This document shows, piece after piece, positions 1 to 64,000 of a DNA stretch of 64,000 nt. The translations under genes were made by a program, and so were the position numbers. The notes under the pieces were generated by a model. That model saw only the letters and a list, made by a program, of their open reading frames with translations. It had not been told where the DNA came from and ran no database searches. This DNA is from Sphingomonas sp. LC-1 (GTDB lineage Bacteria > Pseudomonadota > Alphaproteobacteria > Sphingomonadales > Sphingomonadaceae), in NCBI RefSeq assembly GCF_025371035.1, contig NZ_JANZXB010000006.1, positions 62,001-126,000 on the forward strand, given 5' to 3'. Numbering within the stretch: the stretch's first letter is position 1; each line of letters starts with the position of its first letter.

Positions 1-1
1 T

Positions 2-532
2 GCGCCGCCGATCCTGTCCCGCGCGGATACCGTGATCGAAAAGTGGCGGCATCCGGTCACCTATTTCAAATCGGCGCTGGGCCTGGTCCTGCTGCGCGAA
101 CAGATATTGGGGCCGGAGCGCTTCGACCCCGCCTTCCGCCGCTTCATCGCCACCTGGGCCTATCGCCATCCGCAACCCGCCGACTTCTTCCGCGCGATGG
201 AAAGCGAGGCGGGCGAGGATCTCTCCTATTGGTGGCCTGGCTGGTACGCCAACAACTGGCAACTCGATCTGGCGGTGACGGGGATAGAGGCAGCCAAGGA
301 CGGCACGCCGCTGGTCCGGGTGGCGTCGCGCGACAAGCTGGTGATGCCTGCGACGCTGCGGGTCGGCTATGCCGATGGCAAGACGCGCGACATACGCCTG
401 CCCGCCGAGACCTGGATACGCCAGACATCCACGGCGGTGCCGGTGCCGGCGGGCAAGGTGGTGAAGGTCGAGCTCGACCCCGATCACAAGCTGCCCGACC
501 GCGATCGGTCGAACAACATCGCCACGCGCTGA
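2..532 (+). CDS. M1 family metallopeptidase, C-terminal part (cut by window start)
   Basis: The reading frame is open from the first bases of the window, so only about the last 176 residues are present. They contain the segment after the zinc site of M1 aminopeptidases: VTYFKSALGL followed by LLREQILGPERFD matches the family region that carries the catalytic tyrosine and the helical bundle. A beta-sandwich-like tail ends in DPDHKLPDRDRSNN, as is common in secreted bacterial M1 peptidases. The HExxH zinc site lies upstream, outside the window. The likely role is removal of N-terminal residues from peptides, probably in the periplasm. The family call is fairly safe; substrate cannot be judged. 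Confidence 0.8.
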   Translation, partial: APPILSRADTVIEKWRHPVTYFKSALGLVLLREQILGPERFDPAFRRFIATWAYRHPQPADFFRAMESEAGEDLSYWWPGWYANNWQLDLAVTGIEAAKDGTPLVRVASRDKLVMPATLRVGYADGKTRDIRLPAETWIRQTSTAVPVPAGKVVKVELDPDHKLPDRDRSNNIATR

Positions 533-538
533 CGATAG

Positions 539-1897
<1,359 letters not shown>

Positions 1898-1940
1898 GGG
1901 TCATGACACGGGCGCGGCACGCCAGCCGCGCTCGCTGCCT

Positions 1941-2921
1941 TCAGAATAGGCCCTGCGTCCGCAATGCGATCGCATGCACGCTATCGGTGGCGCAGAGGTA
2001 AAGCGTTCGCCCGTCGCGCCCGCCAAAGGCGATGTTCGCGCAGGGCTTCGGGGTCGGGATAGTGCCCAGCCGTTCGCCATGGGCGGACCAGATGCCCGCC
2101 CCCTCCGCCACCCCGGCATAGACGCGTCCGGTCCGATCCACCGCCAGTCCATCGGGAATACCTTGGTCCAGTCGCGCGAAGACGCGCCGCCGCGCCAGTC
2201 TGCGCCCATCGACCACGTCGAAGGCCAGGATTTCGCGTGGCCCATCGGGATTCATCGCGCCGCCGGTCTCGCTGATATACAAGGTGCGGCCATCGGGTGA
2301 GAAGACGATCCCATTGGGCTGGTCCATCTCGCCCTCGACCATGGTCAGCGCGCCCGAAGGGTCGATGCGATAGACGAAGCGCCCCGGCTGTTCCGGTTCG
2401 GCGCGAATTCCCTCATCCGGCACAGTGATGCCGTAGATCGGGTCGGTGAACCAGACCGCTCCGTCGGGCGCGACCGCGAGATCATTGGGCGAATTCAGTC
2501 GCCTGCCCTGGTATCGATCGGCAAGAACAGTCATCCGGCCATCCGCCTCCTGCCGTACCACGCGGCGAGTGCGATGCTCGCAGGTCAGGAGACGACCGCG
2601 CGAGTCGAAACAATTGCCGTTGGCGTTGTTGGAAGGCGTACGGAACACACCCGTGCCTTTGGCATCGATACGCAGCATGACGTTGCGCTTCACGTCGCTA
2701 CAGATCAGCGCACCCCGGCGACGGTCCCAGGCGGGCCCCTCCATCCAGCGCCCACCGCTATGAAGCGTGCGCAAGCGGGCGGCGGGATCGACGATCGCCG
2801 CCATGCCGGGCTCGGCGGATACGGGGCTGGCCAGGCCTAGGATGGCCGCCCCCGTCCCGGCCATCATCGTACGGCGGTTGAGGGTCGGGCCGTCATGGCC
2901 TGGATCGAGGATAGTCGGCAT
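1941..2921 (-). CDS. SMP-30/gluconolactonase family protein, Tat-exported
   Basis: About 326 residues from the ATG at 2921. A twin-arginine signal (NRRTMMAGTGAAILGLA) indicates folded export to the periplasm. The six-bladed beta-propeller signatures of SMP-30/gluconolactonases are present: the metal-ligand glutamate in MEGPAWD, NDLAVAPDG, PNGIVFSPDG and DGLAVDRTG. Such enzymes open sugar lactones to aldonic acids. It lies next to and divergent from the GH27 gene at 3176, so it probably serves the same sugar pathway, for instance by hydrolysing a lactone made by a periplasmic sugar dehydrogenase. Upstream in-frame ATGs would add an implausible leader before the Tat signal. Confidence 0.85.
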   Translation of the reverse strand: MPTILDPGHDGPTLNRRTMMAGTGAAILGLASPVSAEPGMAAIVDPAARLRTLHSGGRWMEGPAWDRRRGALICSDVKRNVMLRIDAKGTGVFRTPSNNANGNCFDSRGRLLTCEHRTRRVVRQEADGRMTVLADRYQGRRLNSPNDLAVAPDGAVWFTDPIYGITVPDEGIRAEPEQPGRFVYRIDPSGALTMVEGEMDQPNGIVFSPDGRTLYISETGGAMNPDGPREILAFDVVDGRRLARRRVFARLDQGIPDGLAVDRTGRVYAGVAEGAGIWSAHGERLGTIPTPKPCANIAFGGRDGRTLYLCATDSVHAIALRTQGLF

Positions 2922-3175
2922 CGCGAACCCTGTGGAACGGGGGAGGAAACGACCGGGCTCCGCCAGCCGCCAAAGCGGATGATCGACAAAATTCCCCGGG
3001 AAGACAAGCGGAAGCCCATGCCCGGTCGATGACGGGCGCGCCTGCGCAATGTCGGACTTTAACGACCCGTCCAAATCGCAGGAATTTCCATCCTTTGCCC
3101 GGTGCTAGCGCTTGCTGCGGCCCGCATCCGCTCTACACTTGTTCGACTATAAGCCATCGATACGGGAGTGGAGGA

Positions 3176-4540
3176 ATGACGGACATCGGGGCGGCGATCA
3201 GCCGCAGGCAGGCGCTGGCGGGTGCCGCCTGGACAGGCACCGCCATGCTGGCGAGCGGCGCGGCGCAGGGCGCGCGACCTGCGGCAGGCCCACTGGCGCC
3301 GCACCCGCCCATGGGGTGGAACAGTTGGAACAGTTTCGCCACCACCATCACCGAGGCGCAGGCGCGCGAGACCGCGGCGATCATGCGCGAGAAGCTGCTC
3401 CCCTTCGGCTATGACGTCTTCACCGTCGACATTCAGTGGTATGAGCCCGAGGCGTCGAGCTATACCTATAACGCCGAACCGGTGCCCGCGATGGACGGCT
3501 ATGGCCGGTTGATCCCCGCACCCAACCGCTTTCCGTCCAGCGTGGACGGATCGGGCTTCACCAGGCTTGCTGCCGATGTCCATGCCATGGGGATGAAGTT
3601 CGGCATCCACCTGATGCGTGGCATTCCGCGTCTGGCGGTAAAGAAGAACCTGCCGATCCTGGGTACCCGCTACCGCGCCGCCGATATTGCCGATACCGAC
3701 AGCATCTGCACCTGGAACCCCGACATGTACGGGGTCGATATGACCAAGGCGGGCGCACAGGCCTATTATGACAGCGTCTTTGCGCTGTACGCCTCATGGG
3801 GCGTCGATTTCGTCAAGATGGACGATATGAGCCGCCCCTATGACGCGCATGCGCCCGAGATCGAGGCGGCACACAAGGCGATCGGGGCCACCGGCCGCCC
3901 GATGATCCTCAGCCTGTCGCCAGGCGAGACCCCCGTCCTTCGCGGCCCCCATGTCCGCCGCTTCGCGCAGATGTGGCGCAGCTCGGACGATTTCTGGGAC
4001 GAATGGGCGATGCTGGAGGCGCAGTTCACCCGATTGGAAAACTGGACGCCCTATCGCGGGCCCGGCTCTTGGCCCGATGCCGACATGCTCCCGCTCGGGC
4101 GGCTGGCGCTCGGCAAGCGCGATACGAAATTCACGCCCGACGAGCAGAAGACGCTGATGACCCTATGGTCGATCGCGCGCTCTCCGCTGATCATGGGCGG
4201 CGACCTGCGCTATCTGGACGCGTCGACGCTGGCGTTATTGACCAACCGCGCGGTGCTGGCGGTCAACCAGGCCTCGACCGACAATCAGCCGCATTTCGTG
4301 GAGGATGGCGCGCGCATCTGGTCCGCCAAGCCCGAGGGAGCCGCCGCCGACCGTTACCTCGCGCTGTTCAACACGACCGACAAGCCCAAGCGGGTCGGCC
4401 TCGCATTGCATCATCTGGGCCTGTCGCGGGAGGTAGGCGTGACCGATCTATGGAGCGGCGCCTCCCTCGGCAGGGCCAAGGGCCGCTTCGCCCAGACCCT
4501 GCCCCCGCATGGCGCGGGACTGTACCGGCTTCGGGCGTGA
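3176..4540 (+). CDS. GH27 family glycosidase (alpha-galactosidase or beta-L-arabinopyranosidase-like), Tat signal
   Basis: About 454 residues. The start at 3176 follows a GTGGAGG ribosome site and opens a Tat signal (SRRQALAGAAWTG). The catalytic (beta/alpha)8 barrel starts with the GH27 hallmark PPMGWNSWNSF. The nucleophile region is DFVKMDD rather than the usual K-Y-D-x-C. The acid/base aspartate is in RSSDDFW, and SWPDADMLPLG matches the family GxWxDPDMLxxG segment. A C-terminal beta-sandwich follows from about residue 370. It would release terminal alpha-galactose, or beta-L-arabinopyranose, from hemicellulose in the periplasm. The changed nucleophile motif suggests a divergent clade, so specificity is uncertain. 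Confidence 0.88.
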   Translation: MTDIGAAISRRQALAGAAWTGTAMLASGAAQGARPAAGPLAPHPPMGWNSWNSFATTITEAQARETAAIMREKLLPFGYDVFTVDIQWYEPEASSYTYNAEPVPAMDGYGRLIPAPNRFPSSVDGSGFTRLAADVHAMGMKFGIHLMRGIPRLAVKKNLPILGTRYRAADIADTDSICTWNPDMYGVDMTKAGAQAYYDSVFALYASWGVDFVKMDDMSRPYDAHAPEIEAAHKAIGATGRPMILSLSPGETPVLRGPHVRRFAQMWRSSDDFWDEWAMLEAQFTRLENWTPYRGPGSWPDADMLPLGRLALGKRDTKFTPDEQKTLMTLWSIARSPLIMGGDLRYLDASTLALLTNRAVLAVNQASTDNQPHFVEDGARIWSAKPEGAAADRYLALFNTTDKPKRVGLALHHLGLSREVGVTDLWSGASLGRAKGRFAQTLPPHGAGLYRLRA

Positions 4541-4578
4541 CGTCCGGGGGGCGGCGATCGGTTCGCCGCCCCCGCCCC

Positions 4579-5712
4579 TTAACGCACCGCCGGAACCACT
4601 CCCTTGGGTGCGGCGGACATGCGGCGGATCAGATCGGTTTCCGCCTGGCGATAGGGTTGGCCATCGGCGCGGAACACCTCGTGGAACCAGATGGTCGGCT
4701 CCTCCAGCACATAGGGTTTCTTCCAACTATCCCAGGGCAGCCGCGTCTGCGTCTTCCCATCGACGAAGCCCCAGTTCATCATCGCGATATTGTAGCGCTT
4801 GGCGATGGGCAGCGACCCGTCGAAGGTCGATCCGTTGCCGCGCGCCATATATTCGGTGCACAGGATCGGCCGCTTATAAAGCTGCAACTGCTTTACCCGC
4901 CGCTCGAAGGTTTCGGGCCAGCTATAGTCGTGGAAGGTGATGACGTCGGACTGCGACAATTGCAGCCTGTCCATCGCCGAGTTGCGTCCGCCCGGCGTCC
5001 AATCGTCGCCCTGCCACACGCCGGAGGTCAGCGGCTGCGAGGGTTCGGCCGCGCGCGCCCAGTCGAACACCTGCGCCAGCATCGCACGAACCAGCGGCTC
5101 CTTGCCCTCCTGCCCCTTATACTGGTCGGCGCCATTGTCGGGCTCGTTCCACAGGTCCCAGCCCAGGATGCGCGGATCGTCCTTGAACGCACCGATCACG
5201 CCCTGGACATAGCCGCGATATTTGGGCCAGTTCGCGCGGTCGCGCAGCCCCGCCATGCCCGGCCCCTGCACCCAGCCCGAATTGTGGACGCCGGGGATCG
5301 GCGGATGCTGCGGCCCCAGCTTGGGATCGGGGTCCCAGCAGCTATCGAACAGCACGAAGAGCGGGCGGATGCCGTGGCGCTGGGCGATGGTCAGGAATTC
5401 GTCGATGCGGCGCTTGAAGCCTTCCGGATCCTGCGCCCAAAGCTGGTCGTGCAGGAACACGCGCATCGTGTTCATGCCGATCCCCTGGGCGAGGCCCAGT
5501 TCATAATCGATCCGCTTGGGATCCCAGGTCTCGGCCTGCCACATCTCGAGCTGGTTGATCGCGCTGGCGGGCGTGTAATTGGCGCCGACCAGCCAGGGCT
5601 GCCGATCATACCAGCTCTTCGCCTGCGCCTCGCTCCAGCGGGCCCGCGCCTCGGCAGGCGCGCAGGGCATGATCGCGACCAGCGCGATTCCCGTCAGCAG
5701 CCGCATTCTCAT
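4579..5712 (-). CDS. GH5-like secreted endo-glycanase (cellulase-fold glycoside hydrolase)
   Basis: 377 residues with a signal peptide (MRMRLLTGIALVAIM to AEA). The start at 5712 has GGGAGG 7 bases upstream. It is a clan-A TIM barrel: MRVFLHD in beta-3, the acid/base glutamate in WDLWNEPDN at the end of beta-4, and the nucleophile glutamate in ILCTEYMARG at beta-7. Similar sphingomonad proteins are often annotated 1,4-beta-xylanase or cellulase, but activity cannot be read from sequence. It converges with GH27 and is divergent from the TonB receptor gene, within the same carbohydrate locus. Confidence 0.8.
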   Translation of the reverse strand: MRMRLLTGIALVAIMPCAPAEARARWSEAQAKSWYDRQPWLVGANYTPASAINQLEMWQAETWDPKRIDYELGLAQGIGMNTMRVFLHDQLWAQDPEGFKRRIDEFLTIAQRHGIRPLFVLFDSCWDPDPKLGPQHPPIPGVHNSGWVQGPGMAGLRDRANWPKYRGYVQGVIGAFKDDPRILGWDLWNEPDNGADQYKGQEGKEPLVRAMLAQVFDWARAAEPSQPLTSGVWQGDDWTPGGRNSAMDRLQLSQSDVITFHDYSWPETFERRVKQLQLYKRPILCTEYMARGNGSTFDGSLPIAKRYNIAMMNWGFVDGKTQTRLPWDSWKKPYVLEEPTIWFHEVFRADGQPYRQAETDLIRRMSAAPKGVVPAVR

Positions 5713-5885
5713 CCCGTTCCTCCCTAATGGTCTGATTTGTTTTGCCGAGGTTACCCAAGAAATCGCTGACTTTCCAACATATTATATGCCTTTCAGGGGT
5801 TGATGAACCGATCGCCGCTCTGTAGCAGCCTTTCGCAAAGCCCGTGAAAAAGTCGGACTTATCAATATTTTGTCAGGAGAGGATC

Positions 5886-8657
5886 ATGCGGCAGCTTATG
5901 GCTATGACCGTATCGGCACGGGGTTCGGCATCGGTTTCGCTTCTCGCGCTCGTCATGGCGGCCCCCGCCATCGCGCAGGAGGCCCCCAAGCCCGTCGGCG
6001 CGGCCGACCAGAGCGTCAGCCCCACCACCCCCGCCCCCGCCGAACAGGCCGCGCCCGTCGAAGGGGGTGAGATCGTTGTCACCGGCCTGCGCCGCAGCCT
6101 GGCCTCCGCCCAGGCGATCAAGCGCAATGCCGAGGGGATCGTCGATGCGATCGTCGCCGAGGATATCGGCAAGCTGCCCGACGTGACCGCCTCCGCCGCA
6201 CTGGCCCGCGTCACCGGCGTTCAGGTCAACCGCGCGGCGGGCGAAGCAGCGCAGGTCCAGATCCGCGGCCTGCCCGACATCTCCACCACCTATAATGGCC
6301 GCGAAATCTTCACCGCCGAGAACCGCTTCGTCGCGATCCAGGATTTCCCAGCGGGCGCGGTGCAGGCGCTGGAGGTCTATAAGTCCGGCACCGCCAACCT
6401 GATCGAGGGCGGGATCGGCGGACAGGTCAATGTCCGCTCGCGCCGTCCATTCGACTTCGACGGATTCGAGCTGTCGGGTTCGCTCAACGGGGTGCATTGG
6501 CAGCAGAGCCAGAGCGTCGATTACAACGGCAATATCCTGATCAGCGACCGCTGGAACACCGGCATCGGCGAGATCGGCGTGCTCGTGAACGCCGCGATGA
6601 CCAACATCGACTATCTGGATTCGACGCGCGAGGTCGATCGGTTCGTCACCCCCGCACCGGGCGACGCGGCCGATGCGTTCGGCTTTACCCGGCCCAACGG
6701 CAATGGCCTGTTCTATGGCAGCGGCAATCGCTGGCGCCCATCGGTCAATGCCGCGATCCAGTGGAAGCCTGCCGAGCGGCTGGAAATCTATGTCGACGGG
6801 CTGTTCCAGGGCTATCGTGCCGAGGACCGCAATCACTGGCTGTTCGTGCCGACCTTCGGGGCGAACGCACAATATACCAATGTCGTGCTGCGCGGCGACG
6901 GCAGCAATGCGGCGAACAGCATGACGGTCAGCGGCGCCAACGCGCCAGACGGCTATGACGGCTTCACCCGCGCGCGCACCGACACCTATCAGATTGCGGG
7001 CGGTGCGATCTGGTCGGGCGATCGGTTGAAGCTGACGACCGACCTCGCCTACACGAACAGCCGCTATACCGAGCATCAGGCCAATATCGACTATGCCTTT
7101 GCCAGTTCGCCCACGCGCAACGTCGCCTTCGACATCAGCGGCAACCATGGCGGCGGCACGTTCGAGTTCGTGAACTTCAACGCCGCCGATCCGGCCAATT
7201 ATCTGCTGCGCGGCCTGTTCGACCGCCAGTTCCGTGCCGAAGGTCAGGATGTGCAGGCGCGGGTCGATGCCGAGTATGAAACCGGCATCCCGTTCCTGCC
7301 CCGCATCCAGGCCGGGTTCCGCTTCAACGACCGCGATGCCGCGCGGTACAACGGACAGCGTTATCAAAGCCTGCTCGACCGTGGCATCGGCTATGGCCAG
7401 TTGCCGGTCACGATCGCACCGATCACGCGCGGCTTCCGCTTCGACCAGGCACAGCGCGATACGGTGTTCCCCGGTGCGACCTTCGACAGCGTGTTCGCCA
7501 ATCTCGACGCGCTTCGCGGGATCGCGGGCTTCCCGGAAGGCGACGTGCCGTTCAACGAGCAGGAGACGTTCACCGCGAACGAGCGCGCCTATGCCGGTTA
7601 CGCGCAGCTCCGTTATGCGGTGAATCCCGGCATCCCGATCGACGGCAATCTGGGTGTGCGTGTCATCCGCACGCGCACGCGGGTGAACGGCAACACCTAT
7701 GACGCCGCGACCAACACCTTTACGCCGGTGGCGCAGACCAACGAATATACCGATTACCTGCCCAACGCCTCGCTCCGGGCAGAGCTAACCCGCACGCTGC
7801 AACTGCGCCTCGCCTATACCCAGACGCGGACGCGGCCCAACTTCATCGATCTGAATCCGTCGAGCGTCGTCAACACCGCGCCGCTGGCCTGTACGCCGGT
7901 CGCGGGTGATCCGACGACGGGGCCGGACGCGCCCAACTGCATCATCGACATCAGCAGCGGCAATCCGAACCTGCGCCCGCTGACCTCGAACAATTACGAC
8001 CTGTCGCTGGAATGGTATTTCTCGCGCACCGGGTCGCTGACCGCCGGGCTGTTCCGCCGCGACGTCGACAACTTCATCTTCCGCAACACGGTGCTGACCG
8101 AGATTGCGGGCCAGCCCGACCGCCGCGTCAACGCTCCCAGCAATGGCGGCAAGGGGCGTATCCAGGGGCTGGAGGCGTCGTTCACCGGCTTCCTCGACAT
8201 CGACGCGCTGCCCGAATGGGCGCGTGGCTTCGGGATGCAGGCCAATTACACCTATCTCGATGCCGCGACCGAGTTGCAGCCCGCCTTCCAGGACCGCCTG
8301 CCGGGGCAGCAGTCCTTCCCTGGTGTCTCCAAGCACGCCTTCAACCTGGTCGGCCTCTACGAGCGGCCGGTCTTCTCGGCGCGCCTGGCCTATAATTGGC
8401 GGTCACGCTTTGTGATCGAATATCAGGATCTGCAGAACGGCTTCCTGTCGCCGCTCTATCAGAAGGCTCTGGGGGTGATGGACTTTTCCGCCACCGTTAC
8501 GCCGACGAAGAATGTGACGGTCGCGTTCGATGTGCTCAATCTGCTGGGCACGCCAGTGCGGACCGAGCGGAGCTACAACGCCGCCGGGGACAGCTATCCG
8601 TTCCAGGTGCGCTATATCGAGCGGACCTATTCGCTGGGCGTGCGGTTCCGTTTCTGA
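5886..8657 (+). CDS. TonB-dependent receptor, carbohydrate type
   Basis: Outer-membrane active transporter of about 923 residues. The ATG at 5886 follows AGGAGAGG; the earlier in-frame ATG at 5844 would add a non-signal leader. A signal peptide ends at PAIAQ, then comes a proline-rich linker and the TonB-box-like segment GEIVVTGLRRSL. The plug motif DAIVAEDIGKLPDVTA is typical of the sugar-related TonB receptor group of Sphingomonas, Caulobacter and Xanthomonas. The protein ends in the outer-membrane phenylalanine signature (YSLGVRFRF). It is followed after 15 bases by the GH43 gene and flanked by GH5 and GH27, so it probably imports an oligosaccharide released outside the cell. The ligand is inferred only from context. 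Confidence 0.93.
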   Translation: MRQLMAMTVSARGSASVSLLALVMAAPAIAQEAPKPVGAADQSVSPTTPAPAEQAAPVEGGEIVVTGLRRSLASAQAIKRNAEGIVDAIVAEDIGKLPDVTASAALARVTGVQVNRAAGEAAQVQIRGLPDISTTYNGREIFTAENRFVAIQDFPAGAVQALEVYKSGTANLIEGGIGGQVNVRSRRPFDFDGFELSGSLNGVHWQQSQSVDYNGNILISDRWNTGIGEIGVLVNAAMTNIDYLDSTREVDRFVTPAPGDAADAFGFTRPNGNGLFYGSGNRWRPSVNAAIQWKPAERLEIYVDGLFQGYRAEDRNHWLFVPTFGANAQYTNVVLRGDGSNAANSMTVSGANAPDGYDGFTRARTDTYQIAGGAIWSGDRLKLTTDLAYTNSRYTEHQANIDYAFASSPTRNVAFDISGNHGGGTFEFVNFNAADPANYLLRGLFDRQFRAEGQDVQARVDAEYETGIPFLPRIQAGFRFNDRDAARYNGQRYQSLLDRGIGYGQLPVTIAPITRGFRFDQAQRDTVFPGATFDSVFANLDALRGIAGFPEGDVPFNEQETFTANERAYAGYAQLRYAVNPGIPIDGNLGVRVIRTRTRVNGNTYDAATNTFTPVAQTNEYTDYLPNASLRAELTRTLQLRLAYTQTRTRPNFIDLNPSSVVNTAPLACTPVAGDPTTGPDAPNCIIDISSGNPNLRPLTSNNYDLSLEWYFSRTGSLTAGLFRRDVDNFIFRNTVLTEIAGQPDRRVNAPSNGGKGRIQGLEASFTGFLDIDALPEWARGFGMQANYTYLDAATELQPAFQDRLPGQQSFPGVSKHAFNLVGLYERPVFSARLAYNWRSRFVIEYQDLQNGFLSPLYQKALGVMDFSATVTPTKNVTVAFDVLNLLGTPVRTERSYNAAGDSYPFQVRYIERTYSLGVRFRF

Positions 8658-8672
8658 TCGGGGAGGATGACG

Positions 8673-9650
8673 ATGAAGCTTTTGCGAACCCTTGCCGCCG
8701 CCGGTGCGCTCGCCCTGACGCTGGCGGGCACGGTCACCGCCCGCAATCCGCAATTCCAGGGGGCGGACCCCCATGCGGTCATGATCGGCCGGGAACTATG
8801 GGTATTCCCCACCGGCGGGCCGGGGGGAAGCTGGGCCGCCGACCGGTTCGGCGCCTTTTCCAGCCGCGACCTCAAGACATGGCGTCCGCGTGGCGAATTG
8901 ATCCGGCGCGACCAGATCGGCTGGATCAAGGATGACGGCGCGCCCGAGCATTTCCTCTGGGCCCCCGGCATCGCGACCCGGAACGGGAAATATTATCTCT
9001 ATTATTCGGTCGGTCCGCAAAATCCGACCCCCAGCCGGATCGGCGTTGCGGTGGCCGACCGTCCGGCGGGCCCGTACCGTGATAGCGGACGCCCGTTGAT
9101 CACCGGCGACAAGGGGTTCGAGGCGATCGACCCGATGGTCTTCCCCGATCGCAGGTCGGGCAAAATCTATCTCTATGCGGGTGGCAGCGCGGGCTCGACC
9201 CTGCGCGTATGGGAATTGAAGCCCGACATGGTCACCGTCGCCCGCGAGGTGAAGGTTCCCAACCCGCCGCAATTCACCGAAGGCCCCTTCATGCATGAGC
9301 GGAACGGTGTCTATTATCTGTCCTATAGCCATGGGCGCTTCAACGGCCCGGACTATTCGGTCCATTATGCCACGGCCCCCTCGCCTATCGGGCCGTGGCG
9401 CTATCGCGGTGCGATCCTGACCAGCGACGATCGGCATCAGGGGCCGGGGCATCACAGCTTCGTCAAGACGCCCGATGGCCGGTGGCTGATCGTCTATCAC
9501 CGCTGGGACCGCGCACCGGGACCGGGGCCGTTTCAGGGCGAGCGCGTCGTCGCGATCGACCGTATCACCTATGCCCCAGACGGCACGATCCGCCCGGTGC
9601 GGATGACCGACGCGGATGCGCCCGTGCTGGCCTCGGCACGCCGACGCTGA
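8673..9650 (+). CDS. GH43-type secreted glycoside hydrolase
   Basis: About 325 residues. The ATG at 8673 is preferred over 8667 because the GGGAGG ends directly at 8666. A signal peptide runs to VTARN. Five-bladed propeller motifs of GH43 are visible: the catalytic-base aspartate in GADPHAVM, the pKa-modulating aspartate in AIDPMVF, and the acid glutamate in FTEGPFMHERNG, plus GPGHHSF and IVYHRW. GH43 enzymes are arabinofuranosidases, xylosidases or galactosidases. It lies 15 bases after the TonB receptor in the same direction, so the two are probably co-transcribed, and a hairpin at 9662-9692 ends the unit. Confidence 0.87.
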   Translation: MKLLRTLAAAGALALTLAGTVTARNPQFQGADPHAVMIGRELWVFPTGGPGGSWAADRFGAFSSRDLKTWRPRGELIRRDQIGWIKDDGAPEHFLWAPGIATRNGKYYLYYSVGPQNPTPSRIGVAVADRPAGPYRDSGRPLITGDKGFEAIDPMVFPDRRSGKIYLYAGGSAGSTLRVWELKPDMVTVAREVKVPNPPQFTEGPFMHERNGVYYLSYSHGRFNGPDYSVHYATAPSPIGPWRYRGAILTSDDRHQGPGHHSFVKTPDGRWLIVYHRWDRAPGPGPFQGERVVAIDRITYAPDGTIRPVRMTDADAPVLASARRR

Positions 9651-9661
9651 TCGCCAGGAGC

Positions 9662-9697
9662 GCGACCTTTCGCCACCCACGCGAAAGGTCGCGATTT
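9662..9697 (+). terminator. Hairpin terminator after the TonB receptor-GH43 unit
   Basis: A perfect 12-base inverted repeat (GCGACCTTTCGC, loop CACCCAC, then its complement) begins 12 bases after the GH43 stop and is followed by GATTT. The short T stretch makes it a reasonable intrinsic terminator. Confidence 0.65.
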
Positions 9698-9721
9698 AAA
9701 CTTCCATTAACCATCTCAATA

Positions 9722-9743
9722 AATTCCGAAATCGGAATTTCGG
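9722..9743. promoter_or_regulatory. Two overlapping perfect palindromes upstream of the adhesin gene
   Basis: AATTCCG-AAAT-CGGAATT (9722-9739) and CCGAAAT-CGGA-ATTTCGG (9726-9743) are both perfect 7-base inverted repeats and share most bases. They lie about 140 bases upstream of the giant adhesin GTG in an AT-richer intergenic stretch. They could form a protein-binding operator or alternative RNA hairpins; function is not known. Confidence 0.4.
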
Positions 9744-9876
9744 CATCGCATCCTGCTTCACCATGGTTTCGGCCTTCGCATAAGGGGAGGTCGCGAGCGC
9801 ATGCGCGAAGACTCATGGCTGGCCCTCCCCGCCCATCCCCCGACCGGGGGTGGACACATGACGGGAGGAACAGGCC

Positions 9877-12800
9877 GTGCAGATCGAGATCATCGCCAAG
9901 TCGAACCGCGCCACCACGACGACCAGCGCTGACGTCGTCGAACTCAATACCCCCAGCATCGTCCGGTTGAACCTCGATCGCTCGCAAGTGGCGGCGATGG
10001 AGCGGGACGGCGATGACCTGATCCTCCGGCTGACCGATGGCAGCACGCTGCGCATCGATCATTTCTATCAGCAGCAACAGGGGGTGATCAGCGATCTGGT
10101 CCTGCGCGACGATCAGGGTGCGCAGTGGCTGGCCCATCCGGCGGCCACGGGCGCGGGCCGTTTCACCACGCTCGGCGATCTCGACGAGCTGCTCGGCGCC
10201 AGCGCGGGCGCGGAGGGGGCGAGTTCCTCGTTCATCCTTCCTGCGGTGCTGGGCGTGGCGGGGGTCGGCGCCCTAGTCGCGGCGGTATCGGGCGGCGGCA
10301 ATGGCGGCAACCGGACTCCCGAGCCCACGGTCGATACGCAGGCCCCGGGCCGCCCCGCCGCAAGTTTCTCCACCACCGGCAGCAGCGTCAGCGGCACCGG
10401 CGAACCCGGCGCGATCGTCCGCGTCGTCGATGCGGCAGGCAATGTGATCGGCACCGGTACGGTCGGCGCGGATGGCAGCTTCAGCGTGCCGGTCAACCCG
10501 CCCCAGACCAATGGCCAGCCCGTCACCATCACCCAGTCCGATCCGGCGGGCAACGTCTCCCCAGGGCTGAGCGTCAGCGCCCCCGACATGACGCCCCCCA
10601 CCGCGCCGATCGCGACGCTGGACGGACAGGGCACGACGATCACCGGATCCGGAGAGGTGGGCGCGACCGTCACGGTGCGCGACGCCGCCGGACAGATACT
10701 GGGTACCGCCGTGGTTGGCGCGCAGGGCAGCTACTCCCTGACGCTGACGACGCCGCAGACCAATGGCGGCACCCTGACCGTGACTCAGAGCGACGCGGCC
10801 GGCAATGTCTCACCCGAAACCACGCTGATCCCCGCAGACACCACCGCGCCCGCCGCGCCCGTCGTCACGCTCGACCAGGGTGGCACCGCCGTCACCGGCA
10901 CCGGCGAACCCGGCGCAACGGTGCAGATCACCGGGCCCGACGGGCAGATACTGGGCACCACCACGGTCGGCGCGGACGGCAGCTTTACTGCGCCGCTCTC
11001 CACCGCCCAGGCCAATGGCGAGACGCTGACCGTCACCCAGGCGGATGCAGCGGGCAACGTCTCCCCCGCTGCAACCATCACCGCCCCGGACACGACCGCG
11101 CCGCTGGCCCCGACCGCCACGATCGATGCGCAGGGCACCAGCATCTCGGGCACCGGCGAAGCAGGCGGGACCGTCACCGTGCGTGACGCGGCGGGCCAGA
11201 CGCTCGGCCAGGCGACCGTCGATGCGCAGGGCAACTACACTGTCGCCCTGACCAGTCCTCAGGCCAATGGCGGCACGCTGTCCGTGACGCAGGCTGATGC
11301 GGCAGGCAATGTCTCGCCGCAAACGACTCTGACACCGGCGGACAGCACCGCACCGGCCGCGCCCGCCGTCACGCTCGATCAGGGCGGCACCATCGTCACC
11401 GGCACGGGCGAACCCGGCGCGACGGTGCAGATCACCGGGCCCGACGGGCAAATACTGGGCACCACCACGGTCGGCGCGGACGGCAGCTTTACCGCGCCGC
11501 TCTCTGCAGCGCAGGCCAATGGCGAGACTCTGAGCGTCACCCAAACAGATGCTGCGGGTAACGTCTCCCCTGCCGCAACCGTCACCGCCCCCGACACCAC
11601 TGCGCCGCTGGCCCCGACCGCCACCATCGATACGCAGGGGACCAGCATCTCGGGCAGCGGCGAGGCAGGCGCGACCGTCACCGTGCGTGACGCGGCGGGC
11701 CAGACGCTGGGCCAGGCCACCGTCGATGCGCAGGGCAACTACACCGTCGCCCTGACCAGTCCTCAGGCCGATGGCGGCACCCTGTCCGTGACGCAGGCTG
11801 ATGCGGCGGGCAATGTCTCGCCGCCGACCACACTGACAACGGCGGACACCACCGCACCGGCCGCGCCCGCCGTCACGCTCGATCAGGGCGGCACCATCGT
11901 CACCGGCACGGGCGAGCCCGGCGCCACGGTGCAGATCACCGGGCCCGACGGGCAAATACTGGGCACCACCACGGTCGGCGCGGACGGCAGCTTTACCGCG
12001 CCGCTCTCTGCAGCGCAGGCCAATGGCGAGACGCTGAGCGTCACCCAAACAGATGCAGCGGGCAACATCTCCCCCGCCGCAACCGTCACCGCCCCCGACA
12101 CCACCGCGCCGCTGGCCCCGACCGCCACGATCGATGCGCAGGGGACCAGCATCTCGGGCAGCGGCGAGGCAGGCGCGACCGTCACCGTGCGTGACGCGGC
12201 GGGCCAGACCCTCGGCCAGGCCACAGTCGATGCGCAGGGCAACTACACCGTCGCCCTGACCACGCCGCAGGCCAATGGCGGCACGCTGTCCGTCGTTCAG
12301 AGCGACGCAACCGGCAATGCCTCGCCCGTCATCACTCTCGCAGCGCCGGACATCACGCCCCCCGCCGCCCCCATCGCCAGTGTCAGCGCGGACGGCACGA
12401 CCCTGACCGGCACGGGCGAGGCGGGTGCGACGATCGGCGTCACCGATTCCGCCGGCCAGCCGATTGGAACCGCCACGGTGGGCGCAGACGGCAGCTTCAG
12501 CCTGACCTTGCCCGCCGAGGTGTCCTCCGGCCAGGCGCTGTCGGTGGTGCAGACCGACGCCGCAGGGAATGTATCGCCCGCCGCCACGGTCGCCACGCCC
12601 GATCTCGTCGCCCCCGCAGCCCCGACCGCCATCCTGAGCAGCGACGGCACCAGCGTCAGCGGCACCGGCGAACCCGGTGCGACGGTGCAGGTCCGCGATG
12701 CCGCCGGATCGGTGATCGCCACCGTCCTGGTATCGCCTGCCGGCACTTATGACGTCGCGCTTGCCACGCCGCAGGTCAATGGCGAGACGCTGACCGTCAT

Positions 12801-15800
12801 TCAGAGCGATGCCGCCGGAAACGCCTCTCCGCCTGCGATCGTCACCGCCCCCGACATCACCCCGCCCGCGCCGCCCACCGCTATCCTGTCGGCGGACGGC
12901 ACGGCGGTTTATGGCAATGGCGAGGCCGGGGCGACCGTCCGCGTGGTCGATGCGAACGGCATCCCGCTGGGCACCGCCGTGGTCGGCGTGGACACCAGCT
13001 TTACCCTGGCCCTGACCCCTCCCCAGACCAATGGCCAGACGCTGACCGCGGTGCAGAGCGACGCGGCAGGCAATATCTCACCGCCCAGCATCGTGGGCGC
13101 GCCCGACGTGACCGCGCCGGACGCCCCCGTGGCGACCGTCTCGCCCGACGGCACCATCGTCACTGGCACCGGCGAACCCTTCGCCACCGTGACGGTCCGG
13201 CAAGCCAATGGTACGATCATCGGCCAGGTCGTGGCCGGCGCGGACGGCGGCTTCGCCATCGCGCTGTCCCCGGTTCAGGCCAATGGCGAGACACTGTCGG
13301 TCGACCAAAGCGATCGGGGCGGCAACCTGTCCCCCTCGGCAACGCTGACCGCGCCCGATATCACGGCACCGACTGGTCTGACCGCCGCCGTCAGCGGTGA
13401 CGGCAGCTTCGTCACCGGAACCGGCGAAGCGGGGGCCAGCGTCACGATCCGCGATGCGGGCGGCACCGTGATCGGCACCGCGACCGTCGCCGCGAACGGC
13501 GTCTATAGCGCGACGTTGAATACGCCGCAGACCAATGGCGAAACACTTCAGGTGACCCAGGCCGATGCGGCGGGCAATGTCTCCGCCCCCACGACCGTCA
13601 TCGCACCCGACACCACCCCGCCGCTGGCGCCGACTGGAACGATCATCGACAATGGCGCGACCCTGACCGGCACGGGCGAAGCCGGCGCGACCGTCACCGT
13701 CCGCGCCGCCGATGGCAGCGTGATCGGCACCGGGCCGGTAGGCGCGGACGGCAATTTCAGCGTCACGCTGATCCCCGCCCAGACCAATGGCGAAACCCTG
13801 CAACTTGTCCAGAGCGATGCGGCTGGCAATGCCTCGCCGATCGTCACCCTCACCGCGCCGGACACCACCGCCCCGACCGGGCTGACCGCCGCGATCAGCG
13901 CCGATGGCGCTATCGTGACCGGGCAAGGTGAAGTGGGTGCGACCGTCACGGTACGCGATCCGGCCGGCGTGACGATCGGTACCGCGCAGGTCGACGCGGA
14001 TGGCAGCTATGCCGTCGCCCTTAGCCCGGCGCAGCGCAATGGCGAGACGTTGCAGGTCGTACAGGCCGATGCGACCGGCAACGTCTCCACCCCCGTCACG
14101 CCTATCGCCCCGGACCTCACCGCCCCGGCCGCGCCGCTTGGGGCGCTGGCGGTGGACGGCACCGTCGTCACCGGCGTCGGAGAGGCGGGCGCGACCGTCA
14201 CCGTGCGCGCCGCCGACGGTACCGTGCTGGGCAGCGCCGTCGCGGCAGCGGACGGCAGCTTTGTGGTGCCGCTCGTCACGCCGCAGCTGAATGGGCAGTT
14301 TCTATCGGTGGTGCAGGCGGATGCGGCGGGCAATGTCTCGCCACCGCTGGCGCTGACCGCGCTCGACACGACGCCGCCGACCGGGCTGACCGCGACGCTG
14401 GACGCCGCCGGCACGATCGTCAGCGGCCAAGCGGAGGCGGGCGCCACCGTCACCGTACGCGATCCCGCCGGACAGGTGATCGGCACCGGCACCGCCTCCG
14501 TCACCGGGGCCTATGCGCTGGTCCTGACCACGCCGCAGCTGAACGGCCAAGTGCTTCAGGTGACCCAGGCCGATGGCACCGGCAATCCGTCGGCCCCCGT
14601 CGCGGTGACCGCCCCCGACCTCACCGCGCCCGACGCGCCGCTCTTTGCCCTGAATGCGACCGGCACGACCGCCAGCGGCATCGGTGAGGTCGGCGCGACC
14701 GTCACCATTCGCGACGTGGGCGGCTCGGTGATCGGCACCACCGTGGTGGCGGCGGACGGCAGCTTCGCCGTCGCCCTGACGCCCGCGCAAGGCAATGGCG
14801 GCACGGTGAGTGCGACACTCAGCGATGCGGCGGGCAATGTCTCCCCCATCGCAACCGTGACGGCTCCCGACGTCACGCCCCCCGCCGCGCCGCTCGCCGC
14901 GCTCGATCCGACCGGCACCATCGTCACCGGCATTGGCGAGGCGGGCGCCACCGTCACCGTGCGCGACGCTGGCGGGAATGTGTTGGGCAGCGTGATCGCC
15001 GACCCGCAGGGCAATTACGCCATCACCCTCGCGACCCCGCAGATCGACCGCCAGGTGCTGACCGTCATCCAGGCGGATGCGACCGGCAATCTATCGACCA
15101 CGACGACGCTGGTCGCACTGGACCAGACGCCCCCGGCAGCCCCCGTCGCGATCGTCTCCGCCGATGGCGTGACGGTGTCGGGTACGGGTGAGATCGGCGC
15201 CACGGTGACGATCACCGATCCGGTCGGGCTGGTGCTCGCCACGGTACCGGTCGGTGCGGATGGCGGCTTCACCGTCACGCTCGCCCCGCCATTGACCAAC
15301 GGACAGGTGCTGACGCTGACCCAGGCGGATGCGGCTGGCAATGTCTCCGTCCCCGGCACGGCGATCGCGCCCGACCTGATCCCCAACGACACGCCGCCGG
15401 CACCGACCGCGATCGTCGCGCTGGACGGGGCAAGCGTCACCGGCACGGGGCAGCCCGACGCCACCATCACCGTTCGCGATGCCACCGGCACCGTGATCGG
15501 CACCACCGTGGTCGCGGCCAATGGCCTCTATACCGCCACCTTGACCACCCCGCAATTGAACGGTGAGGTGGTCCGCTTGACGCAGACGGATGCAGAGGGC
15601 GATGTCTCGCCCCCCGCATCCGCCATCGCGCCCGACCTGACCCCGCCTGCCTTGCCGGTCGCGGTGATCGATCCCACGGGCACGATCGTCAGCGGCACGG
15701 GCGAAGTCGGCGCGACGGTGCAGGTCACCGACGCGGGCGGCGCGGTCCTGGGCTCTGCGACGGTAGGGGCGAACGGCAACTATGCCCTGTCGCTGACCAC

Positions 15801-18800
15801 GCCGCAGATCAATGGCGAAGCGCTGACCGTGATCCAGAGCGACGGCGGCGGCAATCCCTCCGCCCCCGCCGCCGTGATCGCGCCGGACCTGACACCACCC
15901 GCTGCTCCGCTGGGCGTGGTGGCGGCGGACGGTGCCAGCGTCACCGGCACCGGCGAGGCGGGCGCCACCGTCACCATCAGGGGAGCCGGCGGCGCGGTGA
16001 TTGGCACCGCGCTGGTTGCCGCGGACGGCAGCTATACCGCGACCCTGACCCCGCCCCAGGCCAATGGTCAGGTCGTGACGCTGACCCAGGCCGATCCGGC
16101 GGGCAATGTCTCGGTCCCGACGCTGGCGACTGCGCCGGACGTCACTGCCCCCACCGGCCTGACCGCCGCCATCGACAGCGCCGGGACGCTCGTCATCGGC
16201 GAGGGGGAAGCGGGCGCCACCGTCACCATCCGCGATGCGGGCGGGACGGTGCTGGGCACCGCGCTCGTCGCCGCCAATGGCAGCTATGCCGCGATCCTCA
16301 CACCCCCGCAGATCGATGGTCAGTTGCTTCAGGCGACACAGGCCGATGCGGCGGGCAATGCTTCGGCGCCCGCCACGGTCACGGCACCCGATCTGACGCC
16401 ACCGGCCGCACCGATCGGCCTCGTCTCGGCGGACGGCACGACCCTGATCGGCACCGGCGAGGCGGGTGCGACGGTGACCATCCGGAGCGTCGGCGGAGCG
16501 GTGATCGGCACCGCCGTGGTGGCGGCCGATGGCAGCTTCACCGCGCCGCTCGCCCCCGCCCAGGCCAATGGCCAATTGCTGTCGCTGACCCAGTCCGACC
16601 CGGCGGGCAATGTCTCGGCCACCGCGCAGGCGATCGCGCCCGACATCACCGCTCCCATCGGGCTGACCGCCGCGATCAACGGTGCGGGCACGGTCGTCAC
16701 CGGTCAGGGCGAGGCTGGCGCGACCGTCACCATCCGCGATGCGGGTGGCGCGGTGCTGGCCACCACGACCGTCGCCGCCAATGGCAGCTACGCCGCGATC
16801 CTGACCACGCCGCAGATCAATGGCCAGGCACTGTCGGTGATCCAAGCGGATGCGGCGGGTAATGCCTCCACCCCCGCCGCCGTCACCGCGCCTGACCGTA
16901 TCGCCCCGCTCGCCCCGATCGGCGCCGTCGCGGCCGATGGCGCCACCCTGACCGGCACGGGCGAGCCGGGCGCAACCGTCACCATCCGGGGCGCGGGCGG
17001 CGTCGCGCTGGGCAGCGCGCTCGTCGGTGCGGATGGCAGCTTCACCGCCACCCTGACCCCCGCGCAGGCCAATGGGCAGCTACTTACGCTGACCCAGGCC
17101 GATCTGGCCGGCAATGTCTCGGGCGTCGCGCAGGCGATCGCGCCGGACATCACCGCCCCCACCGGCCTGACCGCCGCGATCAATGCCACCGGCGTGCTCG
17201 TGACCGGCCAGGGTGAAGCCGGCGCGACCGTCACGGTCCGCGATGCGGGCGGCGCGGTGATCGGCACCGCCATCGTCGCACCCAATGGCCTCTACAGTGT
17301 GACGTTGACCACGGCCCAGGCCAATGGCCAGCCGCTGACCGTCGTGCAGGCGGATGGGGCCGGAAACGCCTCCGCCCCCACCCCGCTGGTCGCGCCCGAC
17401 ATCACGCCGCCCGCCGCGCCCACCGCTTTGGTCGACGGAACGGGTACGATCGTCACCGGCACCGGCGAGGTCGGCGCGACGGTGCGCATCCTCGATCCGC
17501 AGGGGCTGGTCGTCGGCACCGCACTGGTTGGGGCAAACGGGACTTACAGCGCGACGCTGACCATCCCGCAGGCCAATGGCCAGGCCCTGACCGTGGCGCA
17601 GGTCGATGCGGCCGGCAACGGATCCGTCGCGACCCCCGTGATCGCGCCGGACATCACCCCGCCCGCCCCACCCGCCGCCGCGATCAACGGCGCGGGCACC
17701 CTCGTCACCGGCACCGGCGAGCCGGGCACCATTGTCGAGATACGGACCGCGGGCGGCACCGTGCTCGCCAGCGGCGGGGTCAGCGCGGGCGGCACCTTCG
17801 CCCTCACCCTGCCCGTCCCGCAGGTGGCGGGCGAGACCCTGAATGTCGGTCTGCGCGACGCGGCGGGCAATGTCTCGGCCACGGTCTCGATCATCGCGCC
17901 GTTCGACATCATCGCCTTTGACGATACGGCGACTGCGCTGGTCGACCTGGTCCCGGTCCAGAGCAACCAGGCGCTGGGCAACGCCAATTATACGGCGCTC
18001 GCCTCGCTCGGCCTCGTCAATCTCGACGCACAGGTGCTGGCGGTTCCCAATGTCGCATTCACCGTTCAGCAGGGCCACACGCTGGATGCGACCTTTACCT
18101 ATGACGCGACGCTGAACCTGGGCGTCGCAAGCGGCTATGCGGTGGTGATCCAGCGGTTCAACGGCACCAATTGGGTCGGGATCAATGGCGGAGGCGGCAA
18201 TTCCACGCTGCTCGACGTCAGTCTGCTGGGTGGCAATCTGGTGGCCAGCGCCGATCTGGGGCCGGGCCAGTACCGTGCCTTCGTCACGTTCGACAACACG
18301 CTGGGCGTCGGCGTGCTGGGCGGATTGAGAGTCACGGGCGTCGATTCCGACTTCACCGACATCACTCAGGTCATTCCCTCGCCCACGCTGGGCAATGTCA
18401 TCACCGACGTCGGCGTGGGCGGACAGGTCGATGTCGTCAGCCCCCAGACCCGTGTCGAGAGCGTGACGCTGAACGGCGTGACGACCGCCATCGTCGCCGA
18501 CGATACGGTGATCGTCGGGCAATGGGGCAGGCTGACCATCGACCGCGATGGCAGCTATGCCTATACCCCCAATGCCGACACCGCCGCGCTGGGGAAGGTG
18601 GACAGCTTCACCTATACGCTGTTCGACGCCAGCGATGGCGAGCGGGCGAGCGCAACGCTGTCCATCGCGATCGCCAGCCCGGACATCGCCGGATCGCCGG
18701 TCGCGGTCAACGATACCGCCATCGCCGCCGCCAGCTTCGCCAATGTCGTGGAAACCCGCGCGCCGGTGATCGACAGCAGCTTCGCCACGCCCACGGCGGG

Positions 18801-19818
18801 GGTGCTGACCGGGACGCAGACCGGACGAATCAGCGACAGCTTCACGGTCGAGCCGAACAGCACGGCCAACGTCACCCTTTCGGCGGTGATCGCGCCGGGG
18901 CTGGCCGTGCTGCCCAGCTATTCGATCGTCGTCACCAACGCGGCGGGGCTGGTGGTCGGAACCGCCTCCGGCCTCGCGGTGGCCGGGGTCGGCGGGCTGC
19001 TGGGTTCGGGGATCAGCGTCTCGCTCCCCGCCCTTCCCTCCGGCACGTACAACTATACCGTCACCAGCACCAATACGCTGGGCACGGGCTATACGACCAG
19101 CGTCTATGTCGGCCAGACCGTCACCCATCTCGACCAGTTCGCGCTGACCGGAACCACGCCCGTCACCGGCGAACTGCTCGCCAACGACATATTGGGCAGC
19201 CCGTTCCTAGCAATCCGGGTGCTGTCTGGCGGCCAATTCGTGGATGTCGGCGATACGCCACGCACGCTGACCGGCGCCCACGGCACGCTGACCATCGATG
19301 AGGTCGGGCATTACAGCTATCAGCCCTTCTCGACGCTGGGCTATGCCACGACCGATCCGGTGGATCGCTTCACCTATCAGATCGTCCAGCCCGACGGACA
19401 GGTCGCGACCGCACGGCTGGACGTGGCGATCGACCTGAACAACGGCGTGGCGCCGGTCTTCCCGACCGCGACGATCACCAGCCTGTCGGTCCATGACGCC
19501 GTCACGCTGGAGGCCGATGTGGTGCCGATGACCCTGCGCGCGGAGCCGGTCGATCATGTGGCCACGAACGGCAACGCCGATGCCAGGCTCGCCCTGTCGC
19601 TGATGGAGGGGCAAGGCAGTCTGGAGGATGTGCTGTCCCGTTATCTCGACGCACAGCAGGGTACGACCGAACCCGCCCCGACCGACTCCGAATCGCATGC
19701 GATGCCGGTCGTCGCGGATATGATGACGATCGCGCCGGAGCCGACCGACCCGCTCGGCTATCTGACCGTTTCGGTCGATCCCGATCATGACAGATTGGCG
19801 CAAGTGCACGTCATCTGA
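9877..19818 (+). CDS. Giant BapA-type repetitive adhesin, type I secretion substrate
   Basis: 3313 residues. The GTG start at 9877 is supported by GGGAGG about 8 bases upstream. The N-terminus (about 1-115, MQIEIIAKSN, LRIDHFYQQQ) resembles the prefix domain of BapA/Bap-like biofilm adhesins and is followed by a hydrophobic stretch (about 124-145). Residues about 159-2681 are 30 tandem Ig-like units of about 84 residues (motifs TGTGEAGATVTV, ADGSF, QADAAGNVS, APDxTPPA). The last 630 residues contain two cadherin/VCBS-like modules (RLTIDRDGSYAYTP; ELLANDIL; TLTIDEVGHYSYQP) and a short C-terminal tail that should carry the uncleaved type I signal. I see no RTX nonapeptides and no LapG-type TAAG site. 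The next three co-directional genes form its probable secretion channel. The likely role is surface attachment and biofilm formation. Confidence 0.92.
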   Translation: MQIEIIAKSNRATTTTSADVVELNTPSIVRLNLDRSQVAAMERDGDDLILRLTDGSTLRIDHFYQQQQGVISDLVLRDDQGAQWLAHPAATGAGRFTTLGDLDELLGASAGAEGASSSFILPAVLGVAGVGALVAAVSGGGNGGNRTPEPTVDTQAPGRPAASFSTTGSSVSGTGEPGAIVRVVDAAGNVIGTGTVGADGSFSVPVNPPQTNGQPVTITQSDPAGNVSPGLSVSAPDMTPPTAPIATLDGQGTTITGSGEVGATVTVRDAAGQILGTAVVGAQGSYSLTLTTPQTNGGTLTVTQSDAAGNVSPETTLIPADTTAPAAPVVTLDQGGTAVTGTGEPGATVQITGPDGQILGTTTVGADGSFTAPLSTAQANGETLTVTQADAAGNVSPAATITAPDTTAPLAPTATIDAQGTSISGTGEAGGTVTVRDAAGQTLGQATVDAQGNYTVALTSPQANGGTLSVTQADAAGNVSPQTTLTPADSTAPAAPAVTLDQGGTIVTGTGEPGATVQITGPDGQILGTTTVGADGSFTAPLSAAQANGETLSVTQTDAAGNVSPAATVTAPDTTAPLAPTATIDTQGTSISGSGEAGATVTVRDAAGQTLGQATVDAQGNYTVALTSPQADGGTLSVTQADAAGNVSPPTTLTTADTTAPAAPAVTLDQGGTIVTGTGEPGATVQITGPDGQILGTTTVGADGSFTAPLSAAQANGETLSVTQTDAAGNISPAATVTAPDTTAPLAPTATIDAQGTSISGSGEAGATVTVRDAAGQTLGQATVDAQGNYTVALTTPQANGGTLSVVQSDATGNASPVITLAAPDITPPAAPIASVSADGTTLTGTGEAGATIGVTDSAGQPIGTATVGADGSFSLTLPAEVSSGQALSVVQTDAAGNVSPAATVATPDLVAPAAPTAILSSDGTSVSGTGEPGATVQVRDAAGSVIATVLVSPAGTYDVALATPQVNGETLTVIQSDAAGNASPPAIVTAPDITPPAPPTAILSADGTAVYGNGEAGATVRVVDANGIPLGTAVVGVDTSFTLALTPPQTNGQTLTAVQSDAAGNISPPSIVGAPDVTAPDAPVATVSPDGTIVTGTGEPFATVTVRQANGTIIGQVVAGADGGFAIALSPVQANGETLSVDQSDRGGNLSPSATLTAPDITAPTGLTAAVSGDGSFVTGTGEAGASVTIRDAGGTVIGTATVAANGVYSATLNTPQTNGETLQVTQADAAGNVSAPTTVIAPDTTPPLAPTGTIIDNGATLTGTGEAGATVTVRAADGSVIGTGPVGADGNFSVTLIPAQTNGETLQLVQSDAAGNASPIVTLTAPDTTAPTGLTAAISADGAIVTGQGEVGATVTVRDPAGVTIGTAQVDADGSYAVALSPAQRNGETLQVVQADATGNVSTPVTPIAPDLTAPAAPLGALAVDGTVVTGVGEAGATVTVRAADGTVLGSAVAAADGSFVVPLVTPQLNGQFLSVVQADAAGNVSPPLALTALDTTPPTGLTATLDAAGTIVSGQAEAGATVTVRDPAGQVIGTGTASVTGAYALVLTTPQLNGQVLQVTQADGTGNPSAPVAVTAPDLTAPDAPLFALNATGTTASGIGEVGATVTIRDVGGSVIGTTVVAADGSFAVALTPAQGNGGTVSATLSDAAGNVSPIATVTAPDVTPPAAPLAALDPTGTIVTGIGEAGATVTVRDAGGNVLGSVIADPQGNYAITLATPQIDRQVLTVIQADATGNLSTTTTLVALDQTPPAAPVAIVSADGVTVSGTGEIGATVTITDPVGLVLATVPVGADGGFTVTLAPPLTNGQVLTLTQADAAGNVSVPGTAIAPDLIPNDTPPAPTAIVALDGASVTGTGQPDATITVRDATGTVIGTTVVAANGLYTATLTTPQLNGEVVRLTQTDAEGDVSPPASAIAPDLTPPALPVAVIDPTGTIVSGTGEVGATVQVTDAGGAVLGSATVGANGNYALSLTTPQINGEALTVIQSDGGGNPSAPAAVIAPDLTPPAAPLGVVAADGASVTGTGEAGATVTIRGAGGAVIGTALVAADGSYTATLTPPQANGQVVTLTQADPAGNVSVPTLATAPDVTAPTGLTAAIDSAGTLVIGEGEAGATVTIRDAGGTVLGTALVAANGSYAAILTPPQIDGQLLQATQADAAGNASAPATVTAPDLTPPAAPIGLVSADGTTLIGTGEAGATVTIRSVGGAVIGTAVVAADGSFTAPLAPAQANGQLLSLTQSDPAGNVSATAQAIAPDITAPIGLTAAINGAGTVVTGQGEAGATVTIRDAGGAVLATTTVAANGSYAAILTTPQINGQALSVIQADAAGNASTPAAVTAPDRIAPLAPIGAVAADGATLTGTGEPGATVTIRGAGGVALGSALVGADGSFTATLTPAQANGQLLTLTQADLAGNVSGVAQAIAPDITAPTGLTAAINATGVLVTGQGEAGATVTVRDAGGAVIGTAIVAPNGLYSVTLTTAQANGQPLTVVQADGAGNASAPTPLVAPDITPPAAPTALVDGTGTIVTGTGEVGATVRILDPQGLVVGTALVGANGTYSATLTIPQANGQALTVAQVDAAGNGSVATPVIAPDITPPAPPAAAINGAGTLVTGTGEPGTIVEIRTAGGTVLASGGVSAGGTFALTLPVPQVAGETLNVGLRDAAGNVSATVSIIAPFDIIAFDDTATALVDLVPVQSNQALGNANYTALASLGLVNLDAQVLAVPNVAFTVQQGHTLDATFTYDATLNLGVASGYAVVIQRFNGTNWVGINGGGGNSTLLDVSLLGGNLVASADLGPGQYRAFVTFDNTLGVGVLGGLRVTGVDSDFTDITQVIPSPTLGNVITDVGVGGQVDVVSPQTRVESVTLNGVTTAIVADDTVIVGQWGRLTIDRDGSYAYTPNADTAALGKVDSFTYTLFDASDGERASATLSIAIASPDIAGSPVAVNDTAIAAASFANVVETRAPVIDSSFATPTAGVLTGTQTGRISDSFTVEPNSTANVTLSAVIAPGLAVLPSYSIVVTNAAGLVVGTASGLAVAGVGGLLGSGISVSLPALPSGTYNYTVTSTNTLGTGYTTSVYVGQTVTHLDQFALTGTTPVTGELLANDILGSPFLAIRVLSGGQFVDVGDTPRTLTGAHGTLTIDEVGHYSYQPFSTLGYATTDPVDRFTYQIVQPDGQVATARLDVAIDLNNGVAPVFPTATITSLSVHDAVTLEADVVPMTLRAEPVDHVATNGNADARLALSLMEGQGSLEDVLSRYLDAQQGTTEPAPTDSESHAMPVVADMMTIAPEPTDPLGYLTVSVDPDHDRLAQVHVI
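10351..17919 (+). repeat. Tandem array of 30 Ig-like coding repeats, 252 bases each
   Basis: Unit boundaries fall every 84 codons (for example unit 2 at 10603, unit 3 at 10855, unit 30 at 17668); unit 20 is three codons longer. Units fall into alternating subtypes rather than being uniformly related. Units 3-8 are three near-identical 504-base dimers. Units 23-28 alternate an AP-type and a GLTA-type start. Confidence 0.9.
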
Positions 19819-19856
19819 CCATCTTGCACAGCCGTCCAGAATCGGAGTTGATTTCC

Positions 19857-19889
19857 GGTGCCGAGGAGCCTTTTCCTCGGCACCAATTC
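19857..19889 (+). terminator. Hairpin between adhesin and secretion genes
   Basis: GGTGCCGAGGA, loop GCCTTT, then TCCTCGGCACC: a perfect 11-base stem 38 bases after the adhesin stop, followed by AATTCT. It is strong enough to terminate or attenuate transcription before the TolC-like gene, or to protect the 3' end of the adhesin message. Confidence 0.55.
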
Positions 19890-19978
19890 TCCATCTATTA
19901 AATATGTTAGCAGCAACCACTGAGACAGAAGCTAAGCATCGGTGGGCCAAGCAACCCGAATGACGGGAACGTTACCGA

Positions 19979-21262
19979 ATGCGATCAGGGAGGAGGATGA
20001 CGGCTATGCTAGCCTCGATCATCGCAACGGCGGCAAGTGCAGAGCCGGCCATCACCCTGCAAAGTGCCATGCACGAGGTGCTGCAATGGCATCCCGCCGT
20101 CACGCAGGCCGCCGCCACCGTGGAAGCGCGCGGCGAGGATGTGGAGGTCGCACGGGCGGGCTATCTACCCAGGATCAGCGCCGGGGTAGGCAGCGGCTAT
20201 GACAGCCGGCTGGGCAGCATCTGGCGTCCCCGCCCGCAGATTTCGGCCTCGCAGATGCTGTTCGACTTCGGCAAGGTCGCGGGCGCGGTCGATGCCGCGC
20301 GCGCCGGAACGCGGATCGGGCGGGCCGACATGCTGCTGGCGGTCGACGGGCTGATCCGCGACACGGGCTATGCGATGATCGAAGTTCAGCGCAACGCGGC
20401 GCTGCGCGGCATCGCGATCGAACAGCTATCGCGCATTCGCGAGATCAGCGATCTGGTCGACAAGCGGTTCGGCAAGGGCGCGACGACGCGCTCCGATGCG
20501 CTCCAGGCGCAATCGCGTGTCGCCGCCGCCGAGGCGACGCTGACCCGGATCGAGGCGGAGCAGCGGCGCTGGACCACCGGCCTGTCCTTCCTGCTCGGTC
20601 GCGATACGCCTCCCACGGTCGACCCCGACGTGCCCGACTGGCTGATGGGCAGTTGCACCCGTGCCGCGACGGTCGAATGGGCCGACGTCCCCGCCATCAT
20701 GCGCGCCCGTGCACAATATGAACAGGCGACGGCCGAGAGCCGGCGCGTCCACGCCGCGCGCCTGCCCACCGTCGCGCTGGCGGGGGATGCGGCGGCTGAT
20801 GTCAGTTCGCCCTTTTCGGACCGCAGCCTGTATAATTTCGGACTGAACGTCAGCAGCGACGTGTTCGGCGGCAATGCCGTTCGCGCCCGTGTGCGCAGCG
20901 CCGATCATGGCGTCCGCGCCGCCGAGGCCGCCGAACGCCAGGCCCGCAACGAAGTCGCATCGCAACTGGCCGAGGCGCAGCAGCAGATCGCCGGGCTGTC
21001 CCGGCTGCTCGACACGCTGGCCGCGCGGCAGGACAATATGGTGGAGACCGGCAAGCTCTATCGCCTGCAATATCTCGACATGGGCACACGCACCCTGGTC
21101 GACCTGCTCAATGCCGAGCAGGAGTTGCAACAGGCCCGGTTCGATGCCGTCAACACGGTCCACGATCTGCGGCGGCTGGCGATGGAATGCCTCTATGTCT
21201 CAGGCAAGGCGCGCGACGAGTTCGGGCTGACCGGCACCGCGATCCGGGGCGTCACGCTTTGA
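19979..21262 (+). CDS. TolC-family outer-membrane protein of type I secretion system
   Basis: Up to 427 residues. The start at 19979 gives a charged n-region (MRSGRR) and a good signal peptide ending ATAASA. ATGs at 19997 and 20006 lie closer to the AGGAGG at 19991-19996 and are alternatives. The body shows the paired coiled-coil helices of outer-membrane efflux proteins: ITLQSAMHEVLQWHP, QISASQMLFDFGKV and YRLQYLDMGTRTLVDLLNAEQELQQAR, with internal duplication. It should form the trimeric outer-membrane duct that works with the ABC transporter and HlyD-like protein directly downstream to export the adhesin. Its last base triplet overlaps the start of the ABC gene. Confidence 0.9.
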   Translation: MRSGRRMTAMLASIIATAASAEPAITLQSAMHEVLQWHPAVTQAAATVEARGEDVEVARAGYLPRISAGVGSGYDSRLGSIWRPRPQISASQMLFDFGKVAGAVDAARAGTRIGRADMLLAVDGLIRDTGYAMIEVQRNAALRGIAIEQLSRIREISDLVDKRFGKGATTRSDALQAQSRVAAAEATLTRIEAEQRRWTTGLSFLLGRDTPPTVDPDVPDWLMGSCTRAATVEWADVPAIMRARAQYEQATAESRRVHAARLPTVALAGDAAADVSSPFSDRSLYNFGLNVSSDVFGGNAVRARVRSADHGVRAAEAAERQARNEVASQLAEAQQQIAGLSRLLDTLAARQDNMVETGKLYRLQYLDMGTRTLVDLLNAEQELQQARFDAVNTVHDLRRLAMECLYVSGKARDEFGLTGTAIRGVTL

Positions 21263-23400
21263 CCGCCTCGGCCCTGCCCCCGACCGACTCGCTGGCCTGG
21301 ATCGACATGCTGGGACAGGTGGCGCGGCATTTCCGCATGCCCTTTGCCGAACAGCGCGCGCGGCTGACCGCCCTGTGGCAGGGCGGCGGCGACGAAGAGA
21401 CGCGGGTGCGGGCGATCGCGCGCGCCTCTGGCCTGTCGGTGCGCTTCGTCGCGCCGGCAGCGATGCGTTTGACCAGTTGGCGGCTGCCGGTCGTCGCGTG
21501 CCTGACCGATGGCGAACTCGCGCTCGTCACCGGGATCGATGCCGATGGGCAGGCGCTGTTCACCGTCGCGGGCGAAGACGGCCTCGCCGTGCAGCGCCCG
21601 CTGGCGATGCTGGTCGAGCAGACGCGGCTCTTCGTCGTCCCCCGTCCGGCGCGGTCGGCGGCGGATGTCCGCGTCGACAGCTATATCCGCCCCTTTGAGG
21701 AGCATTGGCTGCGCAGCCTGTTGTTGCAGGACGCGCGGAGCTATGGCCATGTCGCCGTCGCATCAGTGGTGACCAACTGCCTGGGGCTGGCGGGCGTGCT
21801 CTTCTCAATGCAGGTCTATGACCGGGTCGTGCCCGCCCAGTCGATGCCGACGCTCTATATCCTTTTCCTGGGCGTGCTGCTGGCGACCGGGTTCGACTTC
21901 GTGCTGCGGCGATTGCGGGTCGGGATCACCGACATTCTCGGCAAGCGCGCCGATCTACGGCTGTCGGACCGCGTCTTCGGCCATGCGCTGCGCGTCCGGA
22001 ACCGAGCTCGGCCGACCTCGACCGGCACCTTCATCGCGCAGCTTCGCGATCTGGACCAGGTGCGCGACATGCTGACCTCCACCACCGTCGCGGCGGTGGC
22101 GGACCTGCCCTTCTTCCTGCTGTTCCTCGTCATCCTCGCGTTCATCGGCGGCGTGCTGGCGCTGGTGCCGGTGGTGGCGCTGGTCGCGCTGTTGCTCCCC
22201 AGCCTGCTCGCCCAGCGGCGGCTGCGCGCCTATGCCACGGAATCGATGCGCGAAACCTCGCTGCGCAACGCCCTGCTGGTCGAGGCGGTGCAGGGGATCG
22301 AGGACATCAAGGCGCTCCAGGCCGAGGAGCGGTTCCAGCGCCAGTGGAACCATTGCAACGCGGTGGCGGGCGAGGCGCAGTTGCGGCTGCGCGGCCTGAC
22401 CGCCAGCCTGTCGACCTGGGCGCAGAGCGTTCAGAATGCGGTCTACGCCACCGTCATCTTCGTCGGCGCGCCGATGGTGATCGCCGGGGACATCACGACC
22501 GGCGCACTGGTCGCCACGTCGATGCTGGCCGGCCGGATGATGGCGCCGATGGGGCAGGTGTCGCACCTGCTCGGCCGCTATCAACATGCCAAGGTCGCGG
22601 CGAACAGCCTGGACCAGATCATGGCGCTGCCCGTCGACAATCCCGACGCCGAACACCGCATCCCCCTGCCCTCGGCACGCGGCGGCTTCACCTTGCGCAC
22701 CGCCGTCTTTTCCTATGCCGATCCGCAATCGCCCCCGGCGCTGACCGTCCCCCGGCTGGAGATCGCAGGGGGCGAGAAGGTCGCGGTGCTGGGCCGCAAC
22801 GGCGCGGGCAAGTCGACGCTGCTCCAGGGCCTGTCGGGCATGTTGCAGCCGGTGTCGGGCGAGGTGCTGCTCGACGATCTGGCGCTGCACCAGATCGATC
22901 CCGCCGATGTCCGGCGCGAGGTCGCCCTGCTGACTCAGAATAGCCGGTTGTTCCACGGGTCCTTGCGCGAAAACCTGACCATGGGCGCGCCGATGGCGAC
23001 CGACCAGGCGATCCTCGCTGCGCTGGAGATGGTCGGCGCGGTCGATTTCGTCCGCCGCCTGCGCGACGGGTTGGAGCATGTCGTGCTGGAAGGCGGGCTG
23101 GGCCTGTCGGGTGGGCAGCAACAGGCGCTGCTGCTCGCGCGGCTGCTGATCCGTCAGCCCCAGGTCATGCTGCTCGACGAGCCGACCGCGGCCATGGACG
23201 AAGCCTCCGAACGCCAGTTCATCGCGCGCTTCAAGGAATGGAGCCGCGACCGGACGGTGGTGGTCGCCACCCACCGGATGCGCGTGCTCGACTGGGTGGA
23301 CCGGGTGATCGTGATCGACAACGGCCTGATCCTGCTCGATCAGCCCAAGGCGCAGGCGCTCGCCACGCTTCAGGGTGCGGCACGGAGCCAGGCGGCATGA
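21259..23400 (+). CDS. Type I secretion ABC transporter (LapB/HlyB-like permease-ATPase)
   Basis: About 713 residues if started at the TTG at 21259, which overlaps the preceding stop (TTGA); an ATG at 21307 is an alternative. Domains: an N-terminal C39-like domain (about 1-130) without the catalytic cysteine, so it should bind rather than cleave the substrate; a six-helix membrane domain (about 160-440); and an ATPase domain with Walker A GRNGAGKST, signature LSGGQQQ, Walker B VMLLDEPTAAMDE and the H-loop ATH. It powers export of the adhesin through the TolC-like duct. The adaptor gene follows with an ATGA overlap. Confidence 0.92.
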   Translation: MTASALPPTDSLAWIDMLGQVARHFRMPFAEQRARLTALWQGGGDEETRVRAIARASGLSVRFVAPAAMRLTSWRLPVVACLTDGELALVTGIDADGQALFTVAGEDGLAVQRPLAMLVEQTRLFVVPRPARSAADVRVDSYIRPFEEHWLRSLLLQDARSYGHVAVASVVTNCLGLAGVLFSMQVYDRVVPAQSMPTLYILFLGVLLATGFDFVLRRLRVGITDILGKRADLRLSDRVFGHALRVRNRARPTSTGTFIAQLRDLDQVRDMLTSTTVAAVADLPFFLLFLVILAFIGGVLALVPVVALVALLLPSLLAQRRLRAYATESMRETSLRNALLVEAVQGIEDIKALQAEERFQRQWNHCNAVAGEAQLRLRGLTASLSTWAQSVQNAVYATVIFVGAPMVIAGDITTGALVATSMLAGRMMAPMGQVSHLLGRYQHAKVAANSLDQIMALPVDNPDAEHRIPLPSARGGFTLRTAVFSYADPQSPPALTVPRLEIAGGEKVAVLGRNGAGKSTLLQGLSGMLQPVSGEVLLDDLALHQIDPADVRREVALLTQNSRLFHGSLRENLTMGAPMATDQAILAALEMVGAVDFVRRLRDGLEHVVLEGGLGLSGGQQQALLLARLLIRQPQVMLLDEPTAAMDEASERQFIARFKEWSRDRTVVVATHRMRVLDWVDRVIVIDNGLILLDQPKAQALATLQGAARSQAA

Positions 23401-24584
23401 GCGCCGCGGCGGCCTTCGACGACCGGCCCTTCGCCGATGAAGGCGGGGCGCAATTGCTCGCCGCCCGGCGGATGCTGTGGGTGCTGACCGCGCTGTTCGT
23501 CGTCGCGCTGGTCTGGGCATGGTTCGCCGAACTGGACGAGGTCGCGACCGGCACCGGCCGGGTGGTGCCCACCAGCCGCGAACAGGTGCTGCAATCGCTG
23601 GAGGGTGGCATCCTGGCCAAGATGCTGGTGCGGCAGGACGACATCGTGAAACCGGGCCAGATCCTCGCGCAGCTCGACCCGACACAGGCGGGCTCGACGG
23701 TCGAGGAAAGCGCCGCCAAATACCGCGCCGCGCTCGCCGCCCAGGCGCGGTTGCAGGCCGAGGTCAACGGCACGCCCCTGTCCTTTCCGACCGAGCTGAA
23801 CGGCTTCCCCGCGCTCAAGGCCGAACAGCAACGCCTGTACGACGCCCGCCGCCGCAGCCTGGCCGGCTCGCTGGGGCTGATCGACGAATCCCTGACGCTG
23901 ATCGGGCGCGAGGTCGGGATCGGCGAGTCGCTGATCGAAGTCGGCGCGGCCAGCAATGTCGAGGTGTTGCGCCTGAAGCGACAGCGCGCCGACCTGGATC
24001 TGAAAAAGGCCGATCTGCGCTCGCAATATATCGTCGAGGCGCGGCAGGACCTGACCAAGGTCAGCGAAGAGGTGGAGGCGCTCGCCCCCGTGGTACGCGG
24101 GCGGTCGGACACGCTTAGCCGCCTGACCCTGCGCTCGCCGGTACGCGGGGTGGTCAAGAATATCGAGGTATCGACCATCGGTGGCGTCATTCCGCCAGGC
24201 GGCAAGATCATGGAGATCGTGCCGATGGACGAGCGCCTTCTGGTCGAGGCGCGCATCTCTCCGCGCGACATCGCCTTCATCCGCCCCGGCCAGCGCGCCA
24301 GCGTGAAGATCACCGCCTATGACTATGCGATTTTCGGCGGGCTGGAGGGCAAGGTCAGCAGCATCTCGCCCGACACGATCCGGGACGAGGTGAACCCGGA
24401 CGTCTATTATTACCGTGTCTTCGTGCGGACAACGGCGGACTCGCTGGTCAACAAGGCCGGGCGGCGCTTTCCCATCGTGCCGGGCATGATCGCCACCGCC
24501 GACATCCACACGGGCAGCAAGACCGTGCTGCAATATCTGCTCAAGCCGCTGAACCGCGCGCGCGAGGCGATGCGCGAGCGATGA
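23397..24584 (+). CDS. HlyD-family type I secretion periplasmic adaptor
   Basis: 395 residues; the ATG overlaps the stop of the ABC gene (ATGA), showing translational coupling. One inner-membrane helix (about 20-42, WVLTALFVVALVWAWF) is followed by TGTGRVVP and the lipoyl/barrel-sandwich half-motif EGGILAKMLVRQDDIVKPGQ. A long coiled-coil hairpin follows, then the second half (LRSPVRGVVKNI). A C-terminal barrel contains ISPRDIAFIRPGQ and ends VPGMIATADI. This order is that of LapC/HlyD adaptors bridging the ABC transporter and TolC. It completes a three-gene type I system for the 3313-residue adhesin. Confidence 0.92.
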   Translation: MSAAAAFDDRPFADEGGAQLLAARRMLWVLTALFVVALVWAWFAELDEVATGTGRVVPTSREQVLQSLEGGILAKMLVRQDDIVKPGQILAQLDPTQAGSTVEESAAKYRAALAAQARLQAEVNGTPLSFPTELNGFPALKAEQQRLYDARRRSLAGSLGLIDESLTLIGREVGIGESLIEVGAASNVEVLRLKRQRADLDLKKADLRSQYIVEARQDLTKVSEEVEALAPVVRGRSDTLSRLTLRSPVRGVVKNIEVSTIGGVIPPGGKIMEIVPMDERLLVEARISPRDIAFIRPGQRASVKITAYDYAIFGGLEGKVSSISPDTIRDEVNPDVYYYRVFVRTTADSLVNKAGRRFPIVPGMIATADIHTGSKTVLQYLLKPLNRAREAMRER

Positions 24585-24675
24585 GCGCCCCCTCTCCCAT
24601 CCGCCCTCCAACCCCTCCCATCCCATGCCACCCCACGGGCACCCCCCGCCCATGGCTTCAGCTCAGGATATGCCG

Positions 24676-25113
24676 ATGACGAAACCTATGGCCGCCCGTG
24701 AGTTCGCGCCGCACGCCCGCGTACCGATCCCCACGATCCGGATCGGTGGACAGGGTCGGGTCACGCTTGTCGATCTGGCACGTCAGACCCAGGCGATGCG
24801 CGCCCATATCGCCGAATTCTTCCCGCGCGACATCTTCCGCGATTCCGCCTGGGACATGATGCTCGAGCTTTTCATTGCCGAGCAGGAGCGCCGTCCGATC
24901 TGCGTCAAGGAACTGATCCTCGTCTCCGGCGAAACCTCGACCAGTGCGCTGCGACGGATCGATCGGCTGGAGAGCACTGGGCTGCTGCAGCGACGGACCG
25001 ATCCCGCCGATCACCGGCGGCTGGCCGTCACCCTGACGGAGCGCGGAACGGACGCGATGACCGCGATGCTCCGCCACCTCTATCTGACGATGGCCGACGC
25101 CGAGAATCGGTGA
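24676..25113 (+). CDS. MarR-like winged-helix regulator
   Basis: About 145 residues from the ATG at 24676 (AGGA 7 bases upstream); other in-frame ATGs lie upstream at 24625, 24652 and 24670. The C-terminal 100 residues form a winged helix: WDMMLELFIAEQ, VKELILVSGETSTSALRRIDRLESTGLLQR and the wing DHRRLAVTLTERG, all typical of MarR-family regulators. It is co-directional with the secretion genes and 91 bases after the HlyD-like gene. It may therefore control adhesin or biofilm genes, but this is inference from position. The gene converges with the iron-receptor gene, with 16 bases between the stops. Confidence 0.75.
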   Translation: MTKPMAAREFAPHARVPIPTIRIGGQGRVTLVDLARQTQAMRAHIAEFFPRDIFRDSAWDMMLELFIAEQERRPICVKELILVSGETSTSALRRIDRLESTGLLQRRTDPADHRRLAVTLTERGTDAMTAMLRHLYLTMADAENR

Positions 25114-25129
25114 AGGCGGCGGGCGCGCG

Positions 25130-27373
25130 TTACCAGCGCGCGTCCCACCCCAAGGTGAAGGTACGGCCTCGCCCGGCGAAGAAGGCCAGATTGTCGTTCG
25201 GCAGCCGGGTGTCGCTGTTATAGTCGATATAGAAGCGGTTGAAGATGTTCTGCGCGCTCAGCGACAGGCCGCCGAAGCGGGTCTGATAGCGGACATAGGC
25301 GTCGGTCACCGTATAGCCGCCGAAATTGTTGCGGGGATCGGGGTTCGCCTTGCCGTGGAAGGTCCGCGACAGATACATCTGGGTCTGCACGCGCGCCGTC
25401 ACCGGGCCCGAGGCGAAGTCGGCGGCGGCGTTCATCCGGTCGGGTGAGATGTTGGTGCCGTCCAGATCGGTATCGACGATCCCGTCCGGGTTCCGCGTGT
25501 CGCTGTCATAGCGCCCGATCAGATGGGCATAGCCGGTCGACAGGCGCAGGCCCGGAACCGGGGTGCGCAGGCCCAGATTGATCTCCAGCCCCTTGATCTC
25601 CACCCGCTGGCGCTGAACCTGGAAGATGCCGTTGCCCAGTGCGAGCAGCACCTGGCCATTTTTGCTGGTCGACCAGAAATAGGTGGTGCTGGCGTCGAGC
25701 GGCCCGCGCTTCACCTCCAACCCGATTTCGCGATTGTTGGAGATGACCGGGTCGATCGCGCGGAAACTGCTCAAATCGGTGCCGGGCGTGTCGACCGCGC
25801 GGGTGATGCGACCGATATCGGCCATGGTGAAGCCTTCGGCATAGCTGGCATAGGCGCGAATGCCCGCCAGCGGCTCGACGATGACGCCGCCATTGGCCAT
25901 GATCCGGTTGAAACCGGGCTCGCCGCCCTTGACGCTGACCCCGCCATAGGTCGCCAGGTTGCGCCCATCATAGGTGTTGGAGGCGAGCGTGTGGTAATCG
26001 GCGATGCGGACCTTCACATTCTCCCACCGCGCGCCGCCGGCCAGCCGCACCACGCCGTCGAACAGCTTCAGATTGGCCTGGACGAAGGGCGCCAAGCTGC
26101 GGAAATCGGCGGGCGGCACCCAGACGCGGTTGGTCGCGATCAGCCGCTGTTCCGACTTGTCGGCAAGCGCGTCGAAGCCGATCGTCGCGACAAGCGCGTC
26201 GAATCCCGGCACCGCACGCTCATAGCTGGCCCGCAGCCCGAGCTTGCGCGAACGGTTCTCCGACTGGTCGAGCAGCGTGCCGACCGGGGCGATCGCAGGG
26301 TCCTGGAAAGTGGCGATTGGCGTCGGTTCGCCGCCGAACGTGTCATAAGTGCGATTGAAGAAGAGCTGCGCGACCAGATTGCCGCCCGCCACGTCATGGT
26401 CGGTATAGGATAGCGATACCGCTTCGGCCAGGTTGGCGGCGGGTTTGCCCGGCGGGGTGCCGCGCACCGCGCTGGTCGGCAGTCCCGTGCGCCGATTGCC
26501 CGCCAGCGGGACGAAGCGCCCTTCGCCATTCAGTTCATAGCGGTTGAGGATCAGGTCGAACCGCCCGCTCTCGCGCACCTGCGCGCCCAGACGCGCGAAC
26601 ACATCGGTGGCGCGCGAATCCTGCGTTTCGCCCTGGGTCAGGTTGATGCCGATCCGGCGACCTTGCGCATCGTAGAAGACGCCGCGCCGTTCATAGGACG
26701 CCCCCAGCGTCGCGTCGAAGATGCCGGCCTTGTACTGGACCAGCCCCGCCACCTTGCCACCCGGCGAGTCCGACTCGATCCCGTTGGCGACCGTGCCCTG
26801 CACCAGCGTCCGCCCCGACAGCCCTTCGGTTTTCGGCGGTCCGACCGTCACCTGGTTGACGATGCCGCCTGTCCCACCGATTCCCTGAAGCGCGTTGGAA
26901 CCATAGATCAGTTCGACCCGATCGATGAAGAAGCCATCGATGGTGAATCCGTCCCGGCTGCCGTCGCGCAGCGGCGTCGTCTGCGGAATGCCGTTGATGG
27001 CATAGAGGGGCGATCGTCCGCGCAGCGTCTCGCCCGCGCCCGACAACTTGCCGCGCGTCGGCGAAAAGCTGGGCGTCAGCACCGCGACGGCATCGGTCAC
27101 GCTGCCCGAAATCGCGATCTGGCGGTCCAGCGCTTCCTTGTCGATGATGTCGATGGTCAACGGCAGGGCATTGGGCGGCAGGACGGTGCGCGCCGCGGTG
27201 ACGACGACTTCGCGGTCCTGCGGTGCCTCGTCCTGCGTCGTGGCAGTGGCGTCCGACGGGGGCAGGCTCTGCGCCATCGCCATCGACGATCCCGCGATCA
27301 GGGCGGCCAGCGACCCCCCGAACGCCATCGCCCCAAGCCCTGCCTTCGGACGAATTTTCCCCGACCGCTTCAT
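25130..27373 (-). CDS. TonB-dependent siderophore-type receptor
   Basis: 747 residues. A signal peptide (MKRSGKIRPK to MAMAQ) precedes the TonB box region DREVVVTAART. The plug domain has RGRSPLYAINGIP, DRVELIYGSNALQGIGGTGG and IVNQVTVGPP, a pattern typical of ferric-siderophore receptors. A C-terminal barrel contains LSAQNIFNRFYIDYNSDTR and ends FTLGWDARW. It is divergent from a PepSY-flavoprotein reductase gene, and the 78-base interval holds a Fur-box-like sequence. That supports iron-regulated uptake of a ferric siderophore. Which siderophore cannot be told. Confidence 0.88.
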   Translation of the reverse strand: MKRSGKIRPKAGLGAMAFGGSLAALIAGSSMAMAQSLPPSDATATTQDEAPQDREVVVTAARTVLPPNALPLTIDIIDKEALDRQIAISGSVTDAVAVLTPSFSPTRGKLSGAGETLRGRSPLYAINGIPQTTPLRDGSRDGFTIDGFFIDRVELIYGSNALQGIGGTGGIVNQVTVGPPKTEGLSGRTLVQGTVANGIESDSPGGKVAGLVQYKAGIFDATLGASYERRGVFYDAQGRRIGINLTQGETQDSRATDVFARLGAQVRESGRFDLILNRYELNGEGRFVPLAGNRRTGLPTSAVRGTPPGKPAANLAEAVSLSYTDHDVAGGNLVAQLFFNRTYDTFGGEPTPIATFQDPAIAPVGTLLDQSENRSRKLGLRASYERAVPGFDALVATIGFDALADKSEQRLIATNRVWVPPADFRSLAPFVQANLKLFDGVVRLAGGARWENVKVRIADYHTLASNTYDGRNLATYGGVSVKGGEPGFNRIMANGGVIVEPLAGIRAYASYAEGFTMADIGRITRAVDTPGTDLSSFRAIDPVISNNREIGLEVKRGPLDASTTYFWSTSKNGQVLLALGNGIFQVQRQRVEIKGLEINLGLRTPVPGLRLSTGYAHLIGRYDSDTRNPDGIVDTDLDGTNISPDRMNAAADFASGPVTARVQTQMYLSRTFHGKANPDPRNNFGGYTVTDAYVRYQTRFGGLSLSAQNIFNRFYIDYNSDTRLPNDNLAFFAGRGRTFTLGWDARW

Positions 27374-27416
27374 TCTTCCCCCGTAACCATTGACGTGAAC
27401 GGCGCGGCCAACTAAC

Positions 27417-27435
27417 GCAAGTGATTATCAATAAC
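27417..27435. promoter_or_regulatory. Fur-box-like operator between receptor and reductase genes
   Basis: The interval contains TGATTATCA (27422-27430), whose complement TGATAATCA matches the nine central bases of the classical 19-base Fur box exactly. Flanking bases match only in part. It lies between two divergent genes whose products fit ferric-siderophore import and reduction, so shared iron control is likely. Confidence 0.55.
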
Positions 27436-27451
27436 AAGGGCTGATCAGCCG

Positions 27452-29947
27452 GTGGTTTCGACCCGTACGCTGCTGTTCCAGATTCACTGGTTCCTGGGGA
27501 TCACCGCCGGGCTCGTACTGGCCGTCATGGGCGTCACCGGGGCGCTGATCAGTTTCGAGTCGGAGATACTGGCCGTTACGAATCCGGGCATCGTGACGGT
27601 GACACCGGGGCGCGGTGCACCGCTGCCTCCTCCGGCCCTGATCGCGCGGATCGACGCGCAGGTGCCCAATATCCACATCACGCGACTGACGATCGAACGC
27701 GACCCCAGCAAGGCCGTCTTCGTCAGCTATACCGTCGGCGATCGCAAGGAACGGCTATGGGGCTATGTCGACCCGACGTCGGGCCGGATGCTGGGCCCGC
27801 CGCGCGGGGCGGAATTGTTCGAGACGGTCGAGAATCTCCATCGCTGGCTGGCGCTGCCCGGCAAAGGGAATGGCATCGGCCGCCAGATTACCGGCTTTGC
27901 GGCGCTGTCGCTGATCTATTTCGCCTTGTCGGGCCTGTATCTGCGTTGGCCGCGCAAGCCATTGGACTGGCGCAACTGGTTCGTCCTCGACCTGCGAATG
28001 ACGGGACGCAATCTGTACCGGGCGCTGCACGCGGTCATCGGTGGCTGGGTGTTGATCTTCTACCTGATCAGCGCGGGCACCGGCCTGTGGTGGTCCTATG
28101 ACTGGTATCGCACCGGCGTCCGCCATCTCCTGTCGAGCGAACAGGCCGCGCATGGTCCGCGCGAAGGCGGCAAGCGCCGCCATGGCAAGGCGCAGGATGA
28201 TGCACCGGTCGATCTGGCAAGCCTCTGGGGGCAATTCGAGCAGGCGACCGAGCATCAAACCTATGAGCGCGTCACCGCCTCGATCCGCGAAGGCAAGGCC
28301 CAGTTCCGCGCCAAGCTTCCCGGCGGTCGGCATGACCGCGTGTCCGACGAGGTGAGCATCGACGCCGCGACCGGGCGCATCGCTTCCAACCAACCCTATG
28401 CGCAGCGGCCACTGGGCGACGACATCCTGACCAGCGTCTATGAGATTCACCGCGGTGCCTATTTCGGGCTGGCCGGGCGGATTCTGATGGCGCTGGCCAG
28501 CCTGACCATGCCGCTGTTCACCATCACCGGCTTCCTCCTCTATTTCGCGCGGCGGCGGCGCAAGGCGGCGCTCCGGGCGGTGAATGCAGATAGCGCGTTG
28601 GTGCCGACCGACGCAGCGAGCACCCTGGTCGCCTATGCCAGCCAGACGGGCTCGGCCGAGCGCATCGCCCGACTGACGGCGCAGGCTTTGCCCGATGCCG
28701 CCGCGCTGCCGATCGCCTCGCTGACCGCCGATCAACTGACCCGGGTGAACAAGCTGTTTGTCGTCGCCAGCACCTATGGCGAGGGGGAGCCGCCGGACGC
28801 GGCGCGCGCCTTTGCGCGGACCATGGCAGAGCCGCCATCGGATCTGTCGCACCTGTCCTACGCCGTGCTGGCGCTGGGTGATCGGGAATATCCCGACTTC
28901 TGCGCCTTTGGTCACCGGATCGACCAATGGCTGCACAGCGGCGGGGCGCAGCGGCTGTTCGACGCGATCGAGCAGGATGGCGAGGATGCCGATGCGCAGC
29001 GCCTGTGGCAGCAGCAACTGGCCGGGCTCGGCGCGCGCACCGATCAACCGGACTGGGCCCCCGCCCCCATGGCCGACTGGCGGCTGGTCGAGCGGCGGTT
29101 GCTCAATCCAGGCAGCAGCGGCGGCGAAACCTGGCATGTCGCGCTGGAGCCGGTTGCGGCCCCCGCCTCCTGGGCGGCAGGCGACATATTGGAAATCCTG
29201 CCCCGGCAGGATCGCCGCCGTGTCGATGCTTTCCTGGCCGCCACGGGGCTGAACGACGCGCCCGACATGCGCGAGCGCCTGATGGACAGCATCCTGCCGA
29301 CCGCAGCGGGCCCCGGCTTCGACGCTGCCACTCTCCGCCCGCTGGCGCATCGCGAATATTCGATCGCGTCGGTCGCGCCGGCGGGCCGGGCCGAGTTGAT
29401 CGTCCGGCTGGCGCAGGCCGAGGACGGCCTGCCGGGGTTGGGGTCCGGCTGGCTGTGCCATGGCGCGCCATTGGGCGGCGTGGTGCGGGCGCGGATTCAC
29501 GCCAATGCGGCGTTCCACTCCCCCGCCGATCCCGCCACGCCGATGATCCTGATCGGCAACGGCACGGGTCTGGCGGGCCTGCTCGCCCATCTGCGCGGGC
29601 GGGCGGCGAGCGGCGGCGGCCCCGTCTGGCTGTTCTGGGGAGAGCGGCATCCCGATCATGACGACTATCACCGCGACGAGCGCCGGGCGCTGTGCGATGC
29701 CGGGATAGCGTCGGGCATGACGACCGCCTGGTCCCGTCTGGGTCATGGCCCCCGCTATGTCCAACATGCGCTGCAGGACTCGGCGAAGCTGGTTCGCGAA
29801 GCGGTCGCCGGCGGCGCGGCCATCTATGTCTGCGGCAGTCTGAAGGGCATGGCGGGCGATGTGCACCGCGTGCTGACCGACATTCTGGGCGACGATCTGC
29901 TGGAGACGATGGCGGCGACGGGTCGCTATGCCCGCGACATCTACTGA
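27452..29947 (+). CDS. PepSY transmembrane-flavodoxin-FNR fusion, probable ferric-siderophore reductase
   Basis: 831 residues from a GTG start (AAGGG about 11 bases upstream). Residues 1-370 are a PepSY-associated membrane region with four helices (IHWFLGITAGLVLAVMGVTG; ITGFAALSLIYFALSG; ALHAVIGGWVLIFYLIS; LTMPLFTITGFLLYF) and periplasmic PepSY loops. Residues about 390-530 are a flavodoxin domain (YASQTGSAERIA, VASTYGEGEPPDAARAF, ALGDREYPDFC). Residues about 545-831 are a ferredoxin-NADP reductase-like module with FAD motif HREYSIAS and nucleotide motif GNGTGLAGLL. Electrons from NADPH would pass through FAD and FMN across the membrane. Next to a siderophore receptor the likely acceptor is ferric siderophore. 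Confidence 0.85.
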   Translation: MVSTRTLLFQIHWFLGITAGLVLAVMGVTGALISFESEILAVTNPGIVTVTPGRGAPLPPPALIARIDAQVPNIHITRLTIERDPSKAVFVSYTVGDRKERLWGYVDPTSGRMLGPPRGAELFETVENLHRWLALPGKGNGIGRQITGFAALSLIYFALSGLYLRWPRKPLDWRNWFVLDLRMTGRNLYRALHAVIGGWVLIFYLISAGTGLWWSYDWYRTGVRHLLSSEQAAHGPREGGKRRHGKAQDDAPVDLASLWGQFEQATEHQTYERVTASIREGKAQFRAKLPGGRHDRVSDEVSIDAATGRIASNQPYAQRPLGDDILTSVYEIHRGAYFGLAGRILMALASLTMPLFTITGFLLYFARRRRKAALRAVNADSALVPTDAASTLVAYASQTGSAERIARLTAQALPDAAALPIASLTADQLTRVNKLFVVASTYGEGEPPDAARAFARTMAEPPSDLSHLSYAVLALGDREYPDFCAFGHRIDQWLHSGGAQRLFDAIEQDGEDADAQRLWQQQLAGLGARTDQPDWAPAPMADWRLVERRLLNPGSSGGETWHVALEPVAAPASWAAGDILEILPRQDRRRVDAFLAATGLNDAPDMRERLMDSILPTAAGPGFDAATLRPLAHREYSIASVAPAGRAELIVRLAQAEDGLPGLGSGWLCHGAPLGGVVRARIHANAAFHSPADPATPMILIGNGTGLAGLLAHLRGRAASGGGPVWLFWGERHPDHDDYHRDERRALCDAGIASGMTTAWSRLGHGPRYVQHALQDSAKLVREAVAGGAAIYVCGSLKGMAGDVHRVLTDILGDDLLETMAATGRYARDIY

Positions 29948-30018
29948 CCGGGTGCCCGATCATCGGGGCGATGGCACGATGGCAGCGAGAGGGGCGCGGA
30001 GGTCTTCGAACGTTCTGA

Positions 30019-30759
30019 TCAGGCGCGACCCTGCATCGATTCCCCGAGCAATGTGAAGAAGCTGCGCGCCACATGGCATTGCGCGCCGTCCCATTCGGGA
30101 TGCCATTGCACCGCCAGCACGTCCGCCCCACAGCCCGGTGCGCGGAATGCCTCGATCAGCCCATCCTCGCTGTCGCGCGCCTCGACCACCAAGCCATAGC
30201 CCAGCCGGTCGACGCCCTGCTGGTGGACCGAATTCACCTCCAGCCGCCGATGCCCGCTGCGCCCCGCCAGCACGCCGCCCGCCGCCAGATCGACAGGGTG
30301 ATGATGACCGAACAACGCTTCGTAATCCTCGTCCCATGAGCCGCGATGGTGGCGCGGCAGCCCGCCCAGGCAGGTCAGCGTCCCGCCGAACAGCACGTTG
30401 ATCTCCTGCATCCCCCGGCAGATGCCATAGACGGGCTTGCCGCGCTCGATCATCCGCCCCGCCAGCGCCAGGGCGACGCTGTCCCGCTCCGGATCGCACA
30501 GATGGCGGGCGAGATGGCCGCGATCCTCATATTGGGCGGGCTCGACATGCGACCGTCCACCCGTCAGCAGCAGCCCGTCGAGCATGTCGGCCATCGCGAC
30601 CGGATCGACCGCCTCGCGCACCGCGGGAACCATGACCACATTCGCCCCGCACAGCCGCACCACCGGCTCGATGAATCGCGTCGCCACCGCCTGGATCGGG
30701 CGACCCGCGACCTCGTTCCCGCACATCAGTCCGACGATGGGCTTTGCCGTCCGCGTCAT
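30019..30759 (-). CDS. Class I glutamine amidotransferase-like hydrolase (PuuD-type)
   Basis: 246 residues. Motifs of the gamma-glutamyl-GABA hydrolase/PuuD group: IVGLMCGN at the N-terminus, GLLLTGGRSHVEP, the nucleophile cysteine in YGICRGMQEINV, and the catalytic HxE as QWHPEW. It would hydrolyse a gamma-glutamyl amide bond, releasing glutamate. Its ATG overlaps the stop of the serine acetyltransferase gene (ATGA), so the two are translated from one message. That coupling hints at a role with gamma-glutamyl-cysteine-type or other glutamyl conjugates in sulfur metabolism, but this is inference; PuuD-like enzymes usually serve polyamine breakdown. Confidence 0.82.
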   Translation of the reverse strand: MTRTAKPIVGLMCGNEVAGRPIQAVATRFIEPVVRLCGANVVMVPAVREAVDPVAMADMLDGLLLTGGRSHVEPAQYEDRGHLARHLCDPERDSVALALAGRMIERGKPVYGICRGMQEINVLFGGTLTCLGGLPRHHRGSWDEDYEALFGHHHPVDLAAGGVLAGRSGHRRLEVNSVHQQGVDRLGYGLVVEARDSEDGLIEAFRAPGCGADVLAVQWHPEWDGAQCHVARSFFTLLGESMQGRA

Positions 30760-31730
30760 GCCGTGCCCTCCAATTCCTGCCGCAGTGCGCGCCCCTCCGC
30801 CCGCTGCAGGGCCCGCGCCTCGGGCTGGACCAGGACGCTGTCCGGCGCGACGTCGCTCAGCAGCCAGACATTGCCCCCGATCACCGAGCGCGCGCCGATC
30901 TTAACCCGACCCAATATCGTCGCGCCAGCATAGATGATGACATCGTCCTCGACGATCGGATGCCGGGCGAAGCGGTCGCGCGGCGAGCGCGGCGCCGTGC
31001 CCAGCGCCGATCGCGCGCCCAGCGTCACATGCTGATAGACGCGCACCCGCTCGCCGATGATCGCCGTCTCGCCGACGACGACGCCGGTGCCGTGATCGAC
31101 GAAGAAATAGCGTCCGATGGTCGCGCCGGGATGGATGTCGATCCCGGTCCGCTCATTGGCGAGTTCGGAGATCATCCGCGCGACGATCGGCGCGCCCAGC
31201 GCATTCAGCTCATGCGCGATACGGTGATGCAGGCTGGCGACCGCACCGGGATAGCAGAGCAATATCTCGTCGACGCTACGCGCCGCCGGGTCGGCCAAGA
31301 AGGCCGCCTCGACATCGGTGTCGATCAATTCGCGCACATGCGGCAGGGTCGCGCCGAACAGCCGCGCGATCAACGCCGCCTGTTCGGGCGGGAAAGCGGC
31401 ATCGGCGTCCTTCTGCCAATAAGCGAGCTCGGCCCCGATCTCCCGCTCCAAAGCGGTCAGCGCGGCGAGCAGCTTGGCGGCGACGAAGCGATCCTCCTCC
31501 ACGCCCGCACCCCGGAAATGACCCAGGCGGCGCGGATAGAGCGCGGCAGCGACCAGCGCGACGACGTCCTCGACCCCGGCGCGCGACGGAAACCGTTCGA
31601 CATCGCGCCCCGCATCCTGACGCTGGCGCCAGCCATGGCGAGCGGTGCGCAGCGAAGAGACGATGCCGTCGATCCCGGTCGCGGCGTCTTCCCCGGCGCG
31701 GGGGGTGGCGGTCAGCTTGCTGGTCGTCAT
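30756..31730 (-). CDS. epsC: Serine O-acetyltransferase EpsC (CysE family)
   Basis: About 324 residues from the ATG at 31730, which has GGAGG upstream; an earlier in-frame ATG at 31805 lies upstream of the promoter palindrome and is unlikely. The N-terminal two thirds are helical (YPRRLGHFRGAGVEEDRFVA, SVDEILLCYPGAVAS). The C-terminal part is a left-handed beta-helix of hexapeptide repeats (GIDIHPGATIGRYFFVDHGT, VVGETAIIGERVRVYQ, VTLGA). It transfers acetyl from acetyl-CoA to serine, giving O-acetylserine for cysteine synthesis. The upstream palindrome suggests control by a cysteine- or sulfur-responsive repressor. Confidence 0.9.
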   Translation of the reverse strand: MTTSKLTATPRAGEDAATGIDGIVSSLRTARHGWRQRQDAGRDVERFPSRAGVEDVVALVAAALYPRRLGHFRGAGVEEDRFVAAKLLAALTALEREIGAELAYWQKDADAAFPPEQAALIARLFGATLPHVRELIDTDVEAAFLADPAARSVDEILLCYPGAVASLHHRIAHELNALGAPIVARMISELANERTGIDIHPGATIGRYFFVDHGTGVVVGETAIIGERVRVYQHVTLGARSALGTAPRSPRDRFARHPIVEDDVIIYAGATILGRVKIGARSVIGGNVWLLSDVAPDSVLVQPEARALQRAEGRALRQELEGTA

Positions 31731-31751
31731 CACGATCCTCCGACCCCTATC

Positions 31752-31776
31752 ATATCCCAGTTCTTGAATGGGATAT
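31752..31776. promoter_or_regulatory. Perfect palindromic operator upstream of epsC
   Basis: ATATCCCA, nine-base spacer GTTCTTGAA, TGGGATAT: a perfect 8-base inverted repeat 22 bases upstream of the epsC ATG. Read on the minus strand, a -10-like TTATAT overlaps its upstream arm. The position would let a bound repressor block transcription; an Rrf2-type cysteine regulator is one candidate. Confidence 0.55.
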
Positions 31777-31938
31777 AACAGAAATGCTACGTCCCTATAA
31801 AGCACGCGCTTGTCTTAACGTGCGGTTGCGGATGCGGCGGGGCTTGGGCATGGAGGCGCGTGCCAGCATGGTTCGGCCCGGCGGGAAGGGAGCCCGCAAG
31901 GTCGATCGTCCCTATCCTATCCCCGGAGCCGTGCGACG

Positions 31939-32958
31939 ATGACCACTCCACGCCAGACGACGCTGACCCGTTTCCTGATCGAGCAGCAACGCCGGTCGCC
32001 CGAAACCTGCCCCCCTGAGCTTCGCCTGTTGATCGAAACGGTCGCGCGCGCCTGCAAGGCGGTGAACCAGGCGATCTCCAAGGGGGCGCTGGGCGATGTG
32101 TTGGGTTCGCTGGGCAGCGAGAATGTGCAGGGTGAGGTCCAGAAGAAGCTGGACGTGATCGCCAACGACCTGCTGCTCGACGCCAATGAATGGGGCGGGC
32201 ACCTCGCGGCGATGGCGTCGGAGGAAATGGAGACGATCCACCGAATCCCCAATCGCTACCCCAAGGGCGAATATCTGCTGCTGTTCGATCCGATCGACGG
32301 GTCGAGCAATGTCGATGTCGACCTGTCGGTCGGCACCATCTTCTCGGTGCTGCGCGCGCCCGAAGATTGCGCGGGCCGCGAAGTGACCGAGGCCGACTTC
32401 CTGCAACCGGGCCGGGCGCAGGTGGCGGCGGGCTACGCCATTTACGGGCCGCAGACCCTGCTGGTCCTGACCGTGGGCGAAGGCGTGTATGAGTTCACCC
32501 TCGACCGCGAACTGGGATCGTGGCGGCTGACCGACGGACCGATGCGCATTCCGGCGGGGACGCGCGAGTTCGCGATCAACATGGCCCGCCGCCGCCAATG
32601 GTCGCCGGGCATCGCCCGCTATATCGAGGAGCGTATCCAGGGCAGCGAGGGACCGTGCGGCGTCGATTACAATATGCGCTGGACCGCATCGATGGTTGCC
32701 GACATCCACCGCATCCTGAAGCGCGGCGGCGTGTTCCTCTATCCCGGCGACCATCGTGAGGCCGGCAAGGCCAAGTTGCGCCTGCTCTATGAGGCCAATC
32801 CGATGAGCTTCCTGATCGAACAGGCGGGCGGCGCGTCGATCGACGGGGCGATCCGCATCATGGATGTCGAGGCGATCGGCCTGCACCAGCGGGTCGGCGT
32901 CGTGCTGGGCGATGCGGAGGAAGTGGCGCTGGTCGCGGAATATGGCCGGACGGGGTGA
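31939..32958 (+). CDS. fbp: Class I fructose-1,6-bisphosphatase
   Basis: 339 residues. Removes the 1-phosphate of fructose-1,6-bisphosphate in gluconeogenesis, in the cytoplasm. Family motifs are clear: [34 protein letters not shown], the metal-binding [30 protein letters not shown] and FLYPGD. The length matches the usual 330-340. The ATG has GGAG about 12 bases upstream. It stands alone, divergent from epsC. Gluconeogenic need fits the isocitrate lyase and 3-hydroxybutyrate dehydrogenase genes elsewhere in the window. Confidence 0.95.
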
Positions 32959-32970
32959 GGGTTTTCCGTA

Positions 32971-33202
32971 GCCTTCGACTTAGCTCAGGCTGATCGGAGG
33001 GCGGGCCGGGTTATCGAAATCCAGACATCCCTTTGACCCCGGCGAAGGCCGGGGCCCAGTTACCATGTGGCTGGAAAAACGGGATGAACCTGCCTCCCCC
33101 CGCTTCGCCCGGCGCGCCATCGGCCGGGTGGCGCCTGGGCCCCGGCCTTCGCCGGGGTCGAAGGGATACCCCCCTCCGTTCAGCTTGAGCGAAGTCGAAG
33201 GC
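32971..33202. repeat. Nested double inverted repeat (sphingomonad intergenic palindrome)
   Basis: Outer arms 32971-33000 and 33173-33202 are complementary at 27 of 30 positions (GCCTTCGACTTxGCTCAxGC type). Inner arms 33028-33059 and 33135-33166 are complementary at 31 of 32 (CCCCGGCGAAGGCCGGGG core). It fills the 275-base gap between fbp and the LacI gene, with no credible gene inside. Sequences of this kind are frequent between genes in sphingomonads. As RNA it would fold into a long stem that could end transcription from both sides. Confidence 0.85.
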
Positions 33203-33233
33203 CAAGGGAATCCCTATCCGTCCGGTCCGCCCC

Positions 33234-34253
33234 CTAAACCCGCCCCACGGACTCCCGCAGCACCAGTTCGAAGTCCACCACCCGATCCTCGACCGTGCGC
33301 GAGCGTAGCGCCGTCAGCACCTGTTCGACCGCGCGGAACGCCATGTCGCCCACCGGCTGGCGGATCACGCTGAGCGGAGGCCAGACGCGGGCGGCGATCG
33401 CGGTGTCGTCGAACCCCGTCACCGTCAGATCGTCGGGCAGCCGCAGTCCCATGCGATGTGCCTCGCCGATCAGACCGGCGGCCATGTCGTCGCTGCTGCA
33501 CAGGATCGCGCTGGGCCGGTCGGCCAGCGACAACAGGGTCCGCCCCGCCTCCGCGCCCGCGGCAGGCTCGAACCCGCCCCGCACGACCAGCATAGGGTCC
33601 ACCGCCAGCCCGCTCGCCGCCATGCCGTCGTGAAATCCGGCCAGCCGCTCGTCCGCGACCGAAAAGCTTTGCGGTCCCGCCATGAAGCCGATGCGCCGAT
33701 GCCCCGCCTGAGCGACATGGGCCGTCATCGCCGCCATCGCCGCGCGGTTGTCGACGCGTACGGTCGAGATGTCGGGCAGCCCCTGCCCGGTCGCGATCGC
33801 CGCCGCCGCGACGCCCAGTTCCTCGAACAACCCCGACCCGCTGAGCAATTCGGCAAAGGGCGGGACCAGCAGCACGCCCGCCGCCCCGCTCTGCACCAGC
33901 GCACGCACCGCCGCCGCCGCCGCCTCGCGGGTCAGCCCCTCCTCCGCCTGCGCGATGAACTGCAACCCGCGCGCATTGCTCGCCCGCAGCGCACCAAGCA
34001 GGACCGAGTCGATGAAGGGCGTCCGCTTGTCGCTATAGAGCAGCCCCAGGGTGGTGGCCCGCGCCTTGGCCAGACGACGCGCGGCGATATTGGGGACATA
34101 GCCCAGCGCCTCGATCGCGGCGAGCACCGCCGCGCGCGTCGCAGGACTGGCCCGGCCGACGCCGTTGATGACGTTGGATACGGTCATCGCCGATACGCCC
34201 GCACGCTCGCCGACCGCGCGGATGGTGACGCCTTCGGGCCTTTTGCTGCTCAT
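33234..34253 (-). CDS. LacI-family transcriptional regulator
   Basis: 339 residues. The N-terminal helix-turn-helix is textbook LacI (VTIRAVGERAGVSAMTVSNVING, then the hinge GYVPNIAARRLA). The C-terminal periplasmic-binding-protein-like domain has TLGLLYSD, AILCSSDDMAAGLIGEAHRMG, DDLTVTGFDDTAIA and PLSVIRQPVGDMAFRAVEQ, indicating a sugar effector. It is the last gene of the putative 3-keto-glycoside operon and follows the GMC gene by 61 bases in the same direction. It probably represses this operon in the absence of the sugar signal; a LacI-like operator is present at 42059-42072. Confidence 0.92.
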   Translation of the reverse strand: MSSKRPEGVTIRAVGERAGVSAMTVSNVINGVGRASPATRAAVLAAIEALGYVPNIAARRLAKARATTLGLLYSDKRTPFIDSVLLGALRASNARGLQFIAQAEEGLTREAAAAAVRALVQSGAAGVLLVPPFAELLSGSGLFEELGVAAAAIATGQGLPDISTVRVDNRAAMAAMTAHVAQAGHRRIGFMAGPQSFSVADERLAGFHDGMAASGLAVDPMLVVRGGFEPAAGAEAGRTLLSLADRPSAILCSSDDMAAGLIGEAHRMGLRLPDDLTVTGFDDTAIAARVWPPLSVIRQPVGDMAFRAVEQVLTALRSRTVEDRVVDFELVLRESVGRV

Positions 34254-34314
34254 AGGGGATGATCCGCTAGCGCAGCCATCCCCCCTTGGCTATCGGCGAT
34301 CATCCGCCGTGCGA

Positions 34315-35997
34315 TCAGACCGCCCCCGCCTTCATCCCCTTGACCGCATGATCGGCCGCGCGCGCAGTCAGCGCCATGAAGGTCAGCGAGGGATTCACGC
34401 ACGATACGGACGTCATCTGCGCGCCATCGGTGACATAGAGGTTGGACGCGTCATGCGCCTGGCTCCATTTGTTGAGCACCGAATTGCGGGGGTCCGCCCC
34501 CATGCGCGCGCCACCCATTTCATGGATGGCGTCGCCGGGAACATGCTCCTGCTCGCCACTGGTGACGTTCCTTAGCCCCGCCGCACGCAGCATCGCTTCG
34601 CCTTCGCGCCGGGCGTCCGCCATCATCTTCAACTCATTGTCGCGGAAGGTCACGTCGAACTTCAGCAGCGGCACGCCGAAGCGATCAACCTTGCTCGGAT
34701 GAAGCGAGATGCGATTGTCCTCATAAGGCAGGCATTCGCCGAACGCGCCCATGCTGAACTGCCACGGGCCATAGCGTCGCATGCCATGCTTCATCTCCGC
34801 GCCGAAGCCGACCGGCTTGGCCGCGTTGCGATAGGCCGAGCCCTGATAGCCATAGCCGCGCTTGAAGCCGAGCCCCTCGTCCCCCTTGAGGTTGCGGAAG
34901 CGCGGCACATAGACCCCGCCCGGACGGCGACCATATTCGATCAGATCGTCCATGCCAGGAATTTCGCCCGACACGCCGACGCGGAAGATATGGTCCATGA
35001 CATAGCGGCCCAGCGTCCCGCTGCTGTCGAAATGGCTGCGCTCCGAGCCGGGCGCGCGCGAGTTCATCAGGATCTGCACCGACGCCATGGCCGAGGCGCA
35101 GACGAAGACGAGATTGGCGGCGACCGTCTGCGCCTGCCCCGTCTTCGCATCGACATAGCGGACGCCGGTGACCTTCTTGGCGGCAGGATCATAGTCGATC
35201 CCGGTCACCACCGCGTCCGATTGCAGCGTCAACCGCCCGGTCGCGCGCGCGGCGGGCAACGTCACGGCTTGCGTCGAGAAATAGGCGCCGAACGAGCATC
35301 CATTGCCGCACTGGTTGCGGAACTGGCATTTGGTGCGGTTCTGGTCGGGCTTGTCCTCGGTCATGTTGGACAGGCGGGTGTTGATCAGCTTGCGGCCCGG
35401 AAACTGACCCTCCAGCCGCTCCTTCAACCACTTCTCCGCGACGTTCATCGGGATCGGCGGCTGGAACTCGCTGTCGGGGAGATAGGGCAGGTTCTCGCGC
35501 GACCCCGATACGCCGATATATTTCTCGACATAGGAATACCACGGCGCGACGTCGTCATAGCGGATCGGCCAGTCAGCGGCGACGCCCTCGCGTTTGTTCG
35601 CCTCGAAATCGTCGGGGCTCCAGCGGAACGACCAGCGGCCCCAGATCAGCGACTTGCCGCCGACCGCGCCGGGGCGGATCCAGTAGAATTTGCTCCCCTC
35701 GTCATAGGCATAGGGGTTCAGCCGGTCGTCATTGTAGAATTTCTGGTTGCTGGGCGCGACATAGCCCTGTTTGGCGATGAAATAATCGCTCTCCACCAAG
35801 GGCTTGGGCATGATGTTGCGCGCGGGCACCTCGAAAGGCGGCTTGCCGTCATAGGGATAGCCCTCGCCATGCTCCACCATGACGCCCCGGTCGAGCATCA
35901 GGACGCGCAGGCCCTTTTCGGTCAGTTCCTTGGCGGCATAACCGCCACTGATGCCCGACCCGATCACGATCGCGTCAAAACGGTTCGTCGCCGCCAT
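34315..35997 (-). CDS. GMC-family FAD sugar dehydrogenase, catalytic subunit (glucoside 3-dehydrogenase-like)
   Basis: 560 residues from the ATG at 35997; AGGAGG directly abuts the other ATG at 36003, so 35997 has the better spacing. FAD-binding motif VIGSGISGGYAAKEL, then GAVGGKSLIWGRWSFRW. A three-cysteine cluster CQFRNQCGNGC (CX5CX3C) resembles the site that binds a 3Fe-4S cluster in bacterial FAD-glucose dehydrogenases. The C-terminal GMC motifs are HEMGGARMG and SVSCVNPSLTFMALTARAAD. It has no signal of its own, while the partner at 36857 carries a Tat signal, consistent with joint export. It would oxidise a sugar or glycoside, plausibly at C3, passing electrons to cytochrome c. Confidence 0.88.
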   Translation of the reverse strand: MAATNRFDAIVIGSGISGGYAAKELTEKGLRVLMLDRGVMVEHGEGYPYDGKPPFEVPARNIMPKPLVESDYFIAKQGYVAPSNQKFYNDDRLNPYAYDEGSKFYWIRPGAVGGKSLIWGRWSFRWSPDDFEANKREGVAADWPIRYDDVAPWYSYVEKYIGVSGSRENLPYLPDSEFQPPIPMNVAEKWLKERLEGQFPGRKLINTRLSNMTEDKPDQNRTKCQFRNQCGNGCSFGAYFSTQAVTLPAARATGRLTLQSDAVVTGIDYDPAAKKVTGVRYVDAKTGQAQTVAANLVFVCASAMASVQILMNSRAPGSERSHFDSSGTLGRYVMDHIFRVGVSGEIPGMDDLIEYGRRPGGVYVPRFRNLKGDEGLGFKRGYGYQGSAYRNAAKPVGFGAEMKHGMRRYGPWQFSMGAFGECLPYEDNRISLHPSKVDRFGVPLLKFDVTFRDNELKMMADARREGEAMLRAAGLRNVTSGEQEHVPGDAIHEMGGARMGADPRNSVLNKWSQAHDASNLYVTDGAQMTSVSCVNPSLTFMALTARAADHAVKGMKAGAV

Positions 35998-36026
35998 GGC
36001 CATCCTCCTAAATGTTTCTTATCGTT

Positions 36027-36860
36027 TTAGAATCGAAGCGCTTGCAGCGTCCGGAAACTGGTCGTGATGTCGGGCAGGTAAGGCGCGGGTGCCTGGTCGT
36101 TCTCGACATAGAAATGCTTCACGCCCGACAGGCCGTTGAGCTTGAAGATCGCAGCGAAGTCGATCTTGCCCGCCCCCACCGCGGTCATGCTGCCATCGGC
36201 GCGCGCATCCTTGACGTGATAGGCATAGATGCGCCCCGCCAGCCGCCGGATCAGCGCCGCCGCATCCTCGCCCGCATGGATCGCCCAGTACAGGTCGATC
36301 TCCAGCTTCACGAGCTTCGGATCGGTGCCCTTGAGCAGCCGGTCATACAGGCTGACGCCACCGGGCTTGTTGGTGAACTCGAAATCGTGATTGTGATAGG
36401 CGAAGCCCAGCCCCGCCTTCTTCAACTGCTCGGCGAAGCGGTTGATGTTGGGCAGCGCCGCATTCCAGCCCGCCTCGGTCCGATGCTCGTCGGTCATATA
36501 GGGCAGGATGACGGTGTCCGCGCCCAGCGTCTTCGCCATGGTCACGCATTTCCCGAAATTGCCGAGCAGCGCGTCATAGGGGACATGCACCGAGGGTGCC
36601 TTCAGCCCCAGCCGGTCCTGCGTGCGGCGGAGCATGGCATGGTCCATCGCGTCGTAACCGCCGCCGCCATATTCGATCTCGCGGTACCCGATCTTCGCCA
36701 CCGCCTCGAGCGTCTTGACCGGATCGGCCGCGAACAGCTCGCGGATCGTGTAGAGCTGTAGCCCGATGGCGCCCAGCCGCGCGGCCTGCGCCATCCCCGG
36801 CAGCAGCGCGCCCGCGCCCAGCCCCAGCCCAGCGCCCATCAGCGAACGACGATCGATCAT
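36027..36860 (-). CDS. TIM-barrel sugar isomerase/epimerase, Tat-exported
   Basis: 277 residues. The Tat signal is MIDRRSLMGAGLGLGAGALL. The mature part is a xylose-isomerase-like (AP endonuclease 2 fold) barrel: IGLQLYTIREL, IEYGGGGYDAM, FAYHNHDFEF with probable metal-binding histidine and glutamate, KLEIDLYWAIHAG, and YAYHVKDAR. The ATG overlaps the stop of the subunit-3 gene (ATGA). Export to the periplasm is unusual for this fold, which often acts on cytoplasmic sugars. Here it sits with an exported dehydrogenase and a DUF1080 enzyme, so it may isomerise or cleave the 3-keto product outside the cytoplasm. Confidence 0.85.
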   Translation of the reverse strand: MIDRRSLMGAGLGLGAGALLPGMAQAARLGAIGLQLYTIRELFAADPVKTLEAVAKIGYREIEYGGGGYDAMDHAMLRRTQDRLGLKAPSVHVPYDALLGNFGKCVTMAKTLGADTVILPYMTDEHRTEAGWNAALPNINRFAEQLKKAGLGFAYHNHDFEFTNKPGGVSLYDRLLKGTDPKLVKLEIDLYWAIHAGEDAAALIRRLAGRIYAYHVKDARADGSMTAVGAGKIDFAAIFKLNGLSGVKHFYVENDQAPAPYLPDITTSFRTLQALRF

Positions 36861-37447
36861 GCCGAATATACCTTGTTGACCTGAGAATAGGGGAAGGCAC
36901 CGTTATACTCGCCGGGCACGGGCAGATATTCGCGTTCCTGCGTGATGCCGATCTCCGACGTGTAATAGCCGGTGATGACCAGTTGCCGGAACGGCTCGAA
37001 GAAGGCGCGGCCCTCGGGCAGCACGCCCTCCATCGCTTCGGTCAGCAGCGTGTCCTGCTGCGCCGCCGTCGCCTTGGCGGCGGGCACGCGGTGGACACTC
37101 TGGCTGCGCGCCTCGATCGCGTTCAGCCCGGCGATGATCGGCACCCGGTCGGCAGGCAGCGACCAGTCGGCCAGCATCTTCTCGATGAATTCGGGCACCC
37201 CGGCCGCGATCGCGCCGGGCGTATCGGTGGTCGGCAGCACGCGTTCGGCCAACGCGGTCATCGTCGCGCGCTGGACGGGGGTGAAGACCGCCACGCTGGG
37301 CGGGCCGTTCGAGATGACGGGAATAGCGCCGCGCGTCTGCTCGACCGCGCCCGCCGCACGGGCGATGGGCGCGAACAGCGCGGAGCCGAACATGGCGGTG
37401 ATCCCCGCCAGGGCATGTCTGCGGTCGATATGGGGGTGGGCGATCAT
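36857..37447 (-). CDS. Gluconate 2-dehydrogenase subunit 3-like protein, Tat signal (dehydrogenase small subunit)
   Basis: 196 residues. Tat signal HIDRRHALAGITAMFGSALF, then the family pattern FTPVQRATMTALAERVLPTTDTPGAIAAGVPEFIEKMLADW. Proteins of this family form the small subunit of GMC sugar dehydrogenases and carry the folded catalytic subunit through the Tat pore (hitch-hiker export). The matching catalytic subunit is encoded at 34315-35997, two genes downstream. The gene overlaps both neighbours by ATGA, showing tight co-translation with the DUF1080 gene and the TIM barrel. Confidence 0.88.
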   Translation of the reverse strand: MIAHPHIDRRHALAGITAMFGSALFAPIARAAGAVEQTRGAIPVISNGPPSVAVFTPVQRATMTALAERVLPTTDTPGAIAAGVPEFIEKMLADWSLPADRVPIIAGLNAIEARSQSVHRVPAAKATAAQQDTLLTEAMEGVLPEGRAFFEPFRQLVITGYYTSEIGITQEREYLPVPGEYNGAFPYSQVNKVYSA

Positions 37448-38259
37448 CGGGCATCCTCCGGCAGGTCCTGCGCGATCGCCTCGGGCGGCAGCGGGCGGAC
37501 CCAGATGTTGCGGAACGAGACGGGCGAGTCGTGATCCTGAAGCTGGATCGGCGCGGCATCGCCATGCGCCTGGTATTTTTCGACCTGCCGCCAGACGGTG
37601 GTGCCCAGCATCGCCTGATGGTTCTGGACGACGACGCCGTTCAGCAGCGCGGTGACATAGGCGGGGCGGGTCAGCTTGCCATCGGCGGCAAAGCGTGGCC
37701 GCTCGAAGATGATGTCATAGCTTTGCCACTCGCCGGGCTTGCGCGCGGCGTTCACCAGCGGCGGCTTCCAGGCATAGACCGCCCCCACCTGCCCATCGGC
37801 ATAGGTCGGATTATTATAGCCGTCGAGGATCTGGACCTCATAGCGTTGCATGAACCAGATGCCGCTATTGCCGCGATCCTGCGAACTCTTCTGTGGCGGG
37901 TTGGGCGAGCGGAATTCGAGGTGCAGCTGGACATCGCCGAAGCTCTGCTTGCTGACCAGCACGCTCTCCGCCTTGCCGTCGCGCGGCGGCACGGTCAGCA
38001 CCCCGCCCTGAAGCAACCAGGGCTTGCCGCTGGCCGTCCAGGCGTCCAGCGAGCGCCCGTCGAACAGCACCACCGCATCCGACGGCGCACCGCCGGGCTG
38101 CGCGGCGGGCGTCACGACGCGCGGCGCGGGCCGGTCCGGATCATGGACATGCCATTGGCCGCCGGGCAGCATCGGCGTGTCGCGAAACCCCAGGCCCGGC
38201 TTGTCCTGGGCCGCCGCGCCGCTCGCCACGGCCAGCGCGATCAACGATAGCATCCGCAT
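37444..38259 (-). CDS. DUF1080 (3-keto-disaccharide hydrolase family) secreted protein
   Basis: 271 residues from the ATG at 38259, which has AGGAGG upstream; the ATG at 38274 is too early. A Sec-type signal (MRMLSLIALAVASGAAAQ) precedes about 50 residues containing GFRDTPMLPGGQWHVHDP. Then comes the jelly-roll of DUF1080/PF06439: VVLFDGRSLDAWT, SFGDVQLHLEFRSP, RGNSGIWFMQRYEVQILDG, EWQSYDIIFERPRF, YVTALLNGVVVQNH and IQLQDHDSPVSFRNIWVRPL. Members of this family cleave 3-keto-disaccharides. With the adjoining C3-type dehydrogenase genes this is the likely bond-breaking enzyme in the periplasm. Confidence 0.88.
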   Translation of the reverse strand: MRMLSLIALAVASGAAAQDKPGLGFRDTPMLPGGQWHVHDPDRPAPRVVTPAAQPGGAPSDAVVLFDGRSLDAWTASGKPWLLQGGVLTVPPRDGKAESVLVSKQSFGDVQLHLEFRSPNPPQKSSQDRGNSGIWFMQRYEVQILDGYNNPTYADGQVGAVYAWKPPLVNAARKPGEWQSYDIIFERPRFAADGKLTRPAYVTALLNGVVVQNHQAMLGTTVWRQVEKYQAHGDAAPIQLQDHDSPVSFRNIWVRPLPPEAIAQDLPEDAR

Positions 38260-38270
38260 CGCTCCCCTCC

Positions 38271-39191
38271 TCATGCTGTAGGATCGATCGCGCGGTAGGC
38301 GGCGATCAGTCTCTCTTCGCCCGCGCGGCCCTTGACCGAATTGCCATGTTCCATGCCGATCACCCCGGCATAGCCCTGTGCCTTCAAGAAGCGGCAGATA
38401 TTGGCATAGTTGATCTCGCCGCTGCCCGGCTCGTTGCGGCCGGGATTGTCGCCGAACTGGATATAGCCGATCTCGTCCCAGCAGAGTTTCATGGTCGGGA
38501 TCAGATTCCCCGACTGGATCTGCTCGTGATACAGGTCGGCCAGCACCTTCACGCCCGGACTGTTCGCCCCGCGCGCCACCGCATAGCCCTCTGCGATCGA
38601 CTGCATGAAGACGCCGGGATGGTTGGTCCGGGTGTTGAGCGGCTCCATCACCAGCGCCATTCCGTGCGGCGCGACGATCTCGCCCGCGCGGCGCATCACG
38701 TCGATGATCCGGCCCATCTGGATCGCAGGGTGAAGACGCTTGTCCATGAAGCCGGTGACCACGGTCATCCGCGTCGCGCCGACCCGCTTGGCGACATCGA
38801 CCGCGCTGGTCACATCGGCCAGGAAAGCCTGTCGCTCGGCATCGTCGTCACCGCCCAGCAGCGGCCGGGACTCGGACCATTTGGGCATGGACGCGACGAA
38901 CACGCCCATCGTCATTTTCCGGTCGCGCAGCGCCTTGGCGATCGCTTCCTGTTCGGCCACCGGGCGAAGGCGATATTCATTGTCCTCCCACGCCCAGAAA
39001 CCCTGATCGGCGGCATAGGCGATCTGCTCGACCGAGCTGTCACCCCGGCTGGCGAAGCTGCCCAGATGCGGCGCGAAGCCCAGGGTGAAACGCGCGGCGT
39101 TGGAGGATTTGCCCGCCTTCTGCGCCGCCAGCGCGGCAACCGGCGCAGCGGCGGCAATCCCACCGAGGATGGTGCGTCGCGACCAGCTCAT
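38271..39191 (-). CDS. TIM-barrel hydroxypyruvate-isomerase-like protein, Tat-exported
   Basis: 306 residues. Tat signal MSWSRRTILGGIAAAAPVAA. Xylose-isomerase-like barrel: RFTLGFAPHLGSF, ATRMTVVTGFMD, MALVMEPLNTRTNHPG (metal-ligand glutamate), VKVLADLYHEQI, GYIQFGDNPGRNEPGSGEI and GVIGMEHGNS. The FGDNPGRNEPGSGEINY pattern is typical of hydroxypyruvate isomerase-like proteins. It overlaps the MFS transporter stop by 4 bases and is followed after 11 bases by the DUF1080 gene. As a second exported isomerase in the same operon it probably handles another 3-keto intermediate. Confidence 0.86.
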   Translation of the reverse strand: MSWSRRTILGGIAAAAPVAALAAQKAGKSSNAARFTLGFAPHLGSFASRGDSSVEQIAYAADQGFWAWEDNEYRLRPVAEQEAIAKALRDRKMTMGVFVASMPKWSESRPLLGGDDDAERQAFLADVTSAVDVAKRVGATRMTVVTGFMDKRLHPAIQMGRIIDVMRRAGEIVAPHGMALVMEPLNTRTNHPGVFMQSIAEGYAVARGANSPGVKVLADLYHEQIQSGNLIPTMKLCWDEIGYIQFGDNPGRNEPGSGEINYANICRFLKAQGYAGVIGMEHGNSVKGRAGEERLIAAYRAIDPTA

Positions 39192-40492
39192 GCGACGGTC
39201 TCCATGACCCGGCCGCGAGGACGACGACGCTCGGCCAGCCAGATGCCACCGAAGACGAACAACAAGATCACCGGCACCAGCGCCAGCCGTGCAAAGGACT
39301 GCGACGCCGCCGCATCCTCGACCTGGCGCAGCGCTTCGCCGGTCAACCGCTTGAAGGCTTCCGGTCCACCGGCGAGTTCAACCTTGGCAGCATCGAACAT
39401 CGCGCCGAGACGCGGCAGGACGAAGAAGCTCGCCAGCGCGCCCGCCGATCCGACCAATCCCAATGCCCAGGCCCCGCCGCGGGGATACCGCTCCGCAACC
39501 GACGCCAGCATGGTCGGCCACATCGCGCAGACGCCCAGCCCCCAGACGGTCGAGGCCAGGATCGCCGCCACCGGCGACTGCGCCCGCGACAACAGGAACA
39601 GGCCGATCCCCGCCATCAGGCTGGACACCCAGAGCAGCCCCGGATTGGACAGCCGCCCGGCGATCCGCCCGGCGAAATGGCGGAACACGAACATCAGCGC
39701 GCTGACATAGACGAGCAGCAGGATGCCGCGCATCCCGACGCGACTGCTCAGCGCCACGTCGAGCCACTGGCCCGGCGCCAGTTCGGACGCGGCGGTCAGG
39801 AACATCGCGCCGAACCAGACGAAGAAGCTGGGCCGCTTGAAGACTTCCGCGATCATCCCGCCGAAGCCGACATCGCGCACTTCGCGTGGGACCGGCGGGA
39901 AATGCGTGGTCGCTGCCATCATCAGCACGCCCAGCGCGGGAATCAGCACCAGCGCCATGATCGTCTGCCAGGACAGGACTTCGGCGAGGAGCACGCCCGC
40001 TAGTCCACCGACGATCAGCCCGCCGGGATACCAGGCGTGCAGCACGTTCAGCCGATGCGTCGTCTCGTCTGGATAGAGCCGCGCGGTCAGCGGGTTGATC
40101 GAGGCCTCCGCCAGTCCCCAGCCGATCCCGCTGAGCAGCATCCCGCCCCAGACGATGTGATAGACCGCCATGCCGCTGGCGACCTGTCCCGCCCCAATGA
40201 TCGCCGTGGTGCCGACCAGAAAGCATAGTCCGCACCCGATCAGCATCCGCCGCGCGCCGATCCGGTCGAGCAGCGCGCTCGCCACGAACAGCGTCGCGGC
40301 GAAGCCCAGAAAGGCCGATCCCAGGGCCGATCCGATCAACTCCCCCGCCTCGACCGGTGCGATAGGATCGATCCACTGCGCCTTCAGGCTGCTCGCCACC
40401 GCCGCGCGCAAGGCCGCACTCGCGGCGGCCGTAAATAGGGCCAGCACGCTCAGCCAGAATAGTCGCGACCGATTGTCCGGTACCGCTTCCAT
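39188..40492 (-). CDS. MFS transporter, probable sugar importer
   Basis: 434 residues with about 12 hydrophobic segments. Major facilitator features: SALLDRIGARRMLIGCGL at the loop 2-3 signature, IGWGLAEASINPLTARLYPDE, HAWYPGGLIVGG and the second-half repeat FVFRHFAGRIAGRLSNPGLLW. The FxHAWYPxG pattern recalls the fucose/glucose permease type. It starts an ATGA-coupled series with the exported isomerase and DUF1080. It should carry the released (keto-)sugar across the inner membrane by proton symport. A 9-base inverted repeat lies in its leader at 40521-40551. Confidence 0.87.
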   Translation of the reverse strand: MEAVPDNRSRLFWLSVLALFTAAASAALRAAVASSLKAQWIDPIAPVEAGELIGSALGSAFLGFAATLFVASALLDRIGARRMLIGCGLCFLVGTTAIIGAGQVASGMAVYHIVWGGMLLSGIGWGLAEASINPLTARLYPDETTHRLNVLHAWYPGGLIVGGLAGVLLAEVLSWQTIMALVLIPALGVLMMAATTHFPPVPREVRDVGFGGMIAEVFKRPSFFVWFGAMFLTAASELAPGQWLDVALSSRVGMRGILLLVYVSALMFVFRHFAGRIAGRLSNPGLLWVSSLMAGIGLFLLSRAQSPVAAILASTVWGLGVCAMWPTMLASVAERYPRGGAWALGLVGSAGALASFFVLPRLGAMFDAAKVELAGGPEAFKRLTGEALRQVEDAAASQSFARLALVPVILLFVFGGIWLAERRRPRGRVMETVA

Positions 40493-40520
40493 GCCCCTCT
40501 CCCGCTTATGCTTTTTGTCA

Positions 40521-40551
40521 GACTTGACCTTCCGGGGCGGACGGTCAAGTC
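40521..40551. promoter_or_regulatory. 9-base perfect inverted repeat upstream of MFS gene
   Basis: GACTTGACC, 13-base spacer, GGTCAAGTC, 29 bases upstream of the transporter ATG, inside the 69-base gap that divides the operon. There is no T-run on the minus strand, so an operator or attenuating stem is likelier than a simple terminator. Confidence 0.45.
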
Positions 40552-40561
40552 ATTGAATCGC

Positions 40562-41605
40562 TTAAATTCCCAGCCATCGCTTATTGGCGTCGGGATCGCC
40601 TCCACCGGCGAAATCGTCAAAGGCGCGCTCGGCGCGTCGAATCATATGCGCGGCGATAAAGGGCGCCCCTTCGCGCGCGCCATCCTCCGGGTGCTTCAGG
40701 CAGCATTCCCACTCCAGCACCGCCCAACCGGCATAGCCATATTGGGTCAGCTTCGAGAAGATCCCGCCGAAATCGACCTGCCCGTCGCCCAGCGAGCGGA
40801 ACCGCCCCGGCCGGTCGATCCAATCGCTGTAACTGCCATAGACGCCCGCCCGTCCGGTCGGGTTGAACTCGGCATCCTTGACGTGGAACATGCGGATGCG
40901 GTCGTGATAAAAGTCGATGAATTGCAGATAATCCATCGCCTGCAGCACGAAATGGCTAGGGTCGTAGAGGATGTTGGCGCGGGCATGGCCACCGACCGAA
41001 TCCAGGAAACGTTCGAAGGTCGTGCCGTCGTGCAGATCCTCGCCGGGATGGAGTTCGTAGCAGAGGTCGACGCCCTCCTCCTCGAACGCATCCAGGATCG
41101 GCCGCCAGCGCTTGCCGAGTTCGGCAAAGCCCTCCGCCACCAGTCCGGCGGGACGCTGCGGCCAGGGATAGACGAACGGCCAGAGCAGCGCGCCCGAAAA
41201 GGTCGCGTGCGCCTTCAACCCCAGCCGGCGACTGGCCTTGGCGGCATAACGGAGCTGCTCGACCGCCCAAGCCTGTCGCTCGGCGGGTTTGCCCCGCACC
41301 GCCTCGGGCGCGAAGCCGTCGAAGGCGGCGTCATAGGCCGGGTGGACCGCGACCAACTGCCCCTGCAAATGGGTCGACAATTCGGTGATCGCGACCCCGG
41401 CATCGGCACAGCGACCGGCCAGATCGTCGCAATAATCCTGGCTTTCGGCGGCCGTCTTCAGGTCGATGCAGCGGGCGTCCCAGGTCGGAATCTGCACGCC
41501 TTCATAACCCGCCTCCGCCATCCAGCGCGCCGCCGAGTCGAGCGTGTCGAACGGTGCGGCATCGCCCATGAACTGCGCCAGGAAAATGCCCGGACCGCGC
41601 ATCAT
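40562..41605 (-). CDS. TIM-barrel sugar isomerase/epimerase, cytoplasmic
   Basis: 347 residues from the ATG at 41605; a GTG at 41626 overlapping the cytochrome stop (GTGA) is an alternative start. It has no signal peptide, unlike the other two isomerases of the locus. Barrel motifs: FLAQFMGDAAPFDTL, GYEGVQIPTWD, AGVAITELSTHLQGQL, VDLCYELHPGEDLHDG (metal-ligand glutamate and histidine), ANILYDPSHFVLQ, RMFHVKDAEFNPTGR and GWAVLEWECCL. Closely related proteins act with Gfo/Idh/MocA oxidoreductases on keto-inositols and 3-keto sugars. The divergent partner at 42127 fits that pairing. Confidence 0.87.
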   Translation of the reverse strand: MMRGPGIFLAQFMGDAAPFDTLDSAARWMAEAGYEGVQIPTWDARCIDLKTAAESQDYCDDLAGRCADAGVAITELSTHLQGQLVAVHPAYDAAFDGFAPEAVRGKPAERQAWAVEQLRYAAKASRRLGLKAHATFSGALLWPFVYPWPQRPAGLVAEGFAELGKRWRPILDAFEEEGVDLCYELHPGEDLHDGTTFERFLDSVGGHARANILYDPSHFVLQAMDYLQFIDFYHDRIRMFHVKDAEFNPTGRAGVYGSYSDWIDRPGRFRSLGDGQVDFGGIFSKLTQYGYAGWAVLEWECCLKHPEDGAREGAPFIAAHMIRRAERAFDDFAGGGDPDANKRWLGI

Positions 41606-41622
41606 CGGGGCGGTCCCGGCGC

Positions 41623-42009
41623 TCACTTGGCGGTCTCGGTCTTGAGATAGGCGATCAGCGCGGCGCGCTTGGCGGGATCCGCGACGCCGATCGGCATCCG
41701 CGTGCCGGGCACCTTCTTCATCGGCGCGGCGATGAAGTCGTTCAATGTCTTGTCGTCCCACTTCAGCCCCGAGGCTTTCATCGCGGGGGAGTAGTTGAAG
41801 CCCGCCACCGTGCCCGCCTGCCGTCCGAACACGCCGTTGAGATTCGGCCCGACGCCGTTGCGCCCGCCCTTGTTGAGCGTATGGCAGGCGCGGCAGGCGG
41901 CAAAGGCCTGCGCCCCGGCGGGGGCGGACTGGGCCGTCGATGGCGCGTTGGCGGCGATGACCAAAGCCACGGCACAGGGCAACGCGGCCAGCCAGATCAG
42001 CTGCCTCAT
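41623..42009 (-). CDS. Small class I cytochrome c, periplasmic
   Basis: 128 residues. A signal peptide (MRQLIWLAALPCAVALVIAAN to APSTAQ) precedes a single haem-binding motif CRACH at about residue 38. Then come KGGRNGVGPNLNGVFGRQAG and FNYSPAMKASG, with the probable axial methionine in GTRMPIG. The pattern is that of soluble cytochrome c2-like proteins. It is the first gene of the 3-keto-glycoside operon, so it is the likely electron acceptor for the GMC dehydrogenase, passing electrons to a terminal oxidase. Confidence 0.92.
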   Translation of the reverse strand: MRQLIWLAALPCAVALVIAANAPSTAQSAPAGAQAFAACRACHTLNKGGRNGVGPNLNGVFGRQAGTVAGFNYSPAMKASGLKWDDKTLNDFIAAPMKKVPGTRMPIGVADPAKRAALIAYLKTETAK

Positions 42010-42058
42010 TCACTCTCTCCTGTCATTTTCTTTCCCAGACTCACTGGTTCATGCTGGA

Positions 42059-42072
42059 GTTTAACGGTAAAC
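42059..42072. promoter_or_regulatory. LacI-type operator candidate in the divergent promoter
   Basis: GTTTAA-CG-GTAAAC: a near-perfect palindrome centred on CG, the usual shape of LacI/GalR-family operators (TTTA-CG-TAAA core). It lies in the 117 bases between the cytochrome c gene and the Gfo/Idh/MocA gene, where one bound repressor could control both directions. The LacI gene of the locus is the obvious candidate. Confidence 0.55.
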
Positions 42073-42126
42073 CGATGCGGTGCAAGCACCGAATGTCGCC
42101 CGATGAGCGACAGGATAGAGGAGAGG

Positions 42127-43317
42127 ATGATGGCAGGACGCAAGCTGAAACTGGCGATGGCGGGCGGTGGCGAGGGCGCGTTCATCGGCGGCGTACACCG
42201 GATGGCGGCCGCGCTGGACGGCGACTGGCAACTGGTCGCGGGCACGTTCAGCAGCGATGCCGAGCGGAACCGGCGGAGCGGCGAGCAGCTTGGCCTAGCC
42301 CCCGACCGCGTCCATGCCTCGATCGAGGCGCTCCTCGCCGACGAGCGGATGCGTCCCGAGGCGGAACGGATCGACGCGGTCGCGATCGTCACCCCCAATC
42401 ATCTCCATGCCCCCATGGCGATCGCCGCGCTGAACGCCGGGTTCCCGGTGTTCAGCGAGAAACCGATGGCGATGAATCTCGCCGAAGCGCGCGCCATCGC
42501 CGACGCCGCACGCGCCTCGGGCCAGCTCTATGCCCTGGCCTTCACCTATAGCGGCTATCCGATGGTCGAGGAGGCGCGGGCCCGCGTCGCGCGCGGCGAT
42601 TTCGGCCGCATCCGCCTGGTCCATGTTGAATATGTCCAGGGCTGGCTCAGCAGCCCGCTCGACCGCGAGGGCAACAAGCAGGCCGAATGGCGCACCGACC
42701 CTGCGCGTGCCGGACTGGGCGGCGCGCTGGGCGATATCGGCACCCATGCCTTCCAACTGGCCGAGCATGTCGCAGGTCTGAAGGTCGAGGCGCTGTCCGC
42801 CGACGTGACGACCCATGTCGCGGGGCGGATGCTCGACGACGATGTGAACGTCCTCCTGCGCTTTGCCGAAGGCGCGCGGGGCACGCTACGGGCGACTCAG
42901 GTGGCGGCGGGCGAGGAGAACGGCCTGCGCCTGCGCATCCATGGCGAGAAGGGCGGGCTGGAATGGTCACAGATGGAGCCCAATACGCTCATCCTGCGCT
43001 GGCTGGACCGACCCGCCGAAACCGTACGGGCGGGCGGCCCCGGCCTCGCCCCCACCACCCTGCCGCGGCTGCGCACCCCCTCGGGCCATCCGGAGGGCTA
43101 TATCGAAGCGTTCGGCAATCTTTATCGCGCGGTGGCGGATACGCTCCGCGATGGCGGACCGGCCGAGGGCGGCGCGCTAGGCGAGGCGACCTGGTTCCCC
43201 GGATTGGAGCCGGGATTGCGGACCATGGCCTTTGTCGAGGCGGTGCTGGCGAGCGCCGGATCGGCGGAGAAATGGACGGTCTTTCCCAAGGTCGATAAGC
43301 CTGCGCCTCAGGATTGA
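42127..43317 (+). CDS. Gfo/Idh/MocA-family NAD(P)-dependent oxidoreductase
   Basis: About 396 residues; ATGs at 42127 and 42130 both follow GAGGAG and either may be used. Rossmann motif MAGGGEGAFIGGVH, then VTPNHLHAPMA and the family catalytic EKPMAMNLAEAR. The C-terminal substrate domain has GGALGDIGTHAFQLAEHVAG with the conserved aspartate and histidine. No signal peptide, so cytoplasmic. Members reduce keto-sugars or oxidise sugar hydroxyls. Opposite the 3-keto-glycoside operon, the natural role would be reduction of imported 3-keto-glucose to glucose. Confidence 0.9.
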   Translation: MMAGRKLKLAMAGGGEGAFIGGVHRMAAALDGDWQLVAGTFSSDAERNRRSGEQLGLAPDRVHASIEALLADERMRPEAERIDAVAIVTPNHLHAPMAIAALNAGFPVFSEKPMAMNLAEARAIADAARASGQLYALAFTYSGYPMVEEARARVARGDFGRIRLVHVEYVQGWLSSPLDREGNKQAEWRTDPARAGLGGALGDIGTHAFQLAEHVAGLKVEALSADVTTHVAGRMLDDDVNVLLRFAEGARGTLRATQVAAGEENGLRLRIHGEKGGLEWSQMEPNTLILRWLDRPAETVRAGGPGLAPTTLPRLRTPSGHPEGYIEAFGNLYRAVADTLRDGGPAEGGALGEATWFPGLEPGLRTMAFVEAVLASAGSAEKWTVFPKVDKPAPQD

Positions 43318-43337
43318 CGGGCGGGGAAGCCGTTTCG

Positions 43338-43892
43338 ATGACGATGACCGACAAATGCCATATTCCCGACTATCCGGGCCTGTCCACGGCACGCCTGTCA
43401 CTGCGACGGCCCGCGATACGGGATGCGGCGGCCATTGCCCGGATTGCCGGGCAATGGGATGTCGCCAGACGACTGACACCCGTCCCCCACCCCTATACCG
43501 TCGAGGACGCGCATCTGTTCCTGACCGAGGTCGTACCCAAGCAGTGGATTTGGGCCATTACCCGGTACGGCACCGACGATCTGTTCGGTATCATCGGCCT
43601 GACGCCGGGCAGGCAAGGCGATCGGGCCGAGCTCGGTTATTGGCTCGATCCCGATCACTGGGGCAAAGGCATCATGTCGGAGGCGGGTCGGGCGGTTCTG
43701 TCCTATGGCTTCGATATGCTGAATTTGTCCCTCGTCACGTCGGGCTATTTCCAGGACAATCCCGCCTCGGGCCGGGTGCTGGCCAAGCTGGGTTTTGTGG
43801 AGACCGCCCACGCCATGCGCGCCTGCCTTGCCATGGGCCGCGACGTTCCATCGGTGGAGGTGGAGCGACGCCGGGAAACGGCGGCTACTTAA
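43338..43892 (+). CDS. GNAT-family N-acetyltransferase (RimJ/RimL-like)
   Basis: About 184 residues; the ATG at 43338 has GGGGAAG upstream. RimJ/RimL-type motifs: ARLSLRRPAIRDAAAIARI, WAITRYGTDDLFGIIGL, the acetyl-CoA-binding region RAELGYWLDPDHWGKGIMSEAGRAVL and ENPASGRVLAKLGF-like DNPASGRVLAKLGF. It transfers an acetyl group from acetyl-CoA to an amine; substrate unknown. Its TAA overlaps the stop of the convergent gene at 43889 within one TTAA. It may be a passenger after the Gfo/Idh/MocA gene. Confidence 0.88.
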   Translation: MTMTDKCHIPDYPGLSTARLSLRRPAIRDAAAIARIAGQWDVARRLTPVPHPYTVEDAHLFLTEVVPKQWIWAITRYGTDDLFGIIGLTPGRQGDRAELGYWLDPDHWGKGIMSEAGRAVLSYGFDMLNLSLVTSGYFQDNPASGRVLAKLGFVETAHAMRACLAMGRDVPSVEVERRRETAAT

Positions 43893-44347
43893 CCCGCCGC
43901 CTTGCGCCCCCGCACGATCGCCGCCGCGCCCGCCAGCACGGCGGCGTCTTCGGCAAAGCCCGTCTTCGTCTGGCCATAGCGCCCGAGCGCTGCCATGCGG
44001 CCGCGCCAGCCGGGATAGGAGGCGACCACCGCCGTCACGCCGCCGATTGCCGCGCCCAGCCAGCGGTTCTTGGGGCTGGCCAGCGCCGCGCCCGCGATGG
44101 CGGAGGTGGTGAAGCGCGCCGCCAAGCCGATGGGGACGATCCGGTCGGGCGCGGTCTTCTGCTTGTCGCCGGCCATCTCGCCGATCGCGAGGGCCAGCGT
44201 TCCCGCCGCGACGAAGGGATTGCCCAGCCAACGCAACACCCCCTTGCCCAGCGGCAATTCGCCCCGCGCCGCCGCGATCGACACGGCGGCAAGCGGAGTC
44301 ATCGCCCGCTGCCCGCCGACCAGACCCATTTTGAACGATGCGAGCAT
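43889..44347 (-). CDS. Small membrane protein, DUF4126-like
   Basis: 152 residues from the ATG at 44347 (GAGG upstream). Several hydrophobic stretches: GLVGGQRAMTPLAAVSIAAA, NPFVAAGTLALAIGEMAGD, FTTSAIAGAALASP and WLGAAIGGVTAVVASYPG. The opening GxxGGxRAMTPLAAVS resembles DUF4126 membrane proteins, whose function is unknown. It converges with the GNAT gene and stands alone. Confidence 0.7.
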   Translation of the reverse strand: MLASFKMGLVGGQRAMTPLAAVSIAAARGELPLGKGVLRWLGNPFVAAGTLALAIGEMAGDKQKTAPDRIVPIGLAARFTTSAIAGAALASPKNRWLGAAIGGVTAVVASYPGWRGRMAALGRYGQTKTGFAEDAAVLAGAAAIVRGRKAAG

Positions 44348-44470
44348 GACGTTACCTCTTGGATGGGGGGAGAAACTGGTCGCCACAACGCCTGCGCTGG
44401 CGCAAAGGGTTCCTTACCCGCTGGCCAGGCCCCCTTCCCCACCCACCCCCGGCTGCGCCATGGTGGCGGC

Positions 44471-44668
44471 ATGATCCGCTTTCTTCTGACCGCCGCGCTG
44501 CTGTCGCTCGCCGCCTGTTCCTCCAGCGACCAGCCCACGGGGCTCAGCGCCGAGGAGAACCGCCAGTTGAACGAGGCCGCCGCGATGCTCGACGCCAATG
44601 CGGTCGATCTGAACGCGATGGCCCCTTCGGGCGTTGATGAGGAAATAACCACCGACAATGAAAGCTGA
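44471..44668 (+). CDS. Small lipoprotein
   Basis: 65 residues. A short signal with lipobox LAAC (MIRFLLTAALLSLAAC) is followed by serines and an acidic tail (SAEENRQLNEAAAMLDANAVDL). The lipid-anchored mature part would be about 50 residues. The stop lies six bases before the aldo/keto reductase start, so both may be one operon. Function unknown. Confidence 0.7.
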   Translation: MIRFLLTAALLSLAACSSSDQPTGLSAEENRQLNEAAAMLDANAVDLNAMAPSGVDEEITTDNES

Positions 44669-44674
44669 TCGTCC

Positions 44675-45631
44675 ATGACCGATATGCCGCTCCGCCGCCT
44701 GGGCTCGACCGACCTGATGATCGCGCCGCTGGTACTGGGCGGCAATGTCTTCGGCTGGACGGCGGACCGGGCGGCGAGCTTCGCTGTGCTGGATGCCTTT
44801 GTCGATCAAGGCGGTACGATGATCGATACGGCGGATGTCTATTCCGCCTGGGTCGAGGGCCATCGCGGCGGCGAGTCCGAGACGAAGATCGGCGAATGGC
44901 TGAAGGCCAGCGGCAAGCGCGACCGGATATTGATCGCGACCAAGGTCGGCATGCTGCCCGGCGAAGGTGGCGAGAAGCTGGCCCCCGCCCGGATCGTGGC
45001 GGCGGCGGAGGCCTCGCTCCAGCGGCTCGGCACCGATCGCATCGACCTGTATTTCGCGCATCAAGATGACGAGGATCAGCCGCAGGAGGCGGTGATGGAG
45101 GCCTTTGCCAAGCTGGTCGAGGCGGGCAAGGTGCGGGTCATCGGCGCGTCCAACTTCCATGCGGCGCGGTTGAAGTCGGCCAACGACGCGGCGCGCGCAG
45201 CCGGCCTGCCCCGCTATCACGTCCTCCAACCCGAATATAATTTGGTCAGCCGCCACAAGTTCGAGGGCGAGCTGCAAGATTATTGCGTGACCGAAAATAT
45301 CGGGGTTGTCCCCTATTACGGTCTCGCCGCCGGGTTCCTGACCGGCAAATATCGCAGCGACGCCGACCTGTCGCAAAGCGTGCGCGGTGCCCGAATGGGC
45401 GAGTTGCTGCACGGCAAGGGCGGCGCGGTACTCGCCGCACTCGACCAGGTGGCGGACGAAACAGGCGCGACCCAGGCGCAGGTGGCGCTGGCCTGGCTGA
45501 TGGCGCAAGAAGGCGTGACCGCTCCCATCGCCAGCGCGACCGGCGTGGAGCAACTCTCCGAACTCATGCCGGCGATGAGGCTGAATCTAAGCAAGGAGCA
45601 GGTCGGGCGACTGGATGATAGCGGCACCTGA
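44675..45631 (+). CDS. Aldo/keto reductase
   Basis: 318 residues. The catalytic tetrad is visible: aspartate and tyrosine in MIDTADVYS, lysine in IATKVGM, histidine in LYFAHQDD. It has VIGASNFHAARL and the NADPH-binding C-terminal part APIASATGVEQLSELMPAM. The ADVYSAWVEGHRGGESE insert is typical of the YajO/AKR-like group acting on small carbonyls or sugars. It follows the small lipoprotein gene by six bases. Confidence 0.92.
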   Translation: MTDMPLRRLGSTDLMIAPLVLGGNVFGWTADRAASFAVLDAFVDQGGTMIDTADVYSAWVEGHRGGESETKIGEWLKASGKRDRILIATKVGMLPGEGGEKLAPARIVAAAEASLQRLGTDRIDLYFAHQDDEDQPQEAVMEAFAKLVEAGKVRVIGASNFHAARLKSANDAARAAGLPRYHVLQPEYNLVSRHKFEGELQDYCVTENIGVVPYYGLAAGFLTGKYRSDADLSQSVRGARMGELLHGKGGAVLAALDQVADETGATQAQVALAWLMAQEGVTAPIASATGVEQLSELMPAMRLNLSKEQVGRLDDSGT

Positions 45632-45703
45632 ACGGCTCGAAACAGTCTATTGATATACATCAGTTTTGGAACGCGTCGTGCAACCGGGATTTATATCCCA
45701 TCT

Positions 45704-46099
45704 ATGACGCGTCCTCCCCCGACCATCTTGATCGTCGAAGATCAGCCGCTCCTGCTGATCCATGTCCAGTTTGCGCTGGAGGATGCGGGTTATGTCGTGA
45801 TCCAGGCGGCCAGCGCCGATGACGCCCTGGTCGCCCTGAAGCGGCATCCGGAGATTCAGGCGGTGTTTACCGATGTCGCCATGCCGGGCACGCTCGACGG
45901 AGCCGCCCTGGCGGTATGCGTCCACGAGTCGCATCCGCATGTCGCGGTTCTGGTCACGTCGGGCGACCAGACCTACCTTCCCGATGGCTTGCCCGAAGGC
46001 GTGCACTTCATTCCCAAACCCTATAGCGCACGCGACATTATCGCTCTGTTGACGCAGAAACTGGCGGAGAGCGGCGACGATCGTCAGGCGGCCTCCTGA
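45704..46099 (+). CDS. Stand-alone receiver-domain response regulator
   Basis: 131 residues from the ATG at 45704. One CheY-like domain: acidic pair in ILIVEDQP, phosphoryl-accepting aspartate in VFTDVAMPGTLDG, conserved serine in VLVTSGDQ and lysine in HFIPKPYSARD. No output domain, so it acts by protein contact or phosphotransfer. There is no Shine-Dalgarno; a small GGGAT-TTAT-ATCCC palindrome (45686-45699) sits directly before the ATG. The 3' end overlaps the convergent GGDEF-EAL gene by 16 bases. Confidence 0.88.
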   Translation: MTRPPPTILIVEDQPLLLIHVQFALEDAGYVVIQAASADDALVALKRHPEIQAVFTDVAMPGTLDGAALAVCVHESHPHVAVLVTSGDQTYLPDGLPEGVHFIPKPYSARDIIALLTQKLAESGDDRQAAS

Positions 46100-48135
46100 T
46101 GATCGGTCATCGGACGGCCGATCAGATAGCCTTGAATCTGATCGCATCCCATTTCGCATAGCATCCGATGTTGCGCCTCCGTCTCCACCCCCTCGGCAAC
46201 GATCGGGATATTCAGGCTGCGCCCCAGCCCGATCGAGGCGCGGACGATCGATAGAGCGGGGCCATGCTGCCCCATCGCGCTGGTGAAGCTGCGGTCGATC
46301 TTGATCTTGTCGAACGAAAATTGCTGCAGGCTGCTGAGCGAGGAATAGCCGGTGCCGAAATCGTCCATGACGATGCGCAGGCCGGCCGCGCGCAACTGGC
46401 TGAGGTTGGCGGTCGCGGTTTCCCGGTGGTCGATCAGTACCCCTTCGGTCACCTCCACTTCGATCCGGCGCGGGTCGATACCCTGCCCCGTGATCGTCGA
46501 CAGCATTCGCGTGGCAAGATGTGGGTCGCGCAACTGGACCGGCGACAGGTTGACCGCCATCATCCAGTGCGATGGCCATTGGCGAAGGGCGTGCAAGGCG
46601 TTGAGGAACAGCCGCTGGCCGATCTCGACGATCAGGCCGCTTTCTTCGGCGATGGGGATGAAGATGTCGGGTCTGATCGGCCCGAGCACCGGGTGGGTCC
46701 AGCGGGCGAGCGCTTCCTGCCCGATGATCGCACGCGTCGCGCAATCGGCGATGGGCTGGAACGCCAGCGTGATGTCACCGCGTGCGCCCGCGTCGCGCAG
46801 CTCATGTGCCAGCCAGTTCCGCTGGCGGCGTTCCTCGTCCATCGCGGCGTCGTAATGGCTGGCACGGTGGCGGCCATCGGCCTTCGCCCGGTAGAGCGCG
46901 ATGTCGGCACAGGCATGGAGTTCGTCGCTCTCGACGCCGTGCCGCTGCGACAGGGCGATGCCGATGCTTAGGCGAATGGCGGGGCTGTCGCGGTCGGCGG
47001 CGATGATCGCGAAGATGCGGTCGACCAGCGCGGAGGCATCCTCTTCGTCGGGCCGCAGATGATGGACGATGGCGAACTCGTCGCCACCGATCCGGGCGAC
47101 AACATCGTCTTCGCGCACCGCCGCCATCAGCACCGCACTGGCCCGTTGGAGCATGGCATCGCCACGCGCATGGCCCAGCGTGTCGTTCACCCCCTTGAAC
47201 CCGTCCAGATCGATGGCGAGCAGCGCGATTCGTTTCCCGGCCTGCAACGCACTGGCCAGCCGTTCGCCGAAGACGACGCGGTTGGCCAGCCCGGTCAGGC
47301 TGTCGTGATGCGCCAGATATTCGACCTGACGCTGAATGCGTTCGCGCTCTTCCGCGGCGCGCGACAGGGCCTGAAGACCGCGCGCCAACTCGCCCAGTTC
47401 GTCGGCCCGCCGGGTCGAGCACAGTCGGGGAAGCGCATGGCCCACACTCATCGCACGGACGGCCGCGACCATCGCCATCAACGGCTGCATGATCCGCCAG
47501 CGCAGCCACAGGAACAGCCCGCCGACCAGGATCAGCATATATCCGGCGGCCAGCGCCATCTGGACGAGCGCACGCCTGGTCAGCGCCTCGACCTGTATGG
47601 CACGCGCGTCCAGTTCCGCCCGCAGGGCCTGGCGGAGAATGTCCCGGCGGGCCTGCAACGTCTGCGAAGCCCGCTCGAAGACACGTATGGCGGCGGCGAC
47701 GTTCGTCGGCTGTTTCTGCGCCTGCCGGATCAGGTCCATGGCCGCGCGAACGAAGCGGCGTTCGGCCAGGCGCACCTGCTTCTCGGGCGCCCGGACGCGC
47801 TCGGGCAGCGTTTCATCGACGACCATCGACTTGCCGATTTGGCCCAGTATCGCGCGTCGTACCCGGTCTCGCTGCATGGTCGATACCGATCCCGGCCACT
47901 CCTCACGCGCCGCGATGGTCAGGATGGACCCGCGCAACTGGAGTAGACTGGCCTCCTTGGCGGCATAGCCCTCCAGCGTGACCGTGATCCGGCGGCTGGT
48001 ATCGATCATCGACAGCAATTGCCGGTTGAACATCCAACTCACCGCGCTCAGCGCCATGAAAATGGAGAAGACAGCCGTCAACATCGCGGCAAAGCAGAAT
48101 TCGATCGACCGCAACCGGCGTGTGAACCACCTCAT
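46084..48135 (-). CDS. Membrane GGDEF-EAL cyclic-di-GMP enzyme
   Basis: About 683 residues from the ATG at 48135; longer starts would run into the upstream gene. Two membrane helices (about 15-35 and 185-205) frame a periplasmic sensor region. A HAMP-like linker follows, then a diguanylate cyclase domain with intact ARIGGDEF and an RxxD inhibition site (REDD) five residues before it. The phosphodiesterase domain has GQEALARW, RIEVEVTEGVL, DDFGTGYSSLS and IAEGVE-like VAEGVETEAQ. Both sites look active, so it may make or break cyclic-di-GMP. This second messenger commonly controls large adhesins such as the one in this window. Confidence 0.9.
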   Translation of the reverse strand: MRWFTRRLRSIEFCFAAMLTAVFSIFMALSAVSWMFNRQLLSMIDTSRRITVTLEGYAAKEASLLQLRGSILTIAAREEWPGSVSTMQRDRVRRAILGQIGKSMVVDETLPERVRAPEKQVRLAERRFVRAAMDLIRQAQKQPTNVAAAIRVFERASQTLQARRDILRQALRAELDARAIQVEALTRRALVQMALAAGYMLILVGGLFLWLRWRIMQPLMAMVAAVRAMSVGHALPRLCSTRRADELGELARGLQALSRAAEERERIQRQVEYLAHHDSLTGLANRVVFGERLASALQAGKRIALLAIDLDGFKGVNDTLGHARGDAMLQRASAVLMAAVREDDVVARIGGDEFAIVHHLRPDEEDASALVDRIFAIIAADRDSPAIRLSIGIALSQRHGVESDELHACADIALYRAKADGRHRASHYDAAMDEERRQRNWLAHELRDAGARGDITLAFQPIADCATRAIIGQEALARWTHPVLGPIRPDIFIPIAEESGLIVEIGQRLFLNALHALRQWPSHWMMAVNLSPVQLRDPHLATRMLSTITGQGIDPRRIEVEVTEGVLIDHRETATANLSQLRAAGLRIVMDDFGTGYSSLSSLQQFSFDKIKIDRSFTSAMGQHGPALSIVRASIGLGRSLNIPIVAEGVETEAQHRMLCEMGCDQIQGYLIGRPMTDHQEAA

Positions 48136-48184
48136 GCGCAATTGATATATGTTACTTCCTAGCTTTTCGTGAAAGCACGAGGCT

Positions 48185-49579
48185 TTAGTCGTCTGCAAAA
48201 ACCAGGGCGTTGAGCGGTCGTTCGCGCTCATGCACCTGCATCGCGCGCCCGATCGGAGGGTGGGAACGTTGCGGGCAATCCGCACGCGGGCAGCGGCGGC
48301 ATCCCGGCCCGATCGGCACCGCCTCCCCCTCGGGATCGCATCCGCGCGCCGACGCGAGATGGCGTGCCAGCCCCGCCTCCAAGCCGAGAATGACCGCGAA
48401 GCTCGCTTCTACGCCCCTCACCGACGCGCCAGCGCGCCGCTCGGCGCGGACCAGGGTGACGAAGCACGTATCGTCTGGCATCGCCACCGCCTGAAACAGG
48501 CTGTCCCCCCGCCGCGCGAACGATCCGAAGACGTTCCAGAGCGGGCATAGACTCTCAGCCTCGACCAGCGCGGCCTGGGCCATGCCAGCGAAGCGTTTCG
48601 ACACCTGGCCCGCCCGGTCGATCCGCATCAGGAAAAAGGGCAGACCCCGCGCGCCGACGCGGTTCATCGTGGTCAGACGGTGCGCCAATTGCTCGAACGA
48701 CACGCCAAAGCGTCGCTGGAGGATGGCCGTGTCATAGCTGGTCGCCTCGCACGCCCGCAGAAAACGGGCATAGGGCATGGCCAAGGCCGCGGCGAAATAC
48801 TGCGCCAGGTAACGCCGGAACAGCCGCTCCGCGATCCGATCGCCAAAGGCCGCGCCGCGGACCAGCGCCTCGATCTCGGCGCGCGCTTCCCATTGCCCCA
48901 ATTGCACCGCCAGCGCGAAGACCCGCGCCGGCGCCTCCAGCAGTTCGGACAATTGCAACTGACGCGCGTGAAGGTCCATCCGGACGAGGCGATCGGGCAG
49001 GATGTCGACCGGCAGCACGCGGATGGTCAGCGCGTGGCGAGTGCGCAACCGCTCTGCCAGCGCGCCGTACAGATCGCCCGCCGCGATCCGCAACTCATCG
49101 GCCAAGCCTTCCGCCATCGCATCGAGATCGGGGAAGTGGTTGCGCCATCGCTCGATCTCGCGCCGGACGAGCGTGGTCGGGTCCGGGCTCGCGCTTCGCT
49201 CGCCAGTCTCGCCACTTCCACCGCCCCACCGGTCGAAGGCGCGCGCAAAGGCCTCCGCGCCTCCCGGCGCGGCCGCCAGCCATTCCTCCAATTCGCTACG
49301 GTCGATTTCCAGATCGGCGAACATCGGATCGGCCAGCCGCCGCCGCATCGCCGCCGCCCCGCCACCCGGTGCGTCCGTGGTCAAGCTGCGCGGATCGAAA
49401 TCGAACGCCTCGACCAGTCGGACGAGCAGCATGGAGGAGACAGGCCGCTGGTTCCGCTCGATCAGGTTCAGATAGCTGGGCGAGATATCCAGCATCTCGG
49501 CCATTGCGGCCTGCGATAGCCCGTGCTGCCGCCGCACCCGTCGGACCGCATGGCCCGCAATCAGCTTGGCTCCACCCAT
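48185..49579 (-). CDS. ScfR/RamB-type XRE regulator of acetate or short-chain acyl metabolism
   Basis: 464 residues. N-terminal XRE helix-turn-helix (VRRVRRQHGLSQAAMAEML, ISPSYLNLIERNQRPVS), then DLYGALAERL and a region resembling the IrrE N-terminal-like domain. The C-terminal domain ends in the cysteine motif CRRCPRADCPQRSHPPIGRA typical of the short-chain fatty-acyl regulator group. Related RamB and MccR proteins control glyoxylate or methylcitrate genes by sensing acyl-CoA. It is divergent from aceA with 193 bases between, and two TTTGTAAAG-type sites lie in that interval. It probably regulates aceA and itself. Confidence 0.88.
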   Translation of the reverse strand: MGGAKLIAGHAVRRVRRQHGLSQAAMAEMLDISPSYLNLIERNQRPVSSMLLVRLVEAFDFDPRSLTTDAPGGGAAAMRRRLADPMFADLEIDRSELEEWLAAAPGGAEAFARAFDRWGGGSGETGERSASPDPTTLVRREIERWRNHFPDLDAMAEGLADELRIAAGDLYGALAERLRTRHALTIRVLPVDILPDRLVRMDLHARQLQLSELLEAPARVFALAVQLGQWEARAEIEALVRGAAFGDRIAERLFRRYLAQYFAAALAMPYARFLRACEATSYDTAILQRRFGVSFEQLAHRLTTMNRVGARGLPFFLMRIDRAGQVSKRFAGMAQAALVEAESLCPLWNVFGSFARRGDSLFQAVAMPDDTCFVTLVRAERRAGASVRGVEASFAVILGLEAGLARHLASARGCDPEGEAVPIGPGCRRCPRADCPQRSHPPIGRAMQVHERERPLNALVFADD

Positions 49580-49637
49580 TGCCGCTCTCCATCGCCTTTT
49601 TCCGGGAGGGTGAAGCGACCCAGGCAGCCTGTCAATT

Positions 49638-49647
49638 CTTTACAAAG
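49638..49647. promoter_or_regulatory. Candidate operator 1, regulator side
   Basis: CTTTACAAAG, whose complement contains TTTGTAAAG. The same nine bases recur beside aceA at 49754-49764. RamB-type regulators are known to bind short A/T-rich TTTGCAAA-like sites. It lies 58 bases upstream of the regulator ATG. Confidence 0.4.
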
Positions 49648-49753
49648 ATACAATCGCGGGCACCCGTGATGCCGACCGCAAGACGCCGATATGGAAGCCC
49701 AATCCATTCTCCATGACGGCAAAGTGCGTCACGAAAGGACGTCAATAACCGAG

Positions 49754-49764
49754 CTTTTGTAAAG
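49754..49764. promoter_or_regulatory. Candidate operator 2, overlapping the aceA ribosome site
   Basis: CTTTTGTAAAG shares TTTGTAAAG with the site at 49638-49647 on the opposite strand. Its last bases form the AAAGGA ribosome-binding site of aceA, 6 bases before the ATG, so a protein bound here would be very close to the start. Confidence 0.35.
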
Positions 49765-49772
49765 GACGCTGT

Positions 49773-51050
49773 ATGACCGGCTTTCCAGACCTCGTGCCCG
49801 CGCCCGCCGGTCGTTTCGACGGCATCGCCCGGCCCTACACCCCGGCGGACGTCGCGCGGTTGCGCGGTTCGATCACCGTCGAACATACGCTGGCGCGGCG
49901 CGGGGCGCTGAAATTATGGGACCTCCTCAAAACTGAGGATTATGTCCATGCGCTGGGCGCGCTGTCGGGCAATCAGGCGATGCAGATGGTCCGTGCCGGG
50001 CTGAAGGCCATTTACCTGTCGGGCTGGCAAGTGGCGGCGGACGCCAATACCGCTGGGCAGATGTATCCCGACCAGTCGCTCTACCCCGCCAATGCCGGTC
50101 CCGAGCTGGCGCGGCGGATCAACGCGACACTGGCGCGCGCCGACCAGATCGAACATGCGGAAGGCGGCGCGACGCGCGACTGGTTCGCCCCCATCGTCGC
50201 CGACGCTGAGGCCGGGTTCGGCGGCCCGCTCAACTGCTACGAAATCATGAAGTCCTATATCGCGGCGGGCGCGGCGGGCGTGCATTTCGAAGATCAGCTG
50301 GCGTCGGAGAAGAAGTGCGGCCATCTGGGTGGCAAGGTGCTGATCCCGACATCGGCGCATATCCGCAATCTGAACGCGGCACGGCTGGCGGCGGATGTGG
50401 CGGGAGTTCCGACCGTCATCTGCGCGCGCACCGATGCCGAAAGCGCCCGGCTGATCACCTCGGACGTGGACGAACGCGACCGGGCCTTCCTGACCGGCGA
50501 GCGGACGGCCGAGGGCTTTTTCCGCCTGAAACCGGGCACTGGCGTCGACCATTGCATCCAGCGCGGTCTGGCCTTCGCCCCGCATGCCGACCTGTTGTGG
50601 TGGGAAACCTCGCATCCGGACCTGACCGATGCCCGCCGCTTCGCCGAGGCGATCCGGCGCGAATATCCGGACAAGATGCTGGCCTATAACTGCTCGCCCA
50701 GCTTCAACTGGGAGAAGAATCTCGATCGCGACGACATCGCCCGGTTCCAGCGGGAGATCGGCGCCATGGGTTACAAGTTCCAGTTCGTCACGCTCGCGGG
50801 GTTCCACCAGTTGAACTATGGCATGTTCGAGCTGGCACGCGGTTATCGCGATCGCGGCATGACGGCCTATTCCGAACTGCAACAGGCCGAGTTCGCCGCC
50901 GAGCCTTATGGCTACACCGCGACGCGCCATCAGCGCGAGGTAGGGACCGGCTATTTCGACCTGGTCGCACAGCTGGTCGCGGGCGGCGACAGTTCGACCA
51001 CTGCGCTGGCCCATTCGACCGAAGCCGCCCAATTCGTCCAGGCCGCCTGA
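49773..51050 (+). CDS. aceA: Isocitrate lyase
   Basis: 425 residues, the usual length of proteobacterial isocitrate lyase. Splits isocitrate into succinate and glyoxylate, the first step of the glyoxylate shunt, in the cytoplasm. Motifs: [34 protein letters not shown], the catalytic cysteine in [22 protein letters not shown]-like [11 protein letters not shown] and [13 protein letters not shown]. The ATG has AAAGGA 6 bases upstream. The divergent ScfR-type gene should control it, and a 52-residue gene follows before a terminator. Confidence 0.97.
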
Positions 51051-51069
51051 CCCACAAAGGAGAAATGCC

Positions 51070-51228
51070 ATGCCGACCGAACCGCAACGCAGCCGCGCCG
51101 TCTTCTCCACGGAGGATTTCGCGCTGTTGAAGGAAGCCCTTGCCGAACACGTCAAGCGCGTCGCCGACGATCCCCGCTCGATCAAATTCGCGCATCTCTA
51201 CCATCGGCTGGGCCGCATCGCGTCCTGA
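51070..51228 (+). CDS. 52-residue conserved-type small protein after aceA
   Basis: The ATG at 51070 has a good AAAGGAG site 7 bases upstream; the ATG at 51065 lies in another frame. The product is MPTEPQRSRAVFSTEDF followed by LLKEALAEHVKRVAD and ends LYHRLGRIAS, a mostly helical basic protein without a membrane segment. It begins 19 bases after the aceA stop and precedes a strong terminator, so it shares the aceA message. Function unknown. Confidence 0.7.
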   Translation: MPTEPQRSRAVFSTEDFALLKEALAEHVKRVADDPRSIKFAHLYHRLGRIAS

Positions 51229-51330
51229 GAGTCGCGCTTCGGCCTTCGGCTGGACGGCGCTGGGCCACGAAGCCCTTCTCCGGTCGTGCCGATCAGGTCG
51301 AAGCCCCCTCTTCCTTGGGGAAGGAAGCGA

Positions 51331-51360
51331 CCCCGCCGGCGATCGTCGGCGGGGTTTGTT
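51331..51360 (+). terminator. Rho-independent terminator of the aceA operon
   Basis: CCCCGCCG, loop GCGATCGT, CGGCGGGG (perfect 8-base stem), then TTTGTT. It lies about 100 bases after the small gene that follows aceA. The remaining bases from 51229 to 51402 show no gene. Confidence 0.75.
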
Positions 51361-51402
51361 CGTGGCGCGGAACAAGCGCCACGGTCGCACGCTTAACCGC
51401 GC

Positions 51403-52362
51403 ATGCCCGAAACCGGCCTGACCGCGCGGATACGCGAGAATCTCGTCCTTTACGGCGCGCTCGCGGCCAATCTGGGCATTGCCGTCGCCAAGTTCATCGC
51501 GGCCGGGATCACCGGCTCCTCCTCGATGTTGACCGAGGGCGTCCACTCGGTGGTGGATAGCGGCAACCAGATCCTGCTGCTCTATGGCCAGAAGCGGGCG
51601 CGGCGCGCGCCCGATGCGGTCCATCCTTTCGGCTATGGACGCGAACTCTATTTCTGGGCGTTCGTCGTCGCGATCCTGATCTTCGCGCTGGGCGCGGGCA
51701 TCTCGATCTATGAAGGCTGGCTGCATATCCGCACGCCCGAGCCGCTCCGCGATCCGACGGTCAACTACGTCGTCCTCGCCATCGCCTTCGCGCTGGAGGG
51801 TGCGTCATGGACGATCGCGGTCCGCGAATTTTCGCGCGCGAAGGGCGATGGCGGCTGGTGGCAGGCGATCCATGAATCGAAGGACCCGGCAGGCTTCATC
51901 GTGCTGTTCGAGGACTCGGCGGCGCTGGCGGGACTGGTGATTGCGGGGCTGGGCGTGTGGCTGTCCCATGCGCTGGACGATCCGCGGATCGACGGGGTCG
52001 CCTCGATCCTAATCGGGCTGGTGCTGGGGCTGGTTGCGATCCTGTTGGCGCGCGAGGCCAAGGGGTTGCTGATCGGCGAGCGCGCCGAACCCAAGGTGGT
52101 GGAGACGATCCGCAGCATCGTCGCGTCGCGTCCGTGGATCACACGGGTCAACCATGTCCGCACCATCCATACCGCGCCCGACAGCATCTTCGCGGCGATC
52201 AGCGCCGATTTCGTCGACAGCCTGCCCATGGGAGAAGCTGAAACGCTGATCGAGATATTGGAGGATGACCTGCGACGCGCCGTCCCCAGCCTGTCCTCCA
52301 TCTATATCCGGCCCGAGAAACACGAAAATGCCGCTGCGCCCGTACCGTCCGCAACGCTATAA
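51403..52362 (+). CDS. Cation diffusion facilitator (CDF) transporter
   Basis: 319 residues. Membrane helices include LVLYGALAANLGIAVAKFIAA, the metal-site motif SSSMLTEGVHSVVDSGNQ (HSxxD), HPFGYGRELYFWAFVVAI, GFIVLFEDSAALAGLVIAG and IDGVASILIGLVLGLVAILL. A C-terminal cytoplasmic domain (LIGERAEPKVVETIRSI) follows. CDF proteins export divalent metals such as Zn2+, Co2+ or Fe2+ by proton antiport. The metal cannot be told. No operon partner is clear, although the next gene starts eight bases later. Confidence 0.9.
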   Translation: MPETGLTARIRENLVLYGALAANLGIAVAKFIAAGITGSSSMLTEGVHSVVDSGNQILLLYGQKRARRAPDAVHPFGYGRELYFWAFVVAILIFALGAGISIYEGWLHIRTPEPLRDPTVNYVVLAIAFALEGASWTIAVREFSRAKGDGGWWQAIHESKDPAGFIVLFEDSAALAGLVIAGLGVWLSHALDDPRIDGVASILIGLVLGLVAILLAREAKGLLIGERAEPKVVETIRSIVASRPWITRVNHVRTIHTAPDSIFAAISADFVDSLPMGEAETLIEILEDDLRRAVPSLSSIYIRPEKHENAAAPVPSATL

Positions 52363-52370
52363 GGACCGCC

Positions 52371-53039
52371 ATGACGAAGCTGACGCGACTCGCCATTGCC
52401 CTGTTTCTCTGGCTCGGCTGCGCCTTGCCCGCACAGGCGGCGGTGACGATCACCTTCTGGAGCCATGAACTGGGGAATAGTTTCCCCCATAGCTTCTTCA
52501 GCCTGCGCGGGACGGTCGATGCCACCGGCGCGCCGGTGGACGCCAATTACGGCTTTACCGCCAAGTCAATTTCGCCCGCCTTGCTGATGGGTACCGTCAA
52601 GGGTCGGCTGGACATCTCCAAACCCTTCTACGTTTCGACCAGCGACGCGCAATTCTCCTATGTGATGAGCGACGCGCAATATGCGGACATACTCGCGCTG
52701 ATCGCCGCCTGGGACGAGAAGACGGGGGATGCGCGTTACAATCTCAACAACCGCAACTGCGTGCATTTCGTGCAGGAGGCGGCGCGGCGGCTGGGGCTGG
52801 TCGGGCTGGACCATCCCGAATTGATGAAGAAGCCCCGTTCCTACCTCAAGGCCGTGGCGCAGGCCAATGCCGACCGGGTGACCGTCATCGGCCAGAACGG
52901 CAAGACCTATCTGGCGTCGCTGCCCCCGTTGCCGAGCGGAGCGGCGACGGCCACCGCCGCTTCGCCCGCCGCCCCGGCTCCCGTGGTTCAGGCCCCGGCG
53001 GCAGGCACGAGTTCGAGTATGTCGACCACCGACTCATAA
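52371..53039 (+). CDS. Secreted protein with permuted papain-like (His...Asn-Cys) motif
   Basis: 222 residues. A signal peptide ends at PAQA (MTKLTRLAIALFLWLGCALP). Motif order is SFPHSFFSLRG with a histidine near residue 42, then NLNNRNCVHFVQEAARRLG with a cysteine near residue 127. Histidine before cysteine is the arrangement of permuted papain-like proteins (PPPDE, LRAT types), so a peptidase, amidase or acyltransferase is possible. The last 40 residues are a low-complexity Ala/Pro/Thr/Ser tail. The gene starts eight bases after the CDF gene, and its end overlaps the convergent DUF4893 gene by 52 bases. Confidence 0.65.
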   Translation: MTKLTRLAIALFLWLGCALPAQAAVTITFWSHELGNSFPHSFFSLRGTVDATGAPVDANYGFTAKSISPALLMGTVKGRLDISKPFYVSTSDAQFSYVMSDAQYADILALIAAWDEKTGDARYNLNNRNCVHFVQEAARRLGLVGLDHPELMKKPRSYLKAVAQANADRVTVIGQNGKTYLASLPPLPSGAATATAASPAAPAPVVQAPAAGTSSSMSTTDS

Positions 53040-53605
53040 GCCGGATAGGGAAAGGCGATCCGCCACCTGTCGGTGTCGATCCTCTCCAGCACCCCGGCCA
53101 TGTCGCGCGCCCGGTCCCGCCCATAGGCATAGGACCGCTCCTCGTCCCCCAGCATCAGCGTGCCCAGGAAGATGCTGCGCGCGTCGGTGTCGGGATAGAG
53201 GCGCCCGGTCAGCCGCTGCGACCCATCCAGCTTGGTCAGACGGACGCCGTTCTCCGACACGCGGCACCGGAAGAAGGGATAGGCGACATAGGTCAGCACC
53301 GCCCGCCCCTGCGACCCCATCTTGATCGTCCGGCACCGATAATCACCATCGGGCAATTTGGGGTCCGCGATCGAGTGGTCGGGGTTGGCGAGCGGACCAA
53401 GTTCCGCCAGGGCCGCCGCCGAACCGCCCGCCCGCGCCTGTGCCAGCCCCTTCACCCAGGCGGTGCGCCAGCCGCGCAGGCGGACGCGATCGTCCTCGGT
53501 CGCCGCCAATCGCCAGTCGGACGCCTGTTCGACCCGCTGCGCCATGGCGGCACCGACCGCACCCACCGCCAGGGCCGTGGCCAGCAGGACGGTGGCGCCC
53601 CTCAT
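52988..53605 (-). CDS. DUF4893 family secreted protein
   Basis: 205 residues from the ATG at 53605, which overlaps the stop of the dehydrogenase gene (ATGA). A signal peptide (MRGATVLLATALAVGAVGAAMA) is followed by the pattern of DUF4893 proteins of sphingomonads: RLRGWRTAWVKGLAQAR, LPDGDYRCRTIKMG, YPFFRCRVSENG, LTGRLYPD and LGTLMLGDEERSYAYGRD. The family has no known function. The 3' end lies on top of the convergent secreted-protein gene. Confidence 0.8.
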   Translation of the reverse strand: MRGATVLLATALAVGAVGAAMAQRVEQASDWRLAATEDDRVRLRGWRTAWVKGLAQARAGGSAAALAELGPLANPDHSIADPKLPDGDYRCRTIKMGSQGRAVLTYVAYPFFRCRVSENGVRLTKLDGSQRLTGRLYPDTDARSIFLGTLMLGDEERSYAYGRDRARDMAGVLERIDTDRWRIAFPYPAYESVVDILELVPAAGA

Positions 53606-54387
53606 TGCGCGGTCCATCCGCCATCGACCGACAGGTTCGCGCCGGTGATCGAGCGCGCCTCGTCCCGGCACAGGAACAGCGCGAGCGCCGCCACCTCCTC
53701 GATCGTCACGAACTGCTTGGTCGGTTGCGCCTTCAACAGCACATCGTCGACCACCTGCTCGCGGGTCAGGCCGCGCGCCTTCATCGTGTCGGGAATCTGG
53801 TTCTCGACCAACGGCGTCCAGACATAGCCGGGCGAGATGCAGTTGGCGGTGATGCCGTCGGTCGCCACTTCCAGTGCCACCGTCTTGGTGATGCCGACGA
53901 CACCATGCTTGGCCGCGACATAGGCCGACTTGTTGGGGCTGGCGACCAAGCTGTGCGCCGAGGCCGTGGTGATGATCCGGCCCCACCCCTTTTGCCGCAT
54001 ATGCGGGATGGCCGCGCGCATCATGTGCCAGGCGGAGGACAGGTTGATCGCGATGATCGCATCCCATTTCTCGACCGGAAACTCGGCGATCGGGGCGACG
54101 TGCTGGATGCCCGCATTGTTGATGACGATGTCCACCGATCCGGTTTCCGCCACCGCGCGGTCGATCATCGCCGTGATCTGATCGGGCCGGGTCATGTCGG
54201 CCGGGTCGTAAAGCGCCGCCGCACCGCTCAGCTTTTCCAGCGCGACCCGCTCCGCCTCGATCGCCTCGGCATCGCCGAAGCCGTTGAGCATCACGCTTGC
54301 GCCCTCCGCCGCCAGCGCCTTGGCATAGGCCAGCCCGATCCCCGACGTGGAGCCCGAGATCACCGCCGTCTTGCCCTTCAGGAACAT
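53602..54387 (-). CDS. bdhA: 3-hydroxybutyrate dehydrogenase
   Basis: 261 residues from the ATG at 54387 (GGGAGA upstream). Short-chain dehydrogenase fold: ISGSTSGIGLAYAKAL, NNAGIQHVAPIAEFP, catalytic serine in ASAHSLVASP, YVAAKHG (Y-x3-K), and VKGL-like NCISPGYVWTPLVENQIPD. NNAGIQHVAPI with GYVWTPLVE is characteristic of D-3-hydroxybutyrate dehydrogenase. It oxidises 3-hydroxybutyrate to acetoacetate with NAD+, feeding acetyl-CoA, which fits the glyoxylate-shunt genes nearby. The DUF4893 gene follows with an overlap. Confidence 0.9.
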   Translation of the reverse strand: MFLKGKTAVISGSTSGIGLAYAKALAAEGASVMLNGFGDAEAIEAERVALEKLSGAAALYDPADMTRPDQITAMIDRAVAETGSVDIVINNAGIQHVAPIAEFPVEKWDAIIAINLSSAWHMMRAAIPHMRQKGWGRIITTASAHSLVASPNKSAYVAAKHGVVGITKTVALEVATDGITANCISPGYVWTPLVENQIPDTMKARGLTREQVVDDVLLKAQPTKQFVTIEEVAALALFLCRDEARSITGANLSVDGGWTAQ

Positions 54388-54515
54388 GCCATTCTCCCTT
54401 GGTATGGCACGCACCATGCTGCCAGATTATCGGTCGTGCAACCGCCGCAAGGCTTTGCGGGTTCAATGCCGCAAGACCCGATAGGCGGGCGAGGCGACAA
54501 AGGGGTGACGGTGCC

Positions 54516-55433
54516 ATGCGGCTCGACGATTATGACAATGATATCGACGTCGGCGAGGCGCAGAGCGGCGGAGGCTTTGGCGGCGGAGGTGGTGGCGGTG
54601 GCCTGTTGTTCGGGCTGTTGCCGCTGATCGGCAGCCGTTTCGGATGCGGCGGGATCATCGTCGTCCTGATCATCCTGGCCGTGCTGGGCATGAACCCGCT
54701 GGGGTTGCTGACCGGCGGCGGCAGCAACACGGCGCCGGTCACCCGCTCCGCCGGTTCGTCGGGTGAACAGAATGCGCGCCAAGTTTGCGAAGTTTCGCCG
54801 GAACGCCGCGAAACCTGCCAAGCGTTCAGCAACGCGGACAATACCTGGGAAAAGATCTTCGCCCAGAGCGGCCAGCGGTTCGAAGCGCCGGGCCTGCGCT
54901 TCTTCAAGCCGGACGCCGGATCGGCCCAATCGGGCTGCGGGGTCGCCCAATCGGCGGTGGGACCCTTCTATTGCCCGACCGACCGCAAAATCTATCTGGA
55001 CACCAAATTCTTCGACGAACTGGCCAACCGCTTCGGCGCGAAGGGCGACTTCGCCCGCAATTATGTCGTCGCGCATGAGTTCGGCCATCATATTCAGACC
55101 CTGCTGGGCACGTCGGAACAGGTCCATCGCGCGCAACAGGCGGCGGGCCAGGCGGAGGGCAATGCCCTTTCGGTCCGGCTGGAATTGCAGGCGGACTGCT
55201 ATGCCGGCGTATGGGCGGCAAAGAACCGCGACCGGCTGGAGCCCGGCGATGTCGAGGAAGGCATGACCGCCGCCCGGGCGATCGGTGACGACACGTTGCA
55301 ACGCGAGGCGACCGGGCGGGTCGTACCCGACAGCTTCACCCACGGCACTTCGGAACAGCGAATGCGCTGGCTGCGCCGGGGTATGGAGACCGGCGACCCG
55401 GCCCAGTGCGACACGTTTTCGGGGGCCATCTGA
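54516..55433 (+). CDS. Neutral zinc metallopeptidase, YpfJ family
   Basis: 305 residues. A glycine-rich N-terminus (SGGGFGGGGGGGG) precedes a membrane helix (CGGIIVVLIILAVLG, about 44-60). The periplasmic domain holds the zinc site VVAHEFGHHIQTLLG, preceded by FYCPTDRKIYLDTKFFDEL and followed by LELQADCYAGVWAA with the third ligand. The family is called neutral zinc metallopeptidase (YpfJ); substrates are not known. It is divergent from bdhA. Confidence 0.9.
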   Translation: MRLDDYDNDIDVGEAQSGGGFGGGGGGGGLLFGLLPLIGSRFGCGGIIVVLIILAVLGMNPLGLLTGGGSNTAPVTRSAGSSGEQNARQVCEVSPERRETCQAFSNADNTWEKIFAQSGQRFEAPGLRFFKPDAGSAQSGCGVAQSAVGPFYCPTDRKIYLDTKFFDELANRFGAKGDFARNYVVAHEFGHHIQTLLGTSEQVHRAQQAAGQAEGNALSVRLELQADCYAGVWAAKNRDRLEPGDVEEGMTAARAIGDDTLQREATGRVVPDSFTHGTSEQRMRWLRRGMETGDPAQCDTFSGAI

Positions 55434-55440
55434 ACCCTGC

Positions 55441-55472
55441 GCCGTCATCCCGGCATCAGCCGGGTTGACGGC
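55441..55472. terminator. Strong stem between convergent genes
   Basis: Left arm GCCGTCATCCCGGC and right arm GCCGGGTTGACGGC pair at 13 of 14 positions around ATCA. It sits between the stops of the convergent peptidase and reductase genes and could end transcription from both sides, although it lacks a T-run. The sequence also resembles REP-like palindromes. Confidence 0.5.
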
Positions 55473-55481
55473 CAAGGAGGA

Positions 55482-56465
55482 TCAGAGCTTGACCAGCATC
55501 TTCCCCTTGTTGCCGCCCGAGAAGAGCGCGAGGAAGGCCTCCGGCGTCTTGTCCAACCCTTCGAATACCGTCTCTTCGCGCTGCAACTTCCCGTCGTTCA
55601 GCATCGCGGCCATGTCGCGATAAAAGCCGGCATGGTCCCGGAAGTCGGAGACGATGAAGCCCTGCATCCGCACGCGGTTGCCGATCAGCCGCGCCAGATA
55701 TTTGAGGCTGGTCGGCTTCGCCTCGTTATAGACGTCGATCATTCCGCAGATCGCGAAACGGGCCCCCTGCCGCGCATGGGCCAGAGCCGCATCAAGATGA
55801 TCGCCGCCGACATTGTCGAAATAGACGTCGATCCCGTCCGGGGCCGCTTCGCCCAGCGCCTCGACGACCGGCTTGCCCGCCTTATAGTCGATGACCGCAT
55901 CGGCACCCAGCGAACGCACCCATTCACCCTTGTCCGCGCCACCGGCCGAGCCGATGACCGTCATCCCCTTGGCCTTGGCGATCTGGACCACGGTCGACCC
56001 CACCGCGCCCGCCGCCGCCGACACGAACACCGTCTCGCCCGGCCTGGCCTCCGCAATCTGGAGCAGGCCGTAATAAGCGGTCATGCCCGGCATGCCGAAC
56101 TGCCCCAGAAACGCCTGCGGATCGACCGCCAGATCGGGTAGCGGCTGGACATGCTGGGCGGGCAGGATCGCCTCGTCGCGCCAACCCGCCATATGGCTGA
56201 CGAGCGTGCCAACCGGAATATTCTCCGCGCGGCTCTCCACCACTTCGCCGATCGCGCCGCCCTGCATCGGCTCGTCCAACTGGAAGGGCGGGACGTAGCT
56301 TTTCGCGTCGTTCATCCGCCCGCGCATATAGGGGTCGACCGACAGCCAGCGGTTCGCAATCCGAACCTGCCCCTCGCCCAGTTCGGGCAGCGCCTGCTCG
56401 ATCAAGGCGAAATCGTCCTGGCGTGGCATTCCCTTGGGCCGGGCCGCGAGTGTCCATGCCTTCAT
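55482..56465 (-). CDS. NADP-dependent medium-chain reductase (CurA/leukotriene B4 dehydrogenase-like)
   Basis: 327 residues from the ATG at 56465 (AAGGA upstream). Zinc-independent MDR features: LSVDPYMRGRMNDAKSY, FGMPGMTAYYGLLQIAE, NADPH motif VSAAAGAVGSTVVQIAKAKG, DVYFDNVGGDHLDAAL and QGFIVSDF. Such enzymes reduce the C=C bond of enones with NADPH. The nearest known type is the curcumin reductase CurA group; the natural substrate here is unknown. Confidence 0.9.
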   Translation of the reverse strand: MKAWTLAARPKGMPRQDDFALIEQALPELGEGQVRIANRWLSVDPYMRGRMNDAKSYVPPFQLDEPMQGGAIGEVVESRAENIPVGTLVSHMAGWRDEAILPAQHVQPLPDLAVDPQAFLGQFGMPGMTAYYGLLQIAEARPGETVFVSAAAGAVGSTVVQIAKAKGMTVIGSAGGADKGEWVRSLGADAVIDYKAGKPVVEALGEAAPDGIDVYFDNVGGDHLDAALAHARQGARFAICGMIDVYNEAKPTSLKYLARLIGNRVRMQGFIVSDFRDHAGFYRDMAAMLNDGKLQREETVFEGLDKTPEAFLALFSGGNKGKMLVKL

Positions 56466-56537
56466 AACCGTCATCCTTTTCATCATTTGCGCCGGACATG
56501 GGAAAGGGCCCGGATGATGTCCACCCGAGCCCTCCAA

Positions 56538-56564
56538 GAAAACTCACCCTTCAGTGACGTTTTC
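56538..56564 (-). terminator. Hairpin after the DUF2171 gene
   Basis: GAAAAC-TCAC, loop CCTTCA, GTGA, one bulged C, GTTTTC. It begins six bases after the minus-strand stop of the DUF2171 gene and could end its transcript before the reductase gene; the T-run is weak. Confidence 0.45.
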
Positions 56565-56569
56565 TGTCC

Positions 56570-57847
56570 TCAATAACCCCGGTTGGTGTCCGAGGTGCTG
56601 CCCGTCGTACCGGTGGTACCAGCGGTGGTCGTGCCGCCGGTGGTGCCACCGGTGGTGCCGGTCGTGCTCTGACCGGCCGTGCTGGCGGAGCCGGTCGTAC
56701 CCTGGCTGTTCTGGCCATAGCTGTTCGACTGACCGTAGCTGCTCGACTGGCCATAAGGATTCGACTGGCCGTACCGGTTCGAGCCGGTCTCGCTGGTGCG
56801 ATCGCCGAACATGGCGCGCGCATTCTCCTCGTCGCGCCAATGGGTCTTGGCTTCCTCGGCGGTCTTGGTCAGCGTGATCTTGTCGTCGACCGACTTCAGC
56901 CAGCGCGACGGGATCGAGTGATGCTGGCCGCCCGCGTCCTTGTCGTTCTTGGTCAGCAGAATGCGGTCGCCCCGCACCTTGTCCACCGTGCCGACATGCG
57001 CGCCGTCCGAACCGAGCACTTCCTGATGCTCGGTCACCTTGGACAGCAGGCCGCGCTGGCCCTGGCGCTCGGTGCGCCAGCTGCTGAACTCGTTCTCGAA
57101 CTTGGTGCGGTTCTCGCTGCGATATTCGTCATAATCGCGGTCGAGCGCGGCGATCTGGCCCGAGCGCCAGTTGTTATAGTCATGATCCTGCGCGGCATAA
57201 TAGCGCTCGTCGAACTTGGCGTCGGCCTCGCGGCGGCGTTCGGCCTCCTCGTCGCCGAACCACGAACGCACCTCGTCGCCGGCGCGGGCAAAGAATCCGC
57301 GATCCTCATAATCATAGCCCTGCGGCTGACGGCCATAGTCGCGGCCCGACTGCTGGCGACCATAGTCGCCCCGGTCCTGCCGGTCGTCGCGGCCATAGCG
57401 GTCGCCGGTATAGCCATAGCCCCGCGCGGAGTCGCCATAGCCGCGTGCCGTGTCGCTATAGCCCGACGGACGATAGCCTTCGCGCCCATAATCGCGCTGG
57501 CCACCGCGATAGCCGTCCCGGCCATAGTCGCCCGAGCGGCCCTCGCCATAACGGCCTTCATTCTCGCGACCCTGACCATAGCGTCCGCCGAATTCCTGAC
57601 GCGAACCGCGATAGCCCTCATTCTGGTCATAGCCCTGGCGGCCATAACCCTGGTGGCCATAATCGCGCGCGCCATAACCCCGGCGGCCATCGTTCCGGTT
57701 GTCGTTACGGTCGTCGTCAAAGGCGCCCGCCGCTTCGTAATCGCGTGCGCTGGAATAGGTATAGTCCCGCCCCGAGCCATAGTCCCGGCCATAGTCGAAG
57801 TCGCGACCGCCACGATTGGCGTCGCGGGAATAGCGATCGTAAGCCAT
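56570..57847 (-). CDS. DUF2171 protein with RGY-rich low-complexity arms
   Basis: 425 residues from the ATG at 57847 (AGGAGG 7 bases upstream). Residues 1-183 are rich in Arg, Gly, Tyr and Asp (RDYG, GYGR and YGRD repeats). Residues about 188-262 form a charged helical segment (SWFGDEEAERRREADAKF, YRSENRTKFENEFSSWR). Residues about 270-330 match DUF2171 (VLGSDGAHVGTVDKVRGDRI). The tail is YGQS repeats and a Thr/Gly stretch. Sphingomonad genomes carry similar proteins of unknown role, often linked to stress. The RGY arms would be disordered and could phase-separate. Confidence 0.85.
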   Translation of the reverse strand: MAYDRYSRDANRGGRDFDYGRDYGSGRDYTYSSARDYEAAGAFDDDRNDNRNDGRRGYGARDYGHQGYGRQGYDQNEGYRGSRQEFGGRYGQGRENEGRYGEGRSGDYGRDGYRGGQRDYGREGYRPSGYSDTARGYGDSARGYGYTGDRYGRDDRQDRGDYGRQQSGRDYGRQPQGYDYEDRGFFARAGDEVRSWFGDEEAERRREADAKFDERYYAAQDHDYNNWRSGQIAALDRDYDEYRSENRTKFENEFSSWRTERQGQRGLLSKVTEHQEVLGSDGAHVGTVDKVRGDRILLTKNDKDAGGQHHSIPSRWLKSVDDKITLTKTAEEAKTHWRDEENARAMFGDRTSETGSNRYGQSNPYGQSSSYGQSNSYGQNSQGTTGSASTAGQSTTGTTGGTTGGTTTAGTTGTTGSTSDTNRGY

Positions 57848-58096
57848 CCTAAACCCTCCTGAAAATCGGTCCTGCGGGGGCCGACGCCGCTCGTCTGGCG
57901 GGCCGTGCCTTCCGATGGTTTCAATGAGGCAGATCAAGACATTGTTCCGTCGACACGGCGCTTCGCACGACGGAATGCCCGAAGCGAAGGGTTGATCGTG
58001 GCCGAAAAAATTTGCCGCCCGCAGGCGATGCGGTGTTGCGTCGCTTTCGATCACCAGCTAATGGCGTCGCTCCCGACCATGGTCGGGATATGGGGC

Positions 58097-58172
58097 GGGG
58101 CTGTAGCTCAGATGGGAGAGCGCTGCAATCGCACTGCAGAGGTCAGGGGTTCGATTCCCCTCAGCTCCACCA
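58097..58172 (+). tRNA. tRNA-Ala (CGC)
   Basis: A 76-base cloverleaf with encoded CCA. Acceptor arms GGGGCTG and CAGCTCC pair fully, with one G-U; discriminator base A. The D arm has TAGCTCAGATGGGAGAGCG. The anticodon stem CTGCA/TGCAG encloses the loop ATCGCAC, giving anticodon CGC (alanine codon GCG). The T arm is AGGGG-TTCGATT-CCCCT. The 249 bases before it, back to 57848, contain no gene that I can support. Confidence 0.95.
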
Positions 58173-58249
58173 CCCCTTTCACCGGATTGTGCGACGGTGA
58201 TATTTCCTCCCATCGCTGACATTGTGCGATCCGGCAGGTTGACCTGGCG

Positions 58250-59008
58250 ATGATGCCCGATCCTATTCCCGCCGCTACCCTGATCCTGATGCGCGAAGCG
58301 GCGCAGCGTGGGGCGCCGCCCGAAATCCTGATGGTCGAACGCGGCGCGACGCTGGCCTTTCTCGGTGGAGCGATGGTGTTTCCGGGCGGCCGGGTCGATC
58401 CCGGCGATCATGCGATGGTCCCTCCCCATGCCCCCGATCCAGACGACAGCGCCGCCCGCATCGCCGCCATTCGCGAAACGATCGAGGAGGTCGGGCTGGC
58501 GATCGGGCTGGTGCCCCACCTGGACGACATGACGGTCGCGTCCATCCGCGCGGATCTGGCCCAAGGGCAAGCCTTCGCGGCGGCGCTGACCGAACGGCAT
58601 GTGGAGATAGACGAGACCGTACTGACCCCCTTCGCCCGCTGGTGCCCCGAGCATGTACCAGTTCGGCGGTTCGATGCGCGCTTCTATCTGGCGGAGGTCC
58701 CGCGCGACGCCTCCACGCCCGTTATCGACGGCGGGGAGACCGCGCGGGCCGAATGGCTGACCGCCCGTGCGACGCTCGCGGCGGCGGATCGGGGCGAGAT
58801 CCATATCATCTTCCCGACCCGGCGGACGCTGGAACGATTGGCGCAGTATGGCGATTTCCTATCCGCGAAGGCCGATGCGCGTGCATGGCCGATCCGGCGG
58901 ATCATTCCCTTTCAGGCGGAGCGTGACGGCGTGCCATCGATCTGCATACCCGACGATCTGGGCTATCCGATCACCTCGGAACCCCTTTCCGCCGCCAGAC
59001 GCGGCTGA
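58250..59008 (+). CDS. NUDIX hydrolase (NUDT19/CoA-pyrophosphatase-like)
   Basis: 252 residues; ATGs at 58250 and 58253 are both possible. AATLILMREA, AFLGGAMVFPGGRVDPGD and, after an insert of about 20 residues, AIRETIEEVGLAIG supply a split Nudix box (G...REUxEExGU). The widened box is typical of the NUDT19 type that hydrolyses CoA or acyl-CoA pyrophosphate. The C-terminus contains FDARFYLAEVP and IIFPTRRTLERLAQ. Its stop overlaps the start of the extensin-like gene (TGATG). Confidence 0.87.
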   Translation: MMPDPIPAATLILMREAAQRGAPPEILMVERGATLAFLGGAMVFPGGRVDPGDHAMVPPHAPDPDDSAARIAAIRETIEEVGLAIGLVPHLDDMTVASIRADLAQGQAFAAALTERHVEIDETVLTPFARWCPEHVPVRRFDARFYLAEVPRDASTPVIDGGETARAEWLTARATLAAADRGEIHIIFPTRRTLERLAQYGDFLSAKADARAWPIRRIIPFQAERDGVPSICIPDDLGYPITSEPLSAARRG

Positions 59009-59739
59009 TGCGCGCGTTGCGGCGATGGACGACCCTGTTGGTCGTGATCGCCGGGGCAGCGGTGCTGGCGCTCCTGCTCTGGGGCATGATGCGGCAGCGG
59101 CCGCAGGACGTGCCTTGGGCCCCGCTTGACCTCGGTCAGCCGGTGGGACTGTTTACCGGGCGCAAGCTGACCGCCTTGACCCAGGACGCTGCCAAGTGCC
59201 GCGGGCTGCTCGACCAGGCGGGGATTGCCTATACCGCGCTGCCTGCGCGAACGCCGGAGGCGCAGTGCGGCTATGACGATGCGGTCCGCTTCGCATCCGG
59301 CGGCGCACGCGCGATCGGCTACCGCCCCGCTGCACTGGGCGTCTCCTGCCCAGTCGCCGCCTCGCTCGCGCTTTGGGAGTGGAACAGCGTCCAGCCCGCC
59401 GCACGCGCCCTGTTGGGGGCGGAGGTGGTCGCGATCGACCATCTGGGCAGTTACAATTGCCGCCGGATCAATGGGCGGAGTTCCAGCGACTGGAGCGAAC
59501 ATGCCCGCGCCAATGCCGTGGATATTGCGGGATTTCGCTTAAGCGACGGACGCCGGATCAGCGTGGTGCGCGACTGGCGCGATCAGGGCGCGGTGGGGCG
59601 CTTCCTCCGCCAGGTCCGCGACGATGCGTGCGATCTGTTCGCAACCACCCTGTCACCCGACTACAATGCGGCCCATGCCGACCATTTCCATCTGGATCAG
59701 GCCTATCGCGGGCCGATGGGCTGGCGCGCCTGCCGCTGA
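59008..59739 (+). CDS. Extensin-family (extensin-like C-terminal domain) protein
   Basis: 243 residues. An N-terminal membrane anchor (about 8-28, WTTLLVVIAGAAVLALLLWG) precedes the extensin-like domain: CRGLLDQAGIAYTAL, CPVAASLALWEW, DHLGSYNCRRINGRSSSDWSEHARANAVDIAGF and SPDYNAAHADHFHLDQ. The SEHxxANAxDI and HxDHFHLD motifs recall LAS-type peptidoglycan peptidases (MepA, D-Ala-D-Ala types), so a cell-wall role is likely. Translationally coupled to the NUDIX gene. Confidence 0.87.
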   Translation: MRALRRWTTLLVVIAGAAVLALLLWGMMRQRPQDVPWAPLDLGQPVGLFTGRKLTALTQDAAKCRGLLDQAGIAYTALPARTPEAQCGYDDAVRFASGGARAIGYRPAALGVSCPVAASLALWEWNSVQPAARALLGAEVVAIDHLGSYNCRRINGRSSSDWSEHARANAVDIAGFRLSDGRRISVVRDWRDQGAVGRFLRQVRDDACDLFATTLSPDYNAAHADHFHLDQAYRGPMGWRACR

Positions 59740-59758
59740 CGGGCGCGCCGGGATGCGA

Positions 59759-60334
59759 TCAATTGGCCAGCGACGTGCCGTTGCTATCCACCTTTTCCAC
59801 CCAATGGGGGAAAAAGGCGGGCTGACGGCTCGACCAGCCGGAGGCGGTGGCCGCCGCCTCACTGATCGACTGGAGCAGCTTGCGCCGCAATTCGGGGTGC
59901 AGGTGCGGCAGCGCCGCCGCCGCGCAGAAGACCGAGGGAAGCCAAGGGCGAACCTCTGCCCCGATCAGCCGCTCATACAGGAAGCGGAAAGCCGAAAAGC
60001 TGGTCAGCCGCCCCTGCCCCAGGTCGAACGCCGCGATAGTCACGGACGAAGCCATGAAAGGCTCCAGCGCCTCCAGGCCGCTGTCCACCGGGATCAGGTG
60101 ACGGATTTCGGGCAGGTTGCGATACAGCCGGGCCTGGGCGCGGATGCTTGCCGCTTCGACCACATCGCGCGACCAGCGCGCCATCGCATCCTCGCGGTCC
60201 AGCCCGATGTCGAGCGAGCGGCGGATGTAACGCTGCGTCGCTGCGGCGAAGCCCGCAAACTCCTTCATCTCGGCCAATGTCATCGTGCCTTCGGCCGGTC
60301 GGTTCCTCGATCCCATATCCTTTACCCCGCCCAT
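59759..60334 (-). CDS. Conserved-type hypothetical protein
   Basis: About 191 residues if started at the ATG at 60334; starts at 60361, 60316 and 60283 are also possible. I do not recognise the family. The sequence is mostly helical: EMKEFAGFAAATQRYIRRSL, RWSRDVVEAASIRAQARLY, PFMASSVTIAAFDLGQG and FSAFRFLYERLIGAEVRPWLP. No signal peptide or clear membrane segment. It converges with the extensin-like gene, with 19 bases between the stops. Confidence 0.6.
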   Translation of the reverse strand: MGGVKDMGSRNRPAEGTMTLAEMKEFAGFAAATQRYIRRSLDIGLDREDAMARWSRDVVEAASIRAQARLYRNLPEIRHLIPVDSGLEALEPFMASSVTIAAFDLGQGRLTSFSAFRFLYERLIGAEVRPWLPSVFCAAAALPHLHPELRRKLLQSISEAAATASGWSSRQPAFFPHWVEKVDSNGTSLAN

Positions 60335-60609
60335 CGTAACTACCCGATCATCCTGCGCCAATTAGGTTAACGCAACGCTGAACGGGCCTTAGGCAAACGA
60401 CCACGAAATTCGCCGCGCCGCAACATTGATTGCGACGAACGGTTATCGCGGCAATCATTTTCCACAAAGGCCGGAAAAATAGAGGCAAAAGGGATGCAGG
60501 CCGTCTTCATGGTCACGCGGCCGGAAATCGAACGGCCCAGCCACCCCCGGGCCGGGCGGAGTAGGAGGCCAGAGGCCGTTCCTCCGCCCGGATCGCAGGA
60601 TCAGCGATC

Positions 60610-60876
60610 CTATTCCTTGAAGCCGGACGATTCCGCCGGGCCATCGCGGCCAGGCTGGGTGATGGAGGGCGGATCGCTGGCGTCCATCGATTCGTCGAGG
60701 CTTTCGTCGAGCTGTGCGTCGACATCCTCGGGGTTCTTCGCCAGACCGCCGGCAATGTCCGGGTCCTGCCCGGCATCCTGCTCGGGCGGACGCGGACGGT
60801 TGCCCTGTTCGGCCTGTTCGCCGCCCGGCGCCACCGATACGCTGTCGAGCGCGCGGTCGTCGATGCTGTCGTTCAT
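60610..60876 (-). CDS. Small acidic disordered protein
   Basis: 88 residues starting MNDSIDDRALDSVSVAPGG. Rich in Asp, Glu, Pro and Gly (NPEDVDAQLDESLDESMDASD) and with no hydrophobic core, so probably unfolded. Codon usage is that of the neighbours. Function unknown. The 275 bases between 60335 and 60609 hold nothing that I can support. Confidence 0.55.
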   Translation of the reverse strand: MNDSIDDRALDSVSVAPGGEQAEQGNRPRPPEQDAGQDPDIAGGLAKNPEDVDAQLDESLDESMDASDPPSITQPGRDGPAESSGFKE

Positions 60877-60940
60877 GTCACTTCCCCATCACGAGTGGAC
60901 CGGACCAACGAGCCAGCCCGCGCAAGCGTTCCTGCCCGCT

Positions 60941-61720
60941 TCAGTCGAGACGGCGGACGACCACCCGTTGATCGCAAAGCTGCGCCTCGCCGAAGACGGT
61001 CATAAAGGCGATGTCGGTCGCATCCCGACCGACGCAGACGCGCGCAATCTCGTCGGCGCGGGCCATGCCGGTCGCGTCCACCAGATGCCAGCTCCCCTCC
61101 AGCCACAATTCCGCAACCGCATGGAAATCGGGCGGATCGACGCCGGGCGCATAGGCCGAGACGCAGCGTGCCGGAATCTCCGCCGCGCGTGCCAGCGCGA
61201 CGAGCAGATGGGCATAGTCGCGGCACACGCCGCTGCGCATCCCGAAGGTATCGAGCGCGGTGGTCAGTCCGCTCGAACTGCCTGATTGATAAGTCAAACG
61301 GGTCGAGACCCATTCGATCAGCGCCGCCGCCATCGCCCCGCCCGACAGACCCGCGAAACGCCGCCGCACAAACCCCTCCAGCCGGTCGGACTCGCAATAG
61401 CGGCTGGGCAGCAGATAGGGGATGAGATCGCCGGTCAGCGCCCGCGCCGGGGTCGGCCGCATGGCGTCCAGTCGCAGGACCGGTCGCGCAATCTCCACCA
61501 CCGCTTCATAGCGCGCCATCAGGGCATGGTCCGCACGCACCCAGCATCGCTGTCCGATGCCCTCCTCGCCCGTCACCGCAGTGACGCCGTGGTCGGACCA
61601 GATGGTCAGCGCCTGATGCTCCAGCCGCTGATCCGCCATCGCCGCCACCTCGATCTGGAGCAGAATATCGGCGGCCTCGCGAAGGCCATAGTCCAGCGTG
61701 ACTTCGATCGACAGGCGCAT
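60941..61720 (-). CDS. Transglutaminase-like cysteine peptidase family protein
   Basis: 259 residues from the ATG at 61720 (GAAGGA upstream). An N-terminal beta domain (MRLSIEVTLDYGLREAADIL) is followed by the transglutaminase core: catalytic cysteine in RSGVCRDYAHLLVALARA, histidine in DFHAVAELWLEGSW and aspartate in LVDATGMA. No signal peptide. Bacterial members act as peptidases or ligases; none of the neighbours indicates the substrate. Confidence 0.88.
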   Translation of the reverse strand: MRLSIEVTLDYGLREAADILLQIEVAAMADQRLEHQALTIWSDHGVTAVTGEEGIGQRCWVRADHALMARYEAVVEIARPVLRLDAMRPTPARALTGDLIPYLLPSRYCESDRLEGFVRRRFAGLSGGAMAAALIEWVSTRLTYQSGSSSGLTTALDTFGMRSGVCRDYAHLLVALARAAEIPARCVSAYAPGVDPPDFHAVAELWLEGSWHLVDATGMARADEIARVCVGRDATDIAFMTVFGEAQLCDQRVVVRRLD

Positions 61721-61739
61721 GGGCCATGTTCCTTCCACG

Positions 61740-61770
61740 AAAAAAGGCCCGGCGGACACACCGCCGGGCC
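61740..61770 (-). terminator. Rho-independent terminator of the Bax-inhibitor-like gene
   Basis: On the minus strand a perfect 10-base stem (GGCCCGGCGG with loop TGTGT) is followed by six T. It lies 27 bases after the stop of the gene at 61797-62543. Confidence 0.85.
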
Positions 61771-61796
61771 CCATGTCCAAATCCGTTACCTGACGA

Positions 61797-62543
<747 letters not shown>

Positions 62544-62666
62544 GGTGAAACATTGCTCCTTTGCCCGGCCAGATGCCGGTTACGCGAAATATCGTCCCGT
62601 TCGTGACTCATTTCAAGCGGGAGAGGTTCCCGTCGCGCCGACAGAGTGCGATAGACATGTTTTGTC

Positions 62667-63221
62667 ATGCTTCGCCTGTTCGTCGCCCTTCGCCCGCCCC
62701 CTGCCATTCGCGACCTGCTGTCCGACGTCATGGACGGCGTGCCGCAGGCCCGGTGGCAGGATGACGATCAGCTTCACCTGACGCTGCGCTTCATCGGCGA
62801 AGTCGATCGCCCGGTGGCGGAGGATGTCGCCGCCGCGCTAGGCCAGGTCCATGCCCCCGCACCCGTCGTCCGGATTTCGGGGGTCGGGGTGTTCGATCAT
62901 CGCGGTCGGGTCGACACCCTATGGGCCGATGTCAGCCCGCAGGATGCGCTGGCGCACCTGCATCGCAAGGTGGATCAGGCCTGCGTGCGGGCCGGCCTGC
63001 CGCCGGATTCGCGTGCCTATCGCCCGCATGTCACGCTGGCCCGGCTGCCGCGCTCCGCGGGCGCCGCCCCCGAGATCGAGGGGTGGCGCGCTGTTCACGC
63101 CGGCCTGTCCAGCGCCCCCTTCGCCATGGAGCATATCCTGCTCTATCAAAGTCACCTGGGGCATGGGGGCGCATCCTATGAACCGGTGATGCGTTGGCCG
63201 CTCGATACCGGTGGACGATAA
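62667..63221 (+). CDS. thpR: RNA 2',3'-cyclic phosphodiesterase
   Basis: 184 residues, the usual size. The two catalytic HxTx motifs of the 2H phosphoesterase superfamily are present as HLTLRF and HVTLAR; MLRLFVALRPP at the start and LYQSHLGHGGASYEPV at the end are typical of LigT/ThpR. It opens 2',3'-cyclic phosphates on RNA ends in the cytoplasm. The gene is divergent from the Bax-inhibitor-like gene. Confidence 0.92.
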   Translation: MLRLFVALRPPPAIRDLLSDVMDGVPQARWQDDDQLHLTLRFIGEVDRPVAEDVAAALGQVHAPAPVVRISGVGVFDHRGRVDTLWADVSPQDALAHLHRKVDQACVRAGLPPDSRAYRPHVTLARLPRSAGAAPEIEGWRAVHAGLSSAPFAMEHILLYQSHLGHGGASYEPVMRWPLDTGGR

Positions 63222-63263
63222 GGCCGGACCGCCTATAGTTCTTTCGATCAGGGAGCTTCCGAC

Positions 63264-63800
63264 ATGAAATATATCGCATTGATGACCGGCGCCGTAGTCA
63301 CGCTCGGGCTGGCCGCCTGCGACCAGAACAAGATGGAAACCGGCTCCCCGGTCCCCGGCGGTCCCAGCGCAACCGCCAGCCTACGCACCGGCACCGGTGT
63401 CGAGGCCGGACGCGCGACCGCGACCGAGGTGGCGGGCGGGTTGCGCATCACGCTGGACGCGATGAACGTTCCGGCCGGGATGCACGGCGTCCATGTCCAC
63501 ACCGTGGGTCGCTGCGACGCGCCCGACTTCACCACGGCGGGCGGCCACTGGAACCCCACGCAGCGCCAGCATGGCAGCATGAACCCGCAGGGTCCGCATG
63601 AGGGCGATATGCCCAACATGACCGTCGGCAATGACGGGCGCGGGACGCTGGGCGTCGTGCTGCCGGGTGCGACCATGGCGGGACTGCTCGATGCGGACGG
63701 CTCGGCGATCGTCATCCATGCCGCCGCCGACGACCTGAAGACCGATCCGAGCGGCAATAGCGGCGGCCGCATCGCCTGCGGCGTGTTCCAGGCCAACTGA
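63264..63800 (+). CDS. sodC: Cu/Zn superoxide dismutase, lipoprotein
   Basis: 178 residues. Lipoprotein signal with LAAC (MKYIALMTGAVVTLGLAAC), so anchored in the periplasm. Copper ligands lie in GMHGVHVHTVGRC, the zinc and bridging histidines in GGHWNPTQRQHG and GPHEGDMPNM, and the last copper histidine in IVIHAAADD. The C-terminal GGRIACGVF carries the second disulfide cysteine. Detoxifies superoxide. AGGGAG lies 8 bases before the ATG. Confidence 0.95.
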   Translation: MKYIALMTGAVVTLGLAACDQNKMETGSPVPGGPSATASLRTGTGVEAGRATATEVAGGLRITLDAMNVPAGMHGVHVHTVGRCDAPDFTTAGGHWNPTQRQHGSMNPQGPHEGDMPNMTVGNDGRGTLGVVLPGATMAGLLDADGSAIVIHAAADDLKTDPSGNSGGRIACGVFQAN

Positions 63801-63817
63801 TCCTCGCTGGAGCGCCG

Positions 63818-64000
63818 ATGACCAAAGCCCTGCCGACCCGCGCTTTTGGCGGTTTCCTGTTCGACATGGATGGGACGATCCTGAGTTCGATCGCCTCCGC
63901 CGAACGCGCCTGGACCGTCTGGGCGACACGGCAGGGGCTGGACGTCGCGGCGTTCCTGCCGACCATCCACGGGGTTCAGTCGGTCGAGACGATCCGGCGG
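63818..64000 (+). CDS. HAD-family phosphatase, N-terminal part (cut by window end)
   Basis: The first 61 residues are present. FLFDMDGTILSS is HAD motif I with both catalytic aspartates, followed by a cap region (AERAWTVWATRQGLDVAAFL). Sugar-phosphate or 2-deoxyglucose-6-phosphate phosphatases look like this. The gene starts 17 bases after sodC. Confidence 0.85.
   Translation, partial: MTKALPTRAFGGFLFDMDGTILSSIASAERAWTVWATRQGLDVAAFLPTIHGVQSVETIRR

What the first reader, a model, noticed from the sequence alone, without database searches (positions are those of the whole stretch)
33234..43317. Probable complete 3-keto-glycoside pathway: oxidative opening of glycosidic bonds
One co-directional set plus a divergent gene encodes a cytochrome c, GMC dehydrogenase with its Tat-borne small subunit, a DUF1080 (3-keto-disaccharide hydrolase family) protein, three TIM-barrel isomerases, an MFS carrier, a LacI regulator and a Gfo/Idh/MocA oxidoreductase. 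Known families: glucoside 3-dehydrogenases oxidise C3 of glycosides, DUF1080 enzymes cleave the 3-keto product, and Gfo/Idh/MocA enzymes interconvert 3-keto-glucose and glucose. The inferred flow is periplasmic oxidation and cleavage, import, then cytoplasmic reduction, bypassing ordinary glycosidases. This exact gene combination with three isomerases may be undescribed.
Basis: partly seen in the sequence, partly recalled or inferred. Interest (0 to 1): 0.78.

Follow-up and report, generated by a model that had tools for sequence, protein, structure and literature searches.

The report
Sphingomonad pathway splitting glycosides by oxidation
This ten-gene cluster most likely lets a Sphingomonas-like bacterium cut sugars off other molecules by first oxidising carbon 3 of the sugar instead of hydrolysing the bond; the route is already known in outline, but one exported enzyme in it has no known job.

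Summary
In detail: all ten genes lie at 33234-43317, five of them overlapping by 4 bases in turn. The 3-keto-glycoside reading is well supported by inference but needs correcting. The three 'isomerases' are three different enzymes. TimA (36027-36860, Tat-type start) resembles the beta-eliminase AtOGE and keeps its metal ligands and catalytic base in 42 of 42 sequences. TimC (40562-41605, no signal seen) matches a solved 2-hydroxy-3-keto-glucal hydratase at 604.8 bits. TimB (38271-39191, Tat-type start) is a hydroxypyruvate-isomerase/ketose-epimerase-like protein of unknown reaction. Likely flow: oxidation and elimination in the periplasm, import, then hydration and reduction in the cytoplasm. 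The module is neither unique nor new in kind: its core is in 33 of 36 related loci fetched; the three TIM types recur with GMC, small subunit, PF06439 and Gfo in Xanthomonas, Palleronia and Hymenobacter; Caulobacter lactose and Agrobacterium phlorizin systems are described. Added here: a putative LacI operator found in 20 of 20 loci with the regulator and 0 of 7 without, and TimB as a candidate 3-keto-sugar epimerase. Substrate and chemistry are untested.

The parts
33234..34253 (-). LacI-family regulator, last gene of the minus-strand set, likely repressor
   Evidence: Pfam LacI and Peripla_BP_3; its presence next to gmc goes with the operator
34315..36003 (-). GMC flavoprotein, catalytic subunit of the inferred glycoside 3-dehydrogenase; no signal peptide of its own seen
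   Evidence: Pfam GMC_oxred_N/C; nearest solved sequences are fructose and glucose dehydrogenase large subunits
36027..36860 (-). TimA: exported (Tat-type start) AtOGE-like 3-keto-glycoside beta-eliminase (inferred)
   Evidence: best PDB sequence match 8bvk (AtOGE), 98.4 bits; H156, H158, D189, H215, E253 invariant in 42 of 42
36857..37447 (-). Tat-type small subunit of the dehydrogenase (PF13618)
   Evidence: Pfam 116.8 bits; RR motif and hydrophobic stretch
37444..38274 (-). PF06439 (DUF1080) 3-keto-glycoside hydrolase family protein, Sec-type signal
   Evidence: Pfam 138.5 bits; best solved match 4qhz
38271..39191 (-). TimB: exported (Tat-type start), hydroxypyruvate-isomerase/ketose-epimerase-like; candidate 3-keto-sugar epimerase or isomerase
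39188..40492 (-). MFS carrier, inferred importer of the keto-sugar or keto-glucal
   Evidence: Pfam MFS_1; a Nuc_H_symport carrier stands near the cluster in L042 and L070
40562..41605 (-). TimC: cytoplasmic 2-hydroxy-3-keto-glucal hydratase (inferred)
   Evidence: 604.8 bits, residues 2-347, to 8ro4, named 2-hydroxy-3-keto-glucal hydratase; no signal seen
41623..42009 (-). Exported cytochrome c, inferred electron acceptor of the dehydrogenase; first gene of the minus-strand set
   Evidence: Pfam Cytochrom_C; hydrophobic signal
42059..42072 (.). Putative LacI operator GTTTAACGGTAAAC in the divergent promoter region
   Evidence: only match with up to 3 mismatches in the window; conserved in place in 20 of 20 loci with the regulator, 0 of 7 without
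42127..43317 (+). Gfo/Idh/MocA oxidoreductase, inferred cytoplasmic 3-keto-glucose reductase, divergent
   Evidence: Pfam GFO_IDH_MocA domains; a relative lies near TimC in 19 of 20 class loci

Best explanation
A LacI-controlled divergon encodes an oxidative deglycosylation pathway split over two compartments. In the periplasm the GMC protein, carried out with its Tat small subunit and linked to the exported cytochrome c, oxidises C3 of a glycoside (inferred). The exported TimA then removes the aglycone or second sugar by metal-dependent beta-elimination, leaving 2-hydroxy-3-keto-glucal (inferred from AtOGE and its conserved residues), while the PF06439 protein cleaves other 3-keto glycosides to the 3-keto sugar (inferred from Caulobacter genetics). 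The MFS carrier imports the glucal or 3-keto sugar (inferred). In the cytoplasm TimC adds water to give 3-keto-glucose and the Gfo/Idh/MocA enzyme reduces it to glucose (inferred from 8ro4, AtHYD, LgdB2 and LgdC). TimB is an exported metal-dependent epimerase or isomerase acting on a 3-keto intermediate (inferred). Shown here: gene content, export-type starts, catalytic residues, conserved neighbourhoods, conserved operator-like site. Not shown: any reaction, substrate or expression.
For: TimC to 8ro4 604.8 bits; TimA to 8bvk 98.4 bits with the AtOGE metal ligands and base conserved in 42 of 42, 8bvk being AtOGE; PF06439, PF13618 and GMC domains. Starts: TimA, TimB, small subunit, PF06439 and cytochrome look exported; GMC, TimC and Gfo do not (a crude check). 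A Gfo relative lies near TimC in 19 of 20 class loci. The seven core genes occur in 33 of 36 same-genus loci chosen by GMC and in 22 of 23 named alphaproteobacterial loci chosen by TimB. The three TIM types with GMC, small subunit, PF06439 and Gfo occur in Hymenobacter, Xanthomonas and Palleronia. Literature: Caulobacter, GlycDH/AtOGE/AtHYD/Gfo operon, LgdA/B1/B2/C.
Against: No assay. The GMC's nearest solved relatives are fructose and glucose dehydrogenases, which do not oxidise C3 (the oxidation sites are recalled). The Gfo protein falls far below the cut-offs of the levoglucosan dehydrogenase and BT_2158 families, so its 3-keto activity rests on position. PF06439 is absent from 9 of 36 loci, but those genomes hold 3-6 PF06439 matches elsewhere, so its share of the cleavage cannot be read from the loss. 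In the other phylum and class the cytochrome is not alike: the Hymenobacter and Xanthomonas ones score 1.6 and 11.6 bits with the sphingomonad profile, and none is annotated in the Palleronia cluster. Most of the more distant TimB relatives show no cluster genes. TimB's reaction is unknown. The Caulobacter and Agrobacterium protein sequences were not fetched for direct comparison.
Confidence: 0.77

Rival explanations
1. The PF06439 protein is the main cleaving enzyme, hydrolysing 3-keto disaccharides in the periplasm as proposed for Caulobacter, and TimA is a side enzyme for beta-glucosides with good leaving groups.
For: [quoted passage not shown] crescentus; PF06439 domain at 138.5 bits; all 9 genomes whose cluster lacks it have other PF06439 matches.
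Against: TimA is in 36 of 36 same-genus loci and PF06439 in 27, three of these divergent copies; TimC, the enzyme that consumes the elimination product, is found in 34 of 36 (one a fragment).
Confidence: 0.3
2. The GMC complex oxidises C1, C2 or C5 of free sugars (a fructose, glucose or gluconate dehydrogenase), and the rest handles free keto-sugars.
For: PDB sequence neighbours are fructose and glucose dehydrogenase large subunits; the small subunit is of the gluconate 2-dehydrogenase subunit 3 family.
Against: It travels with an AtOGE-like eliminase, a 3-keto-glucal hydratase relative and a 3-keto-disaccharide hydrolase family protein; a GlycDH with a Tat-signal partner protein from Rhizobium sp. 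GIN611 is the enzyme used to make 3-keto glycosides in PMC10628242.
Confidence: 0.08
3. TimB is an ordinary hydroxypyruvate or 2-oxo-tetronate isomerase that happens to be in the operon.
For: Closest in sequence and structure to 3ngf and 1k77; NCBIfam OH-pyruv-isom is its best family.
Against: It scores 125.5 bits against a cut-off of 353.45; it has a Tat-type start; it is in 36 of 36 loci and near PF06439, GMC and small subunit in Catenovulum.
Confidence: 0.25

Closest known systems
Caulobacter crescentus lactose cluster (LacABC, DUF1080, transporter, two epimerases, reductase)
   Different: Two DUF1080 proteins and two epimerases reported there, one and three here; sequences not compared here because the Caulobacter genome was not reached
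Agrobacterium tumefaciens GlycDH-AtOGE-AtHYD-Gfo operon
   Same: Oxidation, elimination, hydration, reduction; TimA and TimC are homologues of the eliminase and of a glucal hydratase; that 8ro4 is AtHYD is recalled
   Different: Window cluster adds PF06439, TimB, cytochrome c, MFS and the LacI operator
Bacillus smithii levoglucosan pathway LgdA/B1/B2/C
   Same: Same four-step logic (PMC7676230 passages)
   Different: First step there is an NAD-dependent dehydrogenase, here a GMC flavoprotein with cytochrome; the window Gfo is well below the levoglucosan dehydrogenase cut-off
E. coli YcjR, 3-keto-D-glucoside 4-epimerase
   Different: Only 16% identity; TimB has Q245 where the B-slot proteins of Hymenobacter, Xanthomonas and Palleronia have His; that ketose epimerases use an E-D-H-E metal set is recalled

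Membership tests
AtOGE-type 3-keto-O-glycoside beta-eliminase (TimA) | Metal ligands His132, Asp163, His189, Glu233 and catalytic base His134 | tested here: met
   Aligned residues H156, D189, H215, E253, H158 present in 42 of 42 TimA sequences
AtOGE-type 3-keto-O-glycoside beta-eliminase (TimA) | Releases aglycone and 2-hydroxy-3-keto-glucal from 3-keto-phlorizin | not testable with these tools
   needs purified protein
2-hydroxy-3-keto-glucal hydratase (TimC) | Full-length close similarity to a named hydratase | tested here: met
   604.8 bits, residues 2-347 to 8ro4 4-349
2-hydroxy-3-keto-glucal hydratase (TimC) | Hydration activity | not testable with these tools
   needs assay
PF06439 3-keto-disaccharide hydrolase | Domain score over the Pfam cut-off | tested here: met
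   138.5 against 26.8 bits
LacABC / GlycDH type membrane-bound glycoside 3-dehydrogenase | GMC subunit, PF13618 Tat-type small subunit and cytochrome c encoded together | tested here: met
LacABC / GlycDH type membrane-bound glycoside 3-dehydrogenase | Sequence clade with LacA or Rhizobium GlycDH | not tested
   those sequences were not fetched
LacABC / GlycDH type membrane-bound glycoside 3-dehydrogenase | C3 regioselectivity | not testable with these tools
   needs product analysis
BT_2158 glycoside 3-dehydrogenase or levoglucosan dehydrogenase (Gfo protein) | NCBIfam equivalog score | tested here: not met
   29.5 against 750 and 122.7 against 650 bits
Hydroxypyruvate isomerase (TimB) | NCBIfam equivalog score | tested here: not met
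   125.5 against 353.45 bits
3-keto-glucoside 4-epimerase YcjR (TimB) | Closest structural relative | tested here: inconclusive

The most novel reading that the evidence does not exclude
TimB is an exported metal-dependent epimerase of 3-keto sugars (C4 or C2) that turns galacto- or manno-configured 3-keto intermediates into gluco-configured ones, so that one eliminase, one hydratase and one reductase can serve many glycosides. It would answer the stated question of the fate of 3-ketogalactose in this kind of pathway. In the Xanthomonas, Palleronia and Hymenobacter clusters a related but distinct protein with a Tat-type start and His in place of Q245 fills the same slot.
Probability: 0.3. Interest if true: 0.6.

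Novelty: new variant of a known kind. Interest (0 to 1): 0.42.

Why it matters
Oxidation-elimination routes open glycosidic bonds by another chemistry than ordinary glycosidases and have been described from several bacteria. Here the steps can be given a place: elimination outside, hydration and reduction inside, with a conserved operator-like site that makes induction testable by reporter. If TimB is a 3-keto-sugar epimerase, it explains how one pathway could handle lactose and other non-gluco sugars, which the Caulobacter work left open. At least one carrier was isolated from a plant (Chinese cabbage) and has the cluster on a plasmid, so it may bear on plant glucoside use.

Tried and rejected
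Rejected: that PF06439 is dispensable because 9 of 36 loci lack it; all 9 genomes have matches elsewhere, 3-6 places each, some of them two in one gene and a few below the cut-off. Rejected: that the combination is unique to this genome. In Asticcacaulis AC402 TimB (65%) follows an alpha-galactosidase instead. The operator motif was first read in the window, so its presence there is no evidence; with 3 mismatches 0.83 sites are expected by chance in 64 kb; the evidence is its conservation in place.

Led nowhere: Caulobacter and Agrobacterium sequences were not reached; a second structure job (TimA) had not finished at the last poll and is not used. Paper searches: (0 papers; 3 papers, none with Sphingomonas) listed nothing on this cluster in sphingomonads; one search is inconclusive (8 of 2,103 papers listed). 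They cover this open-access library only. The Nature 2024 paper on an alternative glycan-breakdown pathway is recalled, not held; Arellano 2010 is not held.

Full report
Observation. The ten genes are present as described. Nine run on the minus strand from cytochrome c (42009) to LacI (33234); the Gfo/Idh/MocA gene diverges. TimA, small subunit, PF06439, TimB and MFS overlap by 4 bases in turn.

Compartments. By N-terminal sequence (a simple hydropathy and RR check, no trained predictor) the small subunit, TimA and TimB look Tat-exported, PF06439 and cytochrome c Sec-exported, and GMC, TimC and Gfo have no signal. The check is crude: TimA's hydropathy peak is 1.55 against 1.33 for GMC, so its export rests mainly on the RR start, and the Xanthomonas Gfo start scores 2.12 and meets the RR pattern, which I take for its Rossmann start. 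In the Hymenobacter, Xanthomonas and Palleronia clusters the TimA-type, TimB-slot and PF06439 proteins have export-type starts and the TimC proteins do not.

Conservation. A GMC search of 120 relatives matched 61. I fetched 36 same-genus loci with GMC of 79% identity or more; one more such place (G007) was not fetched. By sphingomonad profiles GMC, TimA, small subunit and TimB are in 36 of 36; TimC (in L072 a fragment) and cytochrome in 34; Gfo in 33; PF06439 in 27, three of them (L058, L070, L074) divergent; this MFS type in 15; all seven core genes in 33 of 36, the misses being L049, L061 and L072. These counts are conditional on choosing loci by GMC, and the profiles were built from the same loci. 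A Nuc_H_symport carrier stands near the cluster in L042 and L070. A scan with TimB gave 80 named loci: 22 of the 23 alphaproteobacterial ones (L125-L147) hold the core, 16 of the 23 have PF06439 and 13 this MFS. A second GMC group (72-76%) in 11 loci, L075-L085, stands with TimA (2) or the small subunit (9) only, apart from weak TimB and TimC hits in L084. In the class sample TimC relatives (E to 1e-80) are in 25 of 289 genomes, PF06439 relatives (1e-30) in 3 and TimB relatives (1e-30) in 5, the own genome included each time. Of 20 TimC loci fetched from 20 of those 25 genomes, 19 have a Gfo relative nearby; the other, L218, is a 10 kb contig.

Named clusters. The same gene order is on a 385 kb plasmid of Sphingomonas parapaucimobilis YK209, with TimA, TimB, TimC and GMC at 90-97% identity. 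Hymenobacter volaticus, Xanthomonas sacchari and Palleronia sp. each hold GMC, small subunit, PF06439, Gfo, a transporter (two permeases, one ABC type) and one or more of each TIM type. A tree puts the TIM proteins in three groups, with the B slot filled there by a sister group (the tool flags long branches, so the joins between groups are unsure). Their cytochromes are unlike the window's (1.6 and 11.6 bits) or not annotated. Catenovulum has TimB, PF06439, GMC and small subunit.

Regulation. A 14-base site, GTTTAACGGTAAAC, lies between cytochrome c and Gfo. Among 28 loci with the divergent arrangement and this MFS, all 20 with LacI beside gmc have it (2 mismatches or fewer) in that interval; of 8 without, 7 lack it, and the eighth (L041) ends at its contig end right after gmc, so its LacI cannot be seen. 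In random intervals of the same length from the same loci, at most 4 of 200 reach the same match in the 20 loci, some of which may overlap the site itself. The consensus is GTTTANCGNTAAAC.

Link to a second system. The same contig carries, about 46 kb before the window, a GMC and small subunit next to a C-glycoside deglycosidase beta subunit (PF19906), a TIM barrel, GH3 and a TonB receptor. TimC has one match in the genome at 1e-80, so the window's hydratase and reductase may serve both; this is inference.

Literature. PMC9007349 section 10 was read in full: in C. crescentus lacABC are required for lactose use, a DUF1080 protein, a transporter, two epimerases and a reductase are important for it, and the fate of 3-ketogalactose is called unknown. 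PMC7676230 passages give the four-enzyme levoglucosan route.

Verdict. A real, conserved, complete-looking oxidative deglycosylation cluster; a sphingomonad variant of a known kind. The open item is TimB.

Noticed in passing
own genome contig C45:13490-17413 (L037:8491-12414), outside the window: A second GMC/small-subunit pair beside a PF19906 C-glycoside deglycosidase beta subunit and a TIM barrel, with GH3 and a TonB receptor nearby: a likely C-glycoside 3-keto system on the same contig.
   Followed up: partly
window 3029-9647: Melibiase_2 alpha-galactosidase, TonB receptor and GH43 in one stretch: a likely plant-polysaccharide locus.
   Followed up: no
window 9877-24581: A 3313-residue BapA-like adhesin with 30 Big_6 stretches followed by type I secretion genes (OEP, ABC, HlyD).
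   Followed up: no
L141:357-3462: In Asticcacaulis sp. AC402 a TimB of 65% identity directly follows a Melibiase_2 alpha-galactosidase, a hint at galactose-configured substrates.
   Followed up: partly
L121 (NZ_CP155753.1 217421-246332): In Sphingomonas parapaucimobilis the whole cluster with neighbouring genes lies on a 385 kb plasmid, so the window's contig may be a secondary replicon.
   Followed up: no
L209:2292-3706 and 18469-19689: Croceicoccus marinus has two TIM barrel plus DUF6379 pairs flanking a GMC/TimC/Gfo cluster with GH3.
   Followed up: no
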